Source of the DNA: Nocardiopsis sp. FIRDI 009
GTDB taxonomy: Bacteria; Actinomycetota; Actinomycetes; Streptosporangiales; Streptosporangiaceae
DNA: 64,000 bases
Direction of reading: 5' to 3'
NCBI RefSeq assembly: GCF_003386285.1
Contig: NZ_QPNC01000028.1
Location: forward strand, 1 to 64,000
Shown: positions 1-64,000 of the stretch, piece by piece
Layout of the letters: every line of letters begins with the position of its first letter
Numbering within the stretch: position 1 is the stretch's first letter
Notes under the pieces: model-generated
What the model was told of the DNA's origin: nothing
Databases searched by the model: none
Seen by the model: the letters and a program-made list of their open reading frames with translations, nothing else
Translations under genes and position numbers: made by a program

Positions 1-91
1 AAGAACAAAGCGGGTGCTACGAGCCGCTCCAGAGACAAGCAAGCAGCTTAAACGCCAAGCTAGAGTCGGCCGCCGCCTCCGGAGGAGCGCA

Positions 92-120
92 GGGGCGCCG
101 CGCCCGCAGCGCGGCGCCCC
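92..120 (-). terminator. Hairpin terminator after the ECF sigma operon
   Basis: A perfect 12-bp stem (GGGGCGCCGCGC at 92-103 against its complement at 109-120) with a 5-base loop lies 43 bases past the stop of the last gene in the minus-strand operon. No T-run follows, as is common in actinomycetes, so termination is inferred from stem strength and position. Confidence 0.55.
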
Positions 121-163
121 GACGCGCGGGGCCGGTACGGCTCCGCGACGCGCTCGCGGCGGC

Positions 164-301
164 TCAGATCAGCAGCAGGCCGATCCCGGCCAGCAGTGCC
201 GTGGCCGCCAGCGCGGCGATCAGCAGGACGGTACGCCCGCTCGCGCCGCGCAGGCGCAGGGCGAGGGCCAGCGGGCCGATCGGGATGATCCTGTCGTTCA
301 T
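164..301 (-). CDS. 45-residue single-pass membrane protein
   Basis: This short reading frame encodes 45 residues beginning MNDRIIPIGPL. A basic stretch (LRLRGASGR) is followed by a hydrophobic helix rich in Leu, Ala and Ile (about residues 24-45) that runs to the C-terminus. A good ribosome site, GAGGAG, sits 6 bases before the ATG. It starts 42 bases after the stop of the upstream membrane protein, so it is probably the third gene of the ECF sigma operon. I do not recognise a family. It could be a tail-anchored regulator or a small stress peptide whose function depends on the sigma factor. That it is a gene rests on the ribosome site, operon position and clean hydrophobic profile. Confidence 0.6.
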   Translation of the reverse strand: MNDRIIPIGPLALALRLRGASGRTVLLIAALAATALLAGIGLLLI

Positions 302-343
302 GTCAGTCTCCTCGATGACGTGTGATGGATCCGAAGGTGTGCG

Positions 344-850
344 TCACGGGGTTCGGGGGTCCTCGTGGCTCAGCGCGTCCCGCAACCGCAGCAGCTCACG
401 GTGGCGGGACCGCGCCCGGAGGAGGGCGGTCCCCGACGCGATGACGAGGCAGAGGCCCACCAGGGCGATACCCAGGGTCACGCCCGCCCCCGCACGGGCC
501 GCGGCCAGCGCCGTCCCGGCCACGCCTGTGACCAGGGCGGCCGCGAGAGCGATCCGGCCTCCCAGGACGCGGTCCCGGGCGAACAGCGGTCGGCGTCTGC
601 TCAACACCCATCCGGCGAAGACGGCCCAGGCCAGCCCGATGGCGATCAGCCCGGCGAAAGCGGCCTGGGTGCGCGTGGGAAGCGGTTGCGGCTCGGTGGC
701 CCACAGCACCGCGATCAGCGCCGCCGCGCATCCACCCATCACCCCCACGACCACGTGGCGCATCCGGGAGGCCAGCGAGACCTCCGCGGCCAGCGCGCGC
801 CGGAGTTCCTCGGGCACCTCCCGCCCGGGCGCGGGGTTCTCCCCACTCAT
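344..850 (-). CDS. Putative membrane protein, possible ECF anti-sigma partner
   Basis: This 168-residue protein begins MSGENPAPG. It has a soluble N-terminal region of about 30 residues (REVPEELRRALAAEVSLASRM) followed by about four hydrophobic segments: VVVGVMGGCAAALIAVLWA, the TQAAFAGLIAIGL stretch, IALAAALVTGVAG and VTLGIALVGLCLVIASG. Its ATG overlaps the sigma factor stop in an ATGA arrangement, which implies translational coupling. Genes placed this way after ECF sigma factors often encode membrane anti-sigma factors. However, no HxxxCxxC zinc-binding anti-sigma motif is visible, so this role is inferred from position only. The first ATG with the coupling overlap was chosen as the start. 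Confidence 0.75.
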   Translation of the reverse strand: MSGENPAPGREVPEELRRALAAEVSLASRMRHVVVGVMGGCAAALIAVLWATEPQPLPTRTQAAFAGLIAIGLAWAVFAGWVLSRRRPLFARDRVLGGRIALAAALVTGVAGTALAAARAGAGVTLGIALVGLCLVIASGTALLRARSRHRELLRLRDALSHEDPRTP

Positions 851-1395
851 GCCTCGTACCCCCTTTCGACCAGGACGCCGCGCAGCATGCGGCGCGCCCG
901 GTACAACCTGCTCTTGACCGTGCCGGGCGGAACACCGAGCACCTCGGCGCAGACGGTCAGCGGCAGATCCTGGAGGTGGAACAGGACCAGCACCTCGCGC
1001 TCCAACGGCGGCAGACCGTCGAGCCCGGCCTCCACCTGCATCGTGGTCAGCACCGCGCCGAGGGAGTCGCCGTCGGCGACGACGTCCCCCGCCTCCTCCA
1101 CCGGCGTCTCCCGCGCGCGGTAGGACTGGCGCAGGTGGTCGGTGATCACGCGTCGGGCGATGGTGAACACCCACGGGGCGAACCGGTCCGGCTGGCGCAG
1201 CCCCGGCAGTCCCCGCAGCACGGCGACCCACACCTCCTGGACGAGGTCGTCCGCGAGGTGCGACGAGTTCACCATGCCGCACACGTAGCGCCGCAACGGG
1301 TCGTGCCAGACACGCACCAGCTCGCCGAACGCCTCCCGTTCCCCGAGCTGGCAGCGCACCACCAACAGTCCGTCGCGTCGGTCTTCACCGTCCAC
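847..1395 (-). CDS. ECF-family RNA polymerase sigma factor
   Basis: This 182-residue ECF (sigma-70 family, group 4) factor directs RNA polymerase to a stress or signal regulon. Region 2 spans about residues 20-88, including DDLVQEVWVAVLRGLPGL and the FAPWVFTIARRVITDHLR segment typical of sigma 2.3-2.4. A short acidic linker (VEEAGDVVADGDS) leads to region 4 at about 125-175, with the LPPLEREVLVLFHLQDL and VPPGTVKSRLYRARRML helices. The GTG start at 1395 is supported by GGAGGAGG a few bases upstream. It is the first gene of a three-gene operon with two membrane proteins, the usual layout for a membrane-gated ECF system. The regulon and the signal cannot be read from the sequence. Confidence 0.93.
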   Translation of the reverse strand: MDGEDRRDGLLVVRCQLGEREAFGELVRVWHDPLRRYVCGMVNSSHLADDLVQEVWVAVLRGLPGLRQPDRFAPWVFTIARRVITDHLRQSYRARETPVEEAGDVVADGDSLGAVLTTMQVEAGLDGLPPLEREVLVLFHLQDLPLTVCAEVLGVPPGTVKSRLYRARRMLRGVLVERGYEA

Positions 1396-1453
1396 CGCAC
1401 CTCCTCCTCGCTCCGCCCGTCACCGGAACAGTCGGCGCGGGCGGCGGAAAGGT

Positions 1454-2632
1454 TCACGCGGGTGTCGGCGGCGCTACCGGTTCGGTCCTCCGGTTCCCGG
1501 CGAGAACGACGACGGCGGTGGCCGCCGCGCACAGGACACCGGTGAGCGGCACGGCCGCGGCGCCGGTGAAGGTGGCGGCGAGGACGGCCAGGGCCGCGAG
1601 CGGGAGGGCGGCGCGGTCGACGACCGTGGCGGCGTGGTGGCGGGTGTGGATCAGCCAGACGGTGACCAGGTAGGCGGCGGTCGGGACGGTCAGGGCGGCG
1701 TTGGCGGTGAGGGAACCGACGTGGGCCTCGCCGGTGGCGTGTTCGACGGCGACCTCGATACCGGGGCCGATGGCGGCCGCGGCGGCGAAGACGACGTAGT
1801 GGCCGTAACCCCAGGGGATGGCCTGCCGGGTGGAGATCAGATGGGCGTGAGCGGGAACGGAGAAGTAGATCCACCAGGCGGAGAAGACGATGAGCAGACC
1901 GCCCAGCGCGATGGACGCCAACGGACCCAGGGCGTGGTGGTCGTCGAGCCCGGACCTGACGGCGACGGTGGCGGCGAGGATGGTCTCGCCGAGGACGATG
2001 ATGGTGAACAGGCCGTAGCGTTCGGCGATGTGGTGGGGGTGCCAGGGGGTGCGCCGGGCGCGTTCGGCGATCACGGGCACGGACAGCTCGGCCAGGGCGA
2101 GGACGACGAACAGCCATCGCTGGACGCCTTCGGGGACCAGGAGCAGGACGACCCACCCGCTCTGGCACAGGATCAGGCCGAGGGCGTAGCGTCGGGCGGT
2201 GCGGGCCCCGGCGTCGGTCTCACCGCGGGCCGCGCGCAGCCACTGCGCGGTCAGGGCGACACGCATGATGAGGTAGCCGATGACGGTGAGGGTCCAGTCG
2301 CCGTCGAAGGCGCGGGAGACCCCCGCCGCGTAGACGAGGACCCCGGCCATCTGCACCAGGGTGAGCAGCCGGTAGGGCACGTCGTCGCAGTCGTAGGCGG
2401 AGGCGAACCAGGTGAAGTTCATCCAGGCCCACCAGATGCCGAAGAAGACGAAGGCGTAACCGAGGGTCCCGGCGCCGGCGTGGCCGTCGGCGATCGCGTG
2501 CAGGAGGCCGACGGCGGCCTGCGCGACGGCGACGACGAAGCACAGGTCGAAGAAGAGTTCCAGAGGCGTGGCCGCGCGATGCTCCTCGTCGGTCCGCCGC
2601 GGAACCATGCGGGCGATGAGGCGACTGGTCAT
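1454..2632 (-). CDS. Low temperature requirement A (LtrA) family membrane protein
   Basis: This 392-residue integral membrane protein carries the LtrA hallmark near its N-terminus (TPLELFFDLCFVVAVAQ, about residues 22-38). About ten hydrophobic segments follow, including AFVFFGIWWAWMNFTWFASAYD, and the conserved ERYGLFTIIVLGETILA stretch. The LtrA family is named from Listeria growth at low temperature; its biochemical function is not established. The ATG at 2632 is preceded by GGAGGG at a good distance. It lies 58 bases upstream of the sigma factor on the same strand, and could be co-transcribed with it. Family assignment is confident; function is unknown. Confidence 0.9.
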   Translation of the reverse strand: MTSRLIARMVPRRTDEEHRAATPLELFFDLCFVVAVAQAAVGLLHAIADGHAGAGTLGYAFVFFGIWWAWMNFTWFASAYDCDDVPYRLLTLVQMAGVLVYAAGVSRAFDGDWTLTVIGYLIMRVALTAQWLRAARGETDAGARTARRYALGLILCQSGWVVLLLVPEGVQRWLFVVLALAELSVPVIAERARRTPWHPHHIAERYGLFTIIVLGETILAATVAVRSGLDDHHALGPLASIALGGLLIVFSAWWIYFSVPAHAHLISTRQAIPWGYGHYVVFAAAAAIGPGIEVAVEHATGEAHVGSLTANAALTVPTAAYLVTVWLIHTRHHAATVVDRAALPLAALAVLAATFTGAAAVPLTGVLCAAATAVVVLAGNRRTEPVAPPTPA

Positions 2633-2797
2633 CGGTACCCTCCTGGGATGTGTGTCGGCTCGGATGGACCGGTGATCCGCACCGGACCGCCGACGGCGGC
2701 GCGGGCCCGCCGAAGGTCCGGCGGAACCGCGCGCGGTGCCTGGCCGGGACCGGGGCGCGGCTCCGCCGAGATGTGGAGATCCGTTCTGCGCGGCCGG

Positions 2798-3556
2798 TCA
2801 GCGGGTGGTGTAGCCGCCGTTGGCGAAGATGGTCTGACCGGTGATCCACCGGCCGTCGGTCGCCAGGAACCTCACCAGCGGCACGATGTCCTCGATCTTG
2901 GTGAGGTCGTTGCCCAGGGCCTGGGACTTGTGGAAGACCACGCGCTCGGGCGTCTCCTGGCCGTAGAAGAACGGGGTGTCCATCGGACCGGGGGCGACGT
3001 TGTTGACGGAGATCCCGCGCTCGGCGAACTCCTTGGCGGCGGCCCGGGTGAAGTGCTCCACGGGGGCCTTGGCCCCGGCGTAGGTGGAGTAGCCGTCGGT
3101 GAAGGCCGCCAGCAGGGAGGTGACGATGGTGATCACCCTGCCGTCGTCGTTGAGGTGACGACCGGCCTCACGGATGAAGAAGTAGGCGGCCTTGGAGTTG
3201 ACCGCGAACATCCGGTCGTACTCCTCCTCGGTGGTCTCCACGATGGGCTTGCGCAGCACCATGCCCGCGGTGTTGACGGCCACGTCGATCCCGCCGAAGT
3301 GGTCCTTGGCGGTGGTGAACAGGCGCTCGACCTCGTCCACCCGCGTCAGGTCTCCCTGGACCACCAGACCTTCGCCGCCGGCCTCCTCCACGGCCTTGAG
3401 CGTCTTCTTCGCGTCCGCGCCGCTGGCGTCGGAGTGGTGGTGGATGACGACGTTCGCGCCGTCGGCGGCGACGGTGGTGCTGAGCAGGCCGCCGAGGTTC
3501 TTCGCGCCCCCGGCGATCAGGACGGTCTTCCCGGACAGTGAGTGGTTCGAGCTCAT
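2798..3556 (-). CDS. SDR family NAD(P)-dependent oxidoreductase
   Basis: This 252-residue classical short-chain dehydrogenase/reductase has the cofactor-binding glycine motif AGGAKNLGG (residues 15-23). The NTAG motif (VNTAGM) lies near residue 95, and catalytic Ser-Tyr-Lys appear as TSLL and YAGAK near residues 146 and 159-163. The C-terminal GGYT end is typical of FabG-like enzymes. It oxidises or reduces an alcohol/carbonyl pair; the substrate cannot be told from the sequence. The cofactor-loop sequence GAKNLG, which lacks the usual TGxxxGxG spacing, resembles divergent SDRs. It is divergent from an AraC-type regulator 151 bases away, which is likely to control it. The ATG start is preceded by a purine-rich GGGAAAGGGGA region. 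Confidence 0.9.
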   Translation of the reverse strand: MSSNHSLSGKTVLIAGGAKNLGGLLSTTVAADGANVVIHHHSDASGADAKKTLKAVEEAGGEGLVVQGDLTRVDEVERLFTTAKDHFGGIDVAVNTAGMVLRKPIVETTEEEYDRMFAVNSKAAYFFIREAGRHLNDDGRVITIVTSLLAAFTDGYSTYAGAKAPVEHFTRAAAKEFAERGISVNNVAPGPMDTPFFYGQETPERVVFHKSQALGNDLTKIEDIVPLVRFLATDGRWITGQTIFANGGYTTR

Positions 3557-3707
3557 GGGGTGTCCCCTTTCCCTAGGTTGACCCGCGGTACCCGACCACT
3601 CTCACCCGGTAGGCGCGTCGTCTCTTGAACGATCCGGCCGTCCTGGAACAAACACATCACGGAATTGACCGTCACCCGCCCCTGTGTTCGAGGCGAGGAC
3701 GGTCAGA

Positions 3708-4592
3708 ATGGAGAGCGTGGGAACCTCACTGATCAAGCCGCACCTGGTGCACCTGTCCGGCAGCGGCTCCGGCCTGGGGCACGCGGTCGTGGAACGCGAT
3801 GTCGAGCTGGCCGCCGGGAAGCACCCCGTCGCCCAACCGCCCGTCGGGCCGAGTTCGCACGTGCTCGTGGTGCACTCCGGCACCTCGACGAACCTGAGCT
3901 GGTCGGCCGACGGCCTGGCCCGCCGCGAGCGCTTCCACCGCGGACAGTCCCTGATCAACCCGGCCGGATGGGCGTGCCGTCCCCGGTGGGAGGAGGACGT
4001 CGAACTGATGCTCGTGGCGCTCGACCCCACCTGGTTGGAGAAGCTCGCCGACGAAGACGGCCTGCACGGCACGCTGGAGGTCACGCCGAGTTTCCACCTG
4101 AGCGACCCGTTCCTGGCGATGATGGTCGAGCGGCTCGTCCTGGAGTACGAACAGACCGGCCCGGACGACTCCCTCTACGCCCAGTCCCTCGTGCAGGCGA
4201 TCGCCGCCCACGTCCTCAGGGTCTCCTCCAACCACGGCGGCGGCCGTGCACCGGCGGCGGGCTCCGCGCTCCCACCACGCAGGCTGAGCCGCGTCGTCGA
4301 CCACATCCACGCCAACCTCGGCGGGCCGATCAGTCTCGACGACCTCGCCAGGGTCGCCGGTGTCAGCCGCTCCCACTTCACCCGCCTGTTCCGTTCCTCC
4401 ACCGGGCACCCGCCCCACCAGTACGTCCTCAGGCAGCGCCTCGAACACGCCCGCCGGGCCCTGGTCACCACAGACACGCCCATCGCCCGGATCGCGCAGG
4501 ACTGCGGCTTCGCCGACCAGAGCCACCTCACCCGCACCATGCGCCGTCACCTCGGCGTCACCCCCCGCGCTCTGCGCGCAGCCTCGGCCTAG
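3708..4592 (+). CDS. AraC family transcriptional regulator
   Basis: This 294-residue regulator has an N-terminal effector/dimerisation domain (residues about 1-180) and a C-terminal double helix-turn-helix of the AraC/XylS type. The first helix pair is LDDLARVAGVSRSHFTRLF; the second is IARIAQDCGFADQSHLTR, and the family tail LGVTPRALR follows. The start at 3708 was chosen because GAGG lies 9 bases upstream; a more distal in-frame ATG at 3684 lacks a site. It is divergent from the SDR gene, so control of that gene and of itself from the 151-base intergenic region is the simplest inference. The ligand is unknown. Confidence 0.92.
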   Translation: MESVGTSLIKPHLVHLSGSGSGLGHAVVERDVELAAGKHPVAQPPVGPSSHVLVVHSGTSTNLSWSADGLARRERFHRGQSLINPAGWACRPRWEEDVELMLVALDPTWLEKLADEDGLHGTLEVTPSFHLSDPFLAMMVERLVLEYEQTGPDDSLYAQSLVQAIAAHVLRVSSNHGGGRAPAAGSALPPRRLSRVVDHIHANLGGPISLDDLARVAGVSRSHFTRLFRSSTGHPPHQYVLRQRLEHARRALVTTDTPIARIAQDCGFADQSHLTRTMRRHLGVTPRALRAASA

Positions 4593-4599
4593 CCTCGCG

Positions 4600-4962
4600 G
4601 GGGGCGGGGCCTGGGCGTGGGCCGAGGTGGTGCCGGAGCTGCGCGCGGCGGGCCACGGCGTCCGTCCCCTCACCCTGTCCGGCCTCGCGGAGAAGCGGGA
4701 CGTTCCCACCGGGCGCGGCCAGGGCCTCACCGACGATCAGGTCGCCCGGATCGTGAGCGGCTCGACACCGCATCCGGGCGCTTCCCTGACCGAACCGGCC
4801 GCCCTGACCCGACCGCTCGGGGAGATCCCGACGACCTACGTCAAGTGCCTGCCGGACGCCCCGAACCGAACCTGGAACCTGGTCACGATGGACACCGGCC
4901 ACTGGCCGATGTTCTCCCAGTCGCGCGCGCTGGCGCGGGTCTTCGTCAGCGCGGTGTCCTGA
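4600..4962 (+). pseudogene. Remnant of an alpha/beta hydrolase gene
   Basis: One continuous frame downstream of the AraC gene encodes two pieces of an esterase-like alpha/beta hydrolase. The first resembles the oxyanion-side segment (GGAWAWAEVVPELRAAGHGV, then LTLSGLAEKRD). The second resembles the C-terminal part with the catalytic histidine (TMDTGHWPMFSQ). The true N-terminus with the VLVHG strand is absent, and the join at RGQGLTDDQVARIV skips the nucleophile elbow (GxSxG) and the acid residue. There is no start codon or ribosome site in a sensible place. I read it as a gene broken by an N-terminal loss and an internal deletion that kept the frame. Confidence is moderate because it rests on my recognition of partial family motifs. 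Confidence 0.65.
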
Positions 4963-4996
4963 ACGCCCCCGCGGAGCTCGGGCCACCTCCCGTCCC

Positions 4997-5470
4997 CTAC
5001 GGTTCCACGTACGCGGAGAGGTTGGCCAGGGAGGAGGCGAGCCCCGCCGCGTGGTCGGCCCGGGAGATCCCCTCGGGCACCCCGGTCGCCGCCACGGTCA
5101 CCAGCGTGCCCTCCGGGTGGTCATCCAGGCTCCAGGTCATCGTCATCGTCCCGGCGAACGCGGGGTCCTCCGACTCGAAGACGGCCCGCTGCACGATCCT
5201 CTCCTCCGGCGCCAACTCGACGAACTCGACCTCGACGACGTCGCCGGTCTCCGACGACTTGCCCCGTCCGGCCCCGGGGTCGAGGTAGGTCAGCTCCATC
5301 CGGAACCCGCCCCCGGGCCACGGCTCGAAGCGGTCGAGCCGCCCGGTCATGCCCTCCGGCGGCAGCCAGGTCCGGAGCGCCTCCGGTTCGGTCATCGCGG
5401 CGTAGACCGCCTCGGCGGACGAGCGCACGATCCTGCTCGCCCGGTCGACCCGCTGCCCCGTTCCACCCAT
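4997..5470 (-). CDS. SRPBCC (AHSA1/START-like) domain protein
   Basis: This 157-residue single-domain protein has the Bet v1/START fold. Its N-terminus (RIVRSSAEAVYAAMTEPEAL, then TWLPPEGM) and its middle segment (WPGGGFRMELTY) are typical of AHSA1-like SRPBCC proteins, and the C-terminal helix HAAGLASSLANLSAYVEP closes the ligand cavity. Such proteins bind small hydrophobic ligands; the ligand here is unknown. The ATG at 5470 was preferred over a longer form because GGAAGGCGG lies just upstream and the extra residues do not resemble the family. A 40-base palindrome separates it from thyX, so it is probably transcribed independently. Confidence 0.85.
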   Translation of the reverse strand: MGGTGQRVDRASRIVRSSAEAVYAAMTEPEALRTWLPPEGMTGRLDRFEPWPGGGFRMELTYLDPGAGRGKSSETGDVVEVEFVELAPEERIVQRAVFESEDPAFAGTMTMTWSLDDHPEGTLVTVAATGVPEGISRADHAAGLASSLANLSAYVEP

Positions 5471-5536
5471 CACCGCCGCCTTCCGTGAACGACTCCCGAC
5501 CGGACCCACGTTAGGCGCACGGGCTGGCGGACGACG

Positions 5537-5576
5537 GACGCCGCACGCCCCGGTCGCGACCGGGGCGTGCGGCGTC
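5537..5576. terminator. 40-base perfect palindrome (terminator hairpin)
   Basis: The left half (5537-5556, GACGCCGCACGCCCC then GGTCG) is the exact reverse complement of the right half (5557-5576), with no mismatch. It lies 23 bases beyond the thyX stop on the minus strand, and 66 bases upstream of the SRPBCC start. A thyX transcription terminator is the simplest reading. The zero-length loop means a few central bases would open in the folded RNA. Confidence 0.75.
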
Positions 5577-5599
5577 ATCCGTCGGACGGGGGCGAGGGG

Positions 5600-7507
5600 T
5601 CAGACCTTGCGCCAGCGGGGCACCCAGGCGCCGTCGGTGACCTCGTAGTCCCCGAACAGGGCGGGCGCCTCCTTCCGGAGGGTCTCCCCGATGAGGTGGA
5701 ACAGCAGCCGGATCTCCTCCTCCGCGCCCGGAGCCGTGCGGGCCTCCAGCGTGTGCCGCAGCGTGCGCACGTTCGCGGTCCACACCAGCCCGGTCGCGAC
5801 GCCCTCCGGGGCGAAACGGCGCATGAAGGAGGTCTTGTGCTTCTTCTCGGCGAACTTCACTCCCTCGTCGTCGAGGCCGAAGTGGTCCGCCATCCAGAGC
5901 TGGAACTCCTCCATCCGCTGGAGCATCTCCGTGGCGCGCTCCATCAGCTCCGGGTCCTTCTCCGCCCACTCCGGGAACCAGAACGGCAGGTCGGACAGGC
6001 GCACGAAGCGCAGCGACTCCTGCGACACGGCCACACCCGGGCGGTGGCGGATCAGTTCGTGGGTGTTGCCGGAGACCACCGGCTTGCCGTTCCGGCGAAC
6101 CCACAACAGACCGTTGGGCACCTTGACGCAGTGGATGCGACCGCTGTAGTGCTCCATCTGGTCGTGGTACCCCTCAGCATTCCGGTAACGGCTGGAAGCA
6201 CCGCGGGCATTGTTGACGATGGGGTAGGAGCGGTTCCCCAACAGCGAGACCACGTAGCAGGGGCGCAGGTTGTTGAACTTCTGCCCGCCGGGCATGGTCC
6301 GTTCCAGTCCCACACGCTCGTCGACGCGCACGTTGGCGGACAACCCCGCCTTGATGGCCAACACCTGAAGGTCGTCGGCGAGCTCACGCGAACTCGTGTA
6401 GATCACCCGATGCCCGGATTCGCGGTGGACTGTTCCGTCTCCCTCGACCATCGCGTCGAGGAACACGGCGATGGTCTCCGGCGACCAGGTATGGACCATC
6501 TCGGGGACGTACTTCTCGTGGGAGTGCCCCAAGTCGGCGAGGAAGTCACGCAGGGCCGTGCACTGGGTGCGGACCGCTCCGTTCCCCGTCTCCGGAACAT
6601 AGGCGGGCAGACCCATGTCCTCGATGGCACGGCGCATCCGGTCCAGTACCGGCCCCCGGTTCTGCGCGAGGCAGATCTGATGTCCGTTGACGCTGCCCTC
6701 GGCGATGAAGTAGCCGAGGAAGCGCGCGAACGCCTCGGTCGGGAAGGAGACAGCCGGGTAGCGACGGGTCCCCTCGGTTCCGGTGTCCTGCCGTGTGTAC
6801 ACGCGCGTCGTCGCGGGAATCTCCACCCGGTCGGGTGTGTGGCCGCGCCAGGTCGCGGCCTTCTGGTAATGGACACGCTTGTGCAGGATGTCCTCGGCGA
6901 ACTCCACCCCGAAAGGCTGTTCTCCGCGCCTCGCGGCCTGGGTGTCGTGCCTGCGCACCCACATCCGGTGGTTGGGGGTCACCAGGAGGTCGACCTGCTC
7001 AGAGGCGACACGGTACATCGGACCGTCGTAGTCGGCGTGGTAGACCTCGGTGGCTCGCTGGTACTCCAGCTCACCGCTGTCCGGGTTGAGGGTCGCGAAC
7101 GTCTCGTCACCCTCGATCTTGGGCCAGGGAATCCACCCTCGGTCGGTGAGGACCTCGGTGTCCGAGTCATAGCAGCACACCCGCGACACGTTGTGCAGCA
7201 CGAAGCTGAAGCTGATGTGCTCCAGCACCGACCCGTGCATGCTCGCCAGGATGTTGCCCAGGTACTTGTCCTGGTCCCTGCGCACCCGGGTCACGTTCGG
7301 GTTCAGCCCCGGCTCCCAGGAGCGGTAGCACAGCCGCCCGGCGAACTCGGCGAGGTTCTGCGGGTCGTTGAGGTGGGCGTCCAGCTCACCGCGGTCGAAG
7401 CGCTCCAGCCACGCCTCTCCCCCGACCTCCTGGAGGTAGTCGGCGATCGCGTCGTAGTCCACCTGCGGACGTGCGACCAGACGTACCTGCGGCTCGACCT
7501 TCTTCAC
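5600..7507 (-). CDS. thyX: FAD-dependent thymidylate synthase ThyX, with intein
   Basis: ThyX methylates dUMP to dTMP using methylenetetrahydrofolate and NADPH-reduced FAD, replacing ThyA. The reading frame is 635 residues, but residues 112-481 are an in-frame intein. The spliced enzyme would be about 265 residues, close to normal for the family. The host segments are VEPQVRL...LHNVSRVC before the insertion and THELIRHRPGVAVSQESLRF after it. The ThyX signature appears as RHR followed by SQESLR, with one more residue between RHR and Ser than the classical RHRx7S spacing. The GTG start at 7507 has AGGAGAG about 7 bases upstream. A palindromic terminator follows. Splicing must occur for activity, because the insertion splits the active-site region. 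Confidence 0.95.
   Translation of the reverse strand: MKKVEPQVRLVARPQVDYDAIADYLQEVGGEAWLERFDRGELDAHLNDPQNLAEFAGRLCYRSWEPGLNPNVTRVRRDQDKYLGNILASMHGSVLEHISFSFVLHNVSRVCCYDSDTEVLTDRGWIPWPKIEGDETFATLNPDSGELEYQRATEVYHADYDGPMYRVASEQVDLLVTPNHRMWVRRHDTQAARRGEQPFGVEFAEDILHKRVHYQKAATWRGHTPDRVEIPATTRVYTRQDTGTEGTRRYPAVSFPTEAFARFLGYFIAEGSVNGHQICLAQNRGPVLDRMRRAIEDMGLPAYVPETGNGAVRTQCTALRDFLADLGHSHEKYVPEMVHTWSPETIAVFLDAMVEGDGTVHRESGHRVIYTSSRELADDLQVLAIKAGLSANVRVDERVGLERTMPGGQKFNNLRPCYVVSLLGNRSYPIVNNARGASSRYRNAEGYHDQMEHYSGRIHCVKVPNGLLWVRRNGKPVVSGNTHELIRHRPGVAVSQESLRFVRLSDLPFWFPEWAEKDPELMERATEMLQRMEEFQLWMADHFGLDDEGVKFAEKKHKTSFMRRFAPEGVATGLVWTANVRTLRHTLEARTAPGAEEEIRLLFHLIGETLRKEAPALFGDYEVTDGAWVPRWRKV
6065..7174 (-). 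other. Intein with LAGLIDADG homing endonuclease, inserted in thyX
   Basis: The intein covers residues 112-481 of the thyX product (370 residues). It opens with Cys (CYDSDTEVLTDRGW, block A), has the block B motif TPNHRMW at about 177-183, and ends GKPVVSGN followed by Thr as the +1 nucleophile. Two LAGLIDADG-type helices are visible: FLGYFIAEGS near residues 263-272 and FLDAMVEGDGT near 349-359. It therefore carries a homing endonuclease domain. The residue before the terminal Asn is Gly, where most inteins have His. The boundaries were set by comparing the flanks with the family pattern VSRV(F/C)-THEL-RHR. Confidence 0.9.
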
Positions 7508-7658
7508 AGCACCCTCTCCTCATGGCTCCCCGCCCCCGGGCACACGTCAACGCCGTGACCTGGGGGTAGACCACGGAAGCGTGTGCGGGGTTGGGCCGAT
7601 TGGCCTTCCCCGAGGGTACACGTCCCGCCCGGCCCCCGGCCCCGCTCCCGGGTGATCC

Positions 7659-7690
7659 GGTCCGCGCGTGGAACTCCCCACGCGCGGACC
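7659..7690 (-). terminator. Terminator of trpEG
   Basis: A perfect 13-bp stem (GGTCCGCGCGTGG at 7659-7671 against 7678-7690) with a 6-base loop lies 9 bases after the trpEG stop. It is strong and correctly placed. Confidence 0.75.
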
Positions 7691-7698
7691 GACGCCGT

Positions 7699-9918
7699 TC
7701 AGCCCCGGGCCAGCCGCAGCACCCGCGCCACGATGCCCTCGCCGACGGTCGCGGTCAGGATCGACTCGGGGTGGAACTGCACCCCGTACCACCGCGCCTC
7801 GGTGTCCTCGATCGCCATCACCACGGGGTGCTCGCCGTCCAGGACGGCGGTGACGTCGAAGTTCTTCACCAGTTCGGGCAGCGTGTAGGTGGAGTGGTAG
7901 CGGGCGGCGGGGAAGACCTCCTCCTCGCCGAGCCCCTCCAGCAGCCTCCCGCCGGACACCCGGACCCGGCCGGGTTTGCCGTGCACGGGTTCGTCGAGCG
8001 TGCGCAGCTCGCCCCCGGCGTGCTCGACCATCGCCTGGAGCCCCAGGCACACACCGAACACCGGCAGTCTCCGGGCGGCCAGTTCGTCCAGCAGCTTCGC
8101 CGTCCCGAAGTCCTCGGGCAGGCCCGGCCCGGGCGAGAGCACCACCAGGTCGGGCGCGAACCGGTCGAACAGACGGGGGTCGAACCCGTAGCGGACGGTG
8201 GTCACCTCGGCCCCGTGCCTGCGGACGTAGTCGGCCAGGGTGTTGACGAAGGAGTCCTCGTGGTCGACCAGCAGGACCCGCATCCCCTCGCCGGGGAGTT
8301 CGGCGGCGGGCTCGGAGGCGCGATCGGCGGAGCCGTCGTGCGGGGTCCGCGGCCCGTCCTCCCGCTCGCCCAGGGCGAGCGTCTCCAGCAGAGCGCGCGC
8401 CTTGAGGAAGGTCTCGCGCTCCTCGGCCTCGGGGTCGGAGTCGTAGAGCAGGGTCGCCCCGACCCGGACGGTGGCCACGCCGTTCTGGATGTGCGCGGTG
8501 CGCAGGGTCAGGCCGGTGTTCATGGAGCCGTCGAAGTTGAGGACGCCGACGGCGCCTCCGTACCAGCGGCGGGGGCTGGTCTCGTGCTGCTCGATGAACC
8601 GCATCGCCCAGGTCTTGGGCGCCCCGGTGACGGTGACCGCCCACATGTGGGTGAGGAAGGCGTCGAGGGCGTCGAAGTCCCTGCGCAGGGTGCCCTCGAT
8701 GTGGTCGACGGTGTGGATGAGCCGCGAGTACATCTCGATCTGGCGGCGGCCGATCACCCGCACGCTGCCCGGTTCGCACACCCGCGACTTGTCGTTGCGG
8801 TCCACGTCGGTGCACATGGTCAGCTCGGACTTCTCCTTGACCGAGGAGAGCAGCTCCTGGATGTTCTCCGCGTCGCCGAGGGCGTCCTCGCCGCGGCTGA
8901 TGGTGCCGGAGATCGGGCAGGTCTCCACCCGCTGGCCGGTCCCGGGCTCGCCGGTGACGCGGACGAACATCTCCGGGGAGGCGCCGACCAGGTACTCCCC
9001 CTCGCCGAGGTTGAAGAAGAACTCGTAGGGCGCGGGGTTGCGCTCGCGCAGCAGTTCGTAGAAGCGGGCCGGGGAGGAGCAGCGGGCGTAGGTGCGGTGG
9101 CCGGGCACCACCTCGAACAGGTCGCCGCGCCGGAACCTCTCCTTGGCGTCGGCGACGATGCGGGCGTAGGAGCCGGGTTCGGGCCCCTCGGGGACCTCGG
9201 CGGCGACCACCCGCGGGGTCGGTTCGGTGACGCGCTCCAGCCCGTCGGTGCTGGCCTCGGGGCGGTCGCCGTCGGCGGGGATGGTGAACTCGTAGGTGTA
9301 GCGCACGCAGGTCTCGCGCTTGCGGTCGCGGACGACGACGGCGTCGGGCAGGTGCAGGACCAGGTCGCGGTCGCCGGGGTCGCGGTCGATGTGCGGCTCG
9401 ATGGGCTCGAACTGGAAGGCCAGGTCGTAGCCGAACGCGCCGTACAGGCCCAGGTTGGCGTCCTCGGGGCTGCTCATCGCGGCGATGACGGCCCGGATCG
9501 CGGTGAAGACGCTGGGGCGGCGGCTGCGCTCCTCCTCGGTGAAGAACTCCCCCGGGCCGGGTTCGGGGACGGTGACCGCCACGCGGTCGGCGTCCCGTTC
9601 GCGGTCCTCGGCGGCGCCCACGGAGACCAGCGCGTCGGCCACGACGGGCAGCAGGACCCGGCCTCGGGCGTTGAGGGCGGTGGCGATGACGCGGCGGCCG
9701 CGCGCGATGACCTCCAGGCACGGGTCCACGTACCCCAGGTGCCAGCGCGAGTAGCGGCCCGGGTACTCCATCCCGGAGGAGAGGACGCCGCCGCGGCGGT
9801 GCTCGACCGCCTGGACGAGGTCGGTGAGCAGCTCGGGGTCGCAGTCGGAGGCGGTACGGCGGACGGTCACGCCGCCCTGGGTGCGATACGTGGTGGTCGA
9901 GGCGTCGCTGGGGTTCAC
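7699..9918 (-). CDS. trpEG: Fused anthranilate synthase TrpE-TrpG
   Basis: This 739-residue fusion makes anthranilate from chorismate and glutamine, the first step of tryptophan synthesis. The N-terminal chorismate-binding part (about residues 20-520) contains GMEYPGRYSRWHLGYVDP, the PEMFVRV and CPISGTISRGED motifs, and TVTGAPKTWAMRFI near its end. A linker joins it to a class I glutamine amidotransferase (about 550-739) with VLLVDHEDSFVNTLADY, the nucleophile loop GVCLGLQAM and the histidine motif FHPESI. A GTG at 9918 was chosen because GAAGGA lies 6 bases upstream; the longer GTG at 9957 has no site and would fall in the attenuator. The rhizobial and Streptomyces venezuelae enzymes have the same fused layout. 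A leader peptide and terminator hairpin precede it. Confidence 0.95.
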   Translation of the reverse strand: MNPSDASTTTYRTQGGVTVRRTASDCDPELLTDLVQAVEHRRGGVLSSGMEYPGRYSRWHLGYVDPCLEVIARGRRVIATALNARGRVLLPVVADALVSVGAAEDRERDADRVAVTVPEPGPGEFFTEEERSRRPSVFTAIRAVIAAMSSPEDANLGLYGAFGYDLAFQFEPIEPHIDRDPGDRDLVLHLPDAVVVRDRKRETCVRYTYEFTIPADGDRPEASTDGLERVTEPTPRVVAAEVPEGPEPGSYARIVADAKERFRRGDLFEVVPGHRTYARCSSPARFYELLRERNPAPYEFFFNLGEGEYLVGASPEMFVRVTGEPGTGQRVETCPISGTISRGEDALGDAENIQELLSSVKEKSELTMCTDVDRNDKSRVCEPGSVRVIGRRQIEMYSRLIHTVDHIEGTLRRDFDALDAFLTHMWAVTVTGAPKTWAMRFIEQHETSPRRWYGGAVGVLNFDGSMNTGLTLRTAHIQNGVATVRVGATLLYDSDPEAEERETFLKARALLETLALGEREDGPRTPHDGSADRASEPAAELPGEGMRVLLVDHEDSFVNTLADYVRRHGAEVTTVRYGFDPRLFDRFAPDLVVLSPGPGLPEDFGTAKLLDELAARRLPVFGVCLGLQAMVEHAGGELRTLDEPVHGKPGRVRVSGGRLLEGLGEEEVFPAARYHSTYTLPELVKNFDVTAVLDGEHPVVMAIEDTEARWYGVQFHPESILTATVGEGIVARVLRLARG

Positions 9919-9985
9919 GGCCGGTCCTTCGGGCGCTGTGGTCGGTCGGGTGGTCACACCGGCCGGGGCCGTGGAAACGCGAAAC

Positions 9986-10006
9986 GACCGCCGGTCCGGG
10001 GCGGTC
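9986..10006 (-). terminator. Attenuator hairpin between trpL and trpEG
   Basis: On the minus strand a 7-bp GACCGCC/GGCGGTC stem with a 7-base loop is followed by GTTTCGCGTTT, the only T-rich stretch nearby. It begins 34 bases after the trpL stop and ends 68 bases before the trpEG start, the expected place for an attenuation terminator. Confidence 0.6.
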
Positions 10007-10039
10007 GCTGGTCTCGGGTATACGAACCGGGTGCACCGC

Positions 10040-10087
10040 CTAGGAGCGGCGCCACCACTGGGTGTGAAGGGTGGTCTCGGTTCGCAT
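10040..10087 (-). CDS. trpL: trp leader peptide
   Basis: A 15-residue reading frame, MRTETTLHTQWWRRS, lies 121 bases upstream of trpEG and contains two adjacent Trp codons. Leader peptides of this form with tandem Trp codons control trpE genes by ribosome-stalling attenuation, a mechanism reported for Streptomyces trp genes. A terminator-like hairpin follows. There is no ribosome site before the ATG, but a TACACT hexamer lies 7 bases upstream, so the leader is probably translated from a leaderless transcript. Low charged Trp-tRNA would stall the ribosome at the Trp codons and favour read-through into trpEG. Confidence 0.85.
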   Translation of the reverse strand: MRTETTLHTQWWRRS

Positions 10088-10094
10088 GCGACCG

Positions 10095-10100
10095 AGTGTA
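10095..10100 (-). promoter_or_regulatory. Candidate -10 element of the trpL-trpEG promoter
   Basis: TACACT on the minus strand, 7 bases before the trpL ATG, matches the TANNNT pattern of actinomycete housekeeping promoters. No convincing -35 hexamer is seen in the GC-rich sequence upstream. If it is used, transcription would start at or very near the ATG. Confidence 0.45.
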
Positions 10101-10171
10101 GCGGGTCACGCGGCCCCCGGCCACCACGACGGGCGGGCCGAAGCGAAGCGGAGGCCCAAGGAAGGCACGGC

Positions 10172-10969
10172 TCAGCCGCCCAGCCACCGGTAGCGGCGCT
10201 CGGGCCGACCGGCGGTCCCGTACCGCAGCCGCACCTCGGCGCGCCCCTGCTCGGTGAAGTACTCCAGGTAGCGGCGGGCGCTGACCCGCGACACCCCGGT
10301 CTGCTCCGCGCACTCGGCGGCCGACAGGTCCGCTGTGGCCCCGCCCTCGGACACCGCCCGGGTGAGCGCGGCGCGGACGAGGTCGGCGGTCTCCGGGGTC
10401 AGCCCCTTGGGCATGGTCCGGGCGGCGGTGCGCTCCGGGGGCCGGGCGGCCCCGAAGGCGCGGTCGACGGCGTCCTGGTCGGGCGCGGTGTCGGTGTCCA
10501 GGTCGCGGCGGAGCCGGGAGTACCCGCGCAGGCGCTCGACCAGTTCGGCGGGTTCGAAGGGCTTGATGAGGTACTGCACCGCGCCGCCGCGCAGCGCCTG
10601 GCGGACGGTGGCGCCGTCCCGGGCGGCCGTGATCACCAGGACGTCGACCTCCGGCAGGTCGGCGCCCGCGTCGGGGCCGCGCAGGCGGCGCAGCACGTCG
10701 ATGCCGTTCATGTCGGGCAGGTAGACGTCCAGGAGCACCAGGTCGGGGCGGGTCCGGGAGACCATCTCCAGCGCCTCGGCTCCGGTCCGCGCCTCCCCGA
10801 CCACGGTGAAACCGGGCAGGCGCTCGACCAGGGCCCGGTGGACGCGCGCCACCATGAAGTCGTCGTCGACGATGAGCGTGCGCACCGTCGGTTCCCCGCC
10901 GGAGGCGCCCCGCGGCCTCTCCCCCGCCGCGCCCCGGTCACCACCGTCGGCGGCTCGACTCGTGCTCAT
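10172..10969 (-). CDS. CitB/DcuR-type response regulator
   Basis: This 265-residue response regulator has a receiver domain (about residues 28-155) with acidic pocket LIVDDD (35-37), phosphoacceptor Asp81 (LVLLDVYLPD), the Thr of VITAARD, and Lys in YLIKPFEP. The C-terminal part has a helix-turn-helix (LSAAECAEQTGVSRVSARRY) as found in CitB/DcuR regulators of carboxylate uptake. Its ATG overlaps the stop of the sensor kinase gene (ATGA), so the two are translationally coupled. The transporter genes on the other side of the kinase are the obvious target. Confidence 0.93.
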   Translation of the reverse strand: MSTSRAADGGDRGAAGERPRGASGGEPTVRTLIVDDDFMVARVHRALVERLPGFTVVGEARTGAEALEMVSRTRPDLVLLDVYLPDMNGIDVLRRLRGPDAGADLPEVDVLVITAARDGATVRQALRGGAVQYLIKPFEPAELVERLRGYSRLRRDLDTDTAPDQDAVDRAFGAARPPERTAARTMPKGLTPETADLVRAALTRAVSEGGATADLSAAECAEQTGVSRVSARRYLEYFTEQGRAEVRLRYGTAGRPERRYRWLGG

Positions 10970-12594
10970 GACCCGTTCCCCTCGTCGTCGTGGCGGTCGT
11001 ACAGGACGGCGGTGAACTCGGAGCCCGAGACGGTGGCCTCGCCGCCGCAGCGCGCGCACACCAGGCTCACGATGGCCAGGCCGAGACCGCGTTTGCGGCC
11101 CGAACCGCCCTTGGTGGTGTACCCGTGCTGGAACACCTCGTCGGCGAGTTCGCTCGGCACGCCCGGGCCCGAGTCGCGCACGGACACGCGCACCGGGTCG
11201 CCGTCCCCGCCGACCACGTCCACCTCCACCCAGGCGGGCCGGTCCGGCCCGGCGTTCTGGGTGGCCGCGTCCAGCGCATTGTCCACCAGGTTGGCCACGA
11301 CCGTGACCAGGTCGGCGGCCAGCTCCTCGGAGAGCTGGCCGAGCCGGGCGCCGGGCGCCACCCTCAACCGGGCGCCCTGTTCGGCGGCCACGCTCGCCTT
11401 GGCGATGAGCAGGGCGGCCACCGACGGGTCCTGGATCCGCTCGGTGACCTGGGCGCTCAGCCGGGCGCGGGCGCCGCCGATCTGGCTGACGTAGCGTGCC
11501 GCCTCGTCGTACTCGGACAGTTCCAGCAGACCGGAGATGACGTGCAGCCGGTTGGCGAACTCGTGGGCCTGCGCGCGCAGGGTGTCGGTGGTGGTCTTGC
11601 TGGCGTCGAGCTCGTGCTGGAGTTCCACCAGGTCGGTGCGGTCGCGCATGGTGGTGACCGAGCCGACCGCGCGCCCCTCGGTCGCCAGCGGCATCCGGTT
11701 GAGCGCGACCAGCCGGTCTCCGACGGCCACGACGGTGTCGCGGCCGCGCACCCGCCCGACCAGGACGTCGCGCAGGTCGTCGGGGACGTCGAGGTCGGCG
11801 AGCGCGGCGCCGACGCTGTCGGGGGGCAGGTCGAGCAGGCGGACGGCGGCGTCGTTGACCAGGGTGACGCGGTCGTCGGCGTCCAGGCCGAGGACCCCCT
11901 CCTTGAGGCCGTGCAGCATGGCCTCGCGGTGTTCCACCAGCCGGGTGATCTGCTCGGGTTCCAGGCCCAGGGTCTGGCGTTTGACCCGGCGGGACAGCAG
12001 CAGCGATCCGACCACGCCGAGCACGCTGGCGATGCCGAGGTAGACGAGCAGGTTCGGGGTGGCCAGCACGAGCAGTTCCCCGGGTCCCGGGTAGTCGCTG
12101 CCCGCGACGACGACGCCGAGGATCGTCCCGCCCTCGCCGATGACGGGGACGGCGGCGGCGACCGTGCGCTGGCCGTCGACGTCGGTCACCCCGGTCCAGG
12201 CGCGGCCGCCCAGCGCGGTGGCCACCCCCGGCAGGTCGGCGTCGGTGGCGTCGGCGACGGGACCGGGGTCGAGGGTGATCGGCGCGCCCGCCGCGTCGTG
12301 GACCACGACCAGGTCGGCCCCGGACAGGGCGCGGACGCTCTCGGCCAGGGGCGCCAGGACCTCCCTGCGGTCGGGCTCGCGCAGGCCGACGCGCACGGTG
12401 TCGCGGGCGGCGGTGCTCTCGGCGACGGCGAGCATACGCCTGCTCTCGGTCTGGCGCAGGCGGGCGTCGGACTGGGCGAGGGACACGGCGCCCACCATGA
12501 CCAGGACGATGACGATGATGCCGAGCTGGAGGGCGAGGAACTGTCCGGCGAGGGTGAGCCGCCGCCCCGGCCCCGCGCCGTCGGTTCCGTTCAC
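10966..12594 (-). CDS. CitA/DcuS-type sensor histidine kinase
   Basis: This 542-residue membrane kinase senses an extracellular ligand, likely a di- or tricarboxylate. A first membrane helix (LALQLGIIVIVLVMVGAV) is followed by an extracytoplasmic sensor domain of about 140 residues, a second helix (VYLGIASVLGVVGSLLLS), a cytoplasmic PAS domain (EGVLGLDADDRVTLVNDAAV), and a kinase core. The phosphorylated His lies in RAQAHEFANRLHVISGLLEL, the form used by the CitA family. The ATP-binding domain has NLVDNALDAA, DSGPGVP and GLGLAIV. A GTG at 12594 was chosen because the residues encoded upstream are Cys- and Arg-rich and unlike the family. It is divergent from tctC. Confidence 0.92.
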   Translation of the reverse strand: MNGTDGAGPGRRLTLAGQFLALQLGIIVIVLVMVGAVSLAQSDARLRQTESRRMLAVAESTAARDTVRVGLREPDRREVLAPLAESVRALSGADLVVVHDAAGAPITLDPGPVADATDADLPGVATALGGRAWTGVTDVDGQRTVAAAVPVIGEGGTILGVVVAGSDYPGPGELLVLATPNLLVYLGIASVLGVVGSLLLSRRVKRQTLGLEPEQITRLVEHREAMLHGLKEGVLGLDADDRVTLVNDAAVRLLDLPPDSVGAALADLDVPDDLRDVLVGRVRGRDTVVAVGDRLVALNRMPLATEGRAVGSVTTMRDRTDLVELQHELDASKTTTDTLRAQAHEFANRLHVISGLLELSEYDEAARYVSQIGGARARLSAQVTERIQDPSVAALLIAKASVAAEQGARLRVAPGARLGQLSEELAADLVTVVANLVDNALDAATQNAGPDRPAWVEVDVVGGDGDPVRVSVRDSGPGVPSELADEVFQHGYTTKGGSGRKRGLGLAIVSLVCARCGGEATVSGSEFTAVLYDRHDDEGNGS

Positions 12595-12769
12595 GGCCGC
12601 CCCGCCGCGGTCGCGGCAGCCGCCGTGAACACTACGAACACAACGTCCGTTACCTCCGTTGTCCGCACAATCATCACAACACTTCTCACTGGTGTTTCCG
12701 TCTGTTTGCCTGTGTGTCGCCTCACAAGAGATCCGGAACACACCCGGTGGCATCCCCTACGGAGACACT
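12595..12769. promoter_or_regulatory. Divergent promoter region, two-component genes / tctCBA
   Basis: The 175 bases between the kinase and tctC are visibly AT-richer than the flanking genes and contain repeated TTGT/ACAA-type half sites (for example near 12659 and 12671-12681). Both promoters and the response regulator binding site are expected here. I cannot assign individual -10 and -35 boxes with confidence. Confidence 0.45.
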
Positions 12770-13813
12770 ATGCGGCGCATCACATCCCCTTTCCCGTCCA
12801 GACCCGGAACCGGGCTGACCAGAGCCCGGGCGCTGCGGCTGGCCGCGGCCGCCGCCGTCCTCCCGCTGGCCGTGGCGGCCTGCGGTGAGAGCGGTGGGAC
12901 CACCGACGCCGACGGCGCGTGGGAGCCGAACCGCCCGATCGAGATCACCGCGCCCGCCGCGACCGGCGGCGGCTGGGACACGCTCGCCCGCACGAGCGCC
13001 CGCCTGCTGGAGTCGGAGGGGCTGGTCGACCAGTCGGTCCAGGTGGTCAACAAACCGGGCGCGGGCGGCGCGATCGGCTGGGCCTACGTGGCGGGCCGCG
13101 AGGCCGACCCGCACACACTGTTCGTGACCAGCCCGCCCATCATCCTGGTGCCGATGGCGGGCGACTCCGAGTACGACCACGAGGACTTCACCCCGATCGC
13201 GCGGCTGGCCACCGACTACATGGTCTACCTGGTTCCCGCCGACTCGGAGATGGAGACCTTCGACGACCTGGTCGAGACGGTGGACGCGGGCGGCGCCAAC
13301 ATCGGCGGCGGCTCCGGCCCCGGCAGCATGGACCACGTGGCGCTGGCGGGCGCGGTCAACGCGGCGGGCGGCGACGCGGCCGGGATCAGCTACGTGCCCT
13401 TCGACGGCGGCGGCGAGGCCATGACCGCCCTGCTCGGCGGACACGTGGACGCGGCGGTCGCGGGCGCCAGCGAGGCCGCGGGCATGCTGGAGGCCGGAGA
13501 GCTGCGGGCGCTGGCCATCTCCTCCCCCGAGCCGGTGGCGGCCTACCCGGACGTGCCCACGCTGCTCGACCAGGACGTCGACTTCACCTTCGACATCTGG
13601 CGCGGCGTCATGGCCCCAGCCGGGCTGGAGGAGGCCCAGGTCGCCTACTACGAGGACCTGTTCGCCGAGCTGATGGAGACCGAGGCGTGGCAGCGGGAGT
13701 CGGCCTCGCTCGGCTGGACCGACGCCTACCAGAACAGTGACGACTTCGGCGCGTTCCTCGACGAGCGGCGTTCGGAGTTCACCGAGATCCTGACCGAGGT
13801 CGGGCTCCAGTGA
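12770..13813 (+). CDS. tctC: TctC-type substrate-binding lipoprotein
   Basis: This 347-residue periplasm-type binding protein belongs to the Bug/TctC family and delivers a carboxylate to the TctAB membrane complex. A signal sequence ends in a lipobox (LAVAAC, lipidated Cys38). The TctC features PIEITAPAATGGGWDTLAR, VVNKPGAGGAIGW and YVPFDGGGEAMTALLGGHVD are present. GGAG lies 5 bases before the ATG. It is the first gene of the operon, and its stop is followed within 15 bases by tctB. The substrate may be citrate or another di/tricarboxylate; the sequence does not decide. Confidence 0.93.
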   Translation: MRRITSPFPSRPGTGLTRARALRLAAAAAVLPLAVAACGESGGTTDADGAWEPNRPIEITAPAATGGGWDTLARTSARLLESEGLVDQSVQVVNKPGAGGAIGWAYVAGREADPHTLFVTSPPIILVPMAGDSEYDHEDFTPIARLATDYMVYLVPADSEMETFDDLVETVDAGGANIGGGSGPGSMDHVALAGAVNAAGGDAAGISYVPFDGGGEAMTALLGGHVDAAVAGASEAAGMLEAGELRALAISSPEPVAAYPDVPTLLDQDVDFTFDIWRGVMAPAGLEEAQVAYYEDLFAELMETEAWQRESASLGWTDAYQNSDDFGAFLDERRSEFTEILTEVGLQ

Positions 13814-13827
13814 CGACGGAGGACACC

Positions 13828-14541
13828 ATGACCCCGCGTGAGTCGGGCTCTGAGGGGGCGGCCCCGCTCCGCCCCCTCGGGGGGTCCGGGGCCCCCGGCG
13901 CCCCGGTGCGGTCCGAGGGCTCCGGGAACAGGCGGACCTTCGGGTTCAGCAACCGGACGGTGGCGGTGGCGCTCGCCGTGTTCGCGCTCGGCTACCTGGT
14001 CCTCGCCTTCCAGGTGCCCGAGTACACGGCGGTGAACGTCCCCGTGCAGCCGGGCACCCTGCCGCGTTGGCTCGGAGCGGTGCTGCTGGTGCTGGCGGTG
14101 CTGTTGTTCTTCCAACGCACCCCGGACGCGACCGACGACGAGGCGGCTCCGGAGGACGAGGCGGCGGACGGCGGTACGGCTCCCCGCGACGGGTCGGACG
14201 GTGACGGTCCGGGCGCGGAGGACGGCGGACCGGCCGCGACCGGGAAGGGGGCCGCGTCCGCTCCGGGCTGCGCCACCGGCACGGGCGCGCTGGGCCGGTT
14301 GCGGGACCCGCGTCTGGAGGTCGCGCTGTTCGTCGCGGCGCTCATCGTGTACGTGGCGCTGTTCGAGCCGCTCGGGTTCATCCTGTCCACGGCCCTGTAC
14401 CTGGGTTCGACGACCGTCTACCTGGGCTACCGCCGCCACGTGGCCACCGCCGCGGTCGCGGTGGGCGTACCCCTGGTGCTGTACCTGGCCATGTCCGAGG
14501 GGCTGGGCGTCGTCCTGCCGAGCGGACCGCTCCCGTTCTGA
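13828..14541 (+). CDS. tctB: TctB-type small membrane subunit
   Basis: This 237-residue protein is the small transmembrane subunit of the tripartite tricarboxylate transporter. Four hydrophobic segments are visible: VAVALAVFALGYLVLAF, WLGAVLLVLAVLLFF, a pair beginning VALFVAALIVYVALF, and VAVGVPLVLYLAMSEGLGV. Between helices 2 and 3 lies an acidic, low-complexity insert of about 70 residues (DATDDEAAPEDEAADGG and onward) that is longer than in most TctB proteins. The ATG at 13828 with GGAGG five bases upstream was preferred over an overlapping GTG at 13810. Confidence 0.88.
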   Translation: MTPRESGSEGAAPLRPLGGSGAPGAPVRSEGSGNRRTFGFSNRTVAVALAVFALGYLVLAFQVPEYTAVNVPVQPGTLPRWLGAVLLVLAVLLFFQRTPDATDDEAAPEDEAADGGTAPRDGSDGDGPGAEDGGPAATGKGAASAPGCATGTGALGRLRDPRLEVALFVAALIVYVALFEPLGFILSTALYLGSTTVYLGYRRHVATAAVAVGVPLVLYLAMSEGLGVVLPSGPLPF

Positions 14542-14569
14542 CCCCACCGAGGCGAAAGACACCCTCACC

Positions 14570-16129
14570 ATGCTCGACCAACTCGTCCAGGGGTTCGCGG
14601 TAGCGGTCACCCCGCAGAACCTGCTCTTCGTCCTCATCGGCGTGCTCGCGGGCACGGTCATCGGCATCCTGCCGGGGCTGGGCCCGATGAGCGCGATCGC
14701 GCTGATGATCCCCATCGCCTACGGCATGGACCCGACCTCGGCGATCATCATGCTGGCCGGGGTCTACTACGGGGCGATCTTCGGCGGCTCCACCTCCTCC
14801 ATCCTGCTCAACGCCCCGGGCGTGGCCGGTACCGTCGCCACGTCGTTCGACGGCTACCCGATGGCCCGCCAGGGGAAGGCGGGCAAGGCGCTGGCGATCG
14901 CCGCGCTGTCGTCCTTCACCGGCGGCACGATCGGCGTCGTGGGCCTGATGATGATCGCGCCCAGCCTGGCGTCGTTCGCGGTCAGCTTCGGCCCGACGGA
15001 GTACTTCGCCCTGATGGTGCTGGGTCTGACCGCCGTGGTCTCCCTGGCCGGGCGCGACCTCGTCAAGGGGCTCGTCTCGGCGGTCGTGGGGGTGATGGTC
15101 GCGCTCGTGGGCATCGACTCCCAGACCGCGATCACCCGGTTCACCTTCGACCTGCCCGAGCTGTTCGAGGGGGTGGAGTTCCTCATCGTGGCGCTCGGCG
15201 TGTTCGCCCTGGCCGAGGTACTCGTGATGCTCAACCGCCGCGGGCGGGGCGGCGCCCGGGGCGGTGTCACCTCGCTCCGGCTGAGCGGGCGGGAGCTGGC
15301 GCGGATCACCCCGCCGACGCTGCGCTCGGGCGTCCTGGGCTTCTTCACCGGTGTGCTGCCGGGCGCGGGGGCGACCGTGGCGTCCTTCCTGTCCTACTCG
15401 ACGGAGAAGCGCATCGCCAAGGACGGCGCCACGTTCGGGCGGGGCAACCCCAAGGGCGTGGCCGCGCCGGAGTCGGCCAACAACGCCGCCGCCGTGGGCT
15501 CGTTCGTCCCGCTGATGACGCTGGGTGTGCCCGGGTCGGGGACGACGGCGATCCTGCTCGGCGCGCTGCTGGTGCTGGGGGTGCAGCCGGGACCGTTGAT
15601 GCTCACCGACAACCCGGACATGTTCTGGGGCCTGGTCGCGTCGATGTACATCGGCAGCGCGGTGCTGCTCGTGCTGAACCTGCCGCTGATCCCGGTGTTC
15701 GCCAAGGTGCTCAAGACGCCGAAGGCCGTCCTGATCCCGCTGGTCGTCGTATTCTGCGTGGTGGGGGTGTACGGGCTCAGCTTCAGCGTGTTCGACCTGG
15801 GTCTGCTGACCGCGTTCGGCGTGGTCGGCTTCCTCATGCGGCAGAACGACTTCCCGGCCGCGCCGATGATCCTGGGGCTGATCCTGGGCGGGCTCATGGA
15901 GAAGTCCATGCGCCAGGCCCTCCAGATCTCCGGTGGGGACTGGTCGGTGTTCGTGACCGAGCCGATCTCCGCGGCGCTCGTCGCCCTGGCGGTGCTGTCG
16001 ATGGTTCCGTCGCTGGTGCGGGCGGTCCGGGAGCGCGTGGCCGGTCGGTCCGCCGCCGGGGTCGCCGCCGCGTCCGCCGGTCGGGGCGCCGAGGAGGACT
16101 CCGACCGCGCGGAGTCGCTGAGGAGCTGA
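14570..16129 (+). CDS. tctA: TctA-type large membrane subunit
   Basis: This 519-residue protein is the large transport subunit, of normal family length, with about 12 membrane segments. Family motifs are clear: GILPGLGPMSAIALMIP near the N-terminus, GVYYGAIFGGSTSSILLNAPG (split here for length: the conserved part is GGSTSSILLN), and the second half repeat TGVLPGAGATVASFLSY. AAVGSFVPLMTLGVPGSGTT and the C-terminal GGLMEKSMRQ are also typical. It forms the membrane complex with TctB and takes substrate from the TctC proteins. The C-terminal 40 residues are Ala/Arg/Glu-rich and cytoplasmic. Confidence 0.95.
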   Translation: MLDQLVQGFAVAVTPQNLLFVLIGVLAGTVIGILPGLGPMSAIALMIPIAYGMDPTSAIIMLAGVYYGAIFGGSTSSILLNAPGVAGTVATSFDGYPMARQGKAGKALAIAALSSFTGGTIGVVGLMMIAPSLASFAVSFGPTEYFALMVLGLTAVVSLAGRDLVKGLVSAVVGVMVALVGIDSQTAITRFTFDLPELFEGVEFLIVALGVFALAEVLVMLNRRGRGGARGGVTSLRLSGRELARITPPTLRSGVLGFFTGVLPGAGATVASFLSYSTEKRIAKDGATFGRGNPKGVAAPESANNAAAVGSFVPLMTLGVPGSGTTAILLGALLVLGVQPGPLMLTDNPDMFWGLVASMYIGSAVLLVLNLPLIPVFAKVLKTPKAVLIPLVVVFCVVGVYGLSFSVFDLGLLTAFGVVGFLMRQNDFPAAPMILGLILGGLMEKSMRQALQISGGDWSVFVTEPISAALVALAVLSMVPSLVRAVRERVAGRSAAGVAAASAGRGAEEDSDRAESLRS

Positions 16130-16149
16130 CCTTCGAGGGGGCGGACCAC

Positions 16150-17142
16150 ATGAGGGGCACGAACCGGCGCGCCGTACTGGCCGCCGGTTTCGTGCTGCCC
16201 CTGGCGGCCTGCCTGCCGCTGACCGGCCGCCTGGCCGAGCGCGGCCCCGCGGAGCTGCGGATCATGGTGCCGACGCCGCCCGGAGGCGGGTTCGACCACA
16301 CGGCGCGGACGGTCGAGGCGGTCCTGGAGGACACGGGGGCGGTCCGGGACGTGACGGTGTTCAACCTGCCGGGGGTGTCGGGCACGGCGGCCCTGGCGCG
16401 GTTGGTGTACGAGCGCGGCACCCCCGGTCTGGTCCTCCAGATGGGGTTGGGGGTGCTGGCCAACTCCCACATCGAGTCGGCGTCGCACTCGGCGACGGAG
16501 GCCACGCCCCTGGCCCGGCTGATCGAGGAGCCCGAGGCGCTGCTGGTGCCGTCGGACTCACCGCTGGAGACCATCGACGACCTGGTCGACGCCTGGCGCG
16601 CCGACCCGTCCGGGATGGCGGTCGGGGGCGGGTCGACCCCGGCCGGTCCCGACCACATGGTGACGATGCTGCTGGCCGAGGAGTTGGGGATCGACCCGAG
16701 GGCGGTGGACTACCGCGCCTATGACGGAGGCGGTCCGGTGCAGGCGGCGCTGCTGAACCACGAGGTGGACTTCGCCGCGGCCGGGCCGAGCGAGCAGCGC
16801 GCGGCGATCGACTCGGGACAACTGCGGGTGCTGGCGGTGACCGGCGCGGAGCCCGACCCGGGGACGGGCGCGCCGACGCTGGAGCGGGCGGGGATCGGGC
16901 TGCGTTTCCTCAACTGGCGCGGACTGCTGGCTCCGCCGGGGCTGTCCGGACCGGACCGGGAGGAGCTGCTCGCGATGGTCGCGGACCTGCACGGCTCGGG
17001 CGAGTGGCGCGCGGAACTGGAGCGGAACCGGTGGACGGACGCCTATCTGGCGGGTGAGGAGTTCGCCGTGTTCCTGGCCGAGGAGGAGGAACGCGTGGCG
17101 GCGGCGCTGAACCGGCTGGGCCTGACCGGAGGGGACGGCTGA
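16150..17142 (+). CDS. Second TctC-like substrate-binding lipoprotein
   Basis: This 330-residue protein is a second Bug/TctC-family binding protein, 20 bases after tctA. Its signal peptide (NRRAVLAAGFVLPLAAC) ends at a lipobox Cys21. The family motifs are diverged but visible: IMVPTPPGGGFDHTAR, VFNLPGVSGTAALARL and YRAYDGGGPVQAALLNHEVD. Two binding proteins flanking one TctAB pair may broaden the substrate range, or one may act with the sensor kinase. GAGGGGGCGGA precedes the ATG. Confidence 0.88.
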   Translation: MRGTNRRAVLAAGFVLPLAACLPLTGRLAERGPAELRIMVPTPPGGGFDHTARTVEAVLEDTGAVRDVTVFNLPGVSGTAALARLVYERGTPGLVLQMGLGVLANSHIESASHSATEATPLARLIEEPEALLVPSDSPLETIDDLVDAWRADPSGMAVGGGSTPAGPDHMVTMLLAEELGIDPRAVDYRAYDGGGPVQAALLNHEVDFAAAGPSEQRAAIDSGQLRVLAVTGAEPDPGTGAPTLERAGIGLRFLNWRGLLAPPGLSGPDREELLAMVADLHGSGEWRAELERNRWTDAYLAGEEFAVFLAEEEERVAAALNRLGLTGGDG

Positions 17143-17306
17143 GCGTCCTCTCCCCGGATAGGGCCGGGGTACGGCCGCGGCTGTGGGGCGGCCCGGGTCC
17201 CGGTGTCGCGGGCGCGCCGCGCGGATGGATGCGTGCTACGATGAGGATTTCGCCGTTTCCAGCATTTAGCACACAAAAAACCATCTAACTAAAGGATAGC
17301 AAGTAG

Positions 17307-19688
17307 ATGGAGCTCCGTCAAGCGGACACCGTGCCGGACACCACCGCCGCCACCACCCCGTCGGACACCGCCACACGCCGCTCCCCCGGCGAGGACGCCC
17401 GCCCGGGCGCCGAGTCCCCCGAACGCGCCGCCCTGGCCGAGGAACAGGCCCGGGTCAGCGCCATGTACGACCGGTTGGACGTGCTGCGCGCCCACACCGA
17501 GGAACAGCTCTCCGCCGCCCACCTGCAGGACCGGTCCGGCTACGCGGCGCTCGTGGAGCGCGAGGACCGGTCGTACGCGCAGGCCAGGCGCCGGGCGCAG
17601 CTGGGTTCGGTCGAGGAGGGGCTGTGCTTCGGCCGGATCGACCTGGCCGCCGGAGACGGCGGGGACGAGGAGCCCGAGACGCTCTACGTCGGGCGGATCG
17701 GGCTGCGCGACGCCGACCACGAGACCATCCTCGTCGACTGGCGCGCCCCCGCCGCGCGCCCCTTCTACGCCGCCACCCCCGGTGACCCCGCCGGACTCAC
17801 CCGCCGCCGCCACCTGCGGGTGCGTCGCCGCCGCGTCGTGGGCCTGGACGACGAGGTCTTCGACCCCGACCGCCTCACCGAGACCGACCGCCGCCAACTG
17901 GTGGGCGAGGCGGCGCTGCTCGCCTCGCTGCGCCGGGGCCGGACCGGGCGGATGGGCGACATCGTGGCCACCATCCAGTCCGAACAGGACCGGGTGATCC
18001 GGGCGGGGCTGTCCGGGGCCCTCGTGGTCCAGGGCGGACCGGGCACCGGCAAGACCGTTGCCGCCCTGCACCGCGCCGCCTACCTGCTCTACACGTACCG
18101 CCGCGTGCTGGAGCGGCGCGGAGTGCTCGTGGTCGGCCCCAACCCGGCGTTCCTGCGCTACATCGGCGACGTGCTGCCCTCGCTCGGGGAGACGGACGTG
18201 GTGATGCGCACGGTCGGCACCCTGGTCCCCGGCGTCGAGGCGCACCGGCACGACCCGCACGCGACCGCGCGCGTCAAGGGCTCCACCCGGATGGTCGACC
18301 TGGTGCGGGCCGCCGTACGCGACCGCCAGCGCACGCCGACGGAGGCGTTCGGAGACGTCGACCTGCGGGTGGAGACCGACACCGGCGTCCTGACCGTGCC
18401 CGGCGCCGAGTGCGGGCGTGTCCTGTCCGCCGCGCGCGGCTCGCGGCGGGCGCACAACGCGGCCCGCACGTACGTGGTGAACGCGCTGCTCACCGAACTC
18501 GCGCGGGCCGAGGCGACGCTGCTGTCGCGGCCGGTCGACGAGGAGGACCTGCCCTTCCACGGCCGACGGCTCTGGCAGGAGGACCCGGTGCGGGCGGCGA
18601 TCGACGCGCTGTGGCCGCCGCTGACACCGCAGGGACTGCTGGAGGAGCTGTTCTCGGACCCCGAAGCACTGGAGCGGGTGGGGGCGCGAGCCGGGCTGGA
18701 CCCCGACGAACGCGCCGCCCTGGTCCGCGCCCGGGGGTCGGCGTGGACCGTGGAGGACGTGCCGCTCCTGGACGAGGCCGCCGAGCTCCTCGGCCGGGAC
18801 GGCAGCGCGGACCGGGCGCGGGAGCGCCGCGAGGCGGCCGAGCGGGCGCAGGAGGAGCGCTACGCCCAGGGCGTGCTGGAGGCCACCGGGCTGTCCGAGG
18901 TCAGGGTCTGGGACGGCTCCAAGCTCATCGAGGGGGCCGCGCTGGCGGAGCGCCATCGCGACTCCGGCCCCGACCTGACCACCGCCGACCGCGCGGGGGC
19001 GGACCGGGAGTGGACCTACGGGCACGTGATCGTGGACGAGGCGCAGGAGCTGTCCCCGATGGCCTGGCGCGCGGTGATGCGGCGGGTGCCCACGCGGTCG
19101 TTGACTGTCGTGGGGGACGTCGCCCAGACCGGTAACACGATGGGGACCCGGTCCTGGCTCGACGCGCTGGAACCCTACGTGCGGGAGAAGGTGCACGTGG
19201 AGCGACTGCGGGTCAACTACCGGACCCCGGCGCCGATCATGGCGGTGGCCGCCGACGTGCTGCGGGAGGCGGCACCGCGGGAGGAGCCGCCCGAGTCGGT
19301 CCGTGAGGAGGGCGACCCGCCGCGCGCGGTGCGGTTTGAGGGGCCGTGGGCGGTGGAGCTGCCCGCGCTGGTGGCCGAGGAGACCGAGGCGATCGGCGAG
19401 GGCAGGGTCGCGGTCATCACGGGTGACCGGGACGTGGACGGGGTCGCGGCGGCGCTGCCGGAGGCCGGGCGGGCCGGGCGCGGGGGCGACGACCGGCCGG
19501 TGGTGGTGCTGACCGCGACGGAGGCCAAGGGGTTGGAGTTCGACGCGGTGGTGGTCGTGGAACCGGACGTCCTGCTGGAGCAGCCGTGCGGCGCCAACGA
19601 CCTGTACGTGGCGCTCACCCGCGCCACCAGGCGGCTGACGGTCGCGCACACCCGGGAGCTCCCCCGGGTGCTGAAGCGGCTGGCGTGA
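17307..19688 (+). CDS. helR: HelD/HelR family RNA polymerase-associated ATPase
   Basis: This 793-residue UvrD-like superfamily 1 ATPase is of the HelD group, which enters RNA polymerase channels and releases stalled enzyme; the actinomycete HelR branch is linked to rifamycin tolerance. An N-terminal coiled-coil arm (EEQARVSAMYDRLDVLRAH) precedes the ATPase core. Walker A is GGPGTGKT (residues 243-250), motif II is VDEAQEL, and the C-terminal motifs are TATEAKGLEFD and YVALTRATRRL. AAAGGA lies about 9 bases upstream of the ATG, and the preceding 60 bases are AT-rich. HelR rather than plain HelD is my reading of the N-terminal pattern; the group assignment is firm, the subgroup less so. Confidence 0.88.
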   Translation: MELRQADTVPDTTAATTPSDTATRRSPGEDARPGAESPERAALAEEQARVSAMYDRLDVLRAHTEEQLSAAHLQDRSGYAALVEREDRSYAQARRRAQLGSVEEGLCFGRIDLAAGDGGDEEPETLYVGRIGLRDADHETILVDWRAPAARPFYAATPGDPAGLTRRRHLRVRRRRVVGLDDEVFDPDRLTETDRRQLVGEAALLASLRRGRTGRMGDIVATIQSEQDRVIRAGLSGALVVQGGPGTGKTVAALHRAAYLLYTYRRVLERRGVLVVGPNPAFLRYIGDVLPSLGETDVVMRTVGTLVPGVEAHRHDPHATARVKGSTRMVDLVRAAVRDRQRTPTEAFGDVDLRVETDTGVLTVPGAECGRVLSAARGSRRAHNAARTYVVNALLTELARAEATLLSRPVDEEDLPFHGRRLWQEDPVRAAIDALWPPLTPQGLLEELFSDPEALERVGARAGLDPDERAALVRARGSAWTVEDVPLLDEAAELLGRDGSADRARERREAAERAQEERYAQGVLEATGLSEVRVWDGSKLIEGAALAERHRDSGPDLTTADRAGADREWTYGHVIVDEAQELSPMAWRAVMRRVPTRSLTVVGDVAQTGNTMGTRSWLDALEPYVREKVHVERLRVNYRTPAPIMAVAADVLREAAPREEPPESVREEGDPPRAVRFEGPWAVELPALVAEETEAIGEGRVAVITGDRDVDGVAAALPEAGRAGRGGDDRPVVVLTATEAKGLEFDAVVVVEPDVLLEQPCGANDLYVALTRATRRLTVAHTRELPRVLKRLA

Positions 19689-19773
19689 CGGGCGGGGCCA
19701 CGGTCGGGCGCGGGGCTGGCGCGGGTGACCTTCGCCCCTGGTGGAGGCGGGTGTCGTCGGGGAGCATCGACGC

Positions 19774-20034
19774 ATGACGACACCCCCCTTCCCGCCGGAC
19801 ATCATCCTCATCTCCCCGGGCGACACGGCGCACCAACCCGGGTGCTGGCACAACGACGAGGCCGGGATCCGGTCGGGCGAGCACCCGGGCTGGGGGTGGA
19901 TTCCGGACGCGACCGCCGAGCAGTGGAAGAGCATCGGGGAGGACCGGCCGCTCCGGGCCACCCACGGCGAGACGTCGCGCGAGGCCACGACCCGGTGCAG
20001 GCACTGCCCGAGTGAGTGGGCGCCCGGGTCGTGA
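19774..20034 (+). CDS. Small hypothetical protein, 86 residues
   Basis: This 86-residue soluble protein begins MTTPPFPPDIILISPGD. It contains three Cys and several His (GCWHNDE, then CRHCPSEW near the C-terminus) that could bind a metal, and many acidic and Trp residues. I do not recognise a family. GGGGAG lies 9 bases before the ATG. It sits 85 bases after helR on the same strand, so it may share that transcript. Confidence 0.55.
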   Translation: MTTPPFPPDIILISPGDTAHQPGCWHNDEAGIRSGEHPGWGWIPDATAEQWKSIGEDRPLRATHGETSREATTRCRHCPSEWAPGS

Positions 20035-20451
20035 GTCACGGAGCCGGGGGCCGACGCCGGGAGTCGGTGGCCGGTGGCCGACGGCACGGGAGCCGGGGGC
20101 GGAGCCGCCGGGGCCGGGGCCGGGGAACTCCGCCGTACGGCCGTGCCGCCCACACCAGAATTCTGAGCAGAAAATACCGATAAGACCTGATAAAAGAATC
20201 TTGCGAATAGGCGGCAAAGAACACCGCGCGCAGGAGAAAAACAACACCGGGGCATGAAATCCCCGTGCGGGGGGAATATGCACCCCTGAGGGCGCCGAGG
20301 TGACGGCGGCGCCCGGGTAACGCCCCCTCACCCCCAGAAATCCTCCCGCTCCCGAAACACCCCGCCCTGGCGGACCCCGACGCGACGGTACCGGGGAACG
20401 CCTCCCACAACGGACTCCACGACCCCTGGAACGGCCACGGGGAGAAGAACC
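20035..20451. promoter_or_regulatory. 417-base gap with AT-rich promoter-like segment
   Basis: No gene is visible. The stretch from about 20155 to 20275 is much AT-richer than the flanks and holds a 10-base palindrome CAGAATTCTG (20156-20165) and an inverted repeat of CGGGG/CCCCG type around 20250-20265. This looks like a regulated promoter for the plus-strand hydrolase gene at 20452, although specific boxes cannot be assigned. Confidence 0.4.
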
Positions 20452-21363
20452 ATGAACGAACGCGCCGTGCCCGCGCGCGACGACGTCCTGGACCGGATCG
20501 ACGCCCTCTCCGCCCGGGTCGACGAACTCCGGTCCCGCGTCGGCGCACTGGAAACCCGGGTGTCGACACTGGAGGGCGGACACCCGGTCACGACGACGTC
20601 GATCGGTATGGCGGTCGGTTGGCGAGGCCGCCACACCTCCTGGCCCCGCCTCATCGAGGAGGCTCAGGACATGACGGAACGTCGCATGCGCGTGCGGCGC
20701 GTCTACGACCCGGGCGTCCCCCCGTCCTTCTCCGAGTCGCACCTGCGCCACGACCACGGGTGCCGCACCCAGGTGTGGTCGTTCAAACCCGGTCCGACGA
20801 CGACGGTCGACGCCCTGGTCCGCCTGTTCAGGTCCGTTCCGGACCGGTCGAACGTGTGGGTGATCCCCTATCACGAGCCCCGGGACAACATGTCGGCGCG
20901 GGCGTACCAGATCCTGTACCGGAGGGTCCACCTCGCGTACACGAAGGTCGGCGGGTTCGCCGGGATCGGTCCGTGCCTGGTGAACTGGGGCGTCCGGAAC
21001 AGGAACGAGCTGGCGTACGCGATCCCCGAGCTGTCCGACTTCCTCGCCGTGGACACCTACGTCGACCTGGAGGGGACACCGGAGCTGTCGGCCGTCGAAC
21101 ACGTGCGGGTGGCGCTCGACCACGCGAACGCGCACGGGCTGGCCTTCGGCGTGGGCGAGTTCGGGGTGGACCACGGCCGCTGGTACGTCTCCCCGGAGCG
21201 GAAGGCCGCGTGGCTGCGGTCGTTCGCGGAGCTGGGCGACCACGCCGAACACGGGCTGGCCTGGCTGTGCTACTTCCACGCCGACGTGGGCGGGAACTTC
21301 GCGCTGGACAACCACCCGGACTACGTGGCCGCCTACCGGCACGTGTGGGACGCCTACGCGTGA
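20452..21363 (+). CDS. GH26-like glycoside hydrolase with N-terminal coiled coil
   Basis: This 303-residue protein has an N-terminal heptad-repeat coiled coil (residues about 8-42, LDRIDALSARVDELRSRV) followed by a TIM-barrel-like hydrolase domain. Candidate catalytic acids are Glu142 in PYHEP (the His-Glu pair typical of GH26 acid/base sites) and Glu236 in GVGEFGVD (nucleophile strand). No signal peptide or membrane segment is visible, so it would act in the cytoplasm or be exported another way. GGGGAGAAG precedes the ATG. The hydrolase call rests on motif order, not on a search; the substrate is unknown. Confidence 0.65.
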   Translation: MNERAVPARDDVLDRIDALSARVDELRSRVGALETRVSTLEGGHPVTTTSIGMAVGWRGRHTSWPRLIEEAQDMTERRMRVRRVYDPGVPPSFSESHLRHDHGCRTQVWSFKPGPTTTVDALVRLFRSVPDRSNVWVIPYHEPRDNMSARAYQILYRRVHLAYTKVGGFAGIGPCLVNWGVRNRNELAYAIPELSDFLAVDTYVDLEGTPELSAVEHVRVALDHANAHGLAFGVGEFGVDHGRWYVSPERKAAWLRSFAELGDHAEHGLAWLCYFHADVGGNFALDNHPDYVAAYRHVWDAYA

Positions 21364-21370
21364 GGGCGTC

Positions 21371-21409
21371 CGCGCCGGGGCGCCGGGGTGTGAACGGCGC
21401 CCCGGCGCG
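21371..21409. terminator. Bidirectional terminator
   Basis: A perfect 15-bp stem (CGCGCCGGGGCGCCG at 21371-21385 against 21395-21409) with a 9-base loop lies between the convergent hydrolase and BCCT transporter genes. It can terminate both. Confidence 0.8.
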
Positions 21410-21411
21410 GG

Positions 21412-23022
21412 TCAGCCCACCGTCTCCTCGACCCGCGCCTCCTCGGCGCCCTCCCGATCCGACGGCGAGGACGTACGCGGGCGCGGAGCGACGATGCCCT
21501 GTTCGACGGCCATGTCACGCAGCAGAGGGGGTGTGGTCCACAGCGTCGGCAGCATGATCAGGCCCACGGGGACCGCGGTCACCACGATGAAGGACTGCAG
21601 CGCCTGGATACCGCCGTCCCCCACCAGGAGCAGCGCGACGGCGGCCAGCCCCATCCCCACGCACCAGACCGCCCGGGCTAGCCCCGAGGGCTCGCCCTCA
21701 CGCATGCCGGAGGCCGCGATGGCGTAGGACATCGAGTCGAGTGTGGACGCCAGGAAGATCAGGGCCACCAGGACCGTCAGCACGCCCAGTACCGCGGTCA
21801 TCGGCAGCGCCTCCAGGATGGACAGCGCCGCCGCGGGCAGACCGTCCTCGGCGTAGGGGCCGGTGATCGTCCCCGGGTCCCGCCGCTCCAGCCAGATGCC
21901 GGTACCGCCCAGCGCGGTGAACCAGACCGTGGTGACCACCGCGGGCAGGACCGTCGCCCCGACGTAGATGTCGCGTACGGTGCGCCCCCGGGAGATACGG
22001 GCGAAGAAGATCGCCATCATGGGCCCGAAACCCAGGAACCAGCCGAAGAAGAACAGGGTCCAGTACCCGAGCCACGTCTCGTCGCCCCGGTACAGGCTCA
22101 TGGCCAGGAACTCCCGCGCGTGGACGGTGCCCGCCTGGAGGTAGAGGTCCACGACGAAGGGGAGCGACGCCATGCTGACCACGGCGACGATGAGCAGCAG
22201 GGCCAGCCAGACGTTGGCCCTGCTCAGCAGCTGGATACCCCGGTGGATGCCGCTCAGCACCGAGATCGCGGCCACGACGGTCAGGCCCAGGATGATCAGC
22301 GCCTGGACGGCGTAGGTGTCGGGCAGGCCGAACAGCGCGCCGGAGATGTAGGAGATCTGGAGTCCGAGGAAGCCGATCGGCCCCACGGTCCCGGCGACCA
22401 CGGCGAGCACGCAGCTGATGTCGACGACAGCGCCGATCCAGTGTGTGCGCACCCGCTCGCCCATGAGCGGCCACAACAGGGTGCGCGGACGCAGCGGCAT
22501 GCCCTTCTCGACTCCGCGCATCATGACCAGGGTGGCCAGCGAACCGCCGGCGGCCCAGGCGACGAAGCCCCAGTGGGCGAAGCTCTGCGCCATCGCGACG
22601 GCCGCCCTCCCGGCTCCGCCCGCCCCGTCGGCGTACTGCGGCGGCGGCGAGGCGTAGTGGGCGATGGGTTCGGCCGCCGCCCAGAACACCCCTCCCGCGG
22701 CCAGCAGGGTGGTCGCGATCATCGCGACCCAGGTGAACCGGCCGAACTCGGGGGCCTCGGAGCCGCCCATCCGGACCCTGCCGTAGCGGGAGAAGGCCAG
22801 GACGGTGACGATGACGAAGGTGGCCAGCATCAGAAGCTGCCAGTAGGCGCCGAACCAGCGCGCGGACCAGGTGAAGGCCGTGTCCACCGCGGCCCCGACC
22901 GTACGGGGTGAGAGCAGGGACGCGAGGACGAACGCGGCCAGGAAGGCGCCGGTCGCACCCGTGACCCACAGGTCGGAACGTCTGCCTCGCGCGGACGCGC
23001 GTGAACGCAAGGTGGAGAACAT
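21412..23022 (-). CDS. BCCT family transporter
   Basis: This 536-residue membrane protein of the betaine/carnitine/choline transporter family imports quaternary-ammonium osmoprotectants. About 12 membrane helices are visible. Family landmarks are GGVFWAAAEPIAHYASPP near residue 100, GFVAWAAGGSLATL, and the conserved GYWTLFFFGWFLGFGP with ARISRGRTVRDIYVG after it. A C-terminal cytoplasmic tail is acidic and Arg-rich. The ATG at 23022 gives a normal family length but has no close ribosome site (GAGGGG lies 16 bases away), so the exact start is uncertain. It stands alone on the minus strand. Confidence 0.92.
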   Translation of the reverse strand: MFSTLRSRASARGRRSDLWVTGATGAFLAAFVLASLLSPRTVGAAVDTAFTWSARWFGAYWQLLMLATFVIVTVLAFSRYGRVRMGGSEAPEFGRFTWVAMIATTLLAAGGVFWAAAEPIAHYASPPPQYADGAGGAGRAAVAMAQSFAHWGFVAWAAGGSLATLVMMRGVEKGMPLRPRTLLWPLMGERVRTHWIGAVVDISCVLAVVAGTVGPIGFLGLQISYISGALFGLPDTYAVQALIILGLTVVAAISVLSGIHRGIQLLSRANVWLALLLIVAVVSMASLPFVVDLYLQAGTVHAREFLAMSLYRGDETWLGYWTLFFFGWFLGFGPMMAIFFARISRGRTVRDIYVGATVLPAVVTTVWFTALGGTGIWLERRDPGTITGPYAEDGLPAAALSILEALPMTAVLGVLTVLVALIFLASTLDSMSYAIAASGMREGEPSGLARAVWCVGMGLAAVALLLVGDGGIQALQSFIVVTAVPVGLIMLPTLWTTPPLLRDMAVEQGIVAPRPRTSSPSDREGAEEARVEETVG

Positions 23023-23411
23023 GAAAGTAGCGAAAAGCCCCTCGGATGGAAGCACCGGCGCGTCTGGGCCGGTATCGGAAGGCTCCACCCGCCGTGCGCG
23101 TGTGGCGTCCGGCGGCGACGGGGTCGGTGCGACGGCCGTCGGGCGGAGCCGGCAGGCGGTGGAGCGGGGGCGGGGCGTCGGGCGCGATCCGCCGGTTCGT
23201 CGGGACGGCCCCGGAGAAAGCGGGGCGGACCCCGGAACCACGGCGGCCCACGCGACGACGAGGCCCCACACTATCGCAGGCCAGAACGGGTTTCCGTGTG
23301 AGTGTGCACACCGGTGGGACGGTGACGCGTCACGCACCGGGACGTTCCCGGCCCCACCCGAGGGGTCCGCGACCTCGCGTGGGGCGGGGCACGTGGGACG
23401 GGACCGGGCCG
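23023..23411. other. 389-base gap with two palindromes
   Basis: No convincing gene. Two perfect palindromes lie close together: GTGTGCACAC (23302-23311) and GTGACGCGTCAC (23322-23333), the latter framed by CCGGTG and CACCGG. They could be operators for the BCCT gene, whose start lies about 280-310 bases away, or part of a terminator for the DUF4241-type gene ending at 23412. Confidence 0.35.
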
Positions 23412-24917
23412 CTACACCTCGGTGGGCCGGTCGATGACCCGGGTGTCGACGACCAGGGCCGCGACGCGGCCGTCGGCGGTCCGCCCCAGCCACATCGGGC
23501 AGGGGTCGGCGCCGTAACCGGCGGGGACGGTCACCATGTTCCCGCCGCTGACGGGCTCGTCCAGGGTCCTGGACCACGGGCTGGTGTCCTCGGCCCGCTC
23601 CCGGGGGTCGGTGGAGGTGAGGGGACCGGGAACCTCCGTGTGGACGATCGCGTGCGCCAGCCTCCTCAGCAGCCACACACCGCTCCGGGTGTGCGCTTCC
23701 CCACCCATGGAGTCGCCGACGGTCCCCGCGAAGTGCTGGGCCGTACGGGCCCCGGGTTCGTCGAGGAAGGCGCGGGCCGCCTCCCGCATCCGCCGTTCCC
23801 GGTCCGCGAACCGCGCCAGCTCCTCCTCCGTGTGACCGATGAGGAGGTTGTGGTCGCGCTCCGGATCCGAGAACAGCTCCCGGAGGCGGGGCAGGCACGC
23901 CGCGTCGCAGAGGCTGACCACACCGCTGCCGCCGTCCACCAGCACACCGAAGAACTGGCCCTCGCCGAGGATGTGGAAGTCCTGGCCGGGGCTCAGGGCC
24001 ATCTCCCAGGAGTCGACCGGGGTTCCCGCCAGGTCGGCGACGTCGATCCGCACCCCCGCCACCAGGGCGAACTCCCGGTCGGGGGCGGCCGAGCGCAGCA
24101 CGGACAGTCGCACGGGGTGCTCCCCGGGCGGCAGGGGGACCGACAGGGCCTGCTCCTCCGTGATCGTGTCCAGCCGGGAGGGGTCGAAGACGAGGACCCG
24201 ACCGGTGGGCAGGGTGACGGTTCCGGCGTCGTGCACCTCGATCTCGGCCTCCTTCTTCCACCGCGCGTCCCGGTGCTCTCCCCCCGGCCGGAAGAGCTCG
24301 TCGACGCCGACCGGGGCCAACGGGCCCGGCGGACTCCAGGGCGCGGTCACCGGCACGGGGTCGGGTTCGACGTCGGCCTCGCTCAGCCGGACGGTCGCAT
24401 CGCTCAGCCGGGGGTGCAGGGCCAGGAGTTCCTCCCAGCGGCCGAACCCGGGCGCCGGCCTGGTCGCGATCGACACGAGGTCCTCGTCGGGCCACCGGTT
24501 GACGGTGGTGCGCCCGCCGCCGAGGTAGTCGTGGTGGTAGCTGGCCCACTCCGGGCCCATCAGCACGGCGGTGGTCAGCACGAGCCTCCCTTCCTCGTCG
24601 GCCTCCTCCGCGGCGGGCTCCGGCCAGCGTCGGCTGTGGGTGAGCGCGAGCGCGCCGTCCTCCCGGCGCGCGTAGCGGTGGTGGGTGCGCCGCTCACCGT
24701 CGGCGTCGAACAGCCAGACCCCGCAGTGGTCGTGCGACCAGGCGATCTCCAGCAGGACGAGCGGCTCGCCCCCGGGGTCCCGGACGAGCACGGCGTACTG
24801 TTCACCGGCCTCGTCGCGCTCCCGGGCGGTGTCCGGCTCCAACAGACCCACGGGGCGGGCGGCCAGGGGGTCCCACCCCTCGCAGTAGACGAGGTGGCAG
24901 GCGGCAGGGGACGGCAT
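23412..24917 (-). CDS. DUF4241-type protein
   Basis: This 501-residue soluble protein has no signal or membrane segment. Its central and C-terminal parts fit the DUF4241 pattern: VPLPPGEHPVRLSVL, then VDSWEMALSPGQDF, FFGVLVDGGSGVVSLCD and, at the end, NMVTVPAGYGADPCPMWLGR with VAALVVDTRVI. The N-terminal 200 residues (HLVYCEGWDPLAARPVG onward) are not recognised. The family has no established function. It is divergent from the pRiA4b-type gene, with 238 bases between them. The family call is from memory of the motif pattern. Confidence 0.65.
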   Translation of the reverse strand: MPSPAACHLVYCEGWDPLAARPVGLLEPDTARERDEAGEQYAVLVRDPGGEPLVLLEIAWSHDHCGVWLFDADGERRTHHRYARREDGALALTHSRRWPEPAAEEADEEGRLVLTTAVLMGPEWASYHHDYLGGGRTTVNRWPDEDLVSIATRPAPGFGRWEELLALHPRLSDATVRLSEADVEPDPVPVTAPWSPPGPLAPVGVDELFRPGGEHRDARWKKEAEIEVHDAGTVTLPTGRVLVFDPSRLDTITEEQALSVPLPPGEHPVRLSVLRSAAPDREFALVAGVRIDVADLAGTPVDSWEMALSPGQDFHILGEGQFFGVLVDGGSGVVSLCDAACLPRLRELFSDPERDHNLLIGHTEEELARFADRERRMREAARAFLDEPGARTAQHFAGTVGDSMGGEAHTRSGVWLLRRLAHAIVHTEVPGPLTSTDPRERAEDTSPWSRTLDEPVSGGNMVTVPAGYGADPCPMWLGRTADGRVAALVVDTRVIDRPTEV

Positions 24918-25155
24918 GGGGTGCTCCGATACTTCGTGGGGGTGTCGGAGGGGAACCTACCGCCCTCCTCCGACACGGGGGACCGGGGGCGGCATTCCGC
25001 CCCACGGCCGAGGACGGCCGGGTCCGGCCCGTCGGTCCCCCGCGCGGCACCCGTGTCGCGCCCCCTCAGCGCCGATTTCACGAAACCGCCGTGCCCCCCG
25101 AGGGCGACCGCTAGAACTGAAAGCACCGAACCGCAGCAAGCCTCAGGGAGAGGGC

Positions 25156-27240
25156 ATGGCACGCCGCGCAACGTCGCATCGGGTCCACCGGCTCACGATC
25201 GTCCTCGACGGCACCAACCCCCCGGTGTGGCGCCGCGTCGACGTACCCTCCGTTACCCGCCTCGGCGGTCTGCACGCCATCATCCAGGCGGTCCTGGGCT
25301 GGAACGACGAACACCTGCACACCTTCGAGTTCGGTGGGCGGCGCTACAGCGACCGGGGGGACGACCATCCCGGGTTCGGTCCCCCCGACCGCGACGAACG
25401 GGGGGTCAGGGTCGGTGACGTCCTGCGGCGTCCCGGTTCCCGGGGCACCTACACCTACGACCTCGGCGACGAGTGGCGGCACACCGTCACCGTGGAGGAC
25501 ATCGACGACGCCCCGCCCGACGCCGTCTACCCCCGGTTCCTGAACGGGCACGGCGGCTGCCCGCCGGAGGACTGCGGCGGCGCCGAGGGGTACGAGCACC
25601 TGCGCCACCTGCGGGACCACCCCGACGAGATCCAGGACGGGCCCCACGGCGAGGCCGAGGAACAGCGGGCCTGGGTGGGGCTGCTCGCCCCCGACGACCT
25701 CGACGTCGGAGAGATCCGGGACGGGCTCCGGACGGCGGTCGGAACACTGCCCCTGGACGAGCCCGGCGACGCCGTCCCGCGCGCCGACCCGGCGCGACCG
25801 GTGACGCTGCCCCCCGAGGACGAGCTCGCCCGCACCGCCCTGGACGCGCCGCTGCTCCGCGGCGCCGTCCGGCTGGCCCGCTGGACCGCCCCGCGCCGGA
25901 GGCTGACCGGCACCGGTGTGCCCCGCCCCGGCGAGGCCCGCGCCGCCATCGAGGAACTCGACCTGTGGCCGGTGGCGTCCGAGGCGGAGTCCGCCGAGCG
26001 GGCGGAAGCGCTCGGGTGCGCCCGGACGGCCAAGGATCTCCCCGACTTCCTGGCCCCCTGGGAGGCGGCCGTCGAACTGGGCCTGGTCGAGGTGGGCTCC
26101 ACCACCGCGCGGCCCACCGGCGCGGCCGACGGGCTGGAGACGGACCCCGGACGGGTGCTGGAGCTGTGGACGGATCTGTTCGACGCGGCCGTCGACGGCC
26201 CGCCCGTCCCGGGCGGGTACCACCGGACGGGGATCGACGGGTCCGACGTCCTTCCCCCCACCCTGCGCTCCCTCTACGAGGCGCCCGACGGCGCCGGGTT
26301 CCCCCTCGGCGGGTTGGCCCGGGCCCTGGTGCCCCCGGCCGACGGGCCGGGCGCCCTCGACGCCCGGGACGCCGAGATGTGGAGGGGGCTCATGACCGAG
26401 ATCCTCTACACGACGGTGCACGGGCTCGCCGCGATCGGCGCGGTGCGCCTGACCGACCGCACTCCCCCGCCCCTGGCCGCCCTGTACCGGCCGGGGCACG
26501 TCCGGTCCCGCGTCCCCGATCGGGACGAGGTCGAGAGCGCGCACGCGGCCGGGACCATCGACTGCTCGATCGCGCTCACGCCCCTAGGGCGGTACGGAAC
26601 CCGGGAGCTCCTGCTCGGCATGGGGATCCCGGCGCCGCTCAGCGGGTCCCTGGCCGCGGTCGGGGCGGACGAGCTCCTCGACGCGCTGGCGGCGCTGCCG
26701 AGGGAGTACCACGCCGCCGAGATCACGCCGTGGGCGGCCCACCGCACGCCGGAGGAGGCGGTGCGGGAGATCGCGGAGGCCGCCGCGGCGCCGACCGGCC
26801 ACGGGGCGGCGCGCCGCGCCCTGGGCGCGATGGTGCTCAACTCACTCGGTGAGCGGACCGCGCCCGCGCTGCGCGCCCTGCTCGGGTCACAGCGGCGGAC
26901 CGTGGCCGGTCTGGCCGCCAGCGCGCTGCTCAGCTCCGACGTCCTCTCCAGGGAGGAGGGGCGTCGGATGTTCACCGAGCACGGCCCCTGGATGGTCATC
27001 GACACCGTCGCCGGGCCGATGGAGCTGGGCGAGTACCAGGTGAGCACGTTGTTCGCGCTCAACGAGGAAGCCGACGGAGGGTCCATCGGACGGATGGTGC
27101 TCGAGACCGCGGACGACCTGTGGCGGGTGGACCACCCCCAGGCGGTCCCGGCGTTGGAGACCCTGGGGCGGCTGCACCCGGACAGGCGGGTCGCCAAGGT
27201 GGCGCGGCGGGCCGCGCACAAGGCCCGCGGCCGGGGGTGA
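25156..27240 (+). CDS. Plasmid pRiA4b ORF-3 family protein with long C-terminus
   Basis: This 694-residue protein begins with a clear pRiA4b ORF-3-like domain (about residues 8-175): RLTIVLDGTNPPVWRRVDVP, HAIIQAVLGWNDEHLHTFEF, the TYTYDLGDEWRHTVTVED strand pair, and GGCPPEDCGGAEGYEHLRHL. The rest is a long helical region of about 500 residues without a domain I can name, containing LTGTGVPRPGEARAAIEEL and a repeat-like C-terminus (LGSQRRTVAGLAASAL). The N-terminal domain has no known biochemical role. GGGAGAGGG precedes the ATG. Confidence 0.8.
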   Translation: MARRATSHRVHRLTIVLDGTNPPVWRRVDVPSVTRLGGLHAIIQAVLGWNDEHLHTFEFGGRRYSDRGDDHPGFGPPDRDERGVRVGDVLRRPGSRGTYTYDLGDEWRHTVTVEDIDDAPPDAVYPRFLNGHGGCPPEDCGGAEGYEHLRHLRDHPDEIQDGPHGEAEEQRAWVGLLAPDDLDVGEIRDGLRTAVGTLPLDEPGDAVPRADPARPVTLPPEDELARTALDAPLLRGAVRLARWTAPRRRLTGTGVPRPGEARAAIEELDLWPVASEAESAERAEALGCARTAKDLPDFLAPWEAAVELGLVEVGSTTARPTGAADGLETDPGRVLELWTDLFDAAVDGPPVPGGYHRTGIDGSDVLPPTLRSLYEAPDGAGFPLGGLARALVPPADGPGALDARDAEMWRGLMTEILYTTVHGLAAIGAVRLTDRTPPPLAALYRPGHVRSRVPDRDEVESAHAAGTIDCSIALTPLGRYGTRELLLGMGIPAPLSGSLAAVGADELLDALAALPREYHAAEITPWAAHRTPEEAVREIAEAAAAPTGHGAARRALGAMVLNSLGERTAPALRALLGSQRRTVAGLAASALLSSDVLSREEGRRMFTEHGPWMVIDTVAGPMELGEYQVSTLFALNEEADGGSIGRMVLETADDLWRVDHPQAVPALETLGRLHPDRRVAKVARRAAHKARGRG

Positions 27241-27341
27241 GGCGGCGGGCCGCACTGGGCGGGGTCACGCCGACGACCGCCGGTCTCGGACCCGCCCGGC
27301 GCGGCGGGGCCGACACGACCGCCCGGGACCCGACCGGCGTA

Positions 27342-29516
27342 CTACCCGAGAAGGCCACCGTCGACCACGTCGAAGACGCGTACCCCGGCGTCCCCGGTGA
27401 CGGCCAGGGCACGCTCGTCCGGTGAGAACGCCACCCCGTTCACCTCTCCGGTGACCCTCGTACGGCTGAGGGGTTCCAGCGTGCGGGCGTCGTGCAGGGC
27501 GACCACACCGTGGTTGCCGCACCAGGCCAGGTGGGCACGGCCCACGACCAGGTCGCGCGGATAGTCGGCCCACGCCCTCCCGCTGCGGGAACCCCGTGAA
27601 CGCGTACGGGCCAGCTGTTCGCCCGTCGTCACGTCCCACAGGGTGAACACGATCTCCTCCACCCAGTCGCCGCCCCGGCCGTAGCTGACCGTGCGGTGCT
27701 GCACGGTGACGATCCCGTCCGCGTCGGGGCTGAACCTGACCAGCGTCCAACGGCCCTCGGGTGTGGTGTCGTTGAGCCTGCGGCTGCCGCCGTTGACCAG
27801 GTCGAAGAGTCTGACGGGGGCCAGCCCGCCCGCGAGCGCGTACAGTTCCCTCCCCGGGCTGACCGCATCAGGGGCGTAGCGACCGTGCATGCTGGCGTAG
27901 GAGTCGTAGTCGCGTCCCTCCCTGCGCGCGGCCTCGACCAGATCCCGGGTCTCCTCGACGTCGGTGTGCGGGAAGGGGCACCGGTCGCCCGCCGGTTCGG
28001 TCCTTCGCGGGTCGCGCGCGTCGGCCGTGTACCACGGTCCTCCCTGGAAGGACCGCACCGCGACACGCGCGCCGTCGGGGCTCCACACGGGATCGGCGCA
28101 CCGCGGGACGCGCCGTTCCGGGGTGTGGTGTCCCCCTCCCAGCGGGGTCCACAGCCGGACCCCGCCCGATCCGCCCGTGGTCAGCGCGCCGCCGTCGGGG
28201 CTCCAGGCCAGCGCCGTGGTCTCCTCCGGGCAGCAGTCGATCCGGGCGCGCGGTGACAGCGCGCCGTCGACTCTGACGTCCCACAGGACGAGGTGGGCCC
28301 ATCCCTGGTGCTGGAGCCTGAGTTCGGCGAGGACACCGCCGTCGGGGGACCATTCGACGGCCCTCGTCCAGGGGGCACCGTGCTCGCGTTCGGTGCGCCA
28401 CAGGACCCGTTCGGAGCCCGGGGCGCACACGACCAGCTCACGCCTGGAGAACACGCAGACCCGTTCCCCGTCGGGATGCCAGCGCACCCCCGACACGGAG
28501 TCCCAGGGCGTCCCATGACCCCACACCCGGTACCGGGGGTCGTCGCACGGGTCGGACCAGGTCAGCAGGAGGCTCTCCGGAACCGGCGGATTCCCTCCCG
28601 GCACGGGACCCCCGCCCTGGGCCAGGGCCGCGAGCGCGCCGTCGGAGTGCCAGTGCAGGTCGAGTACCCGCGTGATCACGTCACCGACCAGGAGCCACGG
28701 CGACCGCTCGCCTTCGTCGACCGCCCACAGGCGCACGCCGATGTCCTCTCCGATGGCGAGCGTCCGGGAGTCCGGCGACCAGGCGATGGCTGGGTGGGCT
28801 CCGTACCCGGACCGCGGCGCCGTGGGCGTGGCGGCCTGCTCCTTCCAGGTGGCGGTGTCGTAGACGAGCACCGTGCGCACGTACTCGGTCCGACTCTCCC
28901 ACCCGTGGACGTCGTCGGCGTCGTACTCTCCGAGGTCGGGGAAGCGGTCGCTCCTGCCGAGAACGGCGAGCCGCCGCCCGTCGGGGCTCCATGCCGCCCG
29001 GTCCAGGGACGCGCCCTCGATGTCCAGGCGCTGTTCCTGCCGCCAGGTTCCCGTGTCCCAGATCCGCACCGTGGCGTCGTAGAGGCCCACCGTCGCCAGC
29101 TTCCCGCCGTCGGGCGACCAGGCGACCGAGCACACCGGAGCACGGTGGCCGGTCAGCACGCGCAGCAGCCGGGCGTCGGTGGGCACCGTGTCGGGCCCGC
29201 GCGCGGCCAGGCGCACCGGCGGCAGGGCCTCGTCCATACCGGTCAGCCATGCGGACACCCGTGGTTCGCGGGCCAGGACGTCGGACAGCGTGCAGGCGAC
29301 CTCGGTGCGGTCGCGGGACCGGGTGAGCAGGTGGGCGTTGGTGCGCAGGAGCCGCCGCAGCAGTGCGGGTTCGGAGGCGGGGTCGGCCGTCTCGGGGACG
29401 GACTCGGACAGTTCGTCGCAGACGCGTTCCGGACCTCGCGCGAAGACGCGGTCCACGAGGCTGGCGTAGTCCCTGACGGACGAGAGGTGGTCTCGGTGGG
29501 TGTCGGCATCGCTCAC
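27342..29516 (-). CDS. WD40 repeat protein resembling a STAND protein without its NTPase
   Basis: This 724-residue protein has an N-terminal helical segment (about residues 1-125) and about 11 degenerate WD40-type repeats, recognised by WSPDG cores (VCSVAWSPDGGKLATVG; AIAWSPDSRTLAIG; NGVAFSPDERALAVTG). The segment ALLRRLLRTNAHLLTRSRD, then LLRVLTGHRAPVCSVAWSPDG, resembles the linker joining the NTPase to the propeller in bacterial STAND-WD40 proteins, but no Walker A is present and there is no room upstream for one. It could be a scaffold or a decayed STAND protein. The GTG start has only a weak ribosome site. It is convergent with the pRiA4b-type gene. Confidence 0.8.
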   Translation of the reverse strand: MSDADTHRDHLSSVRDYASLVDRVFARGPERVCDELSESVPETADPASEPALLRRLLRTNAHLLTRSRDRTEVACTLSDVLAREPRVSAWLTGMDEALPPVRLAARGPDTVPTDARLLRVLTGHRAPVCSVAWSPDGGKLATVGLYDATVRIWDTGTWRQEQRLDIEGASLDRAAWSPDGRRLAVLGRSDRFPDLGEYDADDVHGWESRTEYVRTVLVYDTATWKEQAATPTAPRSGYGAHPAIAWSPDSRTLAIGEDIGVRLWAVDEGERSPWLLVGDVITRVLDLHWHSDGALAALAQGGGPVPGGNPPVPESLLLTWSDPCDDPRYRVWGHGTPWDSVSGVRWHPDGERVCVFSRRELVVCAPGSERVLWRTEREHGAPWTRAVEWSPDGGVLAELRLQHQGWAHLVLWDVRVDGALSPRARIDCCPEETTALAWSPDGGALTTGGSGGVRLWTPLGGGHHTPERRVPRCADPVWSPDGARVAVRSFQGGPWYTADARDPRRTEPAGDRCPFPHTDVEETRDLVEAARREGRDYDSYASMHGRYAPDAVSPGRELYALAGGLAPVRLFDLVNGGSRRLNDTTPEGRWTLVRFSPDADGIVTVQHRTVSYGRGGDWVEEIVFTLWDVTTGEQLARTRSRGSRSGRAWADYPRDLVVGRAHLAWCGNHGVVALHDARTLEPLSRTRVTGEVNGVAFSPDERALAVTGDAGVRVFDVVDGGLLG

Positions 29517-29659
29517 GTCCGGCCACGCTAACGGCCTCTGACCACGCCGAGACCCTCATGGCCGTTTCCGGACAGCGTCGGGGCACGTCGGCCACGGATG
29601 TCACCGGCCTCCCCTAACGTGAGCCGTGATCCCGCACCACACGCGTGAGAGGCCCCTCC

Positions 29660-31768
29660 TTGACCCGTCCCGTCGACTTCCGGCTCACCCACCTCGTGCC
29701 CGCCCTCGACGACACCTGCGAGGAGCTGGTCGCCGAGGCGCTCGGCCATCCCCGCCTGCCCGAGGAGCGCTGGTGGAGTCGGATCCGGCTCCCGCTCGTC
29801 CTTGGGCGTGTCGGAGCCGAACACGTGGCCTCGGGGTTGGCCCGTCTGGCGTCGCTCCGTTGGGAGGGGCGGGCCCTGGGCGAGGTGATGCCCGCGCTGT
29901 ACGCCACCGGTCGCTCGGACGAATGGGGCGCGGGCCTCGCCGAGCAGGAGCCGGTCCTCGACACACCACTGTGGCGTATGACCTCCGACCTGGACGGGAC
30001 GGGTGTGGAAAGGACGCTCCGGGCCGCCTTCCTGACCGTCCTGGAAACACTGCCGAAGGAACCCGTCGGGAACGGCGTCCCCAGGGCTACCGAGGAGAAC
30101 AGAACCGTCGGCGCACGGGGTGCGGACACTCCGGCCACGGACTCCGAACCGCCCCGGGAGCCACAGGCCCCCGGTCCGTCCGCGTCCCCGGGAGAGGACC
30201 GCCCGTCCTCCGACCCCACCGCGTCCGCGGAGCCCGCGGTGACGCCCGTCGGAACCGGGGAAACCGATCACGCCGCCACCCTGCTCGATGAGATCGACTC
30301 CTGGTTCATGGTCGGCGACGAGCGCCGTCGCGCCGTGGCCGCGAGACGGATCTTCACCGACGACCCCGAGACCCTGGAGTCCATCAGCGGTGAGTTCGGG
30401 GTGACCCGCGAACGCATCCGCCAGATCCACAAGCAGGTCGAGCGGGACCTGCGCTCCTGGCTGGACTCCCCCTTCGGCGAGCCCCTGACCGCCTACCTGG
30501 AATCGGTGTCCGCCCGGCTCGGCTCCGCCGCCCCGCTCGACTCCCTCTGGGCGCTGCGCCCCGAGCACTCCCTGCCCGTTCCGTGCCTGGGCATCCCGAT
30601 GGGGCGTGTCGTCCTCACCCTGTTGCCCGGGCACCGCGTCACGGACGGATGGCTTCTCACCGAGGAGGCCGACGCCCTCGCGCGACGCCTGTCGGGCCTG
30701 CTGGAGACCAGGACCTGTCTGCCCCTCGGTGAGACGCTGGAGGCCGCGCACGGGGCGGGGATCCTCCCCGAACACGCGCGGGCGTGGATCGAGGCGCTGC
30801 CCCGGACCCGTGTCGTCGACGACCAGGTCATCCACTGGGGGCGCAGCCTTCCGGACAAGGCGTGCGCCGTCCTGGCCGCCGCGGGGCGCCCGCTGCACGT
30901 CGACGAACTCATCGAGCGCATCGGTGGAGACTTCAACGAGGCCGGTTTCCGGGAACGGCTGCACAACGACGACCGCCTCATGCGGCGGGACCGCAGGGTC
31001 TTCGGTCTGCGTTCCTGGGGCGGTGAGGAGTACCTGGGGGTCGAGGGGACCGTGCGCCGCGAACTGGAGAGGGCCGGGGGCGAGATGCGGGTGGCCGAGC
31101 TCGCCGAGTCGATCGCGGGCCGCTTCGACGTCAGCGAGAGTTCCGTCCGCTCCCTGACGTCGGGAAGCGCGTTCGCCCACCCCAGGCCCGGGTGGATCGG
31201 GCTCCTCGACGACCCCGCGCGCGGCGGTGACAGCGCCTACCGTCCCCGCCGCACCGTGGACCGCACCCGCCGGTGCTTCCGGGACGCCGAGGGCGCCTGG
31301 TGGCTGCGCGTGGACGTCAACGCCGAACACCTGCGGGGCTCCGGCTTCCCGATGCCGAACGGCTTCGCGGTGTGGGCCGGGCTGTACCCCGGGGCGCGCC
31401 TACCGGTGCTCGTCGGTGACCGGGAGTCGGCGGCGACCTGGAAGAACCAGCCGCTGATGAGCTCGGTCCGCCCCCTCCTCCAGGAACAGGGCGCCGCCGA
31501 GGGCGACCACGCCTTCATCACGTTCGCCGAGGGGCGCGTGCGGTGTCGGGTGTCCGGCGCCGCCTCCGCGTCCCCCGACCCGCTCTCGCGCGCCCTGACC
31601 CTGGCCGGTGTGACCGCACCGGTGTCCGGGACCGACGCGGTGGCCGCCCTCGCCGACGCGCTGGGACTGGCCTCCGACACCTCCGCCGACCAGGTCCGGG
31701 AGCGTCTGGCCGACCGGGGTGACCACGACATCCTGGAGGCCCTGGCCATGCTGGCACAGCGGGGGTGA
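29660..31768 (+). CDS. Sigma-region-4-like and winged-helix DNA-binding protein
   Basis: This 702-residue protein has a sigma-70 region 4.2-like helix-turn-helix near residue 240 (TLESISGEFGVTRERIRQIH), the part that contacts -35 elements in sigma factors. It is followed by at least two winged-helix modules, the first resembling a HARE-HTH (RPLHVDELIERIGGDFNEAG) and the second at RVAELAESIAGRFDVSESSV. Region 2, needed for a real sigma factor, is absent. A Pro/Ser-rich linker lies at about residues 150-200. A TTG at 29660 was preferred because GAGAGG is 7 bases upstream; GTG at 29645 is the alternative. It is divergent from the WD40 gene; the role is unknown. Confidence 0.75.
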   Translation: MTRPVDFRLTHLVPALDDTCEELVAEALGHPRLPEERWWSRIRLPLVLGRVGAEHVASGLARLASLRWEGRALGEVMPALYATGRSDEWGAGLAEQEPVLDTPLWRMTSDLDGTGVERTLRAAFLTVLETLPKEPVGNGVPRATEENRTVGARGADTPATDSEPPREPQAPGPSASPGEDRPSSDPTASAEPAVTPVGTGETDHAATLLDEIDSWFMVGDERRRAVAARRIFTDDPETLESISGEFGVTRERIRQIHKQVERDLRSWLDSPFGEPLTAYLESVSARLGSAAPLDSLWALRPEHSLPVPCLGIPMGRVVLTLLPGHRVTDGWLLTEEADALARRLSGLLETRTCLPLGETLEAAHGAGILPEHARAWIEALPRTRVVDDQVIHWGRSLPDKACAVLAAAGRPLHVDELIERIGGDFNEAGFRERLHNDDRLMRRDRRVFGLRSWGGEEYLGVEGTVRRELERAGGEMRVAELAESIAGRFDVSESSVRSLTSGSAFAHPRPGWIGLLDDPARGGDSAYRPRRTVDRTRRCFRDAEGAWWLRVDVNAEHLRGSGFPMPNGFAVWAGLYPGARLPVLVGDRESAATWKNQPLMSSVRPLLQEQGAAEGDHAFITFAEGRVRCRVSGAASASPDPLSRALTLAGVTAPVSGTDAVAALADALGLASDTSADQVRERLADRGDHDILEALAMLAQRG

Positions 31769-32075
31769 GGAGCCCGCGCGGCGCCGCACCGGCACGGCTT
31801 CGGCACCCCGGACGTGCCGGGCGGGCCGGAACCGACCCCGACACGATCCCCTCTCCCTCCGGGCTCCCGGGTCGGTGCCGTGGGGGGCGAGCTGGTCGAT
31901 CCGCCACGCTCCATCGTCGCGCGGCCGCTCGACCCGGCGTACGCGGCGGCATCCGGACTCGTTCCCCGCGTCCCGGGAAAGGCACGGGAGGGGAGTTGGA
32001 AGACGTCCTCCCTCGGTACCCGCGGAGGACGTGACGCCTGTGAGGGGAGCCCGTTTCGGGCTGGCCCGGTGGGTG
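31769..32075. terminator. Convergent gap with hairpin at 32003-32032
   Basis: These 307 bases between convergent genes contain no gene. A hairpin with arms ACGTCCTCC (32003-32011) and GGAGGACGT (32024-32032), and a loop that can itself pair, is a plausible terminator for both sides. A weaker GGCAC/GTGCC stem lies near 31808-31824. Confidence 0.5.
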
Positions 32076-32891
32076 CTACGACGCGAGGCCGCCCCGGTCC
32101 GGAACCAGCCCCAAGGGTTCCTGCCCCCACAGCCAGCCGGGTTCCAGGTTGGCCCCGAGCGCCTCACCGAGGGTGTCCAGTACCAGCGGCCGGAGAGCGC
32201 GCTGGGCGACCCTGGGGTGCCCGCCGGGGTCGGGGCAGATGAACGCCGCCAGGACGCGCGACTCCAGGGCCAGCGCCCGCGGGTCGGCGCCCGCGAACCA
32301 CTGGAAGCACTTCCAGAGGAACCCGAGGGCGGCCCCGGCCAGCGCCGTCCGTGCCCGGTCCCAGGAGGGTGCCTCCCATCCCTCGAACAGCGCCGCCCGG
32401 GCGGTCTGCGGCACCTGGTCGAGGCGGTCGGCGCCCAGGTCGAGTGCCCGCGCGATCTCCACGAGCAGGTCGCACCAGAAGTGACCGACGATCGCCTTCC
32501 CGACATCCGCGAAGGCGGGATCGGTCGCGGCGCGCCGCGAGGCGTACCGGCGCAGGTCCCGGTCGAAGACCTCGCCGTGGAGCCCGGTTCCGAGAGCACC
32601 GATCCGGTTCCGTGTCGCCCTCTCGTCCGCGAGCCAGGCGACCAGGGCGGCGAGGGCCACGCGCGCCCCGGCCCGCTGGAGGTACAGGGTGGGGGCCCTG
32701 CGGCCGTTGTCCCGGTGCCGTCTCCTGCGCTCCCACCACAGTCGTTCGGCGGATTCACCCAGGTCCCTGACCGTCTCCGGGCCTCCTCCCGCACGCGCGA
32801 GGTAGCCCGGCCATCCGTGCAGGCTTCCTCCGCAACCGGTACAGACGCACCTGGGCCTGGTCGCCAGTGCACACCGTTCGCTGTGTCGCAC
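32076..32891 (-). CDS. Hypothetical protein with N-terminal Cys cluster
   Basis: This 271-residue protein is not recognised. The N-terminus from the chosen GTG reads VRHSERCALATRPRCVCTGC, then GGSLHGWPGY, a His/Cys cluster (four Cys) that may bind zinc. The remainder is helical and Trp-rich (FLWKCFQWFAG) with no catalytic motif I can name. The GTG at 32891 was chosen because GGAGG lies about 5 bases upstream; a GTG at 32930 would add 13 residues. It lies upstream of mscS on the same strand, but a 279-base gap with a strong hairpin separates them. Confidence 0.55.
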   Translation of the reverse strand: MRHSERCALATRPRCVCTGCGGSLHGWPGYLARAGGGPETVRDLGESAERLWWERRRRHRDNGRRAPTLYLQRAGARVALAALVAWLADERATRNRIGALGTGLHGEVFDRDLRRYASRRAATDPAFADVGKAIVGHFWCDLLVEIARALDLGADRLDQVPQTARAALFEGWEAPSWDRARTALAGAALGFLWKCFQWFAGADPRALALESRVLAAFICPDPGGHPRVAQRALRPLVLDTLGEALGANLEPGWLWGQEPLGLVPDRGGLAS

Positions 32892-33100
32892 GAAACCTCC
32901 GTGGGGGCGGCGGTGGCCGGTCGGACACACCGCTACCCACGGTGACCCCGTGAAGGTGGAACCCGATACCCCGTACGCGATCAGTCTGCGGTGTCCGGGA
33001 GGAGAGGACCCTCTGACCGCGGAGGGACGTTCGGGGGCTGTTCCCGGCCGCTTTCGTCTCCTCGACCAGGGGACGGGACCGCGACGGCAGCCACACGACG

Positions 33101-33135
33101 ATGGCCACGCACGCTCACCCGTCGTGCGTGGCCAT
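33101..33135 (-). terminator. Terminator of the mechanosensitive channel gene
   Basis: A perfect 13-bp stem (ATGGCCACGCACG at 33101-33113 against 33123-33135) with a 9-base loop lies 35 bases after the channel gene stop on the minus strand. Confidence 0.75.
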
Positions 33136-33170
33136 CACGTCGCGGCCCCTCGCCGTGGCGAGCGGCCCCG

Positions 33171-34121
33171 TCAGGCGGGGGTGCCGTCGCCGGTGCGCAT
33201 CCAGACGGTGCGCTGGGGGAACGGGATGTCGATGCCCGCGGCGTCGAGGGATTCCTTGACGCGACGGCGCAGTTCACGGGTCACGGCCCACTGTTCGAGC
33301 GGAGCGGTCTTGACGGCGAGGCGCACGACGACGCCGTCCGCGTCCAGGGACTGCACACCCCAGATCGACGGGTCCTCCAGGAGGATGCCCTCGAACTGCG
33401 GGTCCTGGCGCATCTCCCGGCCGGTCTTCTCCAGGGTGTCGTAGACCGTCTCCAGGTTGGACTCGTAGGACACGGAGACGTCGAGGACGGCGCGGGCCCA
33501 ATCCTGACTGTCGTTGCGCACCCGCTGGATCTCGCCGTTGCGGATGTGCCACAGGCCGCCGTTGATGTCGCGGACCTGGGTGAGCCGCAGACCCACGCTC
33601 TCGACCGTGCCGACCGCCTCGCCGAGGTCGACGACGTCGCCGACGCCGTACTGGTCCTCGATCATGATGAGCATGCCGGCCAGGTAGTCGGCGACCAGGC
33701 TCTGGGCGCCGAAGCCGATCGCCAGGCCGACCACGCCCGCGCTGGCCAGCAGGGGGCCGAGGGCGATGCCGAACTGGTCGAGGATCATCGCCAGGGCGGT
33801 CCCCACGATGACGATGGTCGTGAAGCTGCTGAGCACCGAGCCGATGGTGCGGGCCCGCTGCTGGCGCCTCTCGCTGGCCCGGGACGCGTCACGCTGGAGG
33901 ACCGCGGGTCCCCGGGCGGAGCGGTTCGGCGCGTTCTCCCGTTCGGAGGGCTGCAGGAGGCGTTCCACGGCGCGGGAGATGGCGCGCCTGGCCACCGCCC
34001 GAACGATCAGCGCGCCGAGGACGATGAGGAGGATTCGCAGGGGGACGCCGACCAGCAGATCGAGGTTGTCCTGAAACCATCCGGGGACGGCGGCCGCCTG
34101 CTCGACGGCTTCACTGTTCAC
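33171..34121 (-). CDS. MscS family mechanosensitive ion channel
   Basis: This 316-residue membrane protein of the small-conductance mechanosensitive channel family opens under membrane tension to release solutes on osmotic downshift. A first helix (LLVGVPLRILLIVLGALIV), a linker, and two further helices (SVLSSFTTIVIVGTALAMIL; GPLLASAGVVGLAIGFGAQ) lead into the pore helix and the beta domain (DQYGVGDVVDLGEAVGTVE). The C-terminal alpha/beta domain ends at residue 316. The GTG at 34121 has GGAG 7 bases upstream, which favours it over the longer form. The BCCT osmolyte transporter lies 11 kb away; no direct link is implied. Confidence 0.93.
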   Translation of the reverse strand: MNSEAVEQAAAVPGWFQDNLDLLVGVPLRILLIVLGALIVRAVARRAISRAVERLLQPSERENAPNRSARGPAVLQRDASRASERRQQRARTIGSVLSSFTTIVIVGTALAMILDQFGIALGPLLASAGVVGLAIGFGAQSLVADYLAGMLIMIEDQYGVGDVVDLGEAVGTVESVGLRLTQVRDINGGLWHIRNGEIQRVRNDSQDWARAVLDVSVSYESNLETVYDTLEKTGREMRQDPQFEGILLEDPSIWGVQSLDADGVVVRLAVKTAPLEQWAVTRELRRRVKESLDAAGIDIPFPQRTVWMRTGDGTPA

Positions 34122-34193
34122 TATGGTGCTCCACTTGCTGGATGGACATACGCGAAGATCGACGTAGAACGTACTTGCGGCTCTCCGCACAGG

Positions 34194-34289
34194 TCAAAGT
34201 CGGTGCGGTGGATCTCCACCGAGCAGGTGCGGGTTGCGGGTCTGGAGGGAGGCCGCGCGCAGGTGTTCGCGGCGTGCACGGGCATACAC
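34194..34289 (-). pseudogene. Truncated copy of the 112-residue protein gene at 50.5 kb
   Basis: A 31-codon frame reads VYARARREHLRAASLQTRN, then PHLLGGDPP, and stops. The section REHLRAASLQTRNPHL aligns with REHLRAASVQARYPHL in the gene at 50474-50812, then diverges before the conserved WFGESTQ part. It has no ribosome site and is too short to be the same protein. I read it as the remains of a second copy, on the same strand, at the opposite end of the BREX block. Confidence 0.6.
34248..34272. repeat. 25-base direct repeat, left copy
   Basis: GGAGGCCGCGCGCAGGTGTT followed by CGCGG matches 50618-50642 at 24 of 25 positions, in the same orientation. It is part of a longer, weaker similarity extending about 30 bases to lower coordinates. 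Confidence 0.75.
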
Positions 34290-34376
34290 CCCAACACGCG
34301 CATGCCGGTCCTCACAGTGGCCCCACGGAGACGAAACGGTGAGAACGGAGCGGCGCAGCGCCTTCGTCCAAGGAGT

Positions 34377-35903
34377 TCACTCGCCCGGGTCCTGCTCCAT
34401 CTCCGCGAGCATATGGATGGTGAGCTCCTTGGGCAGAGCACGGGTGGCGTCCGTGTGGTGGCGCAATCCCGCCGTCTGACCCACATCGGCACCGGGCATG
34501 TCGATCAACCAGCGAAGGGTTTCGTCGTCCAGACGATCGGGATCCGCGAGGTCCCGGAGCAGTGCCCGGCCCCCGGCTTCCCGGTAGTCACCGGGAAGGG
34601 GGATGCCCTCTCTGACGGCATCCCACACGATTCGCTCGCAGATCGCGCCCCAACGGCCCTGTCCCCACCAGTGGCGGGTGTAGCCGGTCGCGCCTCCCAC
34701 GCTGAGCAGACGCAGGGTCGGCTCCGGGCCAAGGAGATCCTCGTCCATACGTTTCCAGAAGCGCAGCTGCTCGGACACCGTCCGCCGTACCTCCGTCCAG
34801 CCCTCTCCGAACAGCTCCGAGATCTTCCGCCCGTCCGGCAACGCCCACTCCGGATCTGTCAAACACGCTTCGATGGCCTCCCAGTCGGTTCCCTCGATCT
34901 CGTCGAGGTGGGGAAGGATCGCCTTGGTCACGGCGATGTTGACGCGTGCCATGAGGACGTCGTCGGGCAGGTGCCAATCCTCGACGGCGGTGTCGTTGCG
35001 CCAGCACCATGAGGCGATACCGAGCGCTGCCGCGCTCGGAACACAGTCCGGCAAGACATCTCGGCCGACGAAACAGCAGACGAACTGGTCATAGGTGGAC
35101 ATGCCCTTCTCCGCGTCCAGCCTGGCACCGAGTTCTTCCACCGACAGTCCGCTGTAGGAAGCCGCTGGTTCGAGGATCCACCTTTGGTAAGCCACGGAGA
35201 CGAGATCGGAGGCGCTCACGGTACTGTCCTCCGATGCCTTGACGCGCAGGGGGTCCAGGAGACCCAGTGCGCCGAGTCGTTCGGCGACCTCACGCTGAGC
35301 CTCTTCCGCACCCTGGCCGATGTCCACCGTCACGATGTCGTCGAGCACTTCGACGAACTCGAAGGGAGGCTCTCCGACGCCTTCGGAGAACTCGTTGGAG
35401 GAGAACTGGATCTGGTGTGCCCACACGTCGTAGGTGACGCAGAGGACAGTGCCGGAACGAAGCAGGTGGGCCATGATAACGGGCCCGTGACCGGGCTCGT
35501 GGTACCCCTCCTGTAGGTGGTCCCAGAGCTCCCAGCCACCCTCCAACAGCGGCCTGACCAGAGTCTCGAGTTCTTCGAAGTACCTCTGCCACTCCTCGTC
35601 GGAGGGTCCGGAAGCCCCGTTGAGCGCATCGACGGCGGCATGGACGCCCCGCCGGTACTCGGGTTCGCTCCAGTTCCCCAGGAGGTCGAGGATTCTCCGG
35701 GAGTCCTCCTCCCGTTTCCTCCGGTCAGTCTCCTCAACGTGTTTCCGGAGTCGCCAGGACGCGTGCGCGACCGGATCCTCGGGTTCTCCGGCCGCGCGTC
35801 GTCGATCCAGCTCACGCAGGTCGGCGATGAGGTCCGCCTTGCGCGCGTAGACGGAACGTACGGGGCGGTCATAGGCCAGTTTCCGCAGCTGGACCAACGT
35901 CAT
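34377..35903 (-). CDS. Unrecognised protein, last gene of the BREX operon
   Basis: This 508-residue protein starts 37 bases after the brxHI stop. The N-terminus, MTLVQLRKLAYDRPVRSVY then ARKADLIADLRELDRR, resembles the small SAP/Rho-N fold that binds nucleic acid. A charged helix follows (LRKHVEETDRRKREEDSRRIL). The middle and C-terminal parts contain acidic and Trp-rich stretches (ASWCWRNDTAVEDWHLPDD; YTRHWWGQGRWGAI) with no motif I can name. No membrane segment is seen. Base composition is somewhat lower in G+C than brxHI and mscS on either side. The ATG at 35903 was chosen by N-terminal fit; its ribosome site is weak. Position suggests an accessory BREX factor, but this is inference only. 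Confidence 0.75.
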   Translation of the reverse strand: MTLVQLRKLAYDRPVRSVYARKADLIADLRELDRRRAAGEPEDPVAHASWRLRKHVEETDRRKREEDSRRILDLLGNWSEPEYRRGVHAAVDALNGASGPSDEEWQRYFEELETLVRPLLEGGWELWDHLQEGYHEPGHGPVIMAHLLRSGTVLCVTYDVWAHQIQFSSNEFSEGVGEPPFEFVEVLDDIVTVDIGQGAEEAQREVAERLGALGLLDPLRVKASEDSTVSASDLVSVAYQRWILEPAASYSGLSVEELGARLDAEKGMSTYDQFVCCFVGRDVLPDCVPSAAALGIASWCWRNDTAVEDWHLPDDVLMARVNIAVTKAILPHLDEIEGTDWEAIEACLTDPEWALPDGRKISELFGEGWTEVRRTVSEQLRFWKRMDEDLLGPEPTLRLLSVGGATGYTRHWWGQGRWGAICERIVWDAVREGIPLPGDYREAGGRALLRDLADPDRLDDETLRWLIDMPGADVGQTAGLRHHTDATRALPKELTIHMLAEMEQDPGE

Positions 35904-35940
35904 CCGCTCATAGCCATCGGAGGGAGGTCCGGGGTAACCG

Positions 35941-38103
35941 TCACTGGACAATGAAACGGGTGCTTTCCTTGAGGAGGGTCCGCGCTCCGTCGACGTCGGC
36001 GAGGCGGGCTGACAGGGTGCGTTCGGCCAGGTGCCTGGGCAACGCAGCGCTGAACTTGAGCCCGTCCAGGGCTCGCGTGGCCACCGTGGGCAGGGTGACA
36101 CTCTCCCGGGCGGCCTGTTTGGCCTCGGCCCAGGTGCGCGGTTCCAGGTCGGCGTTCAGGCGCAGGCAGGCGTCGTTGGGTTGCTGTTTGGGGTCGGCGG
36201 CGTTTCCCAGACTGGCGGCCAGGGTGAGGTTGGCCCGGGCTCCGGCCCAGGTCCACCAGCGCAGGTCGCCGCCTTCGGACCGCACGATCACCGATCCCCC
36301 GGGGTGTACGAGATCGATGTGCTCGTCGCGCGCCTTGGCCAGGGCGTTGACCGCCCTGCGGGTGAGCCGCACCCGCGGATCGGTCCCCAGGAGCACCTCG
36401 CGCACCGCGCGAGTGAGGTGGAAGAAGGAGCCCAGGTGGCCGCCTGAGTCCCACTTGGCCTTCCCGCCGCCGCCCTCGACGGGTTCCACGAAACAGCGTT
36501 GCCGCCGCCAGTCCACCCCGGTCACCACCCAGGTCCGCCCGGCCAACAGCAGTCGGCGCGGGCCGGTCCGTTCCTCGTCGGCGGCCAGAAGCGCCGGGTC
36601 CACCCGACCGATCTCGGTGCGCCCGTTCAGCGCGGTGAACTGCGGCGGCGCGGTGAAGACACTGGTCAGTTCCATGAAATGCCGGTGACCGAAGCGCTTC
36701 TCGGCCTCGGGGCCGATCATCATCAACCCGCCGTCCAGGTCGATGAACCCCTCCCGGATCAGGTGGGCGGCGATCGGCTCGCCCTGGTGGAAGGGTTCGA
36801 GGTCGCCCCACCATTCGGGCCAGAGCCGCGCGCCCACCTCGGGCTCCTGCAGGCACAGGGCCAGGAGCTGCTGGGCGACGATGTGGCGCGGTTCGGGCGT
36901 GGGGACGACGGGCTCCACCCAGTGCTGTCCCCACAGGTGCAGGAGACCGGCGGCGTCCAGGAGCCCTGCCTTGTCGACGGCCAGGAACAGGCAGTTGCGG
37001 ATGCTTCCCTGACGCCGCCCGGTGCGGCCGATGCGCTGGAGGAAGGAGGCGACGGTGCCGGGGGCGTTGATCTGGATGACCCGGTCCAGGTCCCCGACGT
37101 CGATTCCCAGTTCCAGGGTGCTGGTGGCGACGATGACGCAGTCGCGGGCCTCCCCGAAGGCGTGTTCGGCGCGGCGGCGCTCGTCCAGGGACAGGGAGGC
37201 GTGCGACAGGAAGGTGGTCACACCCAGCTCCCGCAGCGCGTGGCCGAGCTCCTCCACGTACTGGCGCGAGTCGCAGAACACCAGGCGCTTCTCCCCCCGG
37301 TGCAGGGAGGCGATGACCTTGGCGGCGTTGGTCAGGGAGCCGACGTAGTCGAGTTCGACGTCACCGGGCGGCGGCTCGTCGGGCACGTGGCCGGGCTTGG
37401 GCAGGTGCACCCCGGGTGCGACCACCCTGCCCGGTCTGCGACCCGCCATCGACCCCTGGAGCCAGGAGAGCAGGTCGTCGGGGTTGCCCACGGTGGCGGA
37501 CAGGCCCACCCGCTGGATGGGGCGACCGGCCACCCGGCCGAGGCGCTCCAGCACGGCGAGCAGGTGCCACCCGCGGTCGTCCCCGGCGAAGGCGTGCACC
37601 TCGTCCACGACGATGGCGTGCAGGTTCTTGAAGAACTCCCGGTGGTCGACCTTGACGCTCACCAGCATGGACTCCAGGGACTCCGGGGTGGTGAGCAGGA
37701 TGTCGGGCCGACGCCGCAGGATGCGTCGGCGCCCGGCCGTGGTGACGTCCCCGTGCCAGAGCTCGGCGGTGCGCCCCATCCACCCGGCGTACGCCTGGAC
37801 CCGGGGAAGCAGGTTGTTGAGCAGCGCCTTGATGGGGCACACGTACAGCAGGGACAGTCCGCCCCCCGACCGCCCGGCCATGGTCGTGAGCAGCGGGAAC
37901 AGGGCCGCCTCGGTCTTTCCTCCGGCGGTGGGCGCGAGCAGGACGGCGTCGTCGCCGTCGATCAGCGGGGCCAGGGCCTCGCGCTGGAGCGGCCGGAGCC
38001 CGGGCCAGCCGAGGGTGTTGACGACGTGGTGGGCGAGGGTGGGGTGAAGCAGGTCGAGGCTGCTCGGTCCCGGTCCACCGGTGTCCTCGGGGGCTCCGCT
38101 CAC
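35941..38103 (-). CDS. brxHI: BREX helicase BrxHI (Lhr-like)
   Basis: This 720-residue superfamily 2 helicase is of the type found in BREX type 2 loci. Walker A is APTAGGKT (57-64), the DEVH box is at 167-170 (VVDEVHAF), motif III is GLSATVG, and motif VI is QRIGRTGRRQGS. The C-terminal half carries an Lhr-like winged-helix and associated region (LLLAGRTWVVTGVDW). It is thought to act in phage DNA recognition or processing together with the other BREX proteins; the exact step is not established. Its GTG overlaps the brxD stop by four bases, giving tight coupling. Confidence 0.88.
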   Translation of the reverse strand: MSGAPEDTGGPGPSSLDLLHPTLAHHVVNTLGWPGLRPLQREALAPLIDGDDAVLLAPTAGGKTEAALFPLLTTMAGRSGGGLSLLYVCPIKALLNNLLPRVQAYAGWMGRTAELWHGDVTTAGRRRILRRRPDILLTTPESLESMLVSVKVDHREFFKNLHAIVVDEVHAFAGDDRGWHLLAVLERLGRVAGRPIQRVGLSATVGNPDDLLSWLQGSMAGRRPGRVVAPGVHLPKPGHVPDEPPPGDVELDYVGSLTNAAKVIASLHRGEKRLVFCDSRQYVEELGHALRELGVTTFLSHASLSLDERRRAEHAFGEARDCVIVATSTLELGIDVGDLDRVIQINAPGTVASFLQRIGRTGRRQGSIRNCLFLAVDKAGLLDAAGLLHLWGQHWVEPVVPTPEPRHIVAQQLLALCLQEPEVGARLWPEWWGDLEPFHQGEPIAAHLIREGFIDLDGGLMMIGPEAEKRFGHRHFMELTSVFTAPPQFTALNGRTEIGRVDPALLAADEERTGPRRLLLAGRTWVVTGVDWRRQRCFVEPVEGGGGKAKWDSGGHLGSFFHLTRAVREVLLGTDPRVRLTRRAVNALAKARDEHIDLVHPGGSVIVRSEGGDLRWWTWAGARANLTLAASLGNAADPKQQPNDACLRLNADLEPRTWAEAKQAARESVTLPTVATRALDGLKFSAALPRHLAERTLSARLADVDGARTLLKESTRFIVQ

Positions 38104-39425
38104 AGGTCCAGTTCCACCTCGTCGGCACTGGCGGCGCGCTGCACATGGGACCCGCGTTCGACCTCGGTGAGTTCGTGTCCGCCGACGGTCAGGTGGTAGT
38201 GCGCCCGGGGGTCGAAGTCGGGGTTCTGGTCGACGCGGTCCATCACGTCCACGAGCTTGCGCAGGAACAGCCGGGGCGCGATGCCGACCCGACCGCCCAG
38301 CTCCCCGGCGACGGCTTCGGCGAAGGCGAGCAGGTAGCCGTCGTCGACTCTGTCGCGCACCCGCTGGGGGGCGTCGGCGCCGTCGGCGTACAGCTCCCGG
38401 ACGGCCACGCCCAGCTCGTGCAGCTTGGCCAGGTCGAAGCCGGTCAGACGGATCTGGCTGGCGTAGAGGTTGTCGTGGGCCGGGTCCGGCAGGAAGTCGG
38501 TGTGCAGGCGCTGGGCCAGGGGGGCCAGGCGCTGGACCCCCTGGGGGCCGTCGAAGAAGGCGGGGGTGCCGGTGATGACGAGGTACAGGCCGGGGAACTG
38601 CCTGTTGGCGATCTCGTCCAGGAGCTGGCGCAGCGCGTTGAGGCCCTTCTCCCGGGTGTCGGTGCGGGCGCGCTGGAGGGTCTCCAGCTCGTCCAGGACC
38701 ACGAGGAGCCCCGGATGCCCGCAGTCGCGCAGGAGGACGAGCAGCCCCTTGAGCGCGGCCAGGGCCCCGAAGTGGTCGAGGTCGCCCTTGATCCCGGCGT
38801 AGCGCTTGGCCGCGGACGCGACGTTGGGCTGTCCGCCGAGCCAGGCGATGAGCGCCTCGGCGATGGCCTGTTCGCCCTCGGACTGTGCCCGGTGGTAGCC
38901 GCGCAGGGCCGCGGCGAACCCGGGGTTGGCGGCGGCGACCTCGGACAGCCGCCGCTCCAGCAGCTCCAGGACGGCGGCGTCGAGCGCCTCCTCGTCGTCC
39001 TCGGCCACCTCGCCGGTGGCCAGGACGTCCTCCTCCAGGGCGTAGACCCAGTTGTCGACGATCTCGCGCAGGGCGCTGGGCGGCTGGGTGGCGGTGGTGA
39101 GGCGCTCCGTCAGTCGCCGGTAGACGGTCTCCAGCCGGTGCAGCGGGGTCTCGGTCTCGGAGATCTGGATCTCGGTGACGGCGAAGTTGGCGCGTTTGGC
39201 GCGCTCACCGAGCCAGCGCACGAAGAAGGTCTTGCCGGACCCGTACTCGCCCCGGACCGCCTTGAACTCGGCGCCCCCGCCGCTGACCGAACCCAGTTCC
39301 CGGTCCAGGGCGTGGGTGAAGCGGTCCAGGCCCACGGCGAACAGGTCGAGGCCGCTGTGCGGGACGGTCCCGCGGCGCAGGGCTCCGACGACGTCGTCGC
39401 GACGGGCGGCGCTGACGGTGGTCAC
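38100..39425 (-). CDS. brxD: BREX ATP-binding protein BrxD
   Basis: This 441-residue P-loop ATPase matches BrxD (DUF2791) of BREX type 2. Walker A is GEYGSGKT (59-66) in the family context FKAVRGEYGSGKTFFVRWL, and Walker B lies near residue 240 (LLVVLDELETLQRAR). The C-terminal part has PRLFLRKLVDVMDRVDQNPD. The GTG at 39425 follows GAAGGGAG; a longer frame upstream overlaps pglZ and has no family resemblance. It lies directly between pglZ and brxHI with no real gap, so all belong to one transcript. Confidence 0.9.
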   Translation of the reverse strand: MTTVSAARRDDVVGALRRGTVPHSGLDLFAVGLDRFTHALDRELGSVSGGGAEFKAVRGEYGSGKTFFVRWLGERAKRANFAVTEIQISETETPLHRLETVYRRLTERLTTATQPPSALREIVDNWVYALEEDVLATGEVAEDDEEALDAAVLELLERRLSEVAAANPGFAAALRGYHRAQSEGEQAIAEALIAWLGGQPNVASAAKRYAGIKGDLDHFGALAALKGLLVLLRDCGHPGLLVVLDELETLQRARTDTREKGLNALRQLLDEIANRQFPGLYLVITGTPAFFDGPQGVQRLAPLAQRLHTDFLPDPAHDNLYASQIRLTGFDLAKLHELGVAVRELYADGADAPQRVRDRVDDGYLLAFAEAVAGELGGRVGIAPRLFLRKLVDVMDRVDQNPDFDPRAHYHLTVGGHELTEVERGSHVQRAASADEVELDL

Positions 39426-39427
39426 GG

Positions 39428-42361
39428 TCAGCTCCCTTCGGTGAGGAACTGCTGGCGGAGCAGGGAGGTGTTGAGTTCCGCGCTGCGGTCGCCGTCGGTC
39501 AGGGTCAGGACCGGGTAGGACTCGACGTTGAGGACCTTGCTGACCATCTTGAGAAAGCGCACGGCCCGGTGCGGGGCCTCGGACTTGCCCGCGGCGCGGG
39601 CGGCGGCTCCGACCGGCAGGCGGGGGTGGGTGCCGCCCGCCGCGCCGAGGGCGTCGATGACCGCGCCGATCTCCCGGGCGGACGGCGCCTTGGCCACACG
39701 CGCCAGGCTGGCCTCGAACACGGCCGTCGCGGTCACCCTGGCGCCGAGGCTGTCGGGGGCCAGCTCCGCCACCTCGATCAGGGCGGGGGTCTGGTCCGGG
39801 ACGGACTTCGAGCGCGACCGTCCGCCGCCCCCGCTCTTCCGTCGACCGCCCGCCGTGTCCCGGCCCGGTGCGGACGACCCCGCACCGGATCGCACTCCCC
39901 GGGCGGGGGCGGAGCCCGTGCCGGTCTCGGTGGCGGGGGCGGTGCCCTCCAGCGGTTGGGACCACCAGGCGGGTTCGAGCTGGGCGGACGAGAGCAGGGA
40001 CCATCCCTTGGGCGCCCGGTCGAGCACGGGGATGAACGCCAGGACGGGGATGACCATCTCGGCGGCGGAGAACCCGCCGTGGTAGCCCTCCTTGCGGTCG
40101 GTGTAGCGGATGTCCTCGCGGTAGGGCACCACGAGGCTGCCGTCACCGACGAGCACCCGGTCGCCGGTGGCGAGGACCTCGCCCTCCCCGGGCTCCCCGG
40201 TGCGGTACCGGGCGGACTCGCCCGCCTGGGTCTTGCGGGCCTCCCTGCGGTCCCACACGTGGCCGTGGTCGGAGGTGAGCAGGACGGGCCGTCCGACGCG
40301 GGCGGCGGCGTCGAGGAGGGAGGTGAGCGCGCCGATCTGCTCCGGCCGCCAGGTGGGGTCGTTGCCCTCCCGGCCCTTGGCCAGGGCGTCGTCGATGGTG
40401 TTGAGCACGACCCCGACCACGGTGCCGGTGTCCTCCAGGTGTGCCTGAACCCGTGTGGGCAGGTGCTGTCCGGCCCCGGCCTCCAGGTCGCGCTGGTGGT
40501 AGAGCACGGCGTCGCGGCGGCCGAAGGCCGGGCTCGCCCACAGGTCGCGGAACCCCTTGCGTTCGGTGTCCTGTTTTCCGGTGGTGAGGGTGCCGGTGAG
40601 CAGCGAGGCCCGGGAGCAGGTGGTCGTGGAGGGGACCGTGGCCAGGGCGCCCGCCCGGGCCGGATCGCCGTCCGCGTTCTGGCGGCCGATCTCGACGAGA
40701 CGGCCGCGCGCGTTGACGTGTTCGGCGAGCTGGACGGCCACCTCGACGCTCATCCCGTCCAGGACGATGACCAGGGGCGCGTTCCCGGTGGCCAGGGGAC
40801 GGGCGAAGTGGTCGAGCAGGTTCTCCGCGCGCGGCTGGTCGTCGGTGGGCGCGTGTCCGCTGTTCCACCGGTTGACGACGGTGGCGAACTCGGCGTCGAC
40901 GAGGGCCCGCCAGGCGCGGACCCGGTGGTAGAGGGTGGCCAGGGCCTGGTCGAGGACGGGCACCTCGGTGTGGTGGTGCCAGACGACGGACGCGGCCCGG
41001 TCCACCCATCCGGTGTCGCGCACGTGGGTGTGGACCCACTCCCGGGTGGTGGTGGGCGCGGACGCGCCCAGGGGGTGCGCGGCGGTGCCGGTGGCCAGGC
41101 GGCGCAGGAGGCGGACCGCGTTGACGGCGACCCGACCGGAGCTGCTGTCGGGGTCGTGGCGGCGGTGTTCGGACAGCCTGCTCAGCGCCTCCTCCACCTC
41201 GCGCAGGTCCTGCGGAAGCGGCAGGGACTCGCTGACGGGCGCGTCGCCGTCGCCGAGGGCGACCCCGATGGCACGGCCCAGGTCGGCCATGCGACTGTGC
41301 AGTCCGGCGTCGAGCAGTCCGCTGGTCTCGGCGACGGAGGCGGCGTCGAGCTGGTGGAGGAGTTCCTCGGCCCGGCGGATGGTCTCGTCGGCGTGGACTG
41401 GGTCGGGCAGGTCGAGTTGGCGTAGGAGCGCCGCGATGCACGCCTTGCCGAACTCGTCCAGGTCCCGCGGGGTGGGTTGGCTCAGTCCGAAGTAGCGTTC
41501 CTGGGCCCGGATGAGGGCGTTGTGGGCGACCCTGCCGCGCTGCTCCTCGCCGAACTGGTCGTCGCGTGCGGCCCGGGCCAGCTCGCCCAGGGCCAGCCCG
41601 ATGGGGATGGCGTCCAGGGCGTGGCCGCGGTCCAGGAGGGTGAACAGCACCCGGGGGACGGCTCCCAGGGCCTCCACCACGGCGGCGCGCAGCTCGTCGC
41701 GTTCGTCCTCGCCCAGGCGGGTGAACGCGGCGACGGCGTGGGGGTCGCGGGTCCACTCCAGGAGGGCGGCGCTGTCGACCTGTTCGCCGGGTTCGCGGCC
41801 GAAGCGCACGGACACCGCGATGGACAGGGCCTGTTCGAGTTTGAGCACGCCGGTGCCCAGGCGTAGCTGTCGGGTGGCGCGGATGCCGCGCAGGGTGTGG
41901 GCGAGCCAGCTCCACCGGCCCGAGTACAGGCGCGGGTCGATCCCGGTGACCTTGAGGTCGGTGGCGAGCAGTTCCCAGTCGTTGAGACGGGTGACGTCCT
42001 CGCCGAGGAACCTGCCCAGTAGTGCCTCGCCGAAGTCGGCGGGGTCGATCGGGGTGAGCACGACGAGGTAGTCGACGTCCTCGCCGAGCAGGCTGAGTTC
42101 GCGCACGATGGCCAGGACGCTGTCCGCACCCGCGACGCGCACGGTCAGGTCCGTGTCACCGTAGCGTACGGCGAGGGTGTCGGGGCCCTCCCAGTGCGGG
42201 TCGGCGGACAGCGCGAGGGCGCGGGCCGCGGAGGGCCGGTGGCCCTTGTCGACCCGGCGCTGTTCGGCCTCCAGGGCGCGCTGGAGGGCGCTGGTGACGG
42301 CCTCCTCGTTGACCCGTCCGAGCGCGGTGGGGGCGGGGTCGGCGCCTCGGGTGGCGGTCAC
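39428..42361 (-). CDS. pglZ: BREX type 2 phosphatase-fold protein PglZ
   Basis: This 977-residue protein has an alkaline-phosphatase-type PglZ domain in its C-terminal half. The metal-binding residues are seen in [12 protein letters not shown] (about 532), the [15 protein letters not shown] segment, TSDHGHVWD (about 697) and the [15 protein letters not shown] motif (about 760). The N-terminal half is helical and specific to Pgl proteins. PglZ is a defining BREX component whose phosphatase or nuclease role is still debated. Its ATG overlaps the pglY stop (ATGA). A basic, low-complexity stretch ([16 protein letters not shown]) lies near residue 840. Confidence 0.93.
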
Positions 42362-45300
42362 TCGGCCTCCCGGATGGTGATCTGGATCGGCCTGTCCTCG
42401 GGGATGCCGAGGTCGCGGCGGAGCTTGGCGACGGTGGCGGCCACGTCGTCGTGGGAGTCGACCCGTACCCAGGAGGTGGTGTCCTGCGGTTGGGGCCCCG
42501 GACCGGTGCCGGTTCCGTTACCCGTGTTCTCGGGTGTCCTGGTCCCGCCGCCCGAGCCCGCATCCGGATTGGGGGCAGGGGTCTTGCGCACGAGCAGGGC
42601 GACGGCCTCGCTGTTGGCGGCGCTGAGCGCGGTGGCCAGACGCTTGCTGCTCTCGTTGTGGCGCGCGGTCTCCTGGAGCCGGGCGAGGATTCCGGCGGCC
42701 TGGTCGGACTGTCCACCGCCTTCGCGGGCCAGGGGTTCGAGGGCCTCCAGCAGCTCCCACTGGGCGGCGTCCAGAGCACTGGCCAGGTTTCCGGCGCCGG
42801 TCACGGCCATCTTGTACACACCGGCCTCATCGGGCAGGTCGGCCTGGCCGAGGGCGGTGACGAGCGCGGTGTCGTCCGCCAGCCCGACCAGGCGGCCGAG
42901 GAGATCGTCGCACGCGCGGGCGGTGCGCAGGCGGGGCGCGTCGTCGTCCAGTCCGAGCACCTGGGCGTGCCGGGTGAGCTGTCCCACCAGGTGTTCGGTG
43001 CCCGACTGCAGGCGGCGGGCCTGTTCCTTGAGCTGTTCGGCCAGCCGCTGCACGGCCCGGGCGCTGCGCAGGGGTTGGCGGGTGAGCCCGAAGATCCGTT
43101 CGGCGCGTTCGTTGGCCCGTTCGAAGTCCTCCTCGGAGGGCAGTTCCTGGCGGCGCAGCACGATGTCGCCGGCGAGCTGGCCGAAGGTGGCGCCGGTGTA
43201 GCGCTTGCCGCCCCGGATCCAGGCGCGGTCGCTCTGGACGGCGTAGACCTGCACGATGAGGTCGACGATGTCCTCGGGCAGGCCCTGACCGTCCTCGCGG
43301 GAGCGGATCCACTCCTTGAGCTTGCCGACGTTGACGTCGGTGGTGGTGGCCTGGTCGATGCTGGCGTACCGGTCGATCCTGCGCACCCAGTCGTCGCGGA
43401 GCACGAACACCTCGGTGACGGTGGCGATGTGCAGGGGGTCGGCGATGCGCCGCAGCACGGGCAGGTCGGTCTTGGGCGGCTCGTACCGGTTGAGCCTGTC
43501 GGCCTTGGCGGCCTCGACGGCGGCGAGCACGGTGCTGAGCTCGCTGCGGCGGACCGCGGCCCTGCCCGTGGGGCTGGACAGGTCCGGGTGCTCCGGGTAC
43601 AGGTGGTCCAGCAGTTTGAAGGTGACGCGCTCCAGCGCGGCCGGGAACTGACTGCCCGCCTCCAGCGGGATGGACAGCGACGACGGCAGCGGCTCGATGT
43701 GCGGATCGGCGGGGGCGCCGTAGTCGCCGCTGTCGGGGGCGGCCTCGACGAGCCCGTAGGCGCCGCGCAGCAGGGAGCGGATCTGGTTGGTGAGCTGGTT
43801 GCGCTGGTTGTCGAGCTGGGCGCGGGCCTCTCGGCGGTCGTCGCTGCTCCAGTCGGGCGCCTTCTCCTCCACGATGTCGGGCTGGAGCAGGTACTCCATC
43901 ATGAGGATGCGGCGGGCGTCCTCGATCCGGTTCGGGGACAGGAAGGTGGGCAGCCACACCAGCCCGGCGACGGGTTCGGTGAACTCCTGACGCAGCGCCT
44001 CCACCCGGCGCCGGTCCTCGGTGGGGTTGTGGTCGCCCTCGTCGAAGGGGTAGTCGATGACCACCCGCACGGCGTTGGCCGCCATCGGCTGGAAGTCCTC
44101 GCGGTCCATGTCCTCGGGCGAGCGCACGTTGCCGAAGACGATCTCGACCGTGCGCTGGGTGCCGCGCCACACGACGGTGGTGCGTCCGGCGCCCTCGTCC
44201 AGTCCCAGTTCCTCCCAGAGCAGGCGCTTGAACAGGTGGCGCAGGGCGTGGTCGTTGGCGGCCGTGTAGGCGCTGCGCATGAGGGACTCGGTGTCCACGC
44301 GCAGCAGGTTGAGCGAGACGGTGGGGTTGGTGGACTGGGCGCCGACACGCACCTCGCCGAACTGGGCGGCCATGTCCTTGAAGAACTGGGTGACGGCGGC
44401 GACGTCCTGGCCGGTGCGGCGGGCCTTGACGATGCCCTGGTTGAGGGCGATGGCGCGCCCGGCGGTCAGGTCCTTCAGGGCGGGCACGTTGGGGGTGAGC
44501 GCGCTCAGCAGCAGGGTCTTGACGAGCAGGTCGTCGCGGCGGAACGGGGAGCGCACGTCCAGCCCGGCCGTGTCGGCCTCGGTGAGCCGGTGCTTGTCCA
44601 GCAGCCAGGGGCGCACCCGGTTGCGATAGAAGGCGCTGATCTTGGTGTACTCGGCGCTGAGCTGGTCCTTGAAGGGGCGGGACTCGCCCTCGATGAGGAC
44701 GTCGAAGACCGCGCCGAGCGGCACCATCTGCCCCACCGGCAGGGTGGAGCGGTGGTTGACCAGTAGTTGCAGCAGGAGCTTGAGCGCGCTCCGCTGGCGC
44801 TGCAGCGCCCCGGACAGGTCCACCATGACGTGCAGCAGGGCGGGGCTGAACGGGTAGAGGTTGCGGAAGTCCTCCCAGGTGCTGGTGTCGGCGCCGCCGT
44901 CGCTGTCCAGGAGGGTGTCGCGCACCTCGGCGCGGGTGTTGCGCATCCGCTCGAAGGCGGCGTCGATCTCGGCCGCCGCAGCGTCGTCGCGCGGCTTGAT
45001 GAGGCGGTGGCGCACCACCTCGGTGAGGTTGGCGTCGGCGAGCTTGATGTGGCCGAAGCGGCCGTCCCAGTAGCTGATGGTCTGGGAGATGCCCTCGGTG
45101 CCGCCGCCGAGGCCGACCAGGTCGCGCAGGTCGCGCTGGCGGGGCACGAGGCTGATGATGGGCGCGGGCCGGTGGCTGTGCGAGGACTCGACGAGCTTGG
45201 CGATCTTCTGGATCTCGCTGTTGATGCGCGCCTCGTCGCCGATGAAGGCGGTGAAGCGCAGGATCAGCTCGTCCAGGAGCAGGACGACGGCGTCGCAGCC

Positions 45301-46161
45301 CAGGTGCTCCTTGGCGTGGCGGCTGATGACCGACAGGCCCTCGTCGATGCTGAGGTAGGCGTCCCCGGAGTCGCCGACGCTGGCGGCGTAGCGCTTGAAC
45401 GGCCCGCCGAGCAGGGCGCTGACCAGTTCCTCGCGCAGGGTGCGCTCGGCGGGGTCGGCGCTCTCGGGGTGGGCGGCGAACGCCCGGTCGAGGGTGTCGG
45501 CGGTCCAGGCGGCGGGGCCGCCGAAGGCTCCCCACACGTCGGCGCCGCCGCTGCCCTGGCCGTCGCCGGAGCCGGACTCGCGGGCGGGGAGCTGGTCGAT
45601 GAAGGCGTCGTCCCCGAGGCGGGAGCGCAGTTCACGGGCGTCGGCCAGCAGCCCGTCGGCGCGGTAGACGGCCGGGACGGGGGCGTCGGGGTGGTCGGCG
45701 CGGACCTGGCGCACGTATCCGCCGAGGATGTTGGCCTCGATGGACACGGTCTCCTCAACCAGGTGGGCCTTGACCTCGATGAACTTCTTGTCGGCCAGCC
45801 AGGTGTCGTGCTTGGCGAGGATGTCGGCCAGGCCGGGCTTGCTGCGGGCGTCGGGGTGGTGGTCGAGGATCGCGGAGAGCACGGCGAGGAAGTGGCTCTT
45901 ACCGGCGCCGAAGGAGCCGTGCAGGTAGGCGGCCTGGGACTTGCCGTCGGCGACGGAGGAGCGGATGGTCTCCAGCGCCTGGTCGAAGCACTCGGCGAGC
46001 TGCGGGGTGACCACGTACTCGGCGATGGCCTGGGCCTGGCGGGTGGTGGTGCTCTCGGTGAGCTTGACGACCAGATCGCCGTCCTGGACGGCCTCGGGGA
46101 TGTCGATCAGGTCGCTGATGACGCGGCCGTTGCCGCCCGGGCCGGAGGGAGGGGTCGTCAT
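42358..46161 (-). CDS. pglY: BREX type 2 ATPase PglY
   Basis: This large P-loop ATPase of 1267 residues is the type 2 counterpart of BrxC. Its N-terminal pattern [20 protein letters not shown] is the family opening. Walker A is [11 protein letters not shown] (about 82-92) and Walker B is [12 protein letters not shown] (about 290-300). The rest is a long helical scaffold; near residue 1200 it becomes low-complexity ([17 protein letters not shown]) before a C-terminal [14 protein letters not shown] segment. An ATG at 46161 was chosen as nearest to the family start; an ATG at 46185 is possible and neither has a strong ribosome site. It is coupled to pglZ by overlap, and 420 bases separate it from pglX. 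Confidence 0.93.
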
Positions 46162-46581
46162 CGCCAGGGTGCGCCTTTCTGCCATCGGGTCGGGTCAGGG
46201 ATCGGGGTGCGGTGAGCGGGAACGCCAGTGGAGGAGGCCGCGTGATCGGACCCCGGGATGCCCTGTGCGGTGGGGACATCGGGGTGGTTGTGGTACGCGG
46301 TCCCCTTGTGTTCTATCAGGGGTTTCCAGCCTATGCCCTGGCTGTGGGGGTTCCACACCGACGAAGGTCCCAGGTCGGACACGCACGGGGCGGCTGGGGT
46401 GTGGTTCCGGTAACGGGGAACGCCCATGTCACGCGGATGGTGTGCGGTGCTGGCGCGGTGTCGGTGGATCGGTGGGGCGTCCCCGGGGGCCGTTCGGGGT
46501 GCCCGGCGGACGGTGGCCGAGTGTGGCCGGATGCGGCCCCGGGCCGGAGCGGTTGTCCGGCCCGGGGTGAGGTAGTGGAGG
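46162..46581. other. 420-base gap between pglX and pglY
   Basis: No gene is visible. This is the only substantial gap in the BREX block, so a second promoter for pglYZ-brxD-brxHI could lie here. On the minus strand, the part from about 46270 to 46330 is the AT-richest and would be the place to look, but I cannot identify clear promoter boxes. Confidence 0.35.
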
Positions 46582-49500
46582 TCAGGACTTCCTGCGCCGA
46601 CCCCGGGTGGGGGCCGGGGGCCGCCAGCCGGTCATCTCCGAGTCGGTGATGCCGGTGGTGTTGCGCAGGTCGGTCAGGTCCTCCCGGACGTGGTCGGCGG
46701 GGGTGTCGCCGTACTCGTCGGTCTCGGTGTGCCACTGCTCGACCCAGGGCAGCAGTTCGAGGAGTCCGGCCATGAGGGGCACCATCCTGTCGCGGGTGTC
46801 CTCGTCGTTGCCCCAGCCGAGTTCGTCGCGGCGTTCGTGGGCGAGGGTGGCCAGGGCGTCGGCCTGCTGGGCGTGGTCCCACCCGGCCCAGCCGAGCAGG
46901 AGGGTGGGATCGGTGTCGGTCTCGGCACCCGGGTAGGAGATGAACCGCTCCTTGGGGACGTCGAGCTTGCCCCGGTTGGACCAGTACTCGTTCCGTCGGA
47001 AGTCCGAGGACTTGTACTTGGGCGGGACGGGGATGTCGAGGCGCTTCTCCTCCTCACCCTCGGCGAGGTCGGCGTTGAGCTTGTCCTCCTGGCGCTGGAG
47101 GTCCCACACGTGTTCCCAGTCGGCGCGCTTGCGCATGCCGGATTCCTTGTAGCGCAGGGCCGCGAGGTAGGGCACGTGCTCGGTCCTGGTGATCTCCTCG
47201 ATGACCTGTCCGAAGTCCTTGTCGGAGTCGTAGAGCGCGGCGACCTCGGCGGCCTCGGGGAACAGGTCGCGGACCCGGTTGGCCAGGGCCCGGACGGAGA
47301 GCGGGCGGGTGCGCTCGTCGCCGTAGTCGTCGGTGGTGAACCAGAGGCGGCGGTCCTCGCACTTGTCGAGCAGCCAGGACTTGAGGGCGGCCTTCTGCTT
47401 CTTCTCCCAGGGCTCGGACTGCCAGCGGCGCTTGTACTCGGGGCGTTCGAGGAGGTTGATGTTCTTGTCGGACTCGATGAGTTCGATCCGCTTGGCGACG
47501 ACCTGCTTGTAGGCGTCAGGCCAGTGCGAGGGGATTTCGGTGATGGGCGTGGAGCCGTGCCGGTTGAACCACTCGGTGGAGGCTTCGCCCGCGGCCATCT
47601 TGCGCGCGAGCACGATCTCGAAGGCCCGCTCCCCCAGGTTGATCTTGGGGACGTCGGCGGTGTCGGGGATCGTCAGCTCGGCGAGTTGGGCGTCGGAGAT
47701 GAGGTCGTAGCGGTGGTAGACGTCCCAGTCGAGTTCCTCCTGGAGAGCGATCATCCGCTGACGGGTGGCGACGTACTCGGCGTGGGATTCCTTGAGGAGT
47801 TCTGCGGTCGGGGTGGCCGACTCCACGACTGCGGAAGGTTCGAGAGAGGAGAGCTTCTGCGCGAGAGCGTCAAGCTCCTTGGAGCGGACCAGGGGAAGCT
47901 TCTGGGGAAGCGGGAAGTCCTTGAGCTTGGTCCCGGTGAACTCGTAGAACCTCTCCCACTCTTGAGACTTAAATCCCTCATTTACACCTTGCGATCCCTT
48001 GTCATGGGACACTTGCTTGAGCCAGAAGCACGCCGCCGATGAGTTCAGCACCCCCAGCAACTCTAGGTGCTGATCCTCCGTAGCTCCCTCCGGCAGCTTG
48101 ATCACCGGGGCCGAACGATTGAAGACCTTCCCACCCCGGTCAAGCACAAAGTGGTTATGCGTAGCCACGAAAGCAAAGGGAATCGAAAGGCGGGACCTAT
48201 ACCTCTTCGGAAAGAACATGCTGTGATCCCACCAGCGAAGCCCCCGACCCTCAGGGGTCTCCCCAAAGTCGATCCGCCTGCACAACACCCCACGATTCCG
48301 CCAATAAAATTTCTCTTCACCAAAAGAGGCATCGCGAGGAAATCCGTTTTCATCGTAGGGAAACATCGTTGCAATCGGATGCGAGATCAGATAGTCTCGA
48401 ACGCCATCCCCCAAAACAACCGGGACACTATAAGGAGAAAGTCCTCTGGTGTTCATCCCTGAAGCCGGACCATAGAACGCGTCGTCCAACCCGGTATGGG
48501 TGGTCCGACCAATCGCATCGAGGTGATCTGCAAGGAGCCCTGGACTCGACTCTATAGATTCCATGAGACCCCCAGCCCCACCTCCAGTGAGATTCCACGG
48601 GTAATCCTTGAATGCATCCCAAGGAAGGTCTCCGACACTCACCCAGTCGGACTCAGATTCCCCAGTAATCCTAAGCTGCTCCTCAATCGCCGACCACACA
48701 AGGCCATCAGCAGGAATCTCAGGCTGCTCGGGTTCACCACGGATCCCAAGAACGGCACGCACCGTTCCCGAATGCGGAGGCATCATGTTTCGACCAATAA
48801 GAATCACCGTTGGCGTCCCATGACCCGGAATATAAGCTCCGGATGTGTCAATCACCTGAGTCAAGCGTACCCTGTTGCGAAAGAATTCCTCAATCAGCTT
48901 CTTCCCAAACTCGCGCTTCATGAAAGAGTTCGCAGTGATCTGACCGACAAAGCCAGCGCCGATCTTGTCACCACCCGCGCGTTTGGCCAAATTGAAGAAA
49001 CGCTCTGCAAACGGCACAGAGAGCGCATAGGTACCAGAACACGTAGAATAACGACCTCGGTAGTTCTGGTTCTCCTGCTTGTCTTTAACCGTGATGTAGG
49101 GCGGGTTTCCCACTACAACGTGGTAACTCACCGCACTCAGGAGACCGAACTCCTGACCGTACTCCGCCACGTCCTCGGTCGAATAGCGGTGAACAGTGCT
49201 CTCGCTAAACAGATCTTCCTGACGTTGAGGCGCACCACGACCGTGAATCAGGGAGTCACCTGTGGCCACAACGATGGGCCACTCGGGGTTACTCGCGCTC
49301 AGGGTGGTGATGCCACCTTCCTTCATCGCGGCGATGAGGAGACGGAACCGCGCGATCGCCACCGCGTACGGGTTCTTGTCGACCCCATGAACGCTGCGCA
49401 GGCTGCGATTGATCAGCTCCCAGTCAGACGTACCAGGTTCGGCCTCGCGCCACTTGTTGAGCAAGCGGTGAAAGGCACCCAGCAGGAAGTGCCCTGACCC

Positions 49501-50301
49501 ACAGGTCGGGTCGATCAGACGGAAGCCCTTGTTGTCTTCCTGGTAGATCCGGTTGCCGTCGAGTCCGAACTCCTCGATCGCGGGTTCCAGCGTGTAGTCG
49601 AGGATGAACTCCTCAACGAACTCCGGTGTCTGGAGGAGCGCGTAGGTCTTCCGCGTCGCTTCGGACAGGTCCTGGTACAGGTCACCGAGGAAGCGGGTGT
49701 TCCACTCGGGATCAGTGAAGTCGTGGACGAGGTGGCCGTCCTCCCCCACCTCACGCCAGAACTCTATGAGCGCCCTCGCCGCCTGGTGAGATGGCGTGAT
49801 CGACCACATCGGGTTGTGCTTCTTGTCGAACAGCCCGGCCATCACCGAGGACACGCTCATCTGCTCGAAAGCGTGCTCCAACCAGTCCCGGTCGGTGCGC
49901 TCGGGAGCATCCGGGTTCTCGCTCCGGCCTTGGAGGACCCAGGCTTCCTTCAACTCCTGGGCGACGCTGTACCGGTCGCGTTCGTCCTTCGGCCCCGTGA
50001 TGAAGGGCTGCTCCAAGAGCCCGTTGTCCTCGCAGAAGCGGAGGAACACCGTGGATAGCACCCATGCCACCGCAGCCTGGGTGATCTGCCCTTCACGCCA
50101 CTCACCCTCGGTGGTCTCGGTCCGCTCGGCGTCTCGGGCTCGCTGGTACTCGCGCTTCAGGTAGGCGTCGAAGGTCTCCGGTTGCCCGTTCGGACCGGTG
50201 CCCTTGATCGCGGTGGGATCCTCGCCGCGCTCCCGAAGGTCCGTCTCCAGCAGACGCACCTGCTTCTGCAAGTCCTTCAGTAGCTGCGCATGATCGACCA
50301 C
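46582..50301 (-). CDS. pglX: BREX type 2 adenine methyltransferase PglX
   Basis: This 1239-residue DNA N6-adenine methyltransferase marks host DNA and, with the other proteins, allows BREX to tell host from phage. The SAM motif I is DPTCGSGHFLLGAFH (about 262-276), and the catalytic motif IV is VVGNPPYITVK (about 394-404). The N-terminus VDHAQLLKDLQKQVRLLETD matches PglX. The start at 50301 (GTG with GGAG 5 bases upstream) was preferred over an ATG at 50316. Residues about 400-790, which include the target recognition region, are encoded by DNA of much lower G+C than either end. It is the first gene of the BREX block. Confidence 0.94.
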   Translation of the reverse strand: MVDHAQLLKDLQKQVRLLETDLRERGEDPTAIKGTGPNGQPETFDAYLKREYQRARDAERTETTEGEWREGQITQAAVAWVLSTVFLRFCEDNGLLEQPFITGPKDERDRYSVAQELKEAWVLQGRSENPDAPERTDRDWLEHAFEQMSVSSVMAGLFDKKHNPMWSITPSHQAARALIEFWREVGEDGHLVHDFTDPEWNTRFLGDLYQDLSEATRKTYALLQTPEFVEEFILDYTLEPAIEEFGLDGNRIYQEDNKGFRLIDPTCGSGHFLLGAFHRLLNKWREAEPGTSDWELINRSLRSVHGVDKNPYAVAIARFRLLIAAMKEGGITTLSASNPEWPIVVATGDSLIHGRGAPQRQEDLFSESTVHRYSTEDVAEYGQEFGLLSAVSYHVVVGNPPYITVKDKQENQNYRGRYSTCSGTYALSVPFAERFFNLAKRAGGDKIGAGFVGQITANSFMKREFGKKLIEEFFRNRVRLTQVIDTSGAYIPGHGTPTVILIGRNMMPPHSGTVRAVLGIRGEPEQPEIPADGLVWSAIEEQLRITGESESDWVSVGDLPWDAFKDYPWNLTGGGAGGLMESIESSPGLLADHLDAIGRTTHTGLDDAFYGPASGMNTRGLSPYSVPVVLGDGVRDYLISHPIATMFPYDENGFPRDASFGEEKFYWRNRGVLCRRIDFGETPEGRGLRWWDHSMFFPKRYRSRLSIPFAFVATHNHFVLDRGGKVFNRSAPVIKLPEGATEDQHLELLGVLNSSAACFWLKQVSHDKGSQGVNEGFKSQEWERFYEFTGTKLKDFPLPQKLPLVRSKELDALAQKLSSLEPSAVVESATPTAELLKESHAEYVATRQRMIALQEELDWDVYHRYDLISDAQLAELTIPDTADVPKINLGERAFEIVLARKMAAGEASTEWFNRHGSTPITEIPSHWPDAYKQVVAKRIELIESDKNINLLERPEYKRRWQSEPWEKKQKAALKSWLLDKCEDRRLWFTTDDYGDERTRPLSVRALANRVRDLFPEAAEVAALYDSDKDFGQVIEEITRTEHVPYLAALRYKESGMRKRADWEHVWDLQRQEDKLNADLAEGEEEKRLDIPVPPKYKSSDFRRNEYWSNRGKLDVPKERFISYPGAETDTDPTLLLGWAGWDHAQQADALATLAHERRDELGWGNDEDTRDRMVPLMAGLLELLPWVEQWHTETDEYGDTPADHVREDLTDLRNTTGITDSEMTGWRPPAPTRGRRRKS
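47930..49110 (-). other. AT-rich mosaic segment inside pglX
   Basis: Within pglX the sequence from about 49110 to 47930 has far lower G+C and codon use unlike the rest of the window. For example, the 60 bases at 48301-48360 contain 26 G or C (43 percent by my count), and codons such as AAA, ATT and TTT are common. The segment begins just after the NPPY motif and covers the specificity region, while both flanks look native. Confidence 0.8.
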
Positions 50302-50322
50302 GAGGGCTCCAAACACGACGAG

Positions 50323-50337
50323 AGGGACAGGGTCCCT
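50323..50337. promoter_or_regulatory. Inverted repeat 21 bases upstream of pglX
   Basis: AGGGAC, a 3-base spacer and GTCCCT form a perfect 6-bp dyad ending 21 bases before the pglX GTG. It could be an operator or a small 5-prime hairpin affecting translation of the BREX genes. Confidence 0.4.
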
Positions 50338-50473
50338 TCATTGTCCCGCCTGGAGAGTGCTGCTCGCACCTCGATTCCTCAACCCCGACCGCCGGTCCGC
50401 GCGCCGATCCGCGGCGAAAGGCACCGGGTGGCGGTCACATTCGAACATGGCCACCACCCGGTGTGACATCCGC

Positions 50474-50812
50474 TCAGGCCCCGACCTGCACGGGTCCGAC
50501 CAGGAGCAGGAGGGCTCCGAGGTTCGGAGCCTCGGTGAGTCCGTCCGGCCTGGCTACCCAGTAGGACTGCGTGGACTCGCCGAACCACACGACCAGGTGG
50601 GGATAGCGCGCCTGAACGGAGGCCGCGCGTAGGTGTTCGCGGGCGAACTCGGCCCGGTGACCGCCGAGCCGGGGAAGGCGCTCGGCACGGCGTTCACGGC
50701 AGGACCGGTGAACGCAGGAGGGACAGAAGGGTCCCAGCAACGGCTGGGGGCGGGGGACGGGACGGCAGAGCTGGTCGCTGGGAGGTCGGGGCGCGGGGAT
50801 AGGATGCGTCAT
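50474..50812 (-). CDS. Hypothetical protein, 112 residues
   Basis: This 112-residue protein begins MTHPIPAPRPPSDQLCRP. It has a Cys cluster FCPSCVHRSCRERR (about 29-42) that might bind zinc and a C-terminal domain REHLRAASVQARYPHLVVWF followed by GESTQSYWVARPDG. Proteins with this C-terminal pattern are common near XRE/DUF397 regulators in actinomycetes, but I know no function. The ATG at 50812 has AGGA close upstream. It is 173 bases upstream of pglX on the same strand. A fragment of a second copy lies at 34194-34289. Confidence 0.7.
   Translation of the reverse strand: MTHPIPAPRPPSDQLCRPVPRPQPLLGPFCPSCVHRSCRERRAERLPRLGGHRAEFAREHLRAASVQARYPHLVVWFGESTQSYWVARPDGLTEAPNLGALLLLVGPVQVGA
50618..50642. 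repeat. 25-base direct repeat, right copy
   Basis: GGAGGCCGCGCGTAGGTGTT followed by CGCGG matches 34248-34272 except for one C/T difference, in the same orientation. This copy lies inside the intact 112-residue protein gene. Confidence 0.75.
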
Positions 50813-50857
50813 CGATCCTGCTTTCTTACCTTGGCCGGTTTGGAATCTGGGATTGGT

Positions 50858-50894
50858 GGGCCCGGGACGAGCGCTGCAACGCTCTCCTGGGCCC
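50858..50894 (-). terminator. Imperfect hairpin after the ATP-binding regulator gene
   Basis: GGGCCCGGGACGAGCG (50858-50873) pairs with CGCTCTCCTGGGCCC (50880-50894) with about 13 matches and one bulge. It lies 63 bases after the stop of the gene ending at 50958. Confidence 0.5.
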
Positions 50895-50957
50895 GTGTCA
50901 GTTAGGCGACACTGAGTTCGGTGGCGCTGACTGACCTGCCGAGGAGCGCAAGCCCTC

Positions 50958-51521
50958 CTACGGCACGTCCTTCCAGCGGCTACCGGTGAGGTCGTAGGCG
51001 AGGAAGAACCACACCTGCCGGTGACTGGTGACGCCGTTGTCTCCCCAGTCGGTGGCCAGGGCGTCGACGAGCGCCAGTCCGCGTCCGGATTCGGCGTCGA
51101 AGCTGAGCCCGTCAGGGTCAGCGGTCAGGTGGTGGTCGTCCGTCTTCCCACGAGTGGGGGCGCGCCTGGCCCCCTGGTCGCGGCAGGTGAGGTGGAGGCC
51201 GTCACGGCGACGGACACACCGCAGGGTGTAGAACCCGAACCGCTCCCCCGACTTCGAGTGGTTCAGCGCGTTGTTCGCCAACTCCGACCCGAGCAGGGTG
51301 AACACATAGCGGTAGTCCTCGTCCCGCTCGGCGGCGCAGGCGTTGAGGAAGGCGCGGACCAGAGGCATGTACTGGGGCGAGGAGCCGAAGTCGTAGCGGC
51401 GGGTGCGGTAGTGGGGGCGACCAGACCGGTGGTTGAAGTAGTGGCGGCAGCGGGGCGGGACGAGCTCGCTGAGGGAGACGGTGATCTCCGGCAGCACGGG
51501 CATGGGGGCAGTTGCGGGCAT
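50958..51521 (-). CDS. ATP-binding regulator (anti-sigma/HATPase-like)
   Basis: This 187-residue protein has a histidine-kinase-type ATP-binding fold used by actinomycete anti-sigma and regulatory proteins. The N-box is ELANNALNHSKSG, and the later motif is ESGRGLALVDALATDWG. It lacks a His phosphorylation domain. The ATG at 51521 was chosen because AAGGAG lies 10 bases upstream and the preceding frame is not protein-like. It is divergent from the XRE regulator. In actinomycetes such proteins commonly sit beside XRE-DUF5753 and DUF397 genes; their function in that trio is not settled. Confidence 0.85.
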   Translation of the reverse strand: MPATAPMPVLPEITVSLSELVPPRCRHYFNHRSGRPHYRTRRYDFGSSPQYMPLVRAFLNACAAERDEDYRYVFTLLGSELANNALNHSKSGERFGFYTLRCVRRRDGLHLTCRDQGARRAPTRGKTDDHHLTADPDGLSFDAESGRGLALVDALATDWGDNGVTSHRQVWFFLAYDLTGSRWKDVP

Positions 51522-51719
51522 GACGAACAGACTCCTTGCGTGCGTGGAGCGGACGGGGGTTCGGTGTGCCCGCAGGATCAACCTTCGCGTTTCCCGAACA
51601 CCGGGAAGGGGCACTGCGTAGCCTGACCAGCACGAACGAGGTTGACGCTCAGTGAGACGCCGATCACTGACTACGCACACCATCATCACTTGCGCATCCA
51701 CTACTGTCAACGAGAAAAA

Positions 51720-51749
51720 GTGGTTTCCACAAAAAATCTCAGCTAGGCT
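51720..51749. promoter_or_regulatory. Candidate operator and -10 of the XRE regulator
   Basis: GTGGTTTCCAC (51720-51730) is a dyad with a 3-base centre in an unusually AT-rich divergent region. TAGGCT (51744-51749), 6 bases before the XRE ATG, fits an actinomycete -10 and would give a leaderless transcript. The dyad is a candidate binding site for the XRE protein. Confidence 0.4.
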
Positions 51750-51755
51750 CACCCC

Positions 51756-52616
51756 ATGCCAACGCCATATAGCCCAAGCATCCGGCGACGTCGACTCTCC
51801 TCAGAGCTTCGACGCCTTCGCGTCGAGTCCGGCCTGACCCTCACTGAAGCCGCAAAACAGGCCGGGTTGGGGAGGTCCAACCTCGGGAAGATGGAGCAGG
51901 CCGAGTCCAAGACCGTCCCAGCGGCAGCCCTGGACAAACTGCTGGATCTCTACAAGGTCCACGACTCCCAGGTACGCGAAGCCATGCACGCGCTCGCGCG
52001 AGATGCCAAGCAGCGCGGTTGGTGGTCCAAGTACAAAGGGCTCTTCGACGATGACCGTGCGCTGCCCGACTTCGAAGCGGAAGCCTCAACGGTCCGAACC
52101 TTCGCGGCTCTGTGCGTCCCAGGCCTACTGCAGACACCCGAGTACGCTCACGCGCTGTTCGAGGGCGGGCGTTACACCTCTCTCCCCGCGATCGAACGAC
52201 GGGTCGCGTTCCGGATGGCGCGCAGGGAGATCTTGACACGCGTACGGCCTGCTCACTTCCGAGCGATACTCGATGAGGCTGCCCTGCGCCGTCTCATTGG
52301 CGGTCCTGATGTCATGTACGCACAGCTCATGCACCTGCTGCACATGGCTGAGATGCCGCACATCGATGTCCAGGTCATCCCGTTCCGAGCAGGCTCACAC
52401 GCTGGCCTCACGGCCCCGTTCACGATCCTGGACTTTCCAGATCCTCGTGATAGTTCCATCGTCTACGTTGGGACTATTGCCGGATCTGTCTTCTTCGAGC
52501 AAGAAGACGAAGTTGAGCGCTATAACGTGAACTACGGCGACCTGCAAGGGTCCGCACTGAGCACGAAGCAGTCCGCCGCTCTGATCCAGGAGGCTGCGGA
52601 CTCACTGAGAGAGTGA
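51756..52616 (+). CDS. XRE family regulator with DUF5753
   Basis: This 286-residue regulator has an N-terminal helix-turn-helix (SELRRLRVESGLTLTEAAKQ, continuing AGLGRSNLGKMEQ) followed by the DUF5753 domain (about 95-280) with VPGLLQTPEYAHALFEG, RQRAD-type region RMARREILTR and the IDVQVIPFRAGSHAGLTAPF (written in parts for length) motif. It is the standard actinomycete XRE protein that pairs with DUF397 genes. No ribosome site is seen, consistent with leaderless translation. The DUF397 gene follows 3 bases after its stop. Confidence 0.92.
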   Translation: MPTPYSPSIRRRRLSSELRRLRVESGLTLTEAAKQAGLGRSNLGKMEQAESKTVPAAALDKLLDLYKVHDSQVREAMHALARDAKQRGWWSKYKGLFDDDRALPDFEAEASTVRTFAALCVPGLLQTPEYAHALFEGGRYTSLPAIERRVAFRMARREILTRVRPAHFRAILDEAALRRLIGGPDVMYAQLMHLLHMAEMPHIDVQVIPFRAGSHAGLTAPFTILDFPDPRDSSIVYVGTIAGSVFFEQEDEVERYNVNYGDLQGSALSTKQSAALIQEAADSLRE

Positions 52617-52619
52617 CCA

Positions 52620-52859
52620 TTGACTTACTTGAAGTTCCGAAAGAGCAGCTACAGCGGCCACGACCAGGATTGTGTGGAAGTCGCGCACATCCCCACGGGC
52701 TTCCGAAAGAGCAGCTACAGCGGGCAGGATCAAGACTGTGTCGAGGTCGCTGACCTCCCCTGCGGTGCTGCCGTCCGAGACTCGAAGAACCCCTCCCACG
52801 ACCACCTGCCCTTCCCCAGCGTCGAGTGGGACGCCTTCCTCTCCGCAGCCCGGTCCTAG
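52620..52859 (+). CDS. DUF397 protein with duplicated motif
   Basis: This 79-residue protein belongs to the DUF397 family. The family motif, normally present once, appears twice in tandem: FRKSSYSGHDQDCVEVA and FRKSSYSGQDQDCVEVA, 22 residues apart. The C-terminal part (AVRDSKNPSHDHLPFPSVEW) is the normal ending. A TTG start at 52620 puts it 3 bases after the XRE stop. DUF397 proteins are thought to act with the adjacent XRE regulator, possibly as antitoxin-like partners. Confidence 0.9.
   Translation: MTYLKFRKSSYSGHDQDCVEVAHIPTGFRKSSYSGQDQDCVEVADLPCGAAVRDSKNPSHDHLPFPSVEWDAFLSAARS
52635..52754 (+). repeat. 66-base tandem duplication within the DUF397 gene
   Basis: The units start at 52635 and 52701. 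The first 23 bases are identical in both (beginning TTCCGAAAGAGCAGCTACAG), and the rest differ at scattered sites. The 66-base period keeps the reading frame. Confidence 0.85.
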
Positions 52860-53074
52860 ACGACCACCGGGCACACGAACAGCCGGGGCTCCCCCGCCCC
52901 GGCCGTCGTCATGCCCACACCCCTGCGGCAGGGTGGCCGGATACCTGGACAGACCAGCCACCAACCCAGGCACCTCATCCGCCATACTCTTCGCGTTCCC
53001 ACCCGCCCTCACGTCCGTGACCTGAACACTGAGGACGACCGCTCCCGCACCGACCACCCCGGAAAGGCAGAACC

Positions 53075-53374
53075 GTGCCCGCCACCACCCAGGTACGCAC
53101 CTACACCGTCCGCGAGGGCCTGCTCGACGAGTGGGTCCAGCGCTGGAAGGAGGAGATCGTCCCCCTGCGGCTGAAGTTCGGCTTCTCCCTCGGCGGTGCC
53201 TGGATCGACCGAGAACGCCGCCACTTCATCTGGGAGATCTCCTACGACGGCCCCGAGACGTTCACCGAGCGCAACCGCCGGTACTGGGACTCCCCCGAAC
53301 GCGAGGCCATGGACCTGGATCCGAAGGACTACCTGGTCTCCACCGACGTCCGCGAGGTCACCCGGGTCTACTGA
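53075..53374 (+). CDS. NIPSNAP family protein
   Basis: This 99-residue protein has the NIPSNAP ferredoxin-like fold: QVRTYTVREGLLDEWVQRW at the N-terminus, FGFSLGGAWIDRERRHFIWE in the middle, and a final YLVSTDVREVTRVY. The bacterial family has no defined role. The GTG start follows GGAAAGG. Its last 7 bases overlap the end of the convergent STAND-WD40 gene. Confidence 0.85.
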   Translation: MPATTQVRTYTVREGLLDEWVQRWKEEIVPLRLKFGFSLGGAWIDRERRHFIWEISYDGPETFTERNRRYWDSPEREAMDLDPKDYLVSTDVREVTRVY

Positions 53375-56300
53375 CCCCGGCCCTCGTCCTCACCGACCGC
53401 GAGCAGGTGCGCGCGACGCTCCTCCCGGGTCAGCGCCCGGAAGGTGCGCCGGCGCGCCACACGCGTCAACTCCGCCAAAGGCATGTCCGTGTCCCACACC
53501 CGCACGGTGCCGTCCGCGGACCCCGAGGCGACCATTCGGGACCCGCCACTCCACACGACGCTGAGGACACGGTCGCGGTGGACACCGACCGTCAGCGGTT
53601 CACCCTCGCCCTGGGCGTCCCACACACGGACGGTGCGGTCGTGGGACGCGGTGACCAGACGGGCGCCATCGGGCGACCAGGCCACCGCGGGCACCCGACC
53701 GTCGTGTCCGGTGAGGACCCGTTCGGTCTGCCCCGAGGCCAGGTTCCACACCCGAACCGTCCAGTCGGCCGAGGAGGTGGCCAGGCGCGTCCCGTCCGGG
53801 GACCAGGCGACGGAGTCCACCCAGTTCTCGTGTCCGGTGAGCACGACGTGCTCGCGACCGGTGGTCAGGTCCCACACGCGGGCGGTGCGGTCGTCGGAGC
53901 AGGAGGCGATCATCCGCCCGTCGGGCGACCAGGCCAGGCCCACCACCCAGTCCTGGTGGCCGCGCAACGCGGTCAGCAGGGAGCCGTCGCGTGCGTCCCA
54001 CACACGGATGCTCCGGTCCTGGGCGCCGGTGGCGACGCGCTCTCCGTCGGGCGACCAGGACACCGACTCCACGATGGCGCCCTCATGGCCCAGTTCCATC
54101 GGGGCCCGCCCCGGCTCCAGGCTCCACAGCAGGGCGCACCGGTCGGTGCCGCCCGAGACGAGCGCAGTGCCGTCCGGGGACAGGGCGGCGTCGCGCACCG
54201 CACCGGTGTGGCCGCGCAGGCACACGGGTTCCTGACCACCCTCCTCCCACACGCGGACGGTTCCGTCCTCACCCGCCGCGGCGACGGTGCCGTCTCGGGC
54301 CGCCACGGCGTTGACCGCCGCGCCCTGCGCGCCGTGGACCGTGTGCTCCACGGTGCGGGGCTCCATCTCCCACAGTCGCGCGGTGCCGTCCTCCGACCCC
54401 GTGGCCAGGCGAGTGCCGTCGGGTGACCAGTCCACGCCCCAGACGGAGTCGGTGTGGCCGCGCAGGACGACCCGCTCCTCGGCGTCGGCGGCGGCGAAGA
54501 CCCGGGCGGTGCGGTCGGCCGAGGCCGTGGCCAGCAGGCGGCCGTCAGGTGACCACTCCACGTTCCACACGCGGTCGCGGTGGCCTCTCAGCAGGAGGCT
54601 CTGCTCGCCCGTGGCCGCGTCCCACACCCGGACGGTGTGGTCGCCCGAGGCCGTGGCGATCCGGGTCCCGTCGGGATGCCAGGACACCCCCTCGACGAAG
54701 TCGCGGTGGCCCGTGAGCCTGACAGCCTCGCGTGCGTCGCCGACGTCCCAGACGATGACGGTCCGGTCGTGGGAGGCGGTGGCCAGGCGGGTGCCGTCGG
54801 GCGACCAGCGGATGCCCAGGACGTTATCGTCGTGCCCGGTCAACCGGGTGCTCAGACGGCCGGTGTCGGCCTCCCAGATCCGGACGACGCGGTCGCGTGA
54901 GGCCGCGGCGACGTAGCGCCCGTCGGGGCTCCAGGAGACGCCGCGCACCACGTCGGTGGCGTCGGTGAGGCGCAGGAGGGTCTCCCCGGAGTCGGCGTCC
55001 CACACCCGCACCGTGTGGTCCCGGGAGGCGGTGGCCAGCCGCCGCGAGTCGGGGGACCAGGACACCATCTCCACCATGCCCATGTGGCCGCGCAGCTCCC
55101 GGACCAGACCTCCGTGGGCGTCCCACAGGCGGGCGGTACCGTCCCGGGAGGCGGTGGCGATCCGGGCTCCGTCGGGTGACCAGGCGAGGTTGCGCACGGT
55201 GTCGGTGTGACCGGTGAGGACCGCCGAGCAGTGGCTGTGGGCGAGCGCGGACAGCAGGGCGCCGCGGACGACGGGGACGGGCTCGCACTCCTCCAGGGCG
55301 GCCAGGGTGAGCAGGACTGCCAGTTCGGGATGCTCCTCGACCCCGGCCAGGACGTACTCGGCGATCGAGAGCGACACTCGGCGCAGGAACCCGTGGTCGC
55401 GACGGCGCGAGGCGTCGACGAAGGCGGTGAGCGCGGGGGTGTCCTGGTCGTTCTCGCGCAGGGCGTCCAACCAGCGTTCCGCGGTGGTCAGTCGGGCTCC
55501 GGTGAGCAGGTAGTCGGCGTGGCGGCCCGAACTCTCCCAGTCGCCCGCCCAGCGCTCCAGTTCGGCGCGCTGGCGCAGGCGTTCGGTGTGCGCCTCCACC
55601 TGTTGGCGCAGCGGCGCCCACTGACGGAAGAGCGCCTCGTGGGCGACCTGCGCGACGGGGCCGCCGTCGTGGACGTCGCTGACCAGAAGGCGGGCGTCGA
55701 CGAAGGCGTCGACGATGTGGCGGTCGCGTGGGTCGAGTTCGGCCAGGGGCACCCGACGGCGGGTGGCGTCGCCGCTGGTGACGGTGACGAAGCGCAGCAG
55801 GACCCGGAGGACGCGGTCGAGGTCGGCCTCGGTGCGCAGCTCGGCGGTGACCTGGTCGGCGTGGCGTGCGAGCGCTCCCTCCACGCCGCCGAGGGCCCGG
55901 TAGTCGGCCTCGGTGGCGATCCCGCGAGCGCCGGCGCGGATGTAGAGCTCTTGGAGGAGGTAGGCCAGCAGCGGGAGGGCGTCGCCGCTTCCGGTGTCGA
56001 GGGCGATGCGCTCGACCAGACCGTCCTCGAAGCGGAAACCGGCTGCCTCGGCGGGGCGTTCGATGATCTCGACGAGGTCCTGGCGGCTCAGCGCGCCGAG
56101 AGCGAGGGGGTTGGTGAACAGTTCGGCGGTCTGGCCGCCCAGCAGGTCGCCGAGGAACTCCACGCGCAGGGTGGCCACCACCCTCAGGTGACGGTCGCCG
56201 TGCAGGGCGTCGTGCAGCGCGGTGAGGAAGAGGTCCCGGTCACGGTCGCCGCTGAGGGTGACCAGTTCCTCCAGTTGGTCGACGACCAGGACGGTCCGCC

Positions 56301-56919
56301 GGGGTCCTCCGGTCTCGCGGCGGATCCCCCGCAGCAGGGTGAGGAGTTCACCGCTGTCACGGCGGATGCGGCGCGCGTAGGCGTCGGCCTGCGCCTGGTC
56401 GGAGGCCAGGGCCCGGGCCAGGGCGCCGACGGGATCGGCTCCGGGCACCATGACGGGCAGGACGTTCCAGCGCTGCCCTCGCAGCCGGGGGAGGATCCCG
56501 GCCTGGACAAGGGAGGACTTGCCGCTGCCGGAGGCGCCGATGACGGCCAGGAAGCGTTCGTGGGGTTCGGCGCCGACGCCGTGGAGGCGGCGCATGGCCT
56601 CGGTGGTCTGGGCGGCCCGGCCGAAGAAGACGGCGGCCTCGTCCTCCTGGAAGGAGGCGAGACCCGGGTAGGGAGAGCGCCCCGGTTGCCAGGCGAACTC
56701 GGGAGGCGGCGGGTGCTCCAGACGGTAGACGGCGAAGTGGCCGACGAGCAGGACCACCAGGATGAGGACCAGGCCCGGGACGGCGGCCTGTTCCATCACC
56801 CGCAGGGGCAGGGGTGTCGCGCGGCCGTCGGTGGCGAAGTTGGTGACCACCCCCAGCAGGCCCGCGGCCAGCACCAGGAGCAGTTGCAGCATCAGTGCGA
56901 GTCGTTGGCGTCGCCGCAC
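53368..56919 (-). CDS. Membrane-anchored STAND NTPase with 14 WD40 repeats
   Basis: This 1183-residue protein has two N-terminal membrane helices (about 6-25 and 48-65), an nSTAND-type NTPase, and a C-terminal double propeller. The NTPase has the entry motif YPGLASFQEDEAAVFFGR (84-101), Walker A GASGSGKSS (128-136) and Walker B TVLVVDQLEELV (about 209-220). Fourteen WD40 repeats follow from about residue 570, most with HxxxVxxxxWSPDG and RVWD cores; this number would form two seven-bladed propellers. Such proteins act as signal-dependent switches, and some bacterial STAND proteins detect phage. No separate effector domain is visible, so the membrane helices may themselves be the effector. The GTG has GGAG 6 bases upstream. 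Confidence 0.9.
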   Translation of the reverse strand: MRRRQRLALMLQLLLVLAAGLLGVVTNFATDGRATPLPLRVMEQAAVPGLVLILVVLLVGHFAVYRLEHPPPPEFAWQPGRSPYPGLASFQEDEAAVFFGRAAQTTEAMRRLHGVGAEPHERFLAVIGASGSGKSSLVQAGILPRLRGQRWNVLPVMVPGADPVGALARALASDQAQADAYARRIRRDSGELLTLLRGIRRETGGPRRTVLVVDQLEELVTLSGDRDRDLFLTALHDALHGDRHLRVVATLRVEFLGDLLGGQTAELFTNPLALGALSRQDLVEIIERPAEAAGFRFEDGLVERIALDTGSGDALPLLAYLLQELYIRAGARGIATEADYRALGGVEGALARHADQVTAELRTEADLDRVLRVLLRFVTVTSGDATRRRVPLAELDPRDRHIVDAFVDARLLVSDVHDGGPVAQVAHEALFRQWAPLRQQVEAHTERLRQRAELERWAGDWESSGRHADYLLTGARLTTAERWLDALRENDQDTPALTAFVDASRRRDHGFLRRVSLSIAEYVLAGVEEHPELAVLLTLAALEECEPVPVVRGALLSALAHSHCSAVLTGHTDTVRNLAWSPDGARIATASRDGTARLWDAHGGLVRELRGHMGMVEMVSWSPDSRRLATASRDHTVRVWDADSGETLLRLTDATDVVRGVSWSPDGRYVAAASRDRVVRIWEADTGRLSTRLTGHDDNVLGIRWSPDGTRLATASHDRTVIVWDVGDAREAVRLTGHRDFVEGVSWHPDGTRIATASGDHTVRVWDAATGEQSLLLRGHRDRVWNVEWSPDGRLLATASADRTARVFAAADAEERVVLRGHTDSVWGVDWSPDGTRLATGSEDGTARLWEMEPRTVEHTVHGAQGAAVNAVAARDGTVAAAGEDGTVRVWEEGGQEPVCLRGHTGAVRDAALSPDGTALVSGGTDRCALLWSLEPGRAPMELGHEGAIVESVSWSPDGERVATGAQDRSIRVWDARDGSLLTALRGHQDWVVGLAWSPDGRMIASCSDDRTARVWDLTTGREHVVLTGHENWVDSVAWSPDGTRLATSSADWTVRVWNLASGQTERVLTGHDGRVPAVAWSPDGARLVTASHDRTVRVWDAQGEGEPLTVGVHRDRVLSVVWSGGSRMVASGSADGTVRVWDTDMPLAELTRVARRRTFRALTREERRAHLLAVGEDEGRGQ

Positions 56920-57454
56920 GTCGTCTCCGAGGGGTCGCGTGTTCCCGAGTTCATGGGGGCGTCCGCGCCCCGGGTGAGCCTACGCAGAGGGGTGGTGGGG
57001 GTAAAGCCGATGTCCCCTTCCGGCCATCCGCAATCCCCTGTCCCGTCGGGGTTCCCGCGGTGGCGGCGGGCCGTGGGGAGTGTTCCGGGCGGTGCGACCG
57101 CTCGAGGAGCGGACCGAGCCGCTCGGCCGGTCCCCGCGACCGGCGGCGAGACCCGATGGCCATGCCCCGCGGGGCTCGTCAACCCTTCCGTGCCCTCTCC
57201 AGCTCGCCCCCGGCGTGTGGACCTACCTCGCTCCGCATGTCCTCTTTCGAATGCTTGATGCTTTCTTTTCGCTCTGGCGTGGTTTATCGCGCAATGCACT
57301 GTTTTCAAGGTCGCGTCCGTCGATATCGCCCTCCGGTATCCACGGAGTCGAACGAAGATCGCGTGAACTGGGAAGAATGCCCCACATCACGAGTGCCGCC
57401 CTGTCATCCTGGATTCTCCTGTTCCCACTCTTCACGCGGTTTCGAGGACCCCCG
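56920..57454. promoter_or_regulatory. 535-base divergent gap with AT-rich segment
   Basis: No gene is visible between the STAND-WD40 gene and the divergent RloC-like gene. The stretch from about 57225 to 57340 is clearly AT-richer than both flanks (for example TTGATGCTTTC then TTTTCGC near 57252) and is the probable promoter of the RloC-like gene. Individual boxes are not certain. Confidence 0.45.
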
Positions 57455-59758
57455 TTGATCAAGCGCGTCACCCGTGTCAAGGACTTCCGCTGCTTCCAGG
57501 GATGGAGGCAGCACGACAACGCCGTCGACTTCGAGAAGCTCAACCTGATCTACGCCCCCAACGGCACCGGGAAGAGCACCTTCGCCGAACTGATCAGCGG
57601 CGTCCCGGACGATCCCACGTGGTCCCACGGTATGAAGGTCAGAGTCCGGACCGGTGACTCCCCGGACTCCACGGAGACGGTCGAGGGTCCTGGGCACTGG
57701 ATCTGGGACGACGTCCGCCTCTTCGGCTCCGAGTACGTGCGGCGCAACCTTCGCTTCGACGCCCTCGAGGCAGAGGGCGGCGCCGACGCCGATGCGCTGC
57801 TCTACCTGGGGCGGCCCACCATCGAACAGCAGGAGCGCAGGGACACCGCGCAGGCCGAGCGCGAACGGGCCAGCGCCGAACTGAGGGACCTGCGCAAGAA
57901 GCGCACGTCGGTCGAGCGCAAGCGGGACCGTCTGTGCACCGAACTGGGGAGCAGGGCCCACCGCGAACTCGGGCCCGTGAGCGGCCGCTTCAACCGGGGC
58001 TTCAACAGGAACCACGTGAAGCGGGCCCTGCAGGCTCCGCTCACTCCTCAGAAGGAGCTCGACGCCGCGCGCGACCGTGACCGGAGCCTCATCGCCGGGT
58101 CCGCCCCCGAACCGATTCCCCCGGTCAACGCCCGCGGCCTCGCGCTCGGCGCACTGGAGGGACGGGTCGTGGCCCTACTGGCCCGCACCGTGGCCTCCGA
58201 GGCCCTGGACGCACTGGTCGGTCGTCCCGAACACGAGGCGTGGGTGCGCGAGGGCGGCAGGCTGCACGCCGACCGCGACACCTGTCTGTTCTGCGAGGGG
58301 CAGATCACCGACGGCCGCAGGGCACGGTTGGCACGCCACTTCGACGAGGGCTACACCCGCCTCCTGGCCGAACTCGACGACGCCGTCGCACAGACGCGCC
58401 TCCTGCGCTCCCAGGCCGAACGCTTCTTCTCCGCGCTCCCGCACCGCACACAGTTCTTCGAGGACATGCGCGAGGACTACGACGAGACGTACAAGAAGGT
58501 CGAGAGCGCGGTCACGGCCTTCCAGAACGGGCTGGACCGCGTCGTGGAGGTCCTGGAGCGCAAGAGGGGCGAGATGTTCGCCCTGCTCGAGCTGCCCTCG
58601 GACATCGCGCCGGTGGCGGTCGACACCGCCGGGCTGGGCCGGATGATCGACGACCACAACGCCCGCACGGACTCACTGGCCGACGAACGCGCGCGGGCCG
58701 CCGACCGCGAGTTCGAACGCATGCTGCACGACGTCGCGACCCCGATCCGGGACCACGACCGCGAGGCATCGGAGCTGACGCGGCGGATTCGGGAGCAGGA
58801 GCGCACGCTGGACGAGTGCCAGGAGGTGCTGCGCGAGATCCCCCGGCTCGGACACGATCCCGAGTACTTCCTCACCGAACTCAACAGGGACATCTCCTCC
58901 CTGCTGCGGCGATCGGACCTGCGATTCGTCCACGACGACGGCCGCTACCGGGTGCTGCGCCACGACCGCCCCGCCCGCCACCTCAGCGAGGGCGAACGGA
59001 CCGCGATCGCCCTGATCTACTTCCTCACCAGCCTGGCGGGCGGGGGCCGGAGCCTGGAGAAGACCATCGTCATCGTCGACGACCCGGTCTCCAGCCTGGA
59101 CGACCACCTGATGTTCGGCGTCTACTCGATGCTGATCGCCAAACTGGACCCGGACGCAGGATTGTGCCGACAGCTCTTCGTCCTCACGCACAACACCGTC
59201 TTCCTGCGCCACTGGAGCAGGGACCTCAAGCGCAAGGACAGCCCCACGACGCTGCACATGATGAAGTCGGTCGGGGAGGGCGCGGATCGCGCACCGGTGC
59301 TCGTTCCGCTGGACGCCAAGCGCGGCAGGGACTCGGTCATCCTGGAGACCGAGTACCTCCTGCTCTTCCACAGCGTGACGCACAACCTGCTGGACGCGAT
59401 CGACGGCACGTCGTTGGACGCCGACCTACGCCTGGCGACCTCGGTTCCCAACGACGCGCGCAAGATGCTGGAACACTTCCTCCAGTTCCGGGTACCGGAG
59501 AAGGGCGGAAACCTGACCGAGGCCGTCGAAGAGCTGCTCCCGGGAAAGCGCGACCTCGCCGGGGAACTGACCCGATTCCTGCACAGCAACTCGCACCGGA
59601 CCCCTGACGCCGTCGGCAAACCGATCCTGGACGCCGCCGCGACGCACGTCCTGAAGGGGGTGTTCACCCTGATCCGCGACACCGATCCCAAACACTTCGA
59701 GGGCATGTGCACGCGGCTGGGCATCGCCGACCGGAAGCACCGGCTGACGTTGGCCTGA
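57455..59758 (+). CDS. RloC/PrrC-like ATPase with zinc hook (AAA_13)
   Basis: This 767-residue SMC/Rad50-like ATPase belongs to the AAA_13 group that includes the anticodon nucleases PrrC and RloC. Walker A is APNGTGKSTF near residue 36, the signature is RHLSEGERTAIAL, and Walker B is IVIVDDPVSSLDDH. Two coiled-coil arms surround a CxxC (Cys277 and Cys280, TCLFCEG) that can form a zinc hook as in RloC. In the C-terminal region, Arg669, Glu673 and His714 (NDARKMLEHF and SNSHR) have the order of the PrrC/RloC catalytic triad. It would cut tRNA when phage infection is sensed. The TTG at 57455 was chosen because GAGGA lies 6 bases upstream and the family begins IKRVTRVKDFRCF. Confidence 0.85.
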   Translation: MIKRVTRVKDFRCFQGWRQHDNAVDFEKLNLIYAPNGTGKSTFAELISGVPDDPTWSHGMKVRVRTGDSPDSTETVEGPGHWIWDDVRLFGSEYVRRNLRFDALEAEGGADADALLYLGRPTIEQQERRDTAQAERERASAELRDLRKKRTSVERKRDRLCTELGSRAHRELGPVSGRFNRGFNRNHVKRALQAPLTPQKELDAARDRDRSLIAGSAPEPIPPVNARGLALGALEGRVVALLARTVASEALDALVGRPEHEAWVREGGRLHADRDTCLFCEGQITDGRRARLARHFDEGYTRLLAELDDAVAQTRLLRSQAERFFSALPHRTQFFEDMREDYDETYKKVESAVTAFQNGLDRVVEVLERKRGEMFALLELPSDIAPVAVDTAGLGRMIDDHNARTDSLADERARAADREFERMLHDVATPIRDHDREASELTRRIREQERTLDECQEVLREIPRLGHDPEYFLTELNRDISSLLRRSDLRFVHDDGRYRVLRHDRPARHLSEGERTAIALIYFLTSLAGGGRSLEKTIVIVDDPVSSLDDHLMFGVYSMLIAKLDPDAGLCRQLFVLTHNTVFLRHWSRDLKRKDSPTTLHMMKSVGEGADRAPVLVPLDAKRGRDSVILETEYLLLFHSVTHNLLDAIDGTSLDADLRLATSVPNDARKMLEHFLQFRVPEKGGNLTEAVEELLPGKRDLAGELTRFLHSNSHRTPDAVGKPILDAAATHVLKGVFTLIRDTDPKHFEGMCTRLGIADRKHRLTLA

Positions 59759-59881
59759 CCGCCGCGACGCCGGGGAGCGCTTGAGGGCGCAAGCTATACC
59801 GCGCCGACTGACCGGCTCCCCGCCCAGGACCGCTGGACCGTAGACCACCGCACGTGCGTCCGGGACACGCCACGGGATGTG

Positions 59882-59914
59882 GCCCGGGCTCCCGCCGTCG
59901 ACGGGAGCCCGGGC
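59882..59914. terminator. Bidirectional terminator, RloC-like gene / Gabija operon
   Basis: A perfect 13-bp stem (GCCCGGGCTCCCG at 59882-59894 against 59902-59914) with a 7-base loop lies 2 bases after the gajB stop. It can also stop transcription from the convergent RloC-like gene. Confidence 0.8.
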
Positions 59915-59915
59915 G

Positions 59916-61853
59916 TCACACCTGATGTGTCACCAGGTCCTCGATCCCGTGGATGCTACCCGCTGGGAAGGGGCCGTCGGACTCGCGGAGCCGTCGGAGC
60001 GCGGTGTCCGGATCCTTGGTGAACAGCACCACGGCCAGGGACCGGGTCGCACGAGAACAGGCGACGTAGAAGAGCTTGCGTGTGCGTTCCTGGGTGTCTT
60101 CCTTGTCCTGTTCCAGGTTCTGGCGGTCGGACTTGCTCGACTCCCTCAGCCCGAGGAGCTTCTCATAGGAGTACTTGTTCCAGTTGCTGCGGTCGTCCTC
60201 CAGCAGCACCAGGACCCGCTCGAACTCGGCTCCTTTGACCCCGTGCTGGGTTCCGTAGGGCGAACGGCCCCTGAGGTAGTCGTGGTAGGCGCGGAGCTGG
60301 CCCGCCGGACAGGCCAGGTACGAGCGCATCACGTTCGCCAGACTCTTCTGCCTCTCCCGTTTGCTCTCCTCCGGCAGGTGCGCGGTCTCCTCCTCGGGTT
60401 CGGGCCCCTCCTCCTCCAGGGCCCGTTCGGGCAGGGAGAAGCCACCGTTGTCGGGGAGATGGGGTTTCATCCGACGGTCCCGCCGGATGATGCCTGACCG
60501 GACGGCGTGGCACAGCACCTCGGCGACGGGCTTCTCACTTGTGCGGGCGAGGAGTTCGACCAGCGTGTCCGTGTCCGCCTTCAGCTCCGACAGAACCTGC
60601 ACCGGAGCCTCACCTTCGGTGAAGTCGCGAAGTCGGGGGGAGAACCCCCTGAGCATGGCCAGTGCGTTGACGCCGTGGCCTGCCTCAACCGCCTCGACCA
60701 GGGGGATGAGCCGGTCCAGTACGGGTGTCAGGCTCCAGTGCGCGCCCTCCGTGTAATCGTCCTTGAGCCTTCCTCCGGACTTTCCTTTCGCCTGACGGAA
60801 CGCACGGTCCAGGTCCCCGAAACCCAGCCGAAGAGCGGCCAAGCGGTGCTCCAGAACGAGGATCTTGAGGTGCTCCCCCTCCCTCCCCCGGCTCCACCAC
60901 ACGTCTCCCTGTCGCACGGCGAGGCGGTCGCGCACCTGATCCAGTTGGGTGTCGTCCTCCCGTTGGTAGGGCAGCACGAACAGATCCGCGTACCCCGGGT
61001 GGCTCTGACGCACCTCATCCCCACCCAGTACCTGCTGCAGGTCCCCGTCATGAGGCGACTGGCTCCGGATGCGGTTGATGACGTTGAGGACCTGCTCCGG
61101 ACAGCGCCAGTTCTGTCGCTTGCGGATCACCGCCCAGGTGCCGTCACCCGTGACGAGTCCGGTCCCCTGCAGGTAGATCCGCTGCATGGGATCGCCGAAG
61201 AACCCGACGCAGAACCTTCCCCGTTCTCTGTTCTCGACGCTCCGCAGAGCCTCGACGACGCGGGAATCGGTGTCCTGGCTCTCGTCCACCAGGACGTAGG
61301 GGAATGATTGGGCGACGATCGTGGCCAGGCGTTCGTGGCGCATGATCATCTCCGGGACCATGCGCAGGACCTCGTGGTGGCCCAGGGCGCCCGTGCCGTA
61401 ATTCCTCGCCGCCTGGTAGGTGAAACGCAGCGAGGGGTCGTCCACCCGCTTCAGTTCCTCGACGTACTTGGCCGCATCGTCGGCACCACGCTCGTCGATG
61501 ACACGGGTGATGTCCTCCCGCACCCAGGTCCGGATCATCCCCTGGAACGGTTGCGCCAACCGCCACAGGAAGCTGTGGATCGTGGAAACGTGGAAGAGCG
61601 GGTCGGCGTCGACCCTGCGTGTGATCTCCTCGACCGCCGCGTTGGTGTAGGTGATGCAGGCGACCTGGCGCCGCTGCCCGAGGAGCGCGGCTCCCTCCTG
61701 TCGGCCGATGTGGCGCAGCGCCCTGACGAGGGAGGTCGTCTTGCCCGAGCCGGCCCCGGCGATCACCACGAAGCCCCGCTTGACCGGGTCCTGGAGGATC
61801 GCGCGGATCTGCTCGTCCGCGTCGACGCCATCGTGCCCGAGCGCCGTGCTCAC
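59916..61853 (-). CDS. gajB: Gabija helicase GajB (UvrD-like)
   Basis: This 645-residue superfamily 1 helicase resembles UvrD/Rep. Walker A is GAGSGKTT (33-40), motif II is VLVDESQDTD (near 185), and the C-terminal motifs include HGVKGAEFERVLVLLED and FYVACSRATRSLAVVLF. An acidic insert (LEEEGPEPEEETAHLPEES) precedes the last helicase motifs. In Gabija, GajB works with the GajA nuclease. The GTG at 61853 overlaps the gajA stop by four bases, which fixes the start and implies coupled synthesis. Confidence 0.9.
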   Translation of the reverse strand: MSTALGHDGVDADEQIRAILQDPVKRGFVVIAGAGSGKTTSLVRALRHIGRQEGAALLGQRRQVACITYTNAAVEEITRRVDADPLFHVSTIHSFLWRLAQPFQGMIRTWVREDITRVIDERGADDAAKYVEELKRVDDPSLRFTYQAARNYGTGALGHHEVLRMVPEMIMRHERLATIVAQSFPYVLVDESQDTDSRVVEALRSVENRERGRFCVGFFGDPMQRIYLQGTGLVTGDGTWAVIRKRQNWRCPEQVLNVINRIRSQSPHDGDLQQVLGGDEVRQSHPGYADLFVLPYQREDDTQLDQVRDRLAVRQGDVWWSRGREGEHLKILVLEHRLAALRLGFGDLDRAFRQAKGKSGGRLKDDYTEGAHWSLTPVLDRLIPLVEAVEAGHGVNALAMLRGFSPRLRDFTEGEAPVQVLSELKADTDTLVELLARTSEKPVAEVLCHAVRSGIIRRDRRMKPHLPDNGGFSLPERALEEEGPEPEEETAHLPEESKRERQKSLANVMRSYLACPAGQLRAYHDYLRGRSPYGTQHGVKGAEFERVLVLLEDDRSNWNKYSYEKLLGLRESSKSDRQNLEQDKEDTQERTRKLFYVACSRATRSLAVVLFTKDPDTALRRLRESDGPFPAGSIHGIEDLVTHQV

Positions 61854-63976
61854 AGCTCCACCTCCCCGTCGAGCTCGTCGTTCAGCCAGGACAGCCCGTC
61901 GTTGATGTACTGCGGGTTCTTCCACCGTTCGTCCGCGTACAGCTCGAAGAAGTGCAGGGCGAGATTGGTCTTTCCCGCCGGGGGCTTGCGGACGAAGCCG
62001 TGAACCTTCTCCAGCAGTTCCTCAACGGGCTCCCCCTCCGGGGGACGGAATCCGATCTCCTGGCCGTGCGTGCGAATCCATGGGAGGTTCTCCAGGATCA
62101 TGGCCTCCTCGAAGGTCCGCCCGGCCGCGATGTGCGTTCGCCCCTCCCACACGAACTTCTGCCTGGTCTGGTAGGCGACACGCGCACGTGAGAGGACCAT
62201 GCCCTCGCGGTGCTCGACTTTCTTGTCAGTCTCAGGCAGCTCCAGGAGAGCATCGATGTCCGCCACGCCCGGCAGCCAGCCGGCGAGCGTGGGATTCGCT
62301 GTCACGGCTCCGTCGGCCTCGGCCCGGCACGCCTTCTTACGGGTGCGACCGTCCGTGCAGGCGTTATCGGTGACACTGTCCAGATCGGTGATCACCAGGG
62401 CGGGCAACCCCAGGAACTCCACAAGCGGTTTGAAGCGGTGAGCGTGGGACCCGCCGACCTCCAGGAGGGGGATGTGCGAACTGGCGACATGGTGTAGGCC
62501 GCTGGGATGGTTGGCGACCATCAGGGGAAGCAGGACGCGTTCGGCGTCGCCCTCCACGAGGATGACCGCGTCGGCGAAGAACAGGTGGCAGTTGGTCAGG
62601 GTGAGGAACCTGCGAAGGAATCGGGTGTCGTCGGACTGCAGCCGGGACAGGTCCCTGACCTCGCAGATCGGCACACCGTCGATGTTGGCCCGGCGGAAGT
62701 ACCGGATCGGGTCGAAGGTCGTGTCGTGGATGATGTGTGGGGAGTGCGTGGTCACCATGAGCTGCGTGTGGAATCCGGTCTCGCCCTCCTCCTCGACGAA
62801 TTCGCGCACGATCCTGAGGAACGCCTGCTGGAGCTGGGGATGCATGTGCGCCTCGGGTTCCTCGATGACCACCAGGTGGACCAGCGGCCGTCGCCCGGTG
62901 CTTGAGACCCACCTGCGGTGCATCTCGTGGATCTCCAACAGCATGAAGAGGAAGTTCTTGTAGCCCAATCCGTTGTGCCGCTCGGGAAGCTGCCGGGTTT
63001 CGTCGTGCTCGCCCGCCGTGAACTGGTAGTAGACCCATGCGCTTTCGGCGAGGAGCGTCTGGTCGCTCTGTCGGCTACGGACGCTCAGCCGGGGATTGCG
63101 CACGCCAGGCCCCGCGACCCCGTGCAGTCGCTCGAAGGTGGGTGCGAACTTGTCGGCGAGATAGGACTGCACCCGAGCTTCGGAGAACTTGACCGCCTGG
63201 TGTGCGGCGTGGTCGACCTCGTTCGACCGGGAGTGGTCGAGCATCCTGCGCACGTGCCGGGACAGGTCGCGGCCCTTGGCGTTCTGGTCGTCGGACAGGA
63301 AGCGCTGCGCGTCGACCATGTCGACGTGGATGAGGCCGTCGACGAACTCCTGCGCGGCGGCCGGTGAGTCGCATACGCACCCGATGACATCCGATTCCGC
63401 GCACTCGGCCCCCTCCCGGTCGAAGGAAGCCGGATCGATCACGTGATACCGGAACGCATAGGACGAACCCAACTCCCGATCCAGGTACTCGCGCAGGTCC
63501 TCCGGCCAGGGCTCGTAGCCCCCCTTTTCCCCGGGTGCAAGGTCCTGCTTCGCCCGCCTCGCCTTCGCGCGGCTCTCCGCGAACCTCGGTACCAGTTCCG
63601 GACGCGGCGCGAACTCCAATCGCAGTGCCACACGACCGATGTCCCGATCCAGGTCGTGGAGGCTCATCAGCTCGACGACGCGATACCAATCCTCCTTCTC
63701 CACCTCCAGCAACAGGTCGAGCCGAATCCTCGGCAGTTCGCCCACAGCCTCGTCGTCGAGCTCCGTCACCTCCTGGAAGGAACCCCAACAGCCCGAGTTG
63801 AAGTCGTAGAAGGTGAGGTCGCTCTTCCTGCGACCGAAGAAGAAGCGGAAGACGTGGGTCATGGACGTCTTGCCACTGTTGTTCGCCCCCACGAAGACCG
63901 TCGCGTCGGTGTCAAGGTCCACCCTGACCGAACGCAGCCTCCGGAAATTCTGCACACGAACAGAAGAAATACGCAC
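61850..63976 (-). CDS. gajA: Gabija nuclease GajA (OLD family)
   Basis: This 708-residue protein has an ABC-type ATPase and a TOPRIM nuclease domain, as in class 2 OLD nucleases and GajA. Walker A is GANNSGKTS (30-38), the Walker B region is VVIEEPEAHMHP (about 367-380) and the switch His is TTHSPHII. The TOPRIM Glu is in VILVEGDAERVL (near 469), and the acidic pair in ITDLDSV (near 530). It cleaves phage DNA when nucleotide levels fall, by analogy with studied GajA proteins. It is longer than the Bacillus form. The GTG at 63976 is only 24 bases from the window edge, and its upstream context is not visible. Confidence 0.9.
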   Translation of the reverse strand: MRISSVRVQNFRRLRSVRVDLDTDATVFVGANNSGKTSMTHVFRFFFGRRKSDLTFYDFNSGCWGSFQEVTELDDEAVGELPRIRLDLLLEVEKEDWYRVVELMSLHDLDRDIGRVALRLEFAPRPELVPRFAESRAKARRAKQDLAPGEKGGYEPWPEDLREYLDRELGSSYAFRYHVIDPASFDREGAECAESDVIGCVCDSPAAAQEFVDGLIHVDMVDAQRFLSDDQNAKGRDLSRHVRRMLDHSRSNEVDHAAHQAVKFSEARVQSYLADKFAPTFERLHGVAGPGVRNPRLSVRSRQSDQTLLAESAWVYYQFTAGEHDETRQLPERHNGLGYKNFLFMLLEIHEMHRRWVSSTGRRPLVHLVVIEEPEAHMHPQLQQAFLRIVREFVEEEGETGFHTQLMVTTHSPHIIHDTTFDPIRYFRRANIDGVPICEVRDLSRLQSDDTRFLRRFLTLTNCHLFFADAVILVEGDAERVLLPLMVANHPSGLHHVASSHIPLLEVGGSHAHRFKPLVEFLGLPALVITDLDSVTDNACTDGRTRKKACRAEADGAVTANPTLAGWLPGVADIDALLELPETDKKVEHREGMVLSRARVAYQTRQKFVWEGRTHIAAGRTFEEAMILENLPWIRTHGQEIGFRPPEGEPVEELLEKVHGFVRKPPAGKTNLALHFFELYADERWKNPQYINDGLSWLNDELDGEVEL

Positions 63977-64000
63977 ACTCGCCCCAGAGAAGGAAGAACC

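Follow-up and report, generated by a model that had tools for sequence, protein, structure and literature searches.

A candidate defence gene behind brxHI in Nocardiopsis type 2 BREX loci belongs to an unnamed actinobacterial protein family

Results

The gene directly behind brxHI in the type 2 BREX operon of Nocardiopsis sp. FIRDI 009 may well be mobile cargo carried by actinobacterial defence islands; rather than a dedicated part of BREX, it most plausibly encodes a self-contained effector against viruses or plasmids. The original prediction had offered two choices: the gene could be a new accessory factor of BREX, or a second defence gene that travels with the operon. The second fits better, because homologues elsewhere have flanks without BREX genes and genomes with BREX-2 at the base rate, because the position behind brxHI is shared with unrelated defence genes, and because homologues adjoin Wadjet, DISARM and Avs genes; in favour of the first, the gene is found only with BREX within Nocardiopsis. 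It looks like a swappable gene, not a fixed part of BREX.

A conserved gene behind the BREX operon

The window, the whole stretch of 64,000 nucleotides that was analysed, contains clear type 2 BREX genes on the minus strand, as recognized by PADLOC, Pfam and NCBIfam: pglX (46582–50316; NF033451, 1736 bits), pglY/brxC (42358–46185; PADLOC BrxC, 1356 bits), type 2 pglZ (39428–42361; NF033446, 693 bits), brxD (38100–39428; PADLOC BrxD and NCBIfam NF033438) and brxHI (35941–38103; PADLOC BrxHI, 1031 bits). The start of brxD is approximate: the listed open reading frame (ORF) was over-extended to 40004, and the PADLOC/NCBIfam match starts at ORF residue 195–198. The pglW gene lies just beyond the window (contig positions 64282–68517), with other genes, including a Gabija-like pair, between it and pglX. 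The idea that the candidate substitutes for a missing PglW was dropped, as pglW is present.

Several further genes were noted in the island. The Gabija-like pair (59916–63976) consists by Pfam of an OLD/TOPRIM protein (708 aa) and a UvrD helicase (669 aa), and N. lucentensis (G225) has a pair 91–94% identical to it. An AAA_13 protein (57080–59758, 892-aa ORF) is encoded on the opposite strand, and an nSTAND1-WD40 protein of 1183 aa at 53368–56919. Just upstream of pglX, HATPase (anti-sigma-like) and XRE/DUF5753 genes stand back to back (50958–52616); this pair was found again in other Nocardiopsis BREX loci, where its XRE member has diverged further. Nocardiopsis also has a second type 2 BREX lineage that is more divergent (L051, L052 and L053, in G058, G123 and G037), its pglZ being about 30% identical to that of the window; in G058 and G123, pglW adjoins pglX directly with no cargo between.

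The candidate ORF was present as predicted, running on the minus strand, as brxHI does, from an ATG at 35903 to a stop at 34377 (34377–35903, 508 codons), with 37 nt between the brxHI stop and the ATG. An MscS-like channel gene outside the system (33171–34190, minus strand; Pfam MS_channel matches) bounds the slot on its 3' side. An in-frame upstream extension (35904–35951, minus strand) starts at a TTG at 35951, which overlaps the brxHI stop and is kept in all three gene-carrying Nocardiopsis species; in the 11 Nocardiopsis loci without the candidate gene, brxHI ends in a different tail. Given this overlap with brxHI, the shared reading frame and the conservation in three species, the TTG is a likely alternative start, and M-SSDGYPGPPSDGYER-MTL may be the true N-terminus. 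If the TTG is used, translation of the candidate gene may be coupled to that of brxHI. Promoter and terminator scans of positions 33100–36400 found none, and such scans say little for an actinomycete.

Homologues occupy the same place in N. quinghaiensis (G065; 67–68% identity to the candidate protein) and N. lucentensis (64%). Nucleotide changes are concentrated at third codon positions (119/86/208 by position), and dN is well below dS, with dN/dS about 0.25. Because of these same-place homologues, the third-position bias and the low dN, we consider the candidate a real gene.

Distribution of the gene and its association with BREX

A genome contig search with the single candidate protein returned nothing, and the same search with an alignment as the query returned 14 loci; counts from the large searches are lower bounds, few candidates per genome having been scored. 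The candidate gene was found in 3 of 40 Nocardiopsis genomes, and a BREX-2 PglZ in 14. All carriers fell among the BREX-2 genomes (3/14 vs 0/26; hypergeometric p = 0.037), and all three copies lie directly behind brxHI on the same strand, adjoining core genes in three species as a BREX auxiliary gene would. A type 2 core gene is expected in most type 2 loci and to match a BREX model; 11 of the 14 Nocardiopsis BREX-2 loci are without the candidate, and it matched 0 families among the BREX models of PADLOC and NCBIfam.

Outside Nocardiopsis, no BREX genes were found in the fetched flanks of homologues, save that one locus (L016) showed, at its edge, a weak resemblance to a helicase, and BREX-2 was present in 4 of 15 homologue-bearing genomes vs 64 of 296 Streptomyces genomes, which is not raised. 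The expected co-occurrence with BREX holds within Nocardiopsis and was not seen elsewhere; the finding that would have told against a BREX link, homologues spread widely and never near BREX, applies by half, to the fetched flanks of the non-Nocardiopsis members and not to the copies behind brxHI. No relatives were found in viral collections by IMG/VR scans or phage tblastn.

The slot behind brxHI and defence neighbours in other genera

The position behind brxHI in Nocardiopsis is a variable slot. GmrSD proteins occupy it at +49 in two loci (L055, with Pfam GmrSD_N at E 3.7e-28, and L059, 84% identical). Judged from sequence only, other slots hold McrB-like (L053, L061), STAND-like AAA (L058), SMC-like (L051, L056) and caspase-helicase (L057) proteins. 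Some of the non-candidate slot genes lie on the other strand or slightly farther off, and some are unrelated genes. These contents resemble the auxiliary effectors described in BREX loci (PMC12839542) and BrxU, an auxiliary or backup effector (PMC8565348).

Homologues in other genera also have defence genes as neighbours: Wadjet I JetA, B, C and D on Rhodococcus pRHL1, Wadjet II JetB2/JetC2 in Glycomyces, Wadjet III JetA3/JetC3 in Lentzea (the homologue is followed in the same orientation by JetA3, which starts after 350 nt), DISARM DrmD in Actinacidiphila, and Avs2 in S. tropicalis, where the adjoining copy is truncated. A defence gene was the largest neighbour in 5 of 14 homologue loci vs 0 of 10 random Streptomyces arm regions (one-sided Fisher 0.047), scored as the largest coding-like ORF near the gene with PADLOC bits above 300 (best control, 58 bits), where the threshold was chosen after the scores had been seen, the control is small and of a single genus, and L024 and L025, whose largest ORF was not scanned, count as negative. 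Other homologues have no recognized defence neighbour (for example L008, L017, L019 and L020). Overall, the usual setting of the homologues is a defence island of another kind and not a BREX locus.

Allele replacement in a near-identical locus

The window and the N. lucentensis locus are collinear, and in 300-nt steps their identity is mostly 88–97% from pglY through brxHI, with 84% in the lowest step, and 95–96% in the MscS-like gene behind the slot; the MscS-like neighbour in N. lucentensis is 93% identical. Inside the candidate gene, identity drops to 66–76%, and its dS is 1.05 vs 0.13–0.25 in pglY, pglZ and brxHI. These values indicate that the candidate allele was replaced within an otherwise near-identical locus.

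The other steep drop lies in PglX, where residues ~560–720 are 20–45% identical between the two species and most of the remainder 85–100%, with further dips (58–75%) at 361–400, 481–560 and 761–800; between N. quinghaiensis and the window the same residues are 18–58% identical. This stretch is most likely the recognition domain, and its divergence would be a specificity swap between species. The two steepest drops in the locus are thus the candidate gene and the PglX recognition domain; as a single case, the comparison cannot show that the two divergences are linked. If our reading is true, the allele swap is a sign that the candidate gene and PglX specificity are both subject to an arms race.

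A conserved all-alpha core under varying N-termini

In an AlphaFold2 model of the candidate (17-sequence alignment; mean pLDDT 80, pTM 0.75), helices at the N-terminus are followed by a small middle domain of alpha/beta type and then by an all-alpha core at the C-terminus. Residues 1–40 (35784–35903, minus strand) form the helical pair in which a SAP/Rho-N-like, possibly nucleic acid-binding N-terminus had been predicted. The resemblance is plausible by eye and from the predicted helix pair, which is shared with N. quinghaiensis and Glycomyces (L015); against it, no SAP or Rho_N profile matched in Pfam at E≤1, the N. lucentensis copy is without the pair, and model confidence is low at residues 1–20. 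The middle domain (residues 100–225 by AlphaFold2 secondary structure; 35229–35606, minus strand) diverges fast, identity falling to about 40% at residues 161–200.

The core (residues 226–475; 34479–35228, minus strand) is conserved across the alignments and represents a new superfamily. A model of a 292-aa stand-alone core protein (L093) reached pLDDT 84 and pTM 0.84. Neither Foldseek with the full candidate model against PDB and viral models, nor Foldseek with the minimal model against solved folds, nor PDB sequence searches with the family gave a significant match. Searches of Pfam, NCBIfam, PHROGs and PADLOC with the gene and its relatives returned chance-level matches only (e.g. mTOR_dom, E 0.28; DUF6927, E 0.018 in two short relatives). 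The candidate and its homologues belong to a family without a name in these four libraries.

Within the core, residues 301–326 (34926–35003, minus strand) carry the signature W-R-N-x-T-x-V-E-x2-H-x3-D-x2-M-x-R-x-N-x-A-x-T, a candidate active site. W301, R302, E308, H311, M318, R320, T326, D340, L355 and G358 are invariant in the family alignment (A4), and conservation is 90% or higher at N303, V307, D315, N322 and P356. The candidate also fits the broader pattern W-R-N/E ... V-E-x2-H ... D-x2-M-x-R-x-N ... T, then L-P/A-x-G (alignments A4 and A5), and by sequence comparison the core (WRNxTxVExxHxxxDxxMxRxN) defines a wider actinobacterial superfamily. It includes 410-aa Streptomyces proteins and stand-alone proteins of 260–290 aa (L085–L087, L093), members of 260–410 aa occurring on Streptomyces plasmids and in chromosome arms, and weaker relatives come from the family to which the window's genome belongs. 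An HD-hydrolase reading of the core, based on what we took to be a resemblance to nucleotidases, was dropped, as no HD pair is conserved.

Over this one core each clade has its own kind of N-terminus. That of Nocardiopsis and Glycomyces is SAP-like; Pseudonocardiaceae and Rhodococcus have a C-x7-C ... C-x3-H motif and, after it, a region resembling a winged helix (weak Pfam matches); and Streptomycetaceae have a treble-clef-like zinc motif. The tree also groups the family members by clade. Since the copies from the three Nocardiopsis species group together (98/99) and their sister is Glycomyces (93/100), a single entry of the gene into the Nocardiopsis lineage is the simplest reading.

Core-superfamily genes were observed near both ends of two Streptomyces chromosomes (L028/L031 in G613, where one of the copies is broken, and L076/L090 in G775), which suggests terminal inverted repeats. 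The stand-alone L093 gene (G972) lies directly behind a TraA/MobF-like helicase-relaxase ORF.

Discussion

We favour a carried effector gene. Its place in Nocardiopsis is the variable slot behind brxHI, where the BREX message probably serves for its translation too, by coupling. Invader nucleic acid, or a damaged or modified state of DNA, would be recognized by the N-terminal module, whether SAP-like, treble-clef or a zinc motif with a winged helix; the middle domain would relay or regulate; and the all-alpha core, with the invariant R302, E308, H311, R320 and T326 and the near-invariant N303, D315 and N322, would be an effector that is enzymatic or binds a ligand, and whose target is probably nucleic acid. 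Such an effector could stop infection, or back up BREX when a phage blocks it. Going further, the core is possibly, in our tentative view, an undescribed catalytic effector fold of stand-alone actinobacterial defence proteins that carry interchangeable recognition modules and insert beside BREX, Wadjet, DISARM and other systems. Neither a family nor a fold match supports an enzyme, and the motif conservation could reflect a structural or ligand-binding role.

It is rather unlikely that the candidate is a true type 2 BREX accessory factor in Nocardiopsis, for instance a specificity or regulatory partner working with PglX. Its constant position directly behind brxHI, the conserved overlapping TTG start, the presence of BREX-2 in 3/3 carriers, and its divergence together with PglX residues ~560–720 where pglY, pglZ, brxD and brxHI do not diverge would all suit such a partner; however, 11 of 14 loci manage without it, homologues elsewhere are without BREX in their fetched flanks and in most genomes, and the co-divergence rests on one acquisition, while PglX recognition domains may diverge independently.

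We also judge it unlikely that the family serves plasmid or mobile-element maintenance and sits in defence islands as insertion hot spots, with no defence function. Superfamily members beside plasmid relaxase or replication genes would fit such a role: relatives occur on linear plasmids of Streptomyces in the vicinity of DnaB, DciA-like and relaxase genes, and there are matches near both ends of two Streptomyces chromosomes. Against it, members of the family in different genera adjoin BREX and Wadjet of types I, II and III, and the gene is under purifying selection in Nocardiopsis chromosomal contigs.

Least probable is that the core is a divergent HEPN-like RNase and the candidate an abortive-infection RNase, which would be one form of effector: the domain is all-alpha, an R-N whose R stands at a helix end is followed by an invariant H just past a short helix, and the auxiliary effectors described for BREX include HEPN RNases (PMC12839542), but the R-to-H spacing is 7–8 residues and not 4–6, the motif has additional positions (E, D, M, R, N and T), no HEPN family was matched in Pfam, and Foldseek, which gave no significant match to any fold, gave none to HEPN.

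If the effector reading is true, an unnamed effector family would be added to actinobacterial immunity, the 3' end of the Nocardiopsis BREX operon would be a cargo slot and a direct place to seek further defence genes, and the invariant R302, E308, H311 and R320 would make the candidate activity directly testable.

Among known systems, the GmrSD/BrxU-type auxiliary effectors (PMC8565348, PMC12839542) share the placement beside the BREX core, and GmrSD occupies the same slot in two Nocardiopsis. The candidate differs from them in having no ParB/HNH or other known nuclease domain and in belonging to a family found mostly outside BREX; as for type IV restriction (GmrSD/McrBC) more widely, Pfam detected neither a ParB/HNH nor an McrB AAA domain in it. 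PglW is likewise a large component of the same locus with DNA-binding modules, but it is present separately, and the candidate has no kinase, NERD or iSTAND match in Pfam. Homologues adjoin Wadjet (JetABCD) loci of types I, II and III in three genera, whereas the candidate matches no JetA, B, C or D model in PADLOC and most homologues are without a Wadjet neighbour. With HEPN RNases the candidate shares an all-alpha core and an invariant R-N ... H, but 8 residues separate R302 from H311 (7 in shorter members), as against R-x4-6-H, and the other invariant residues differ.
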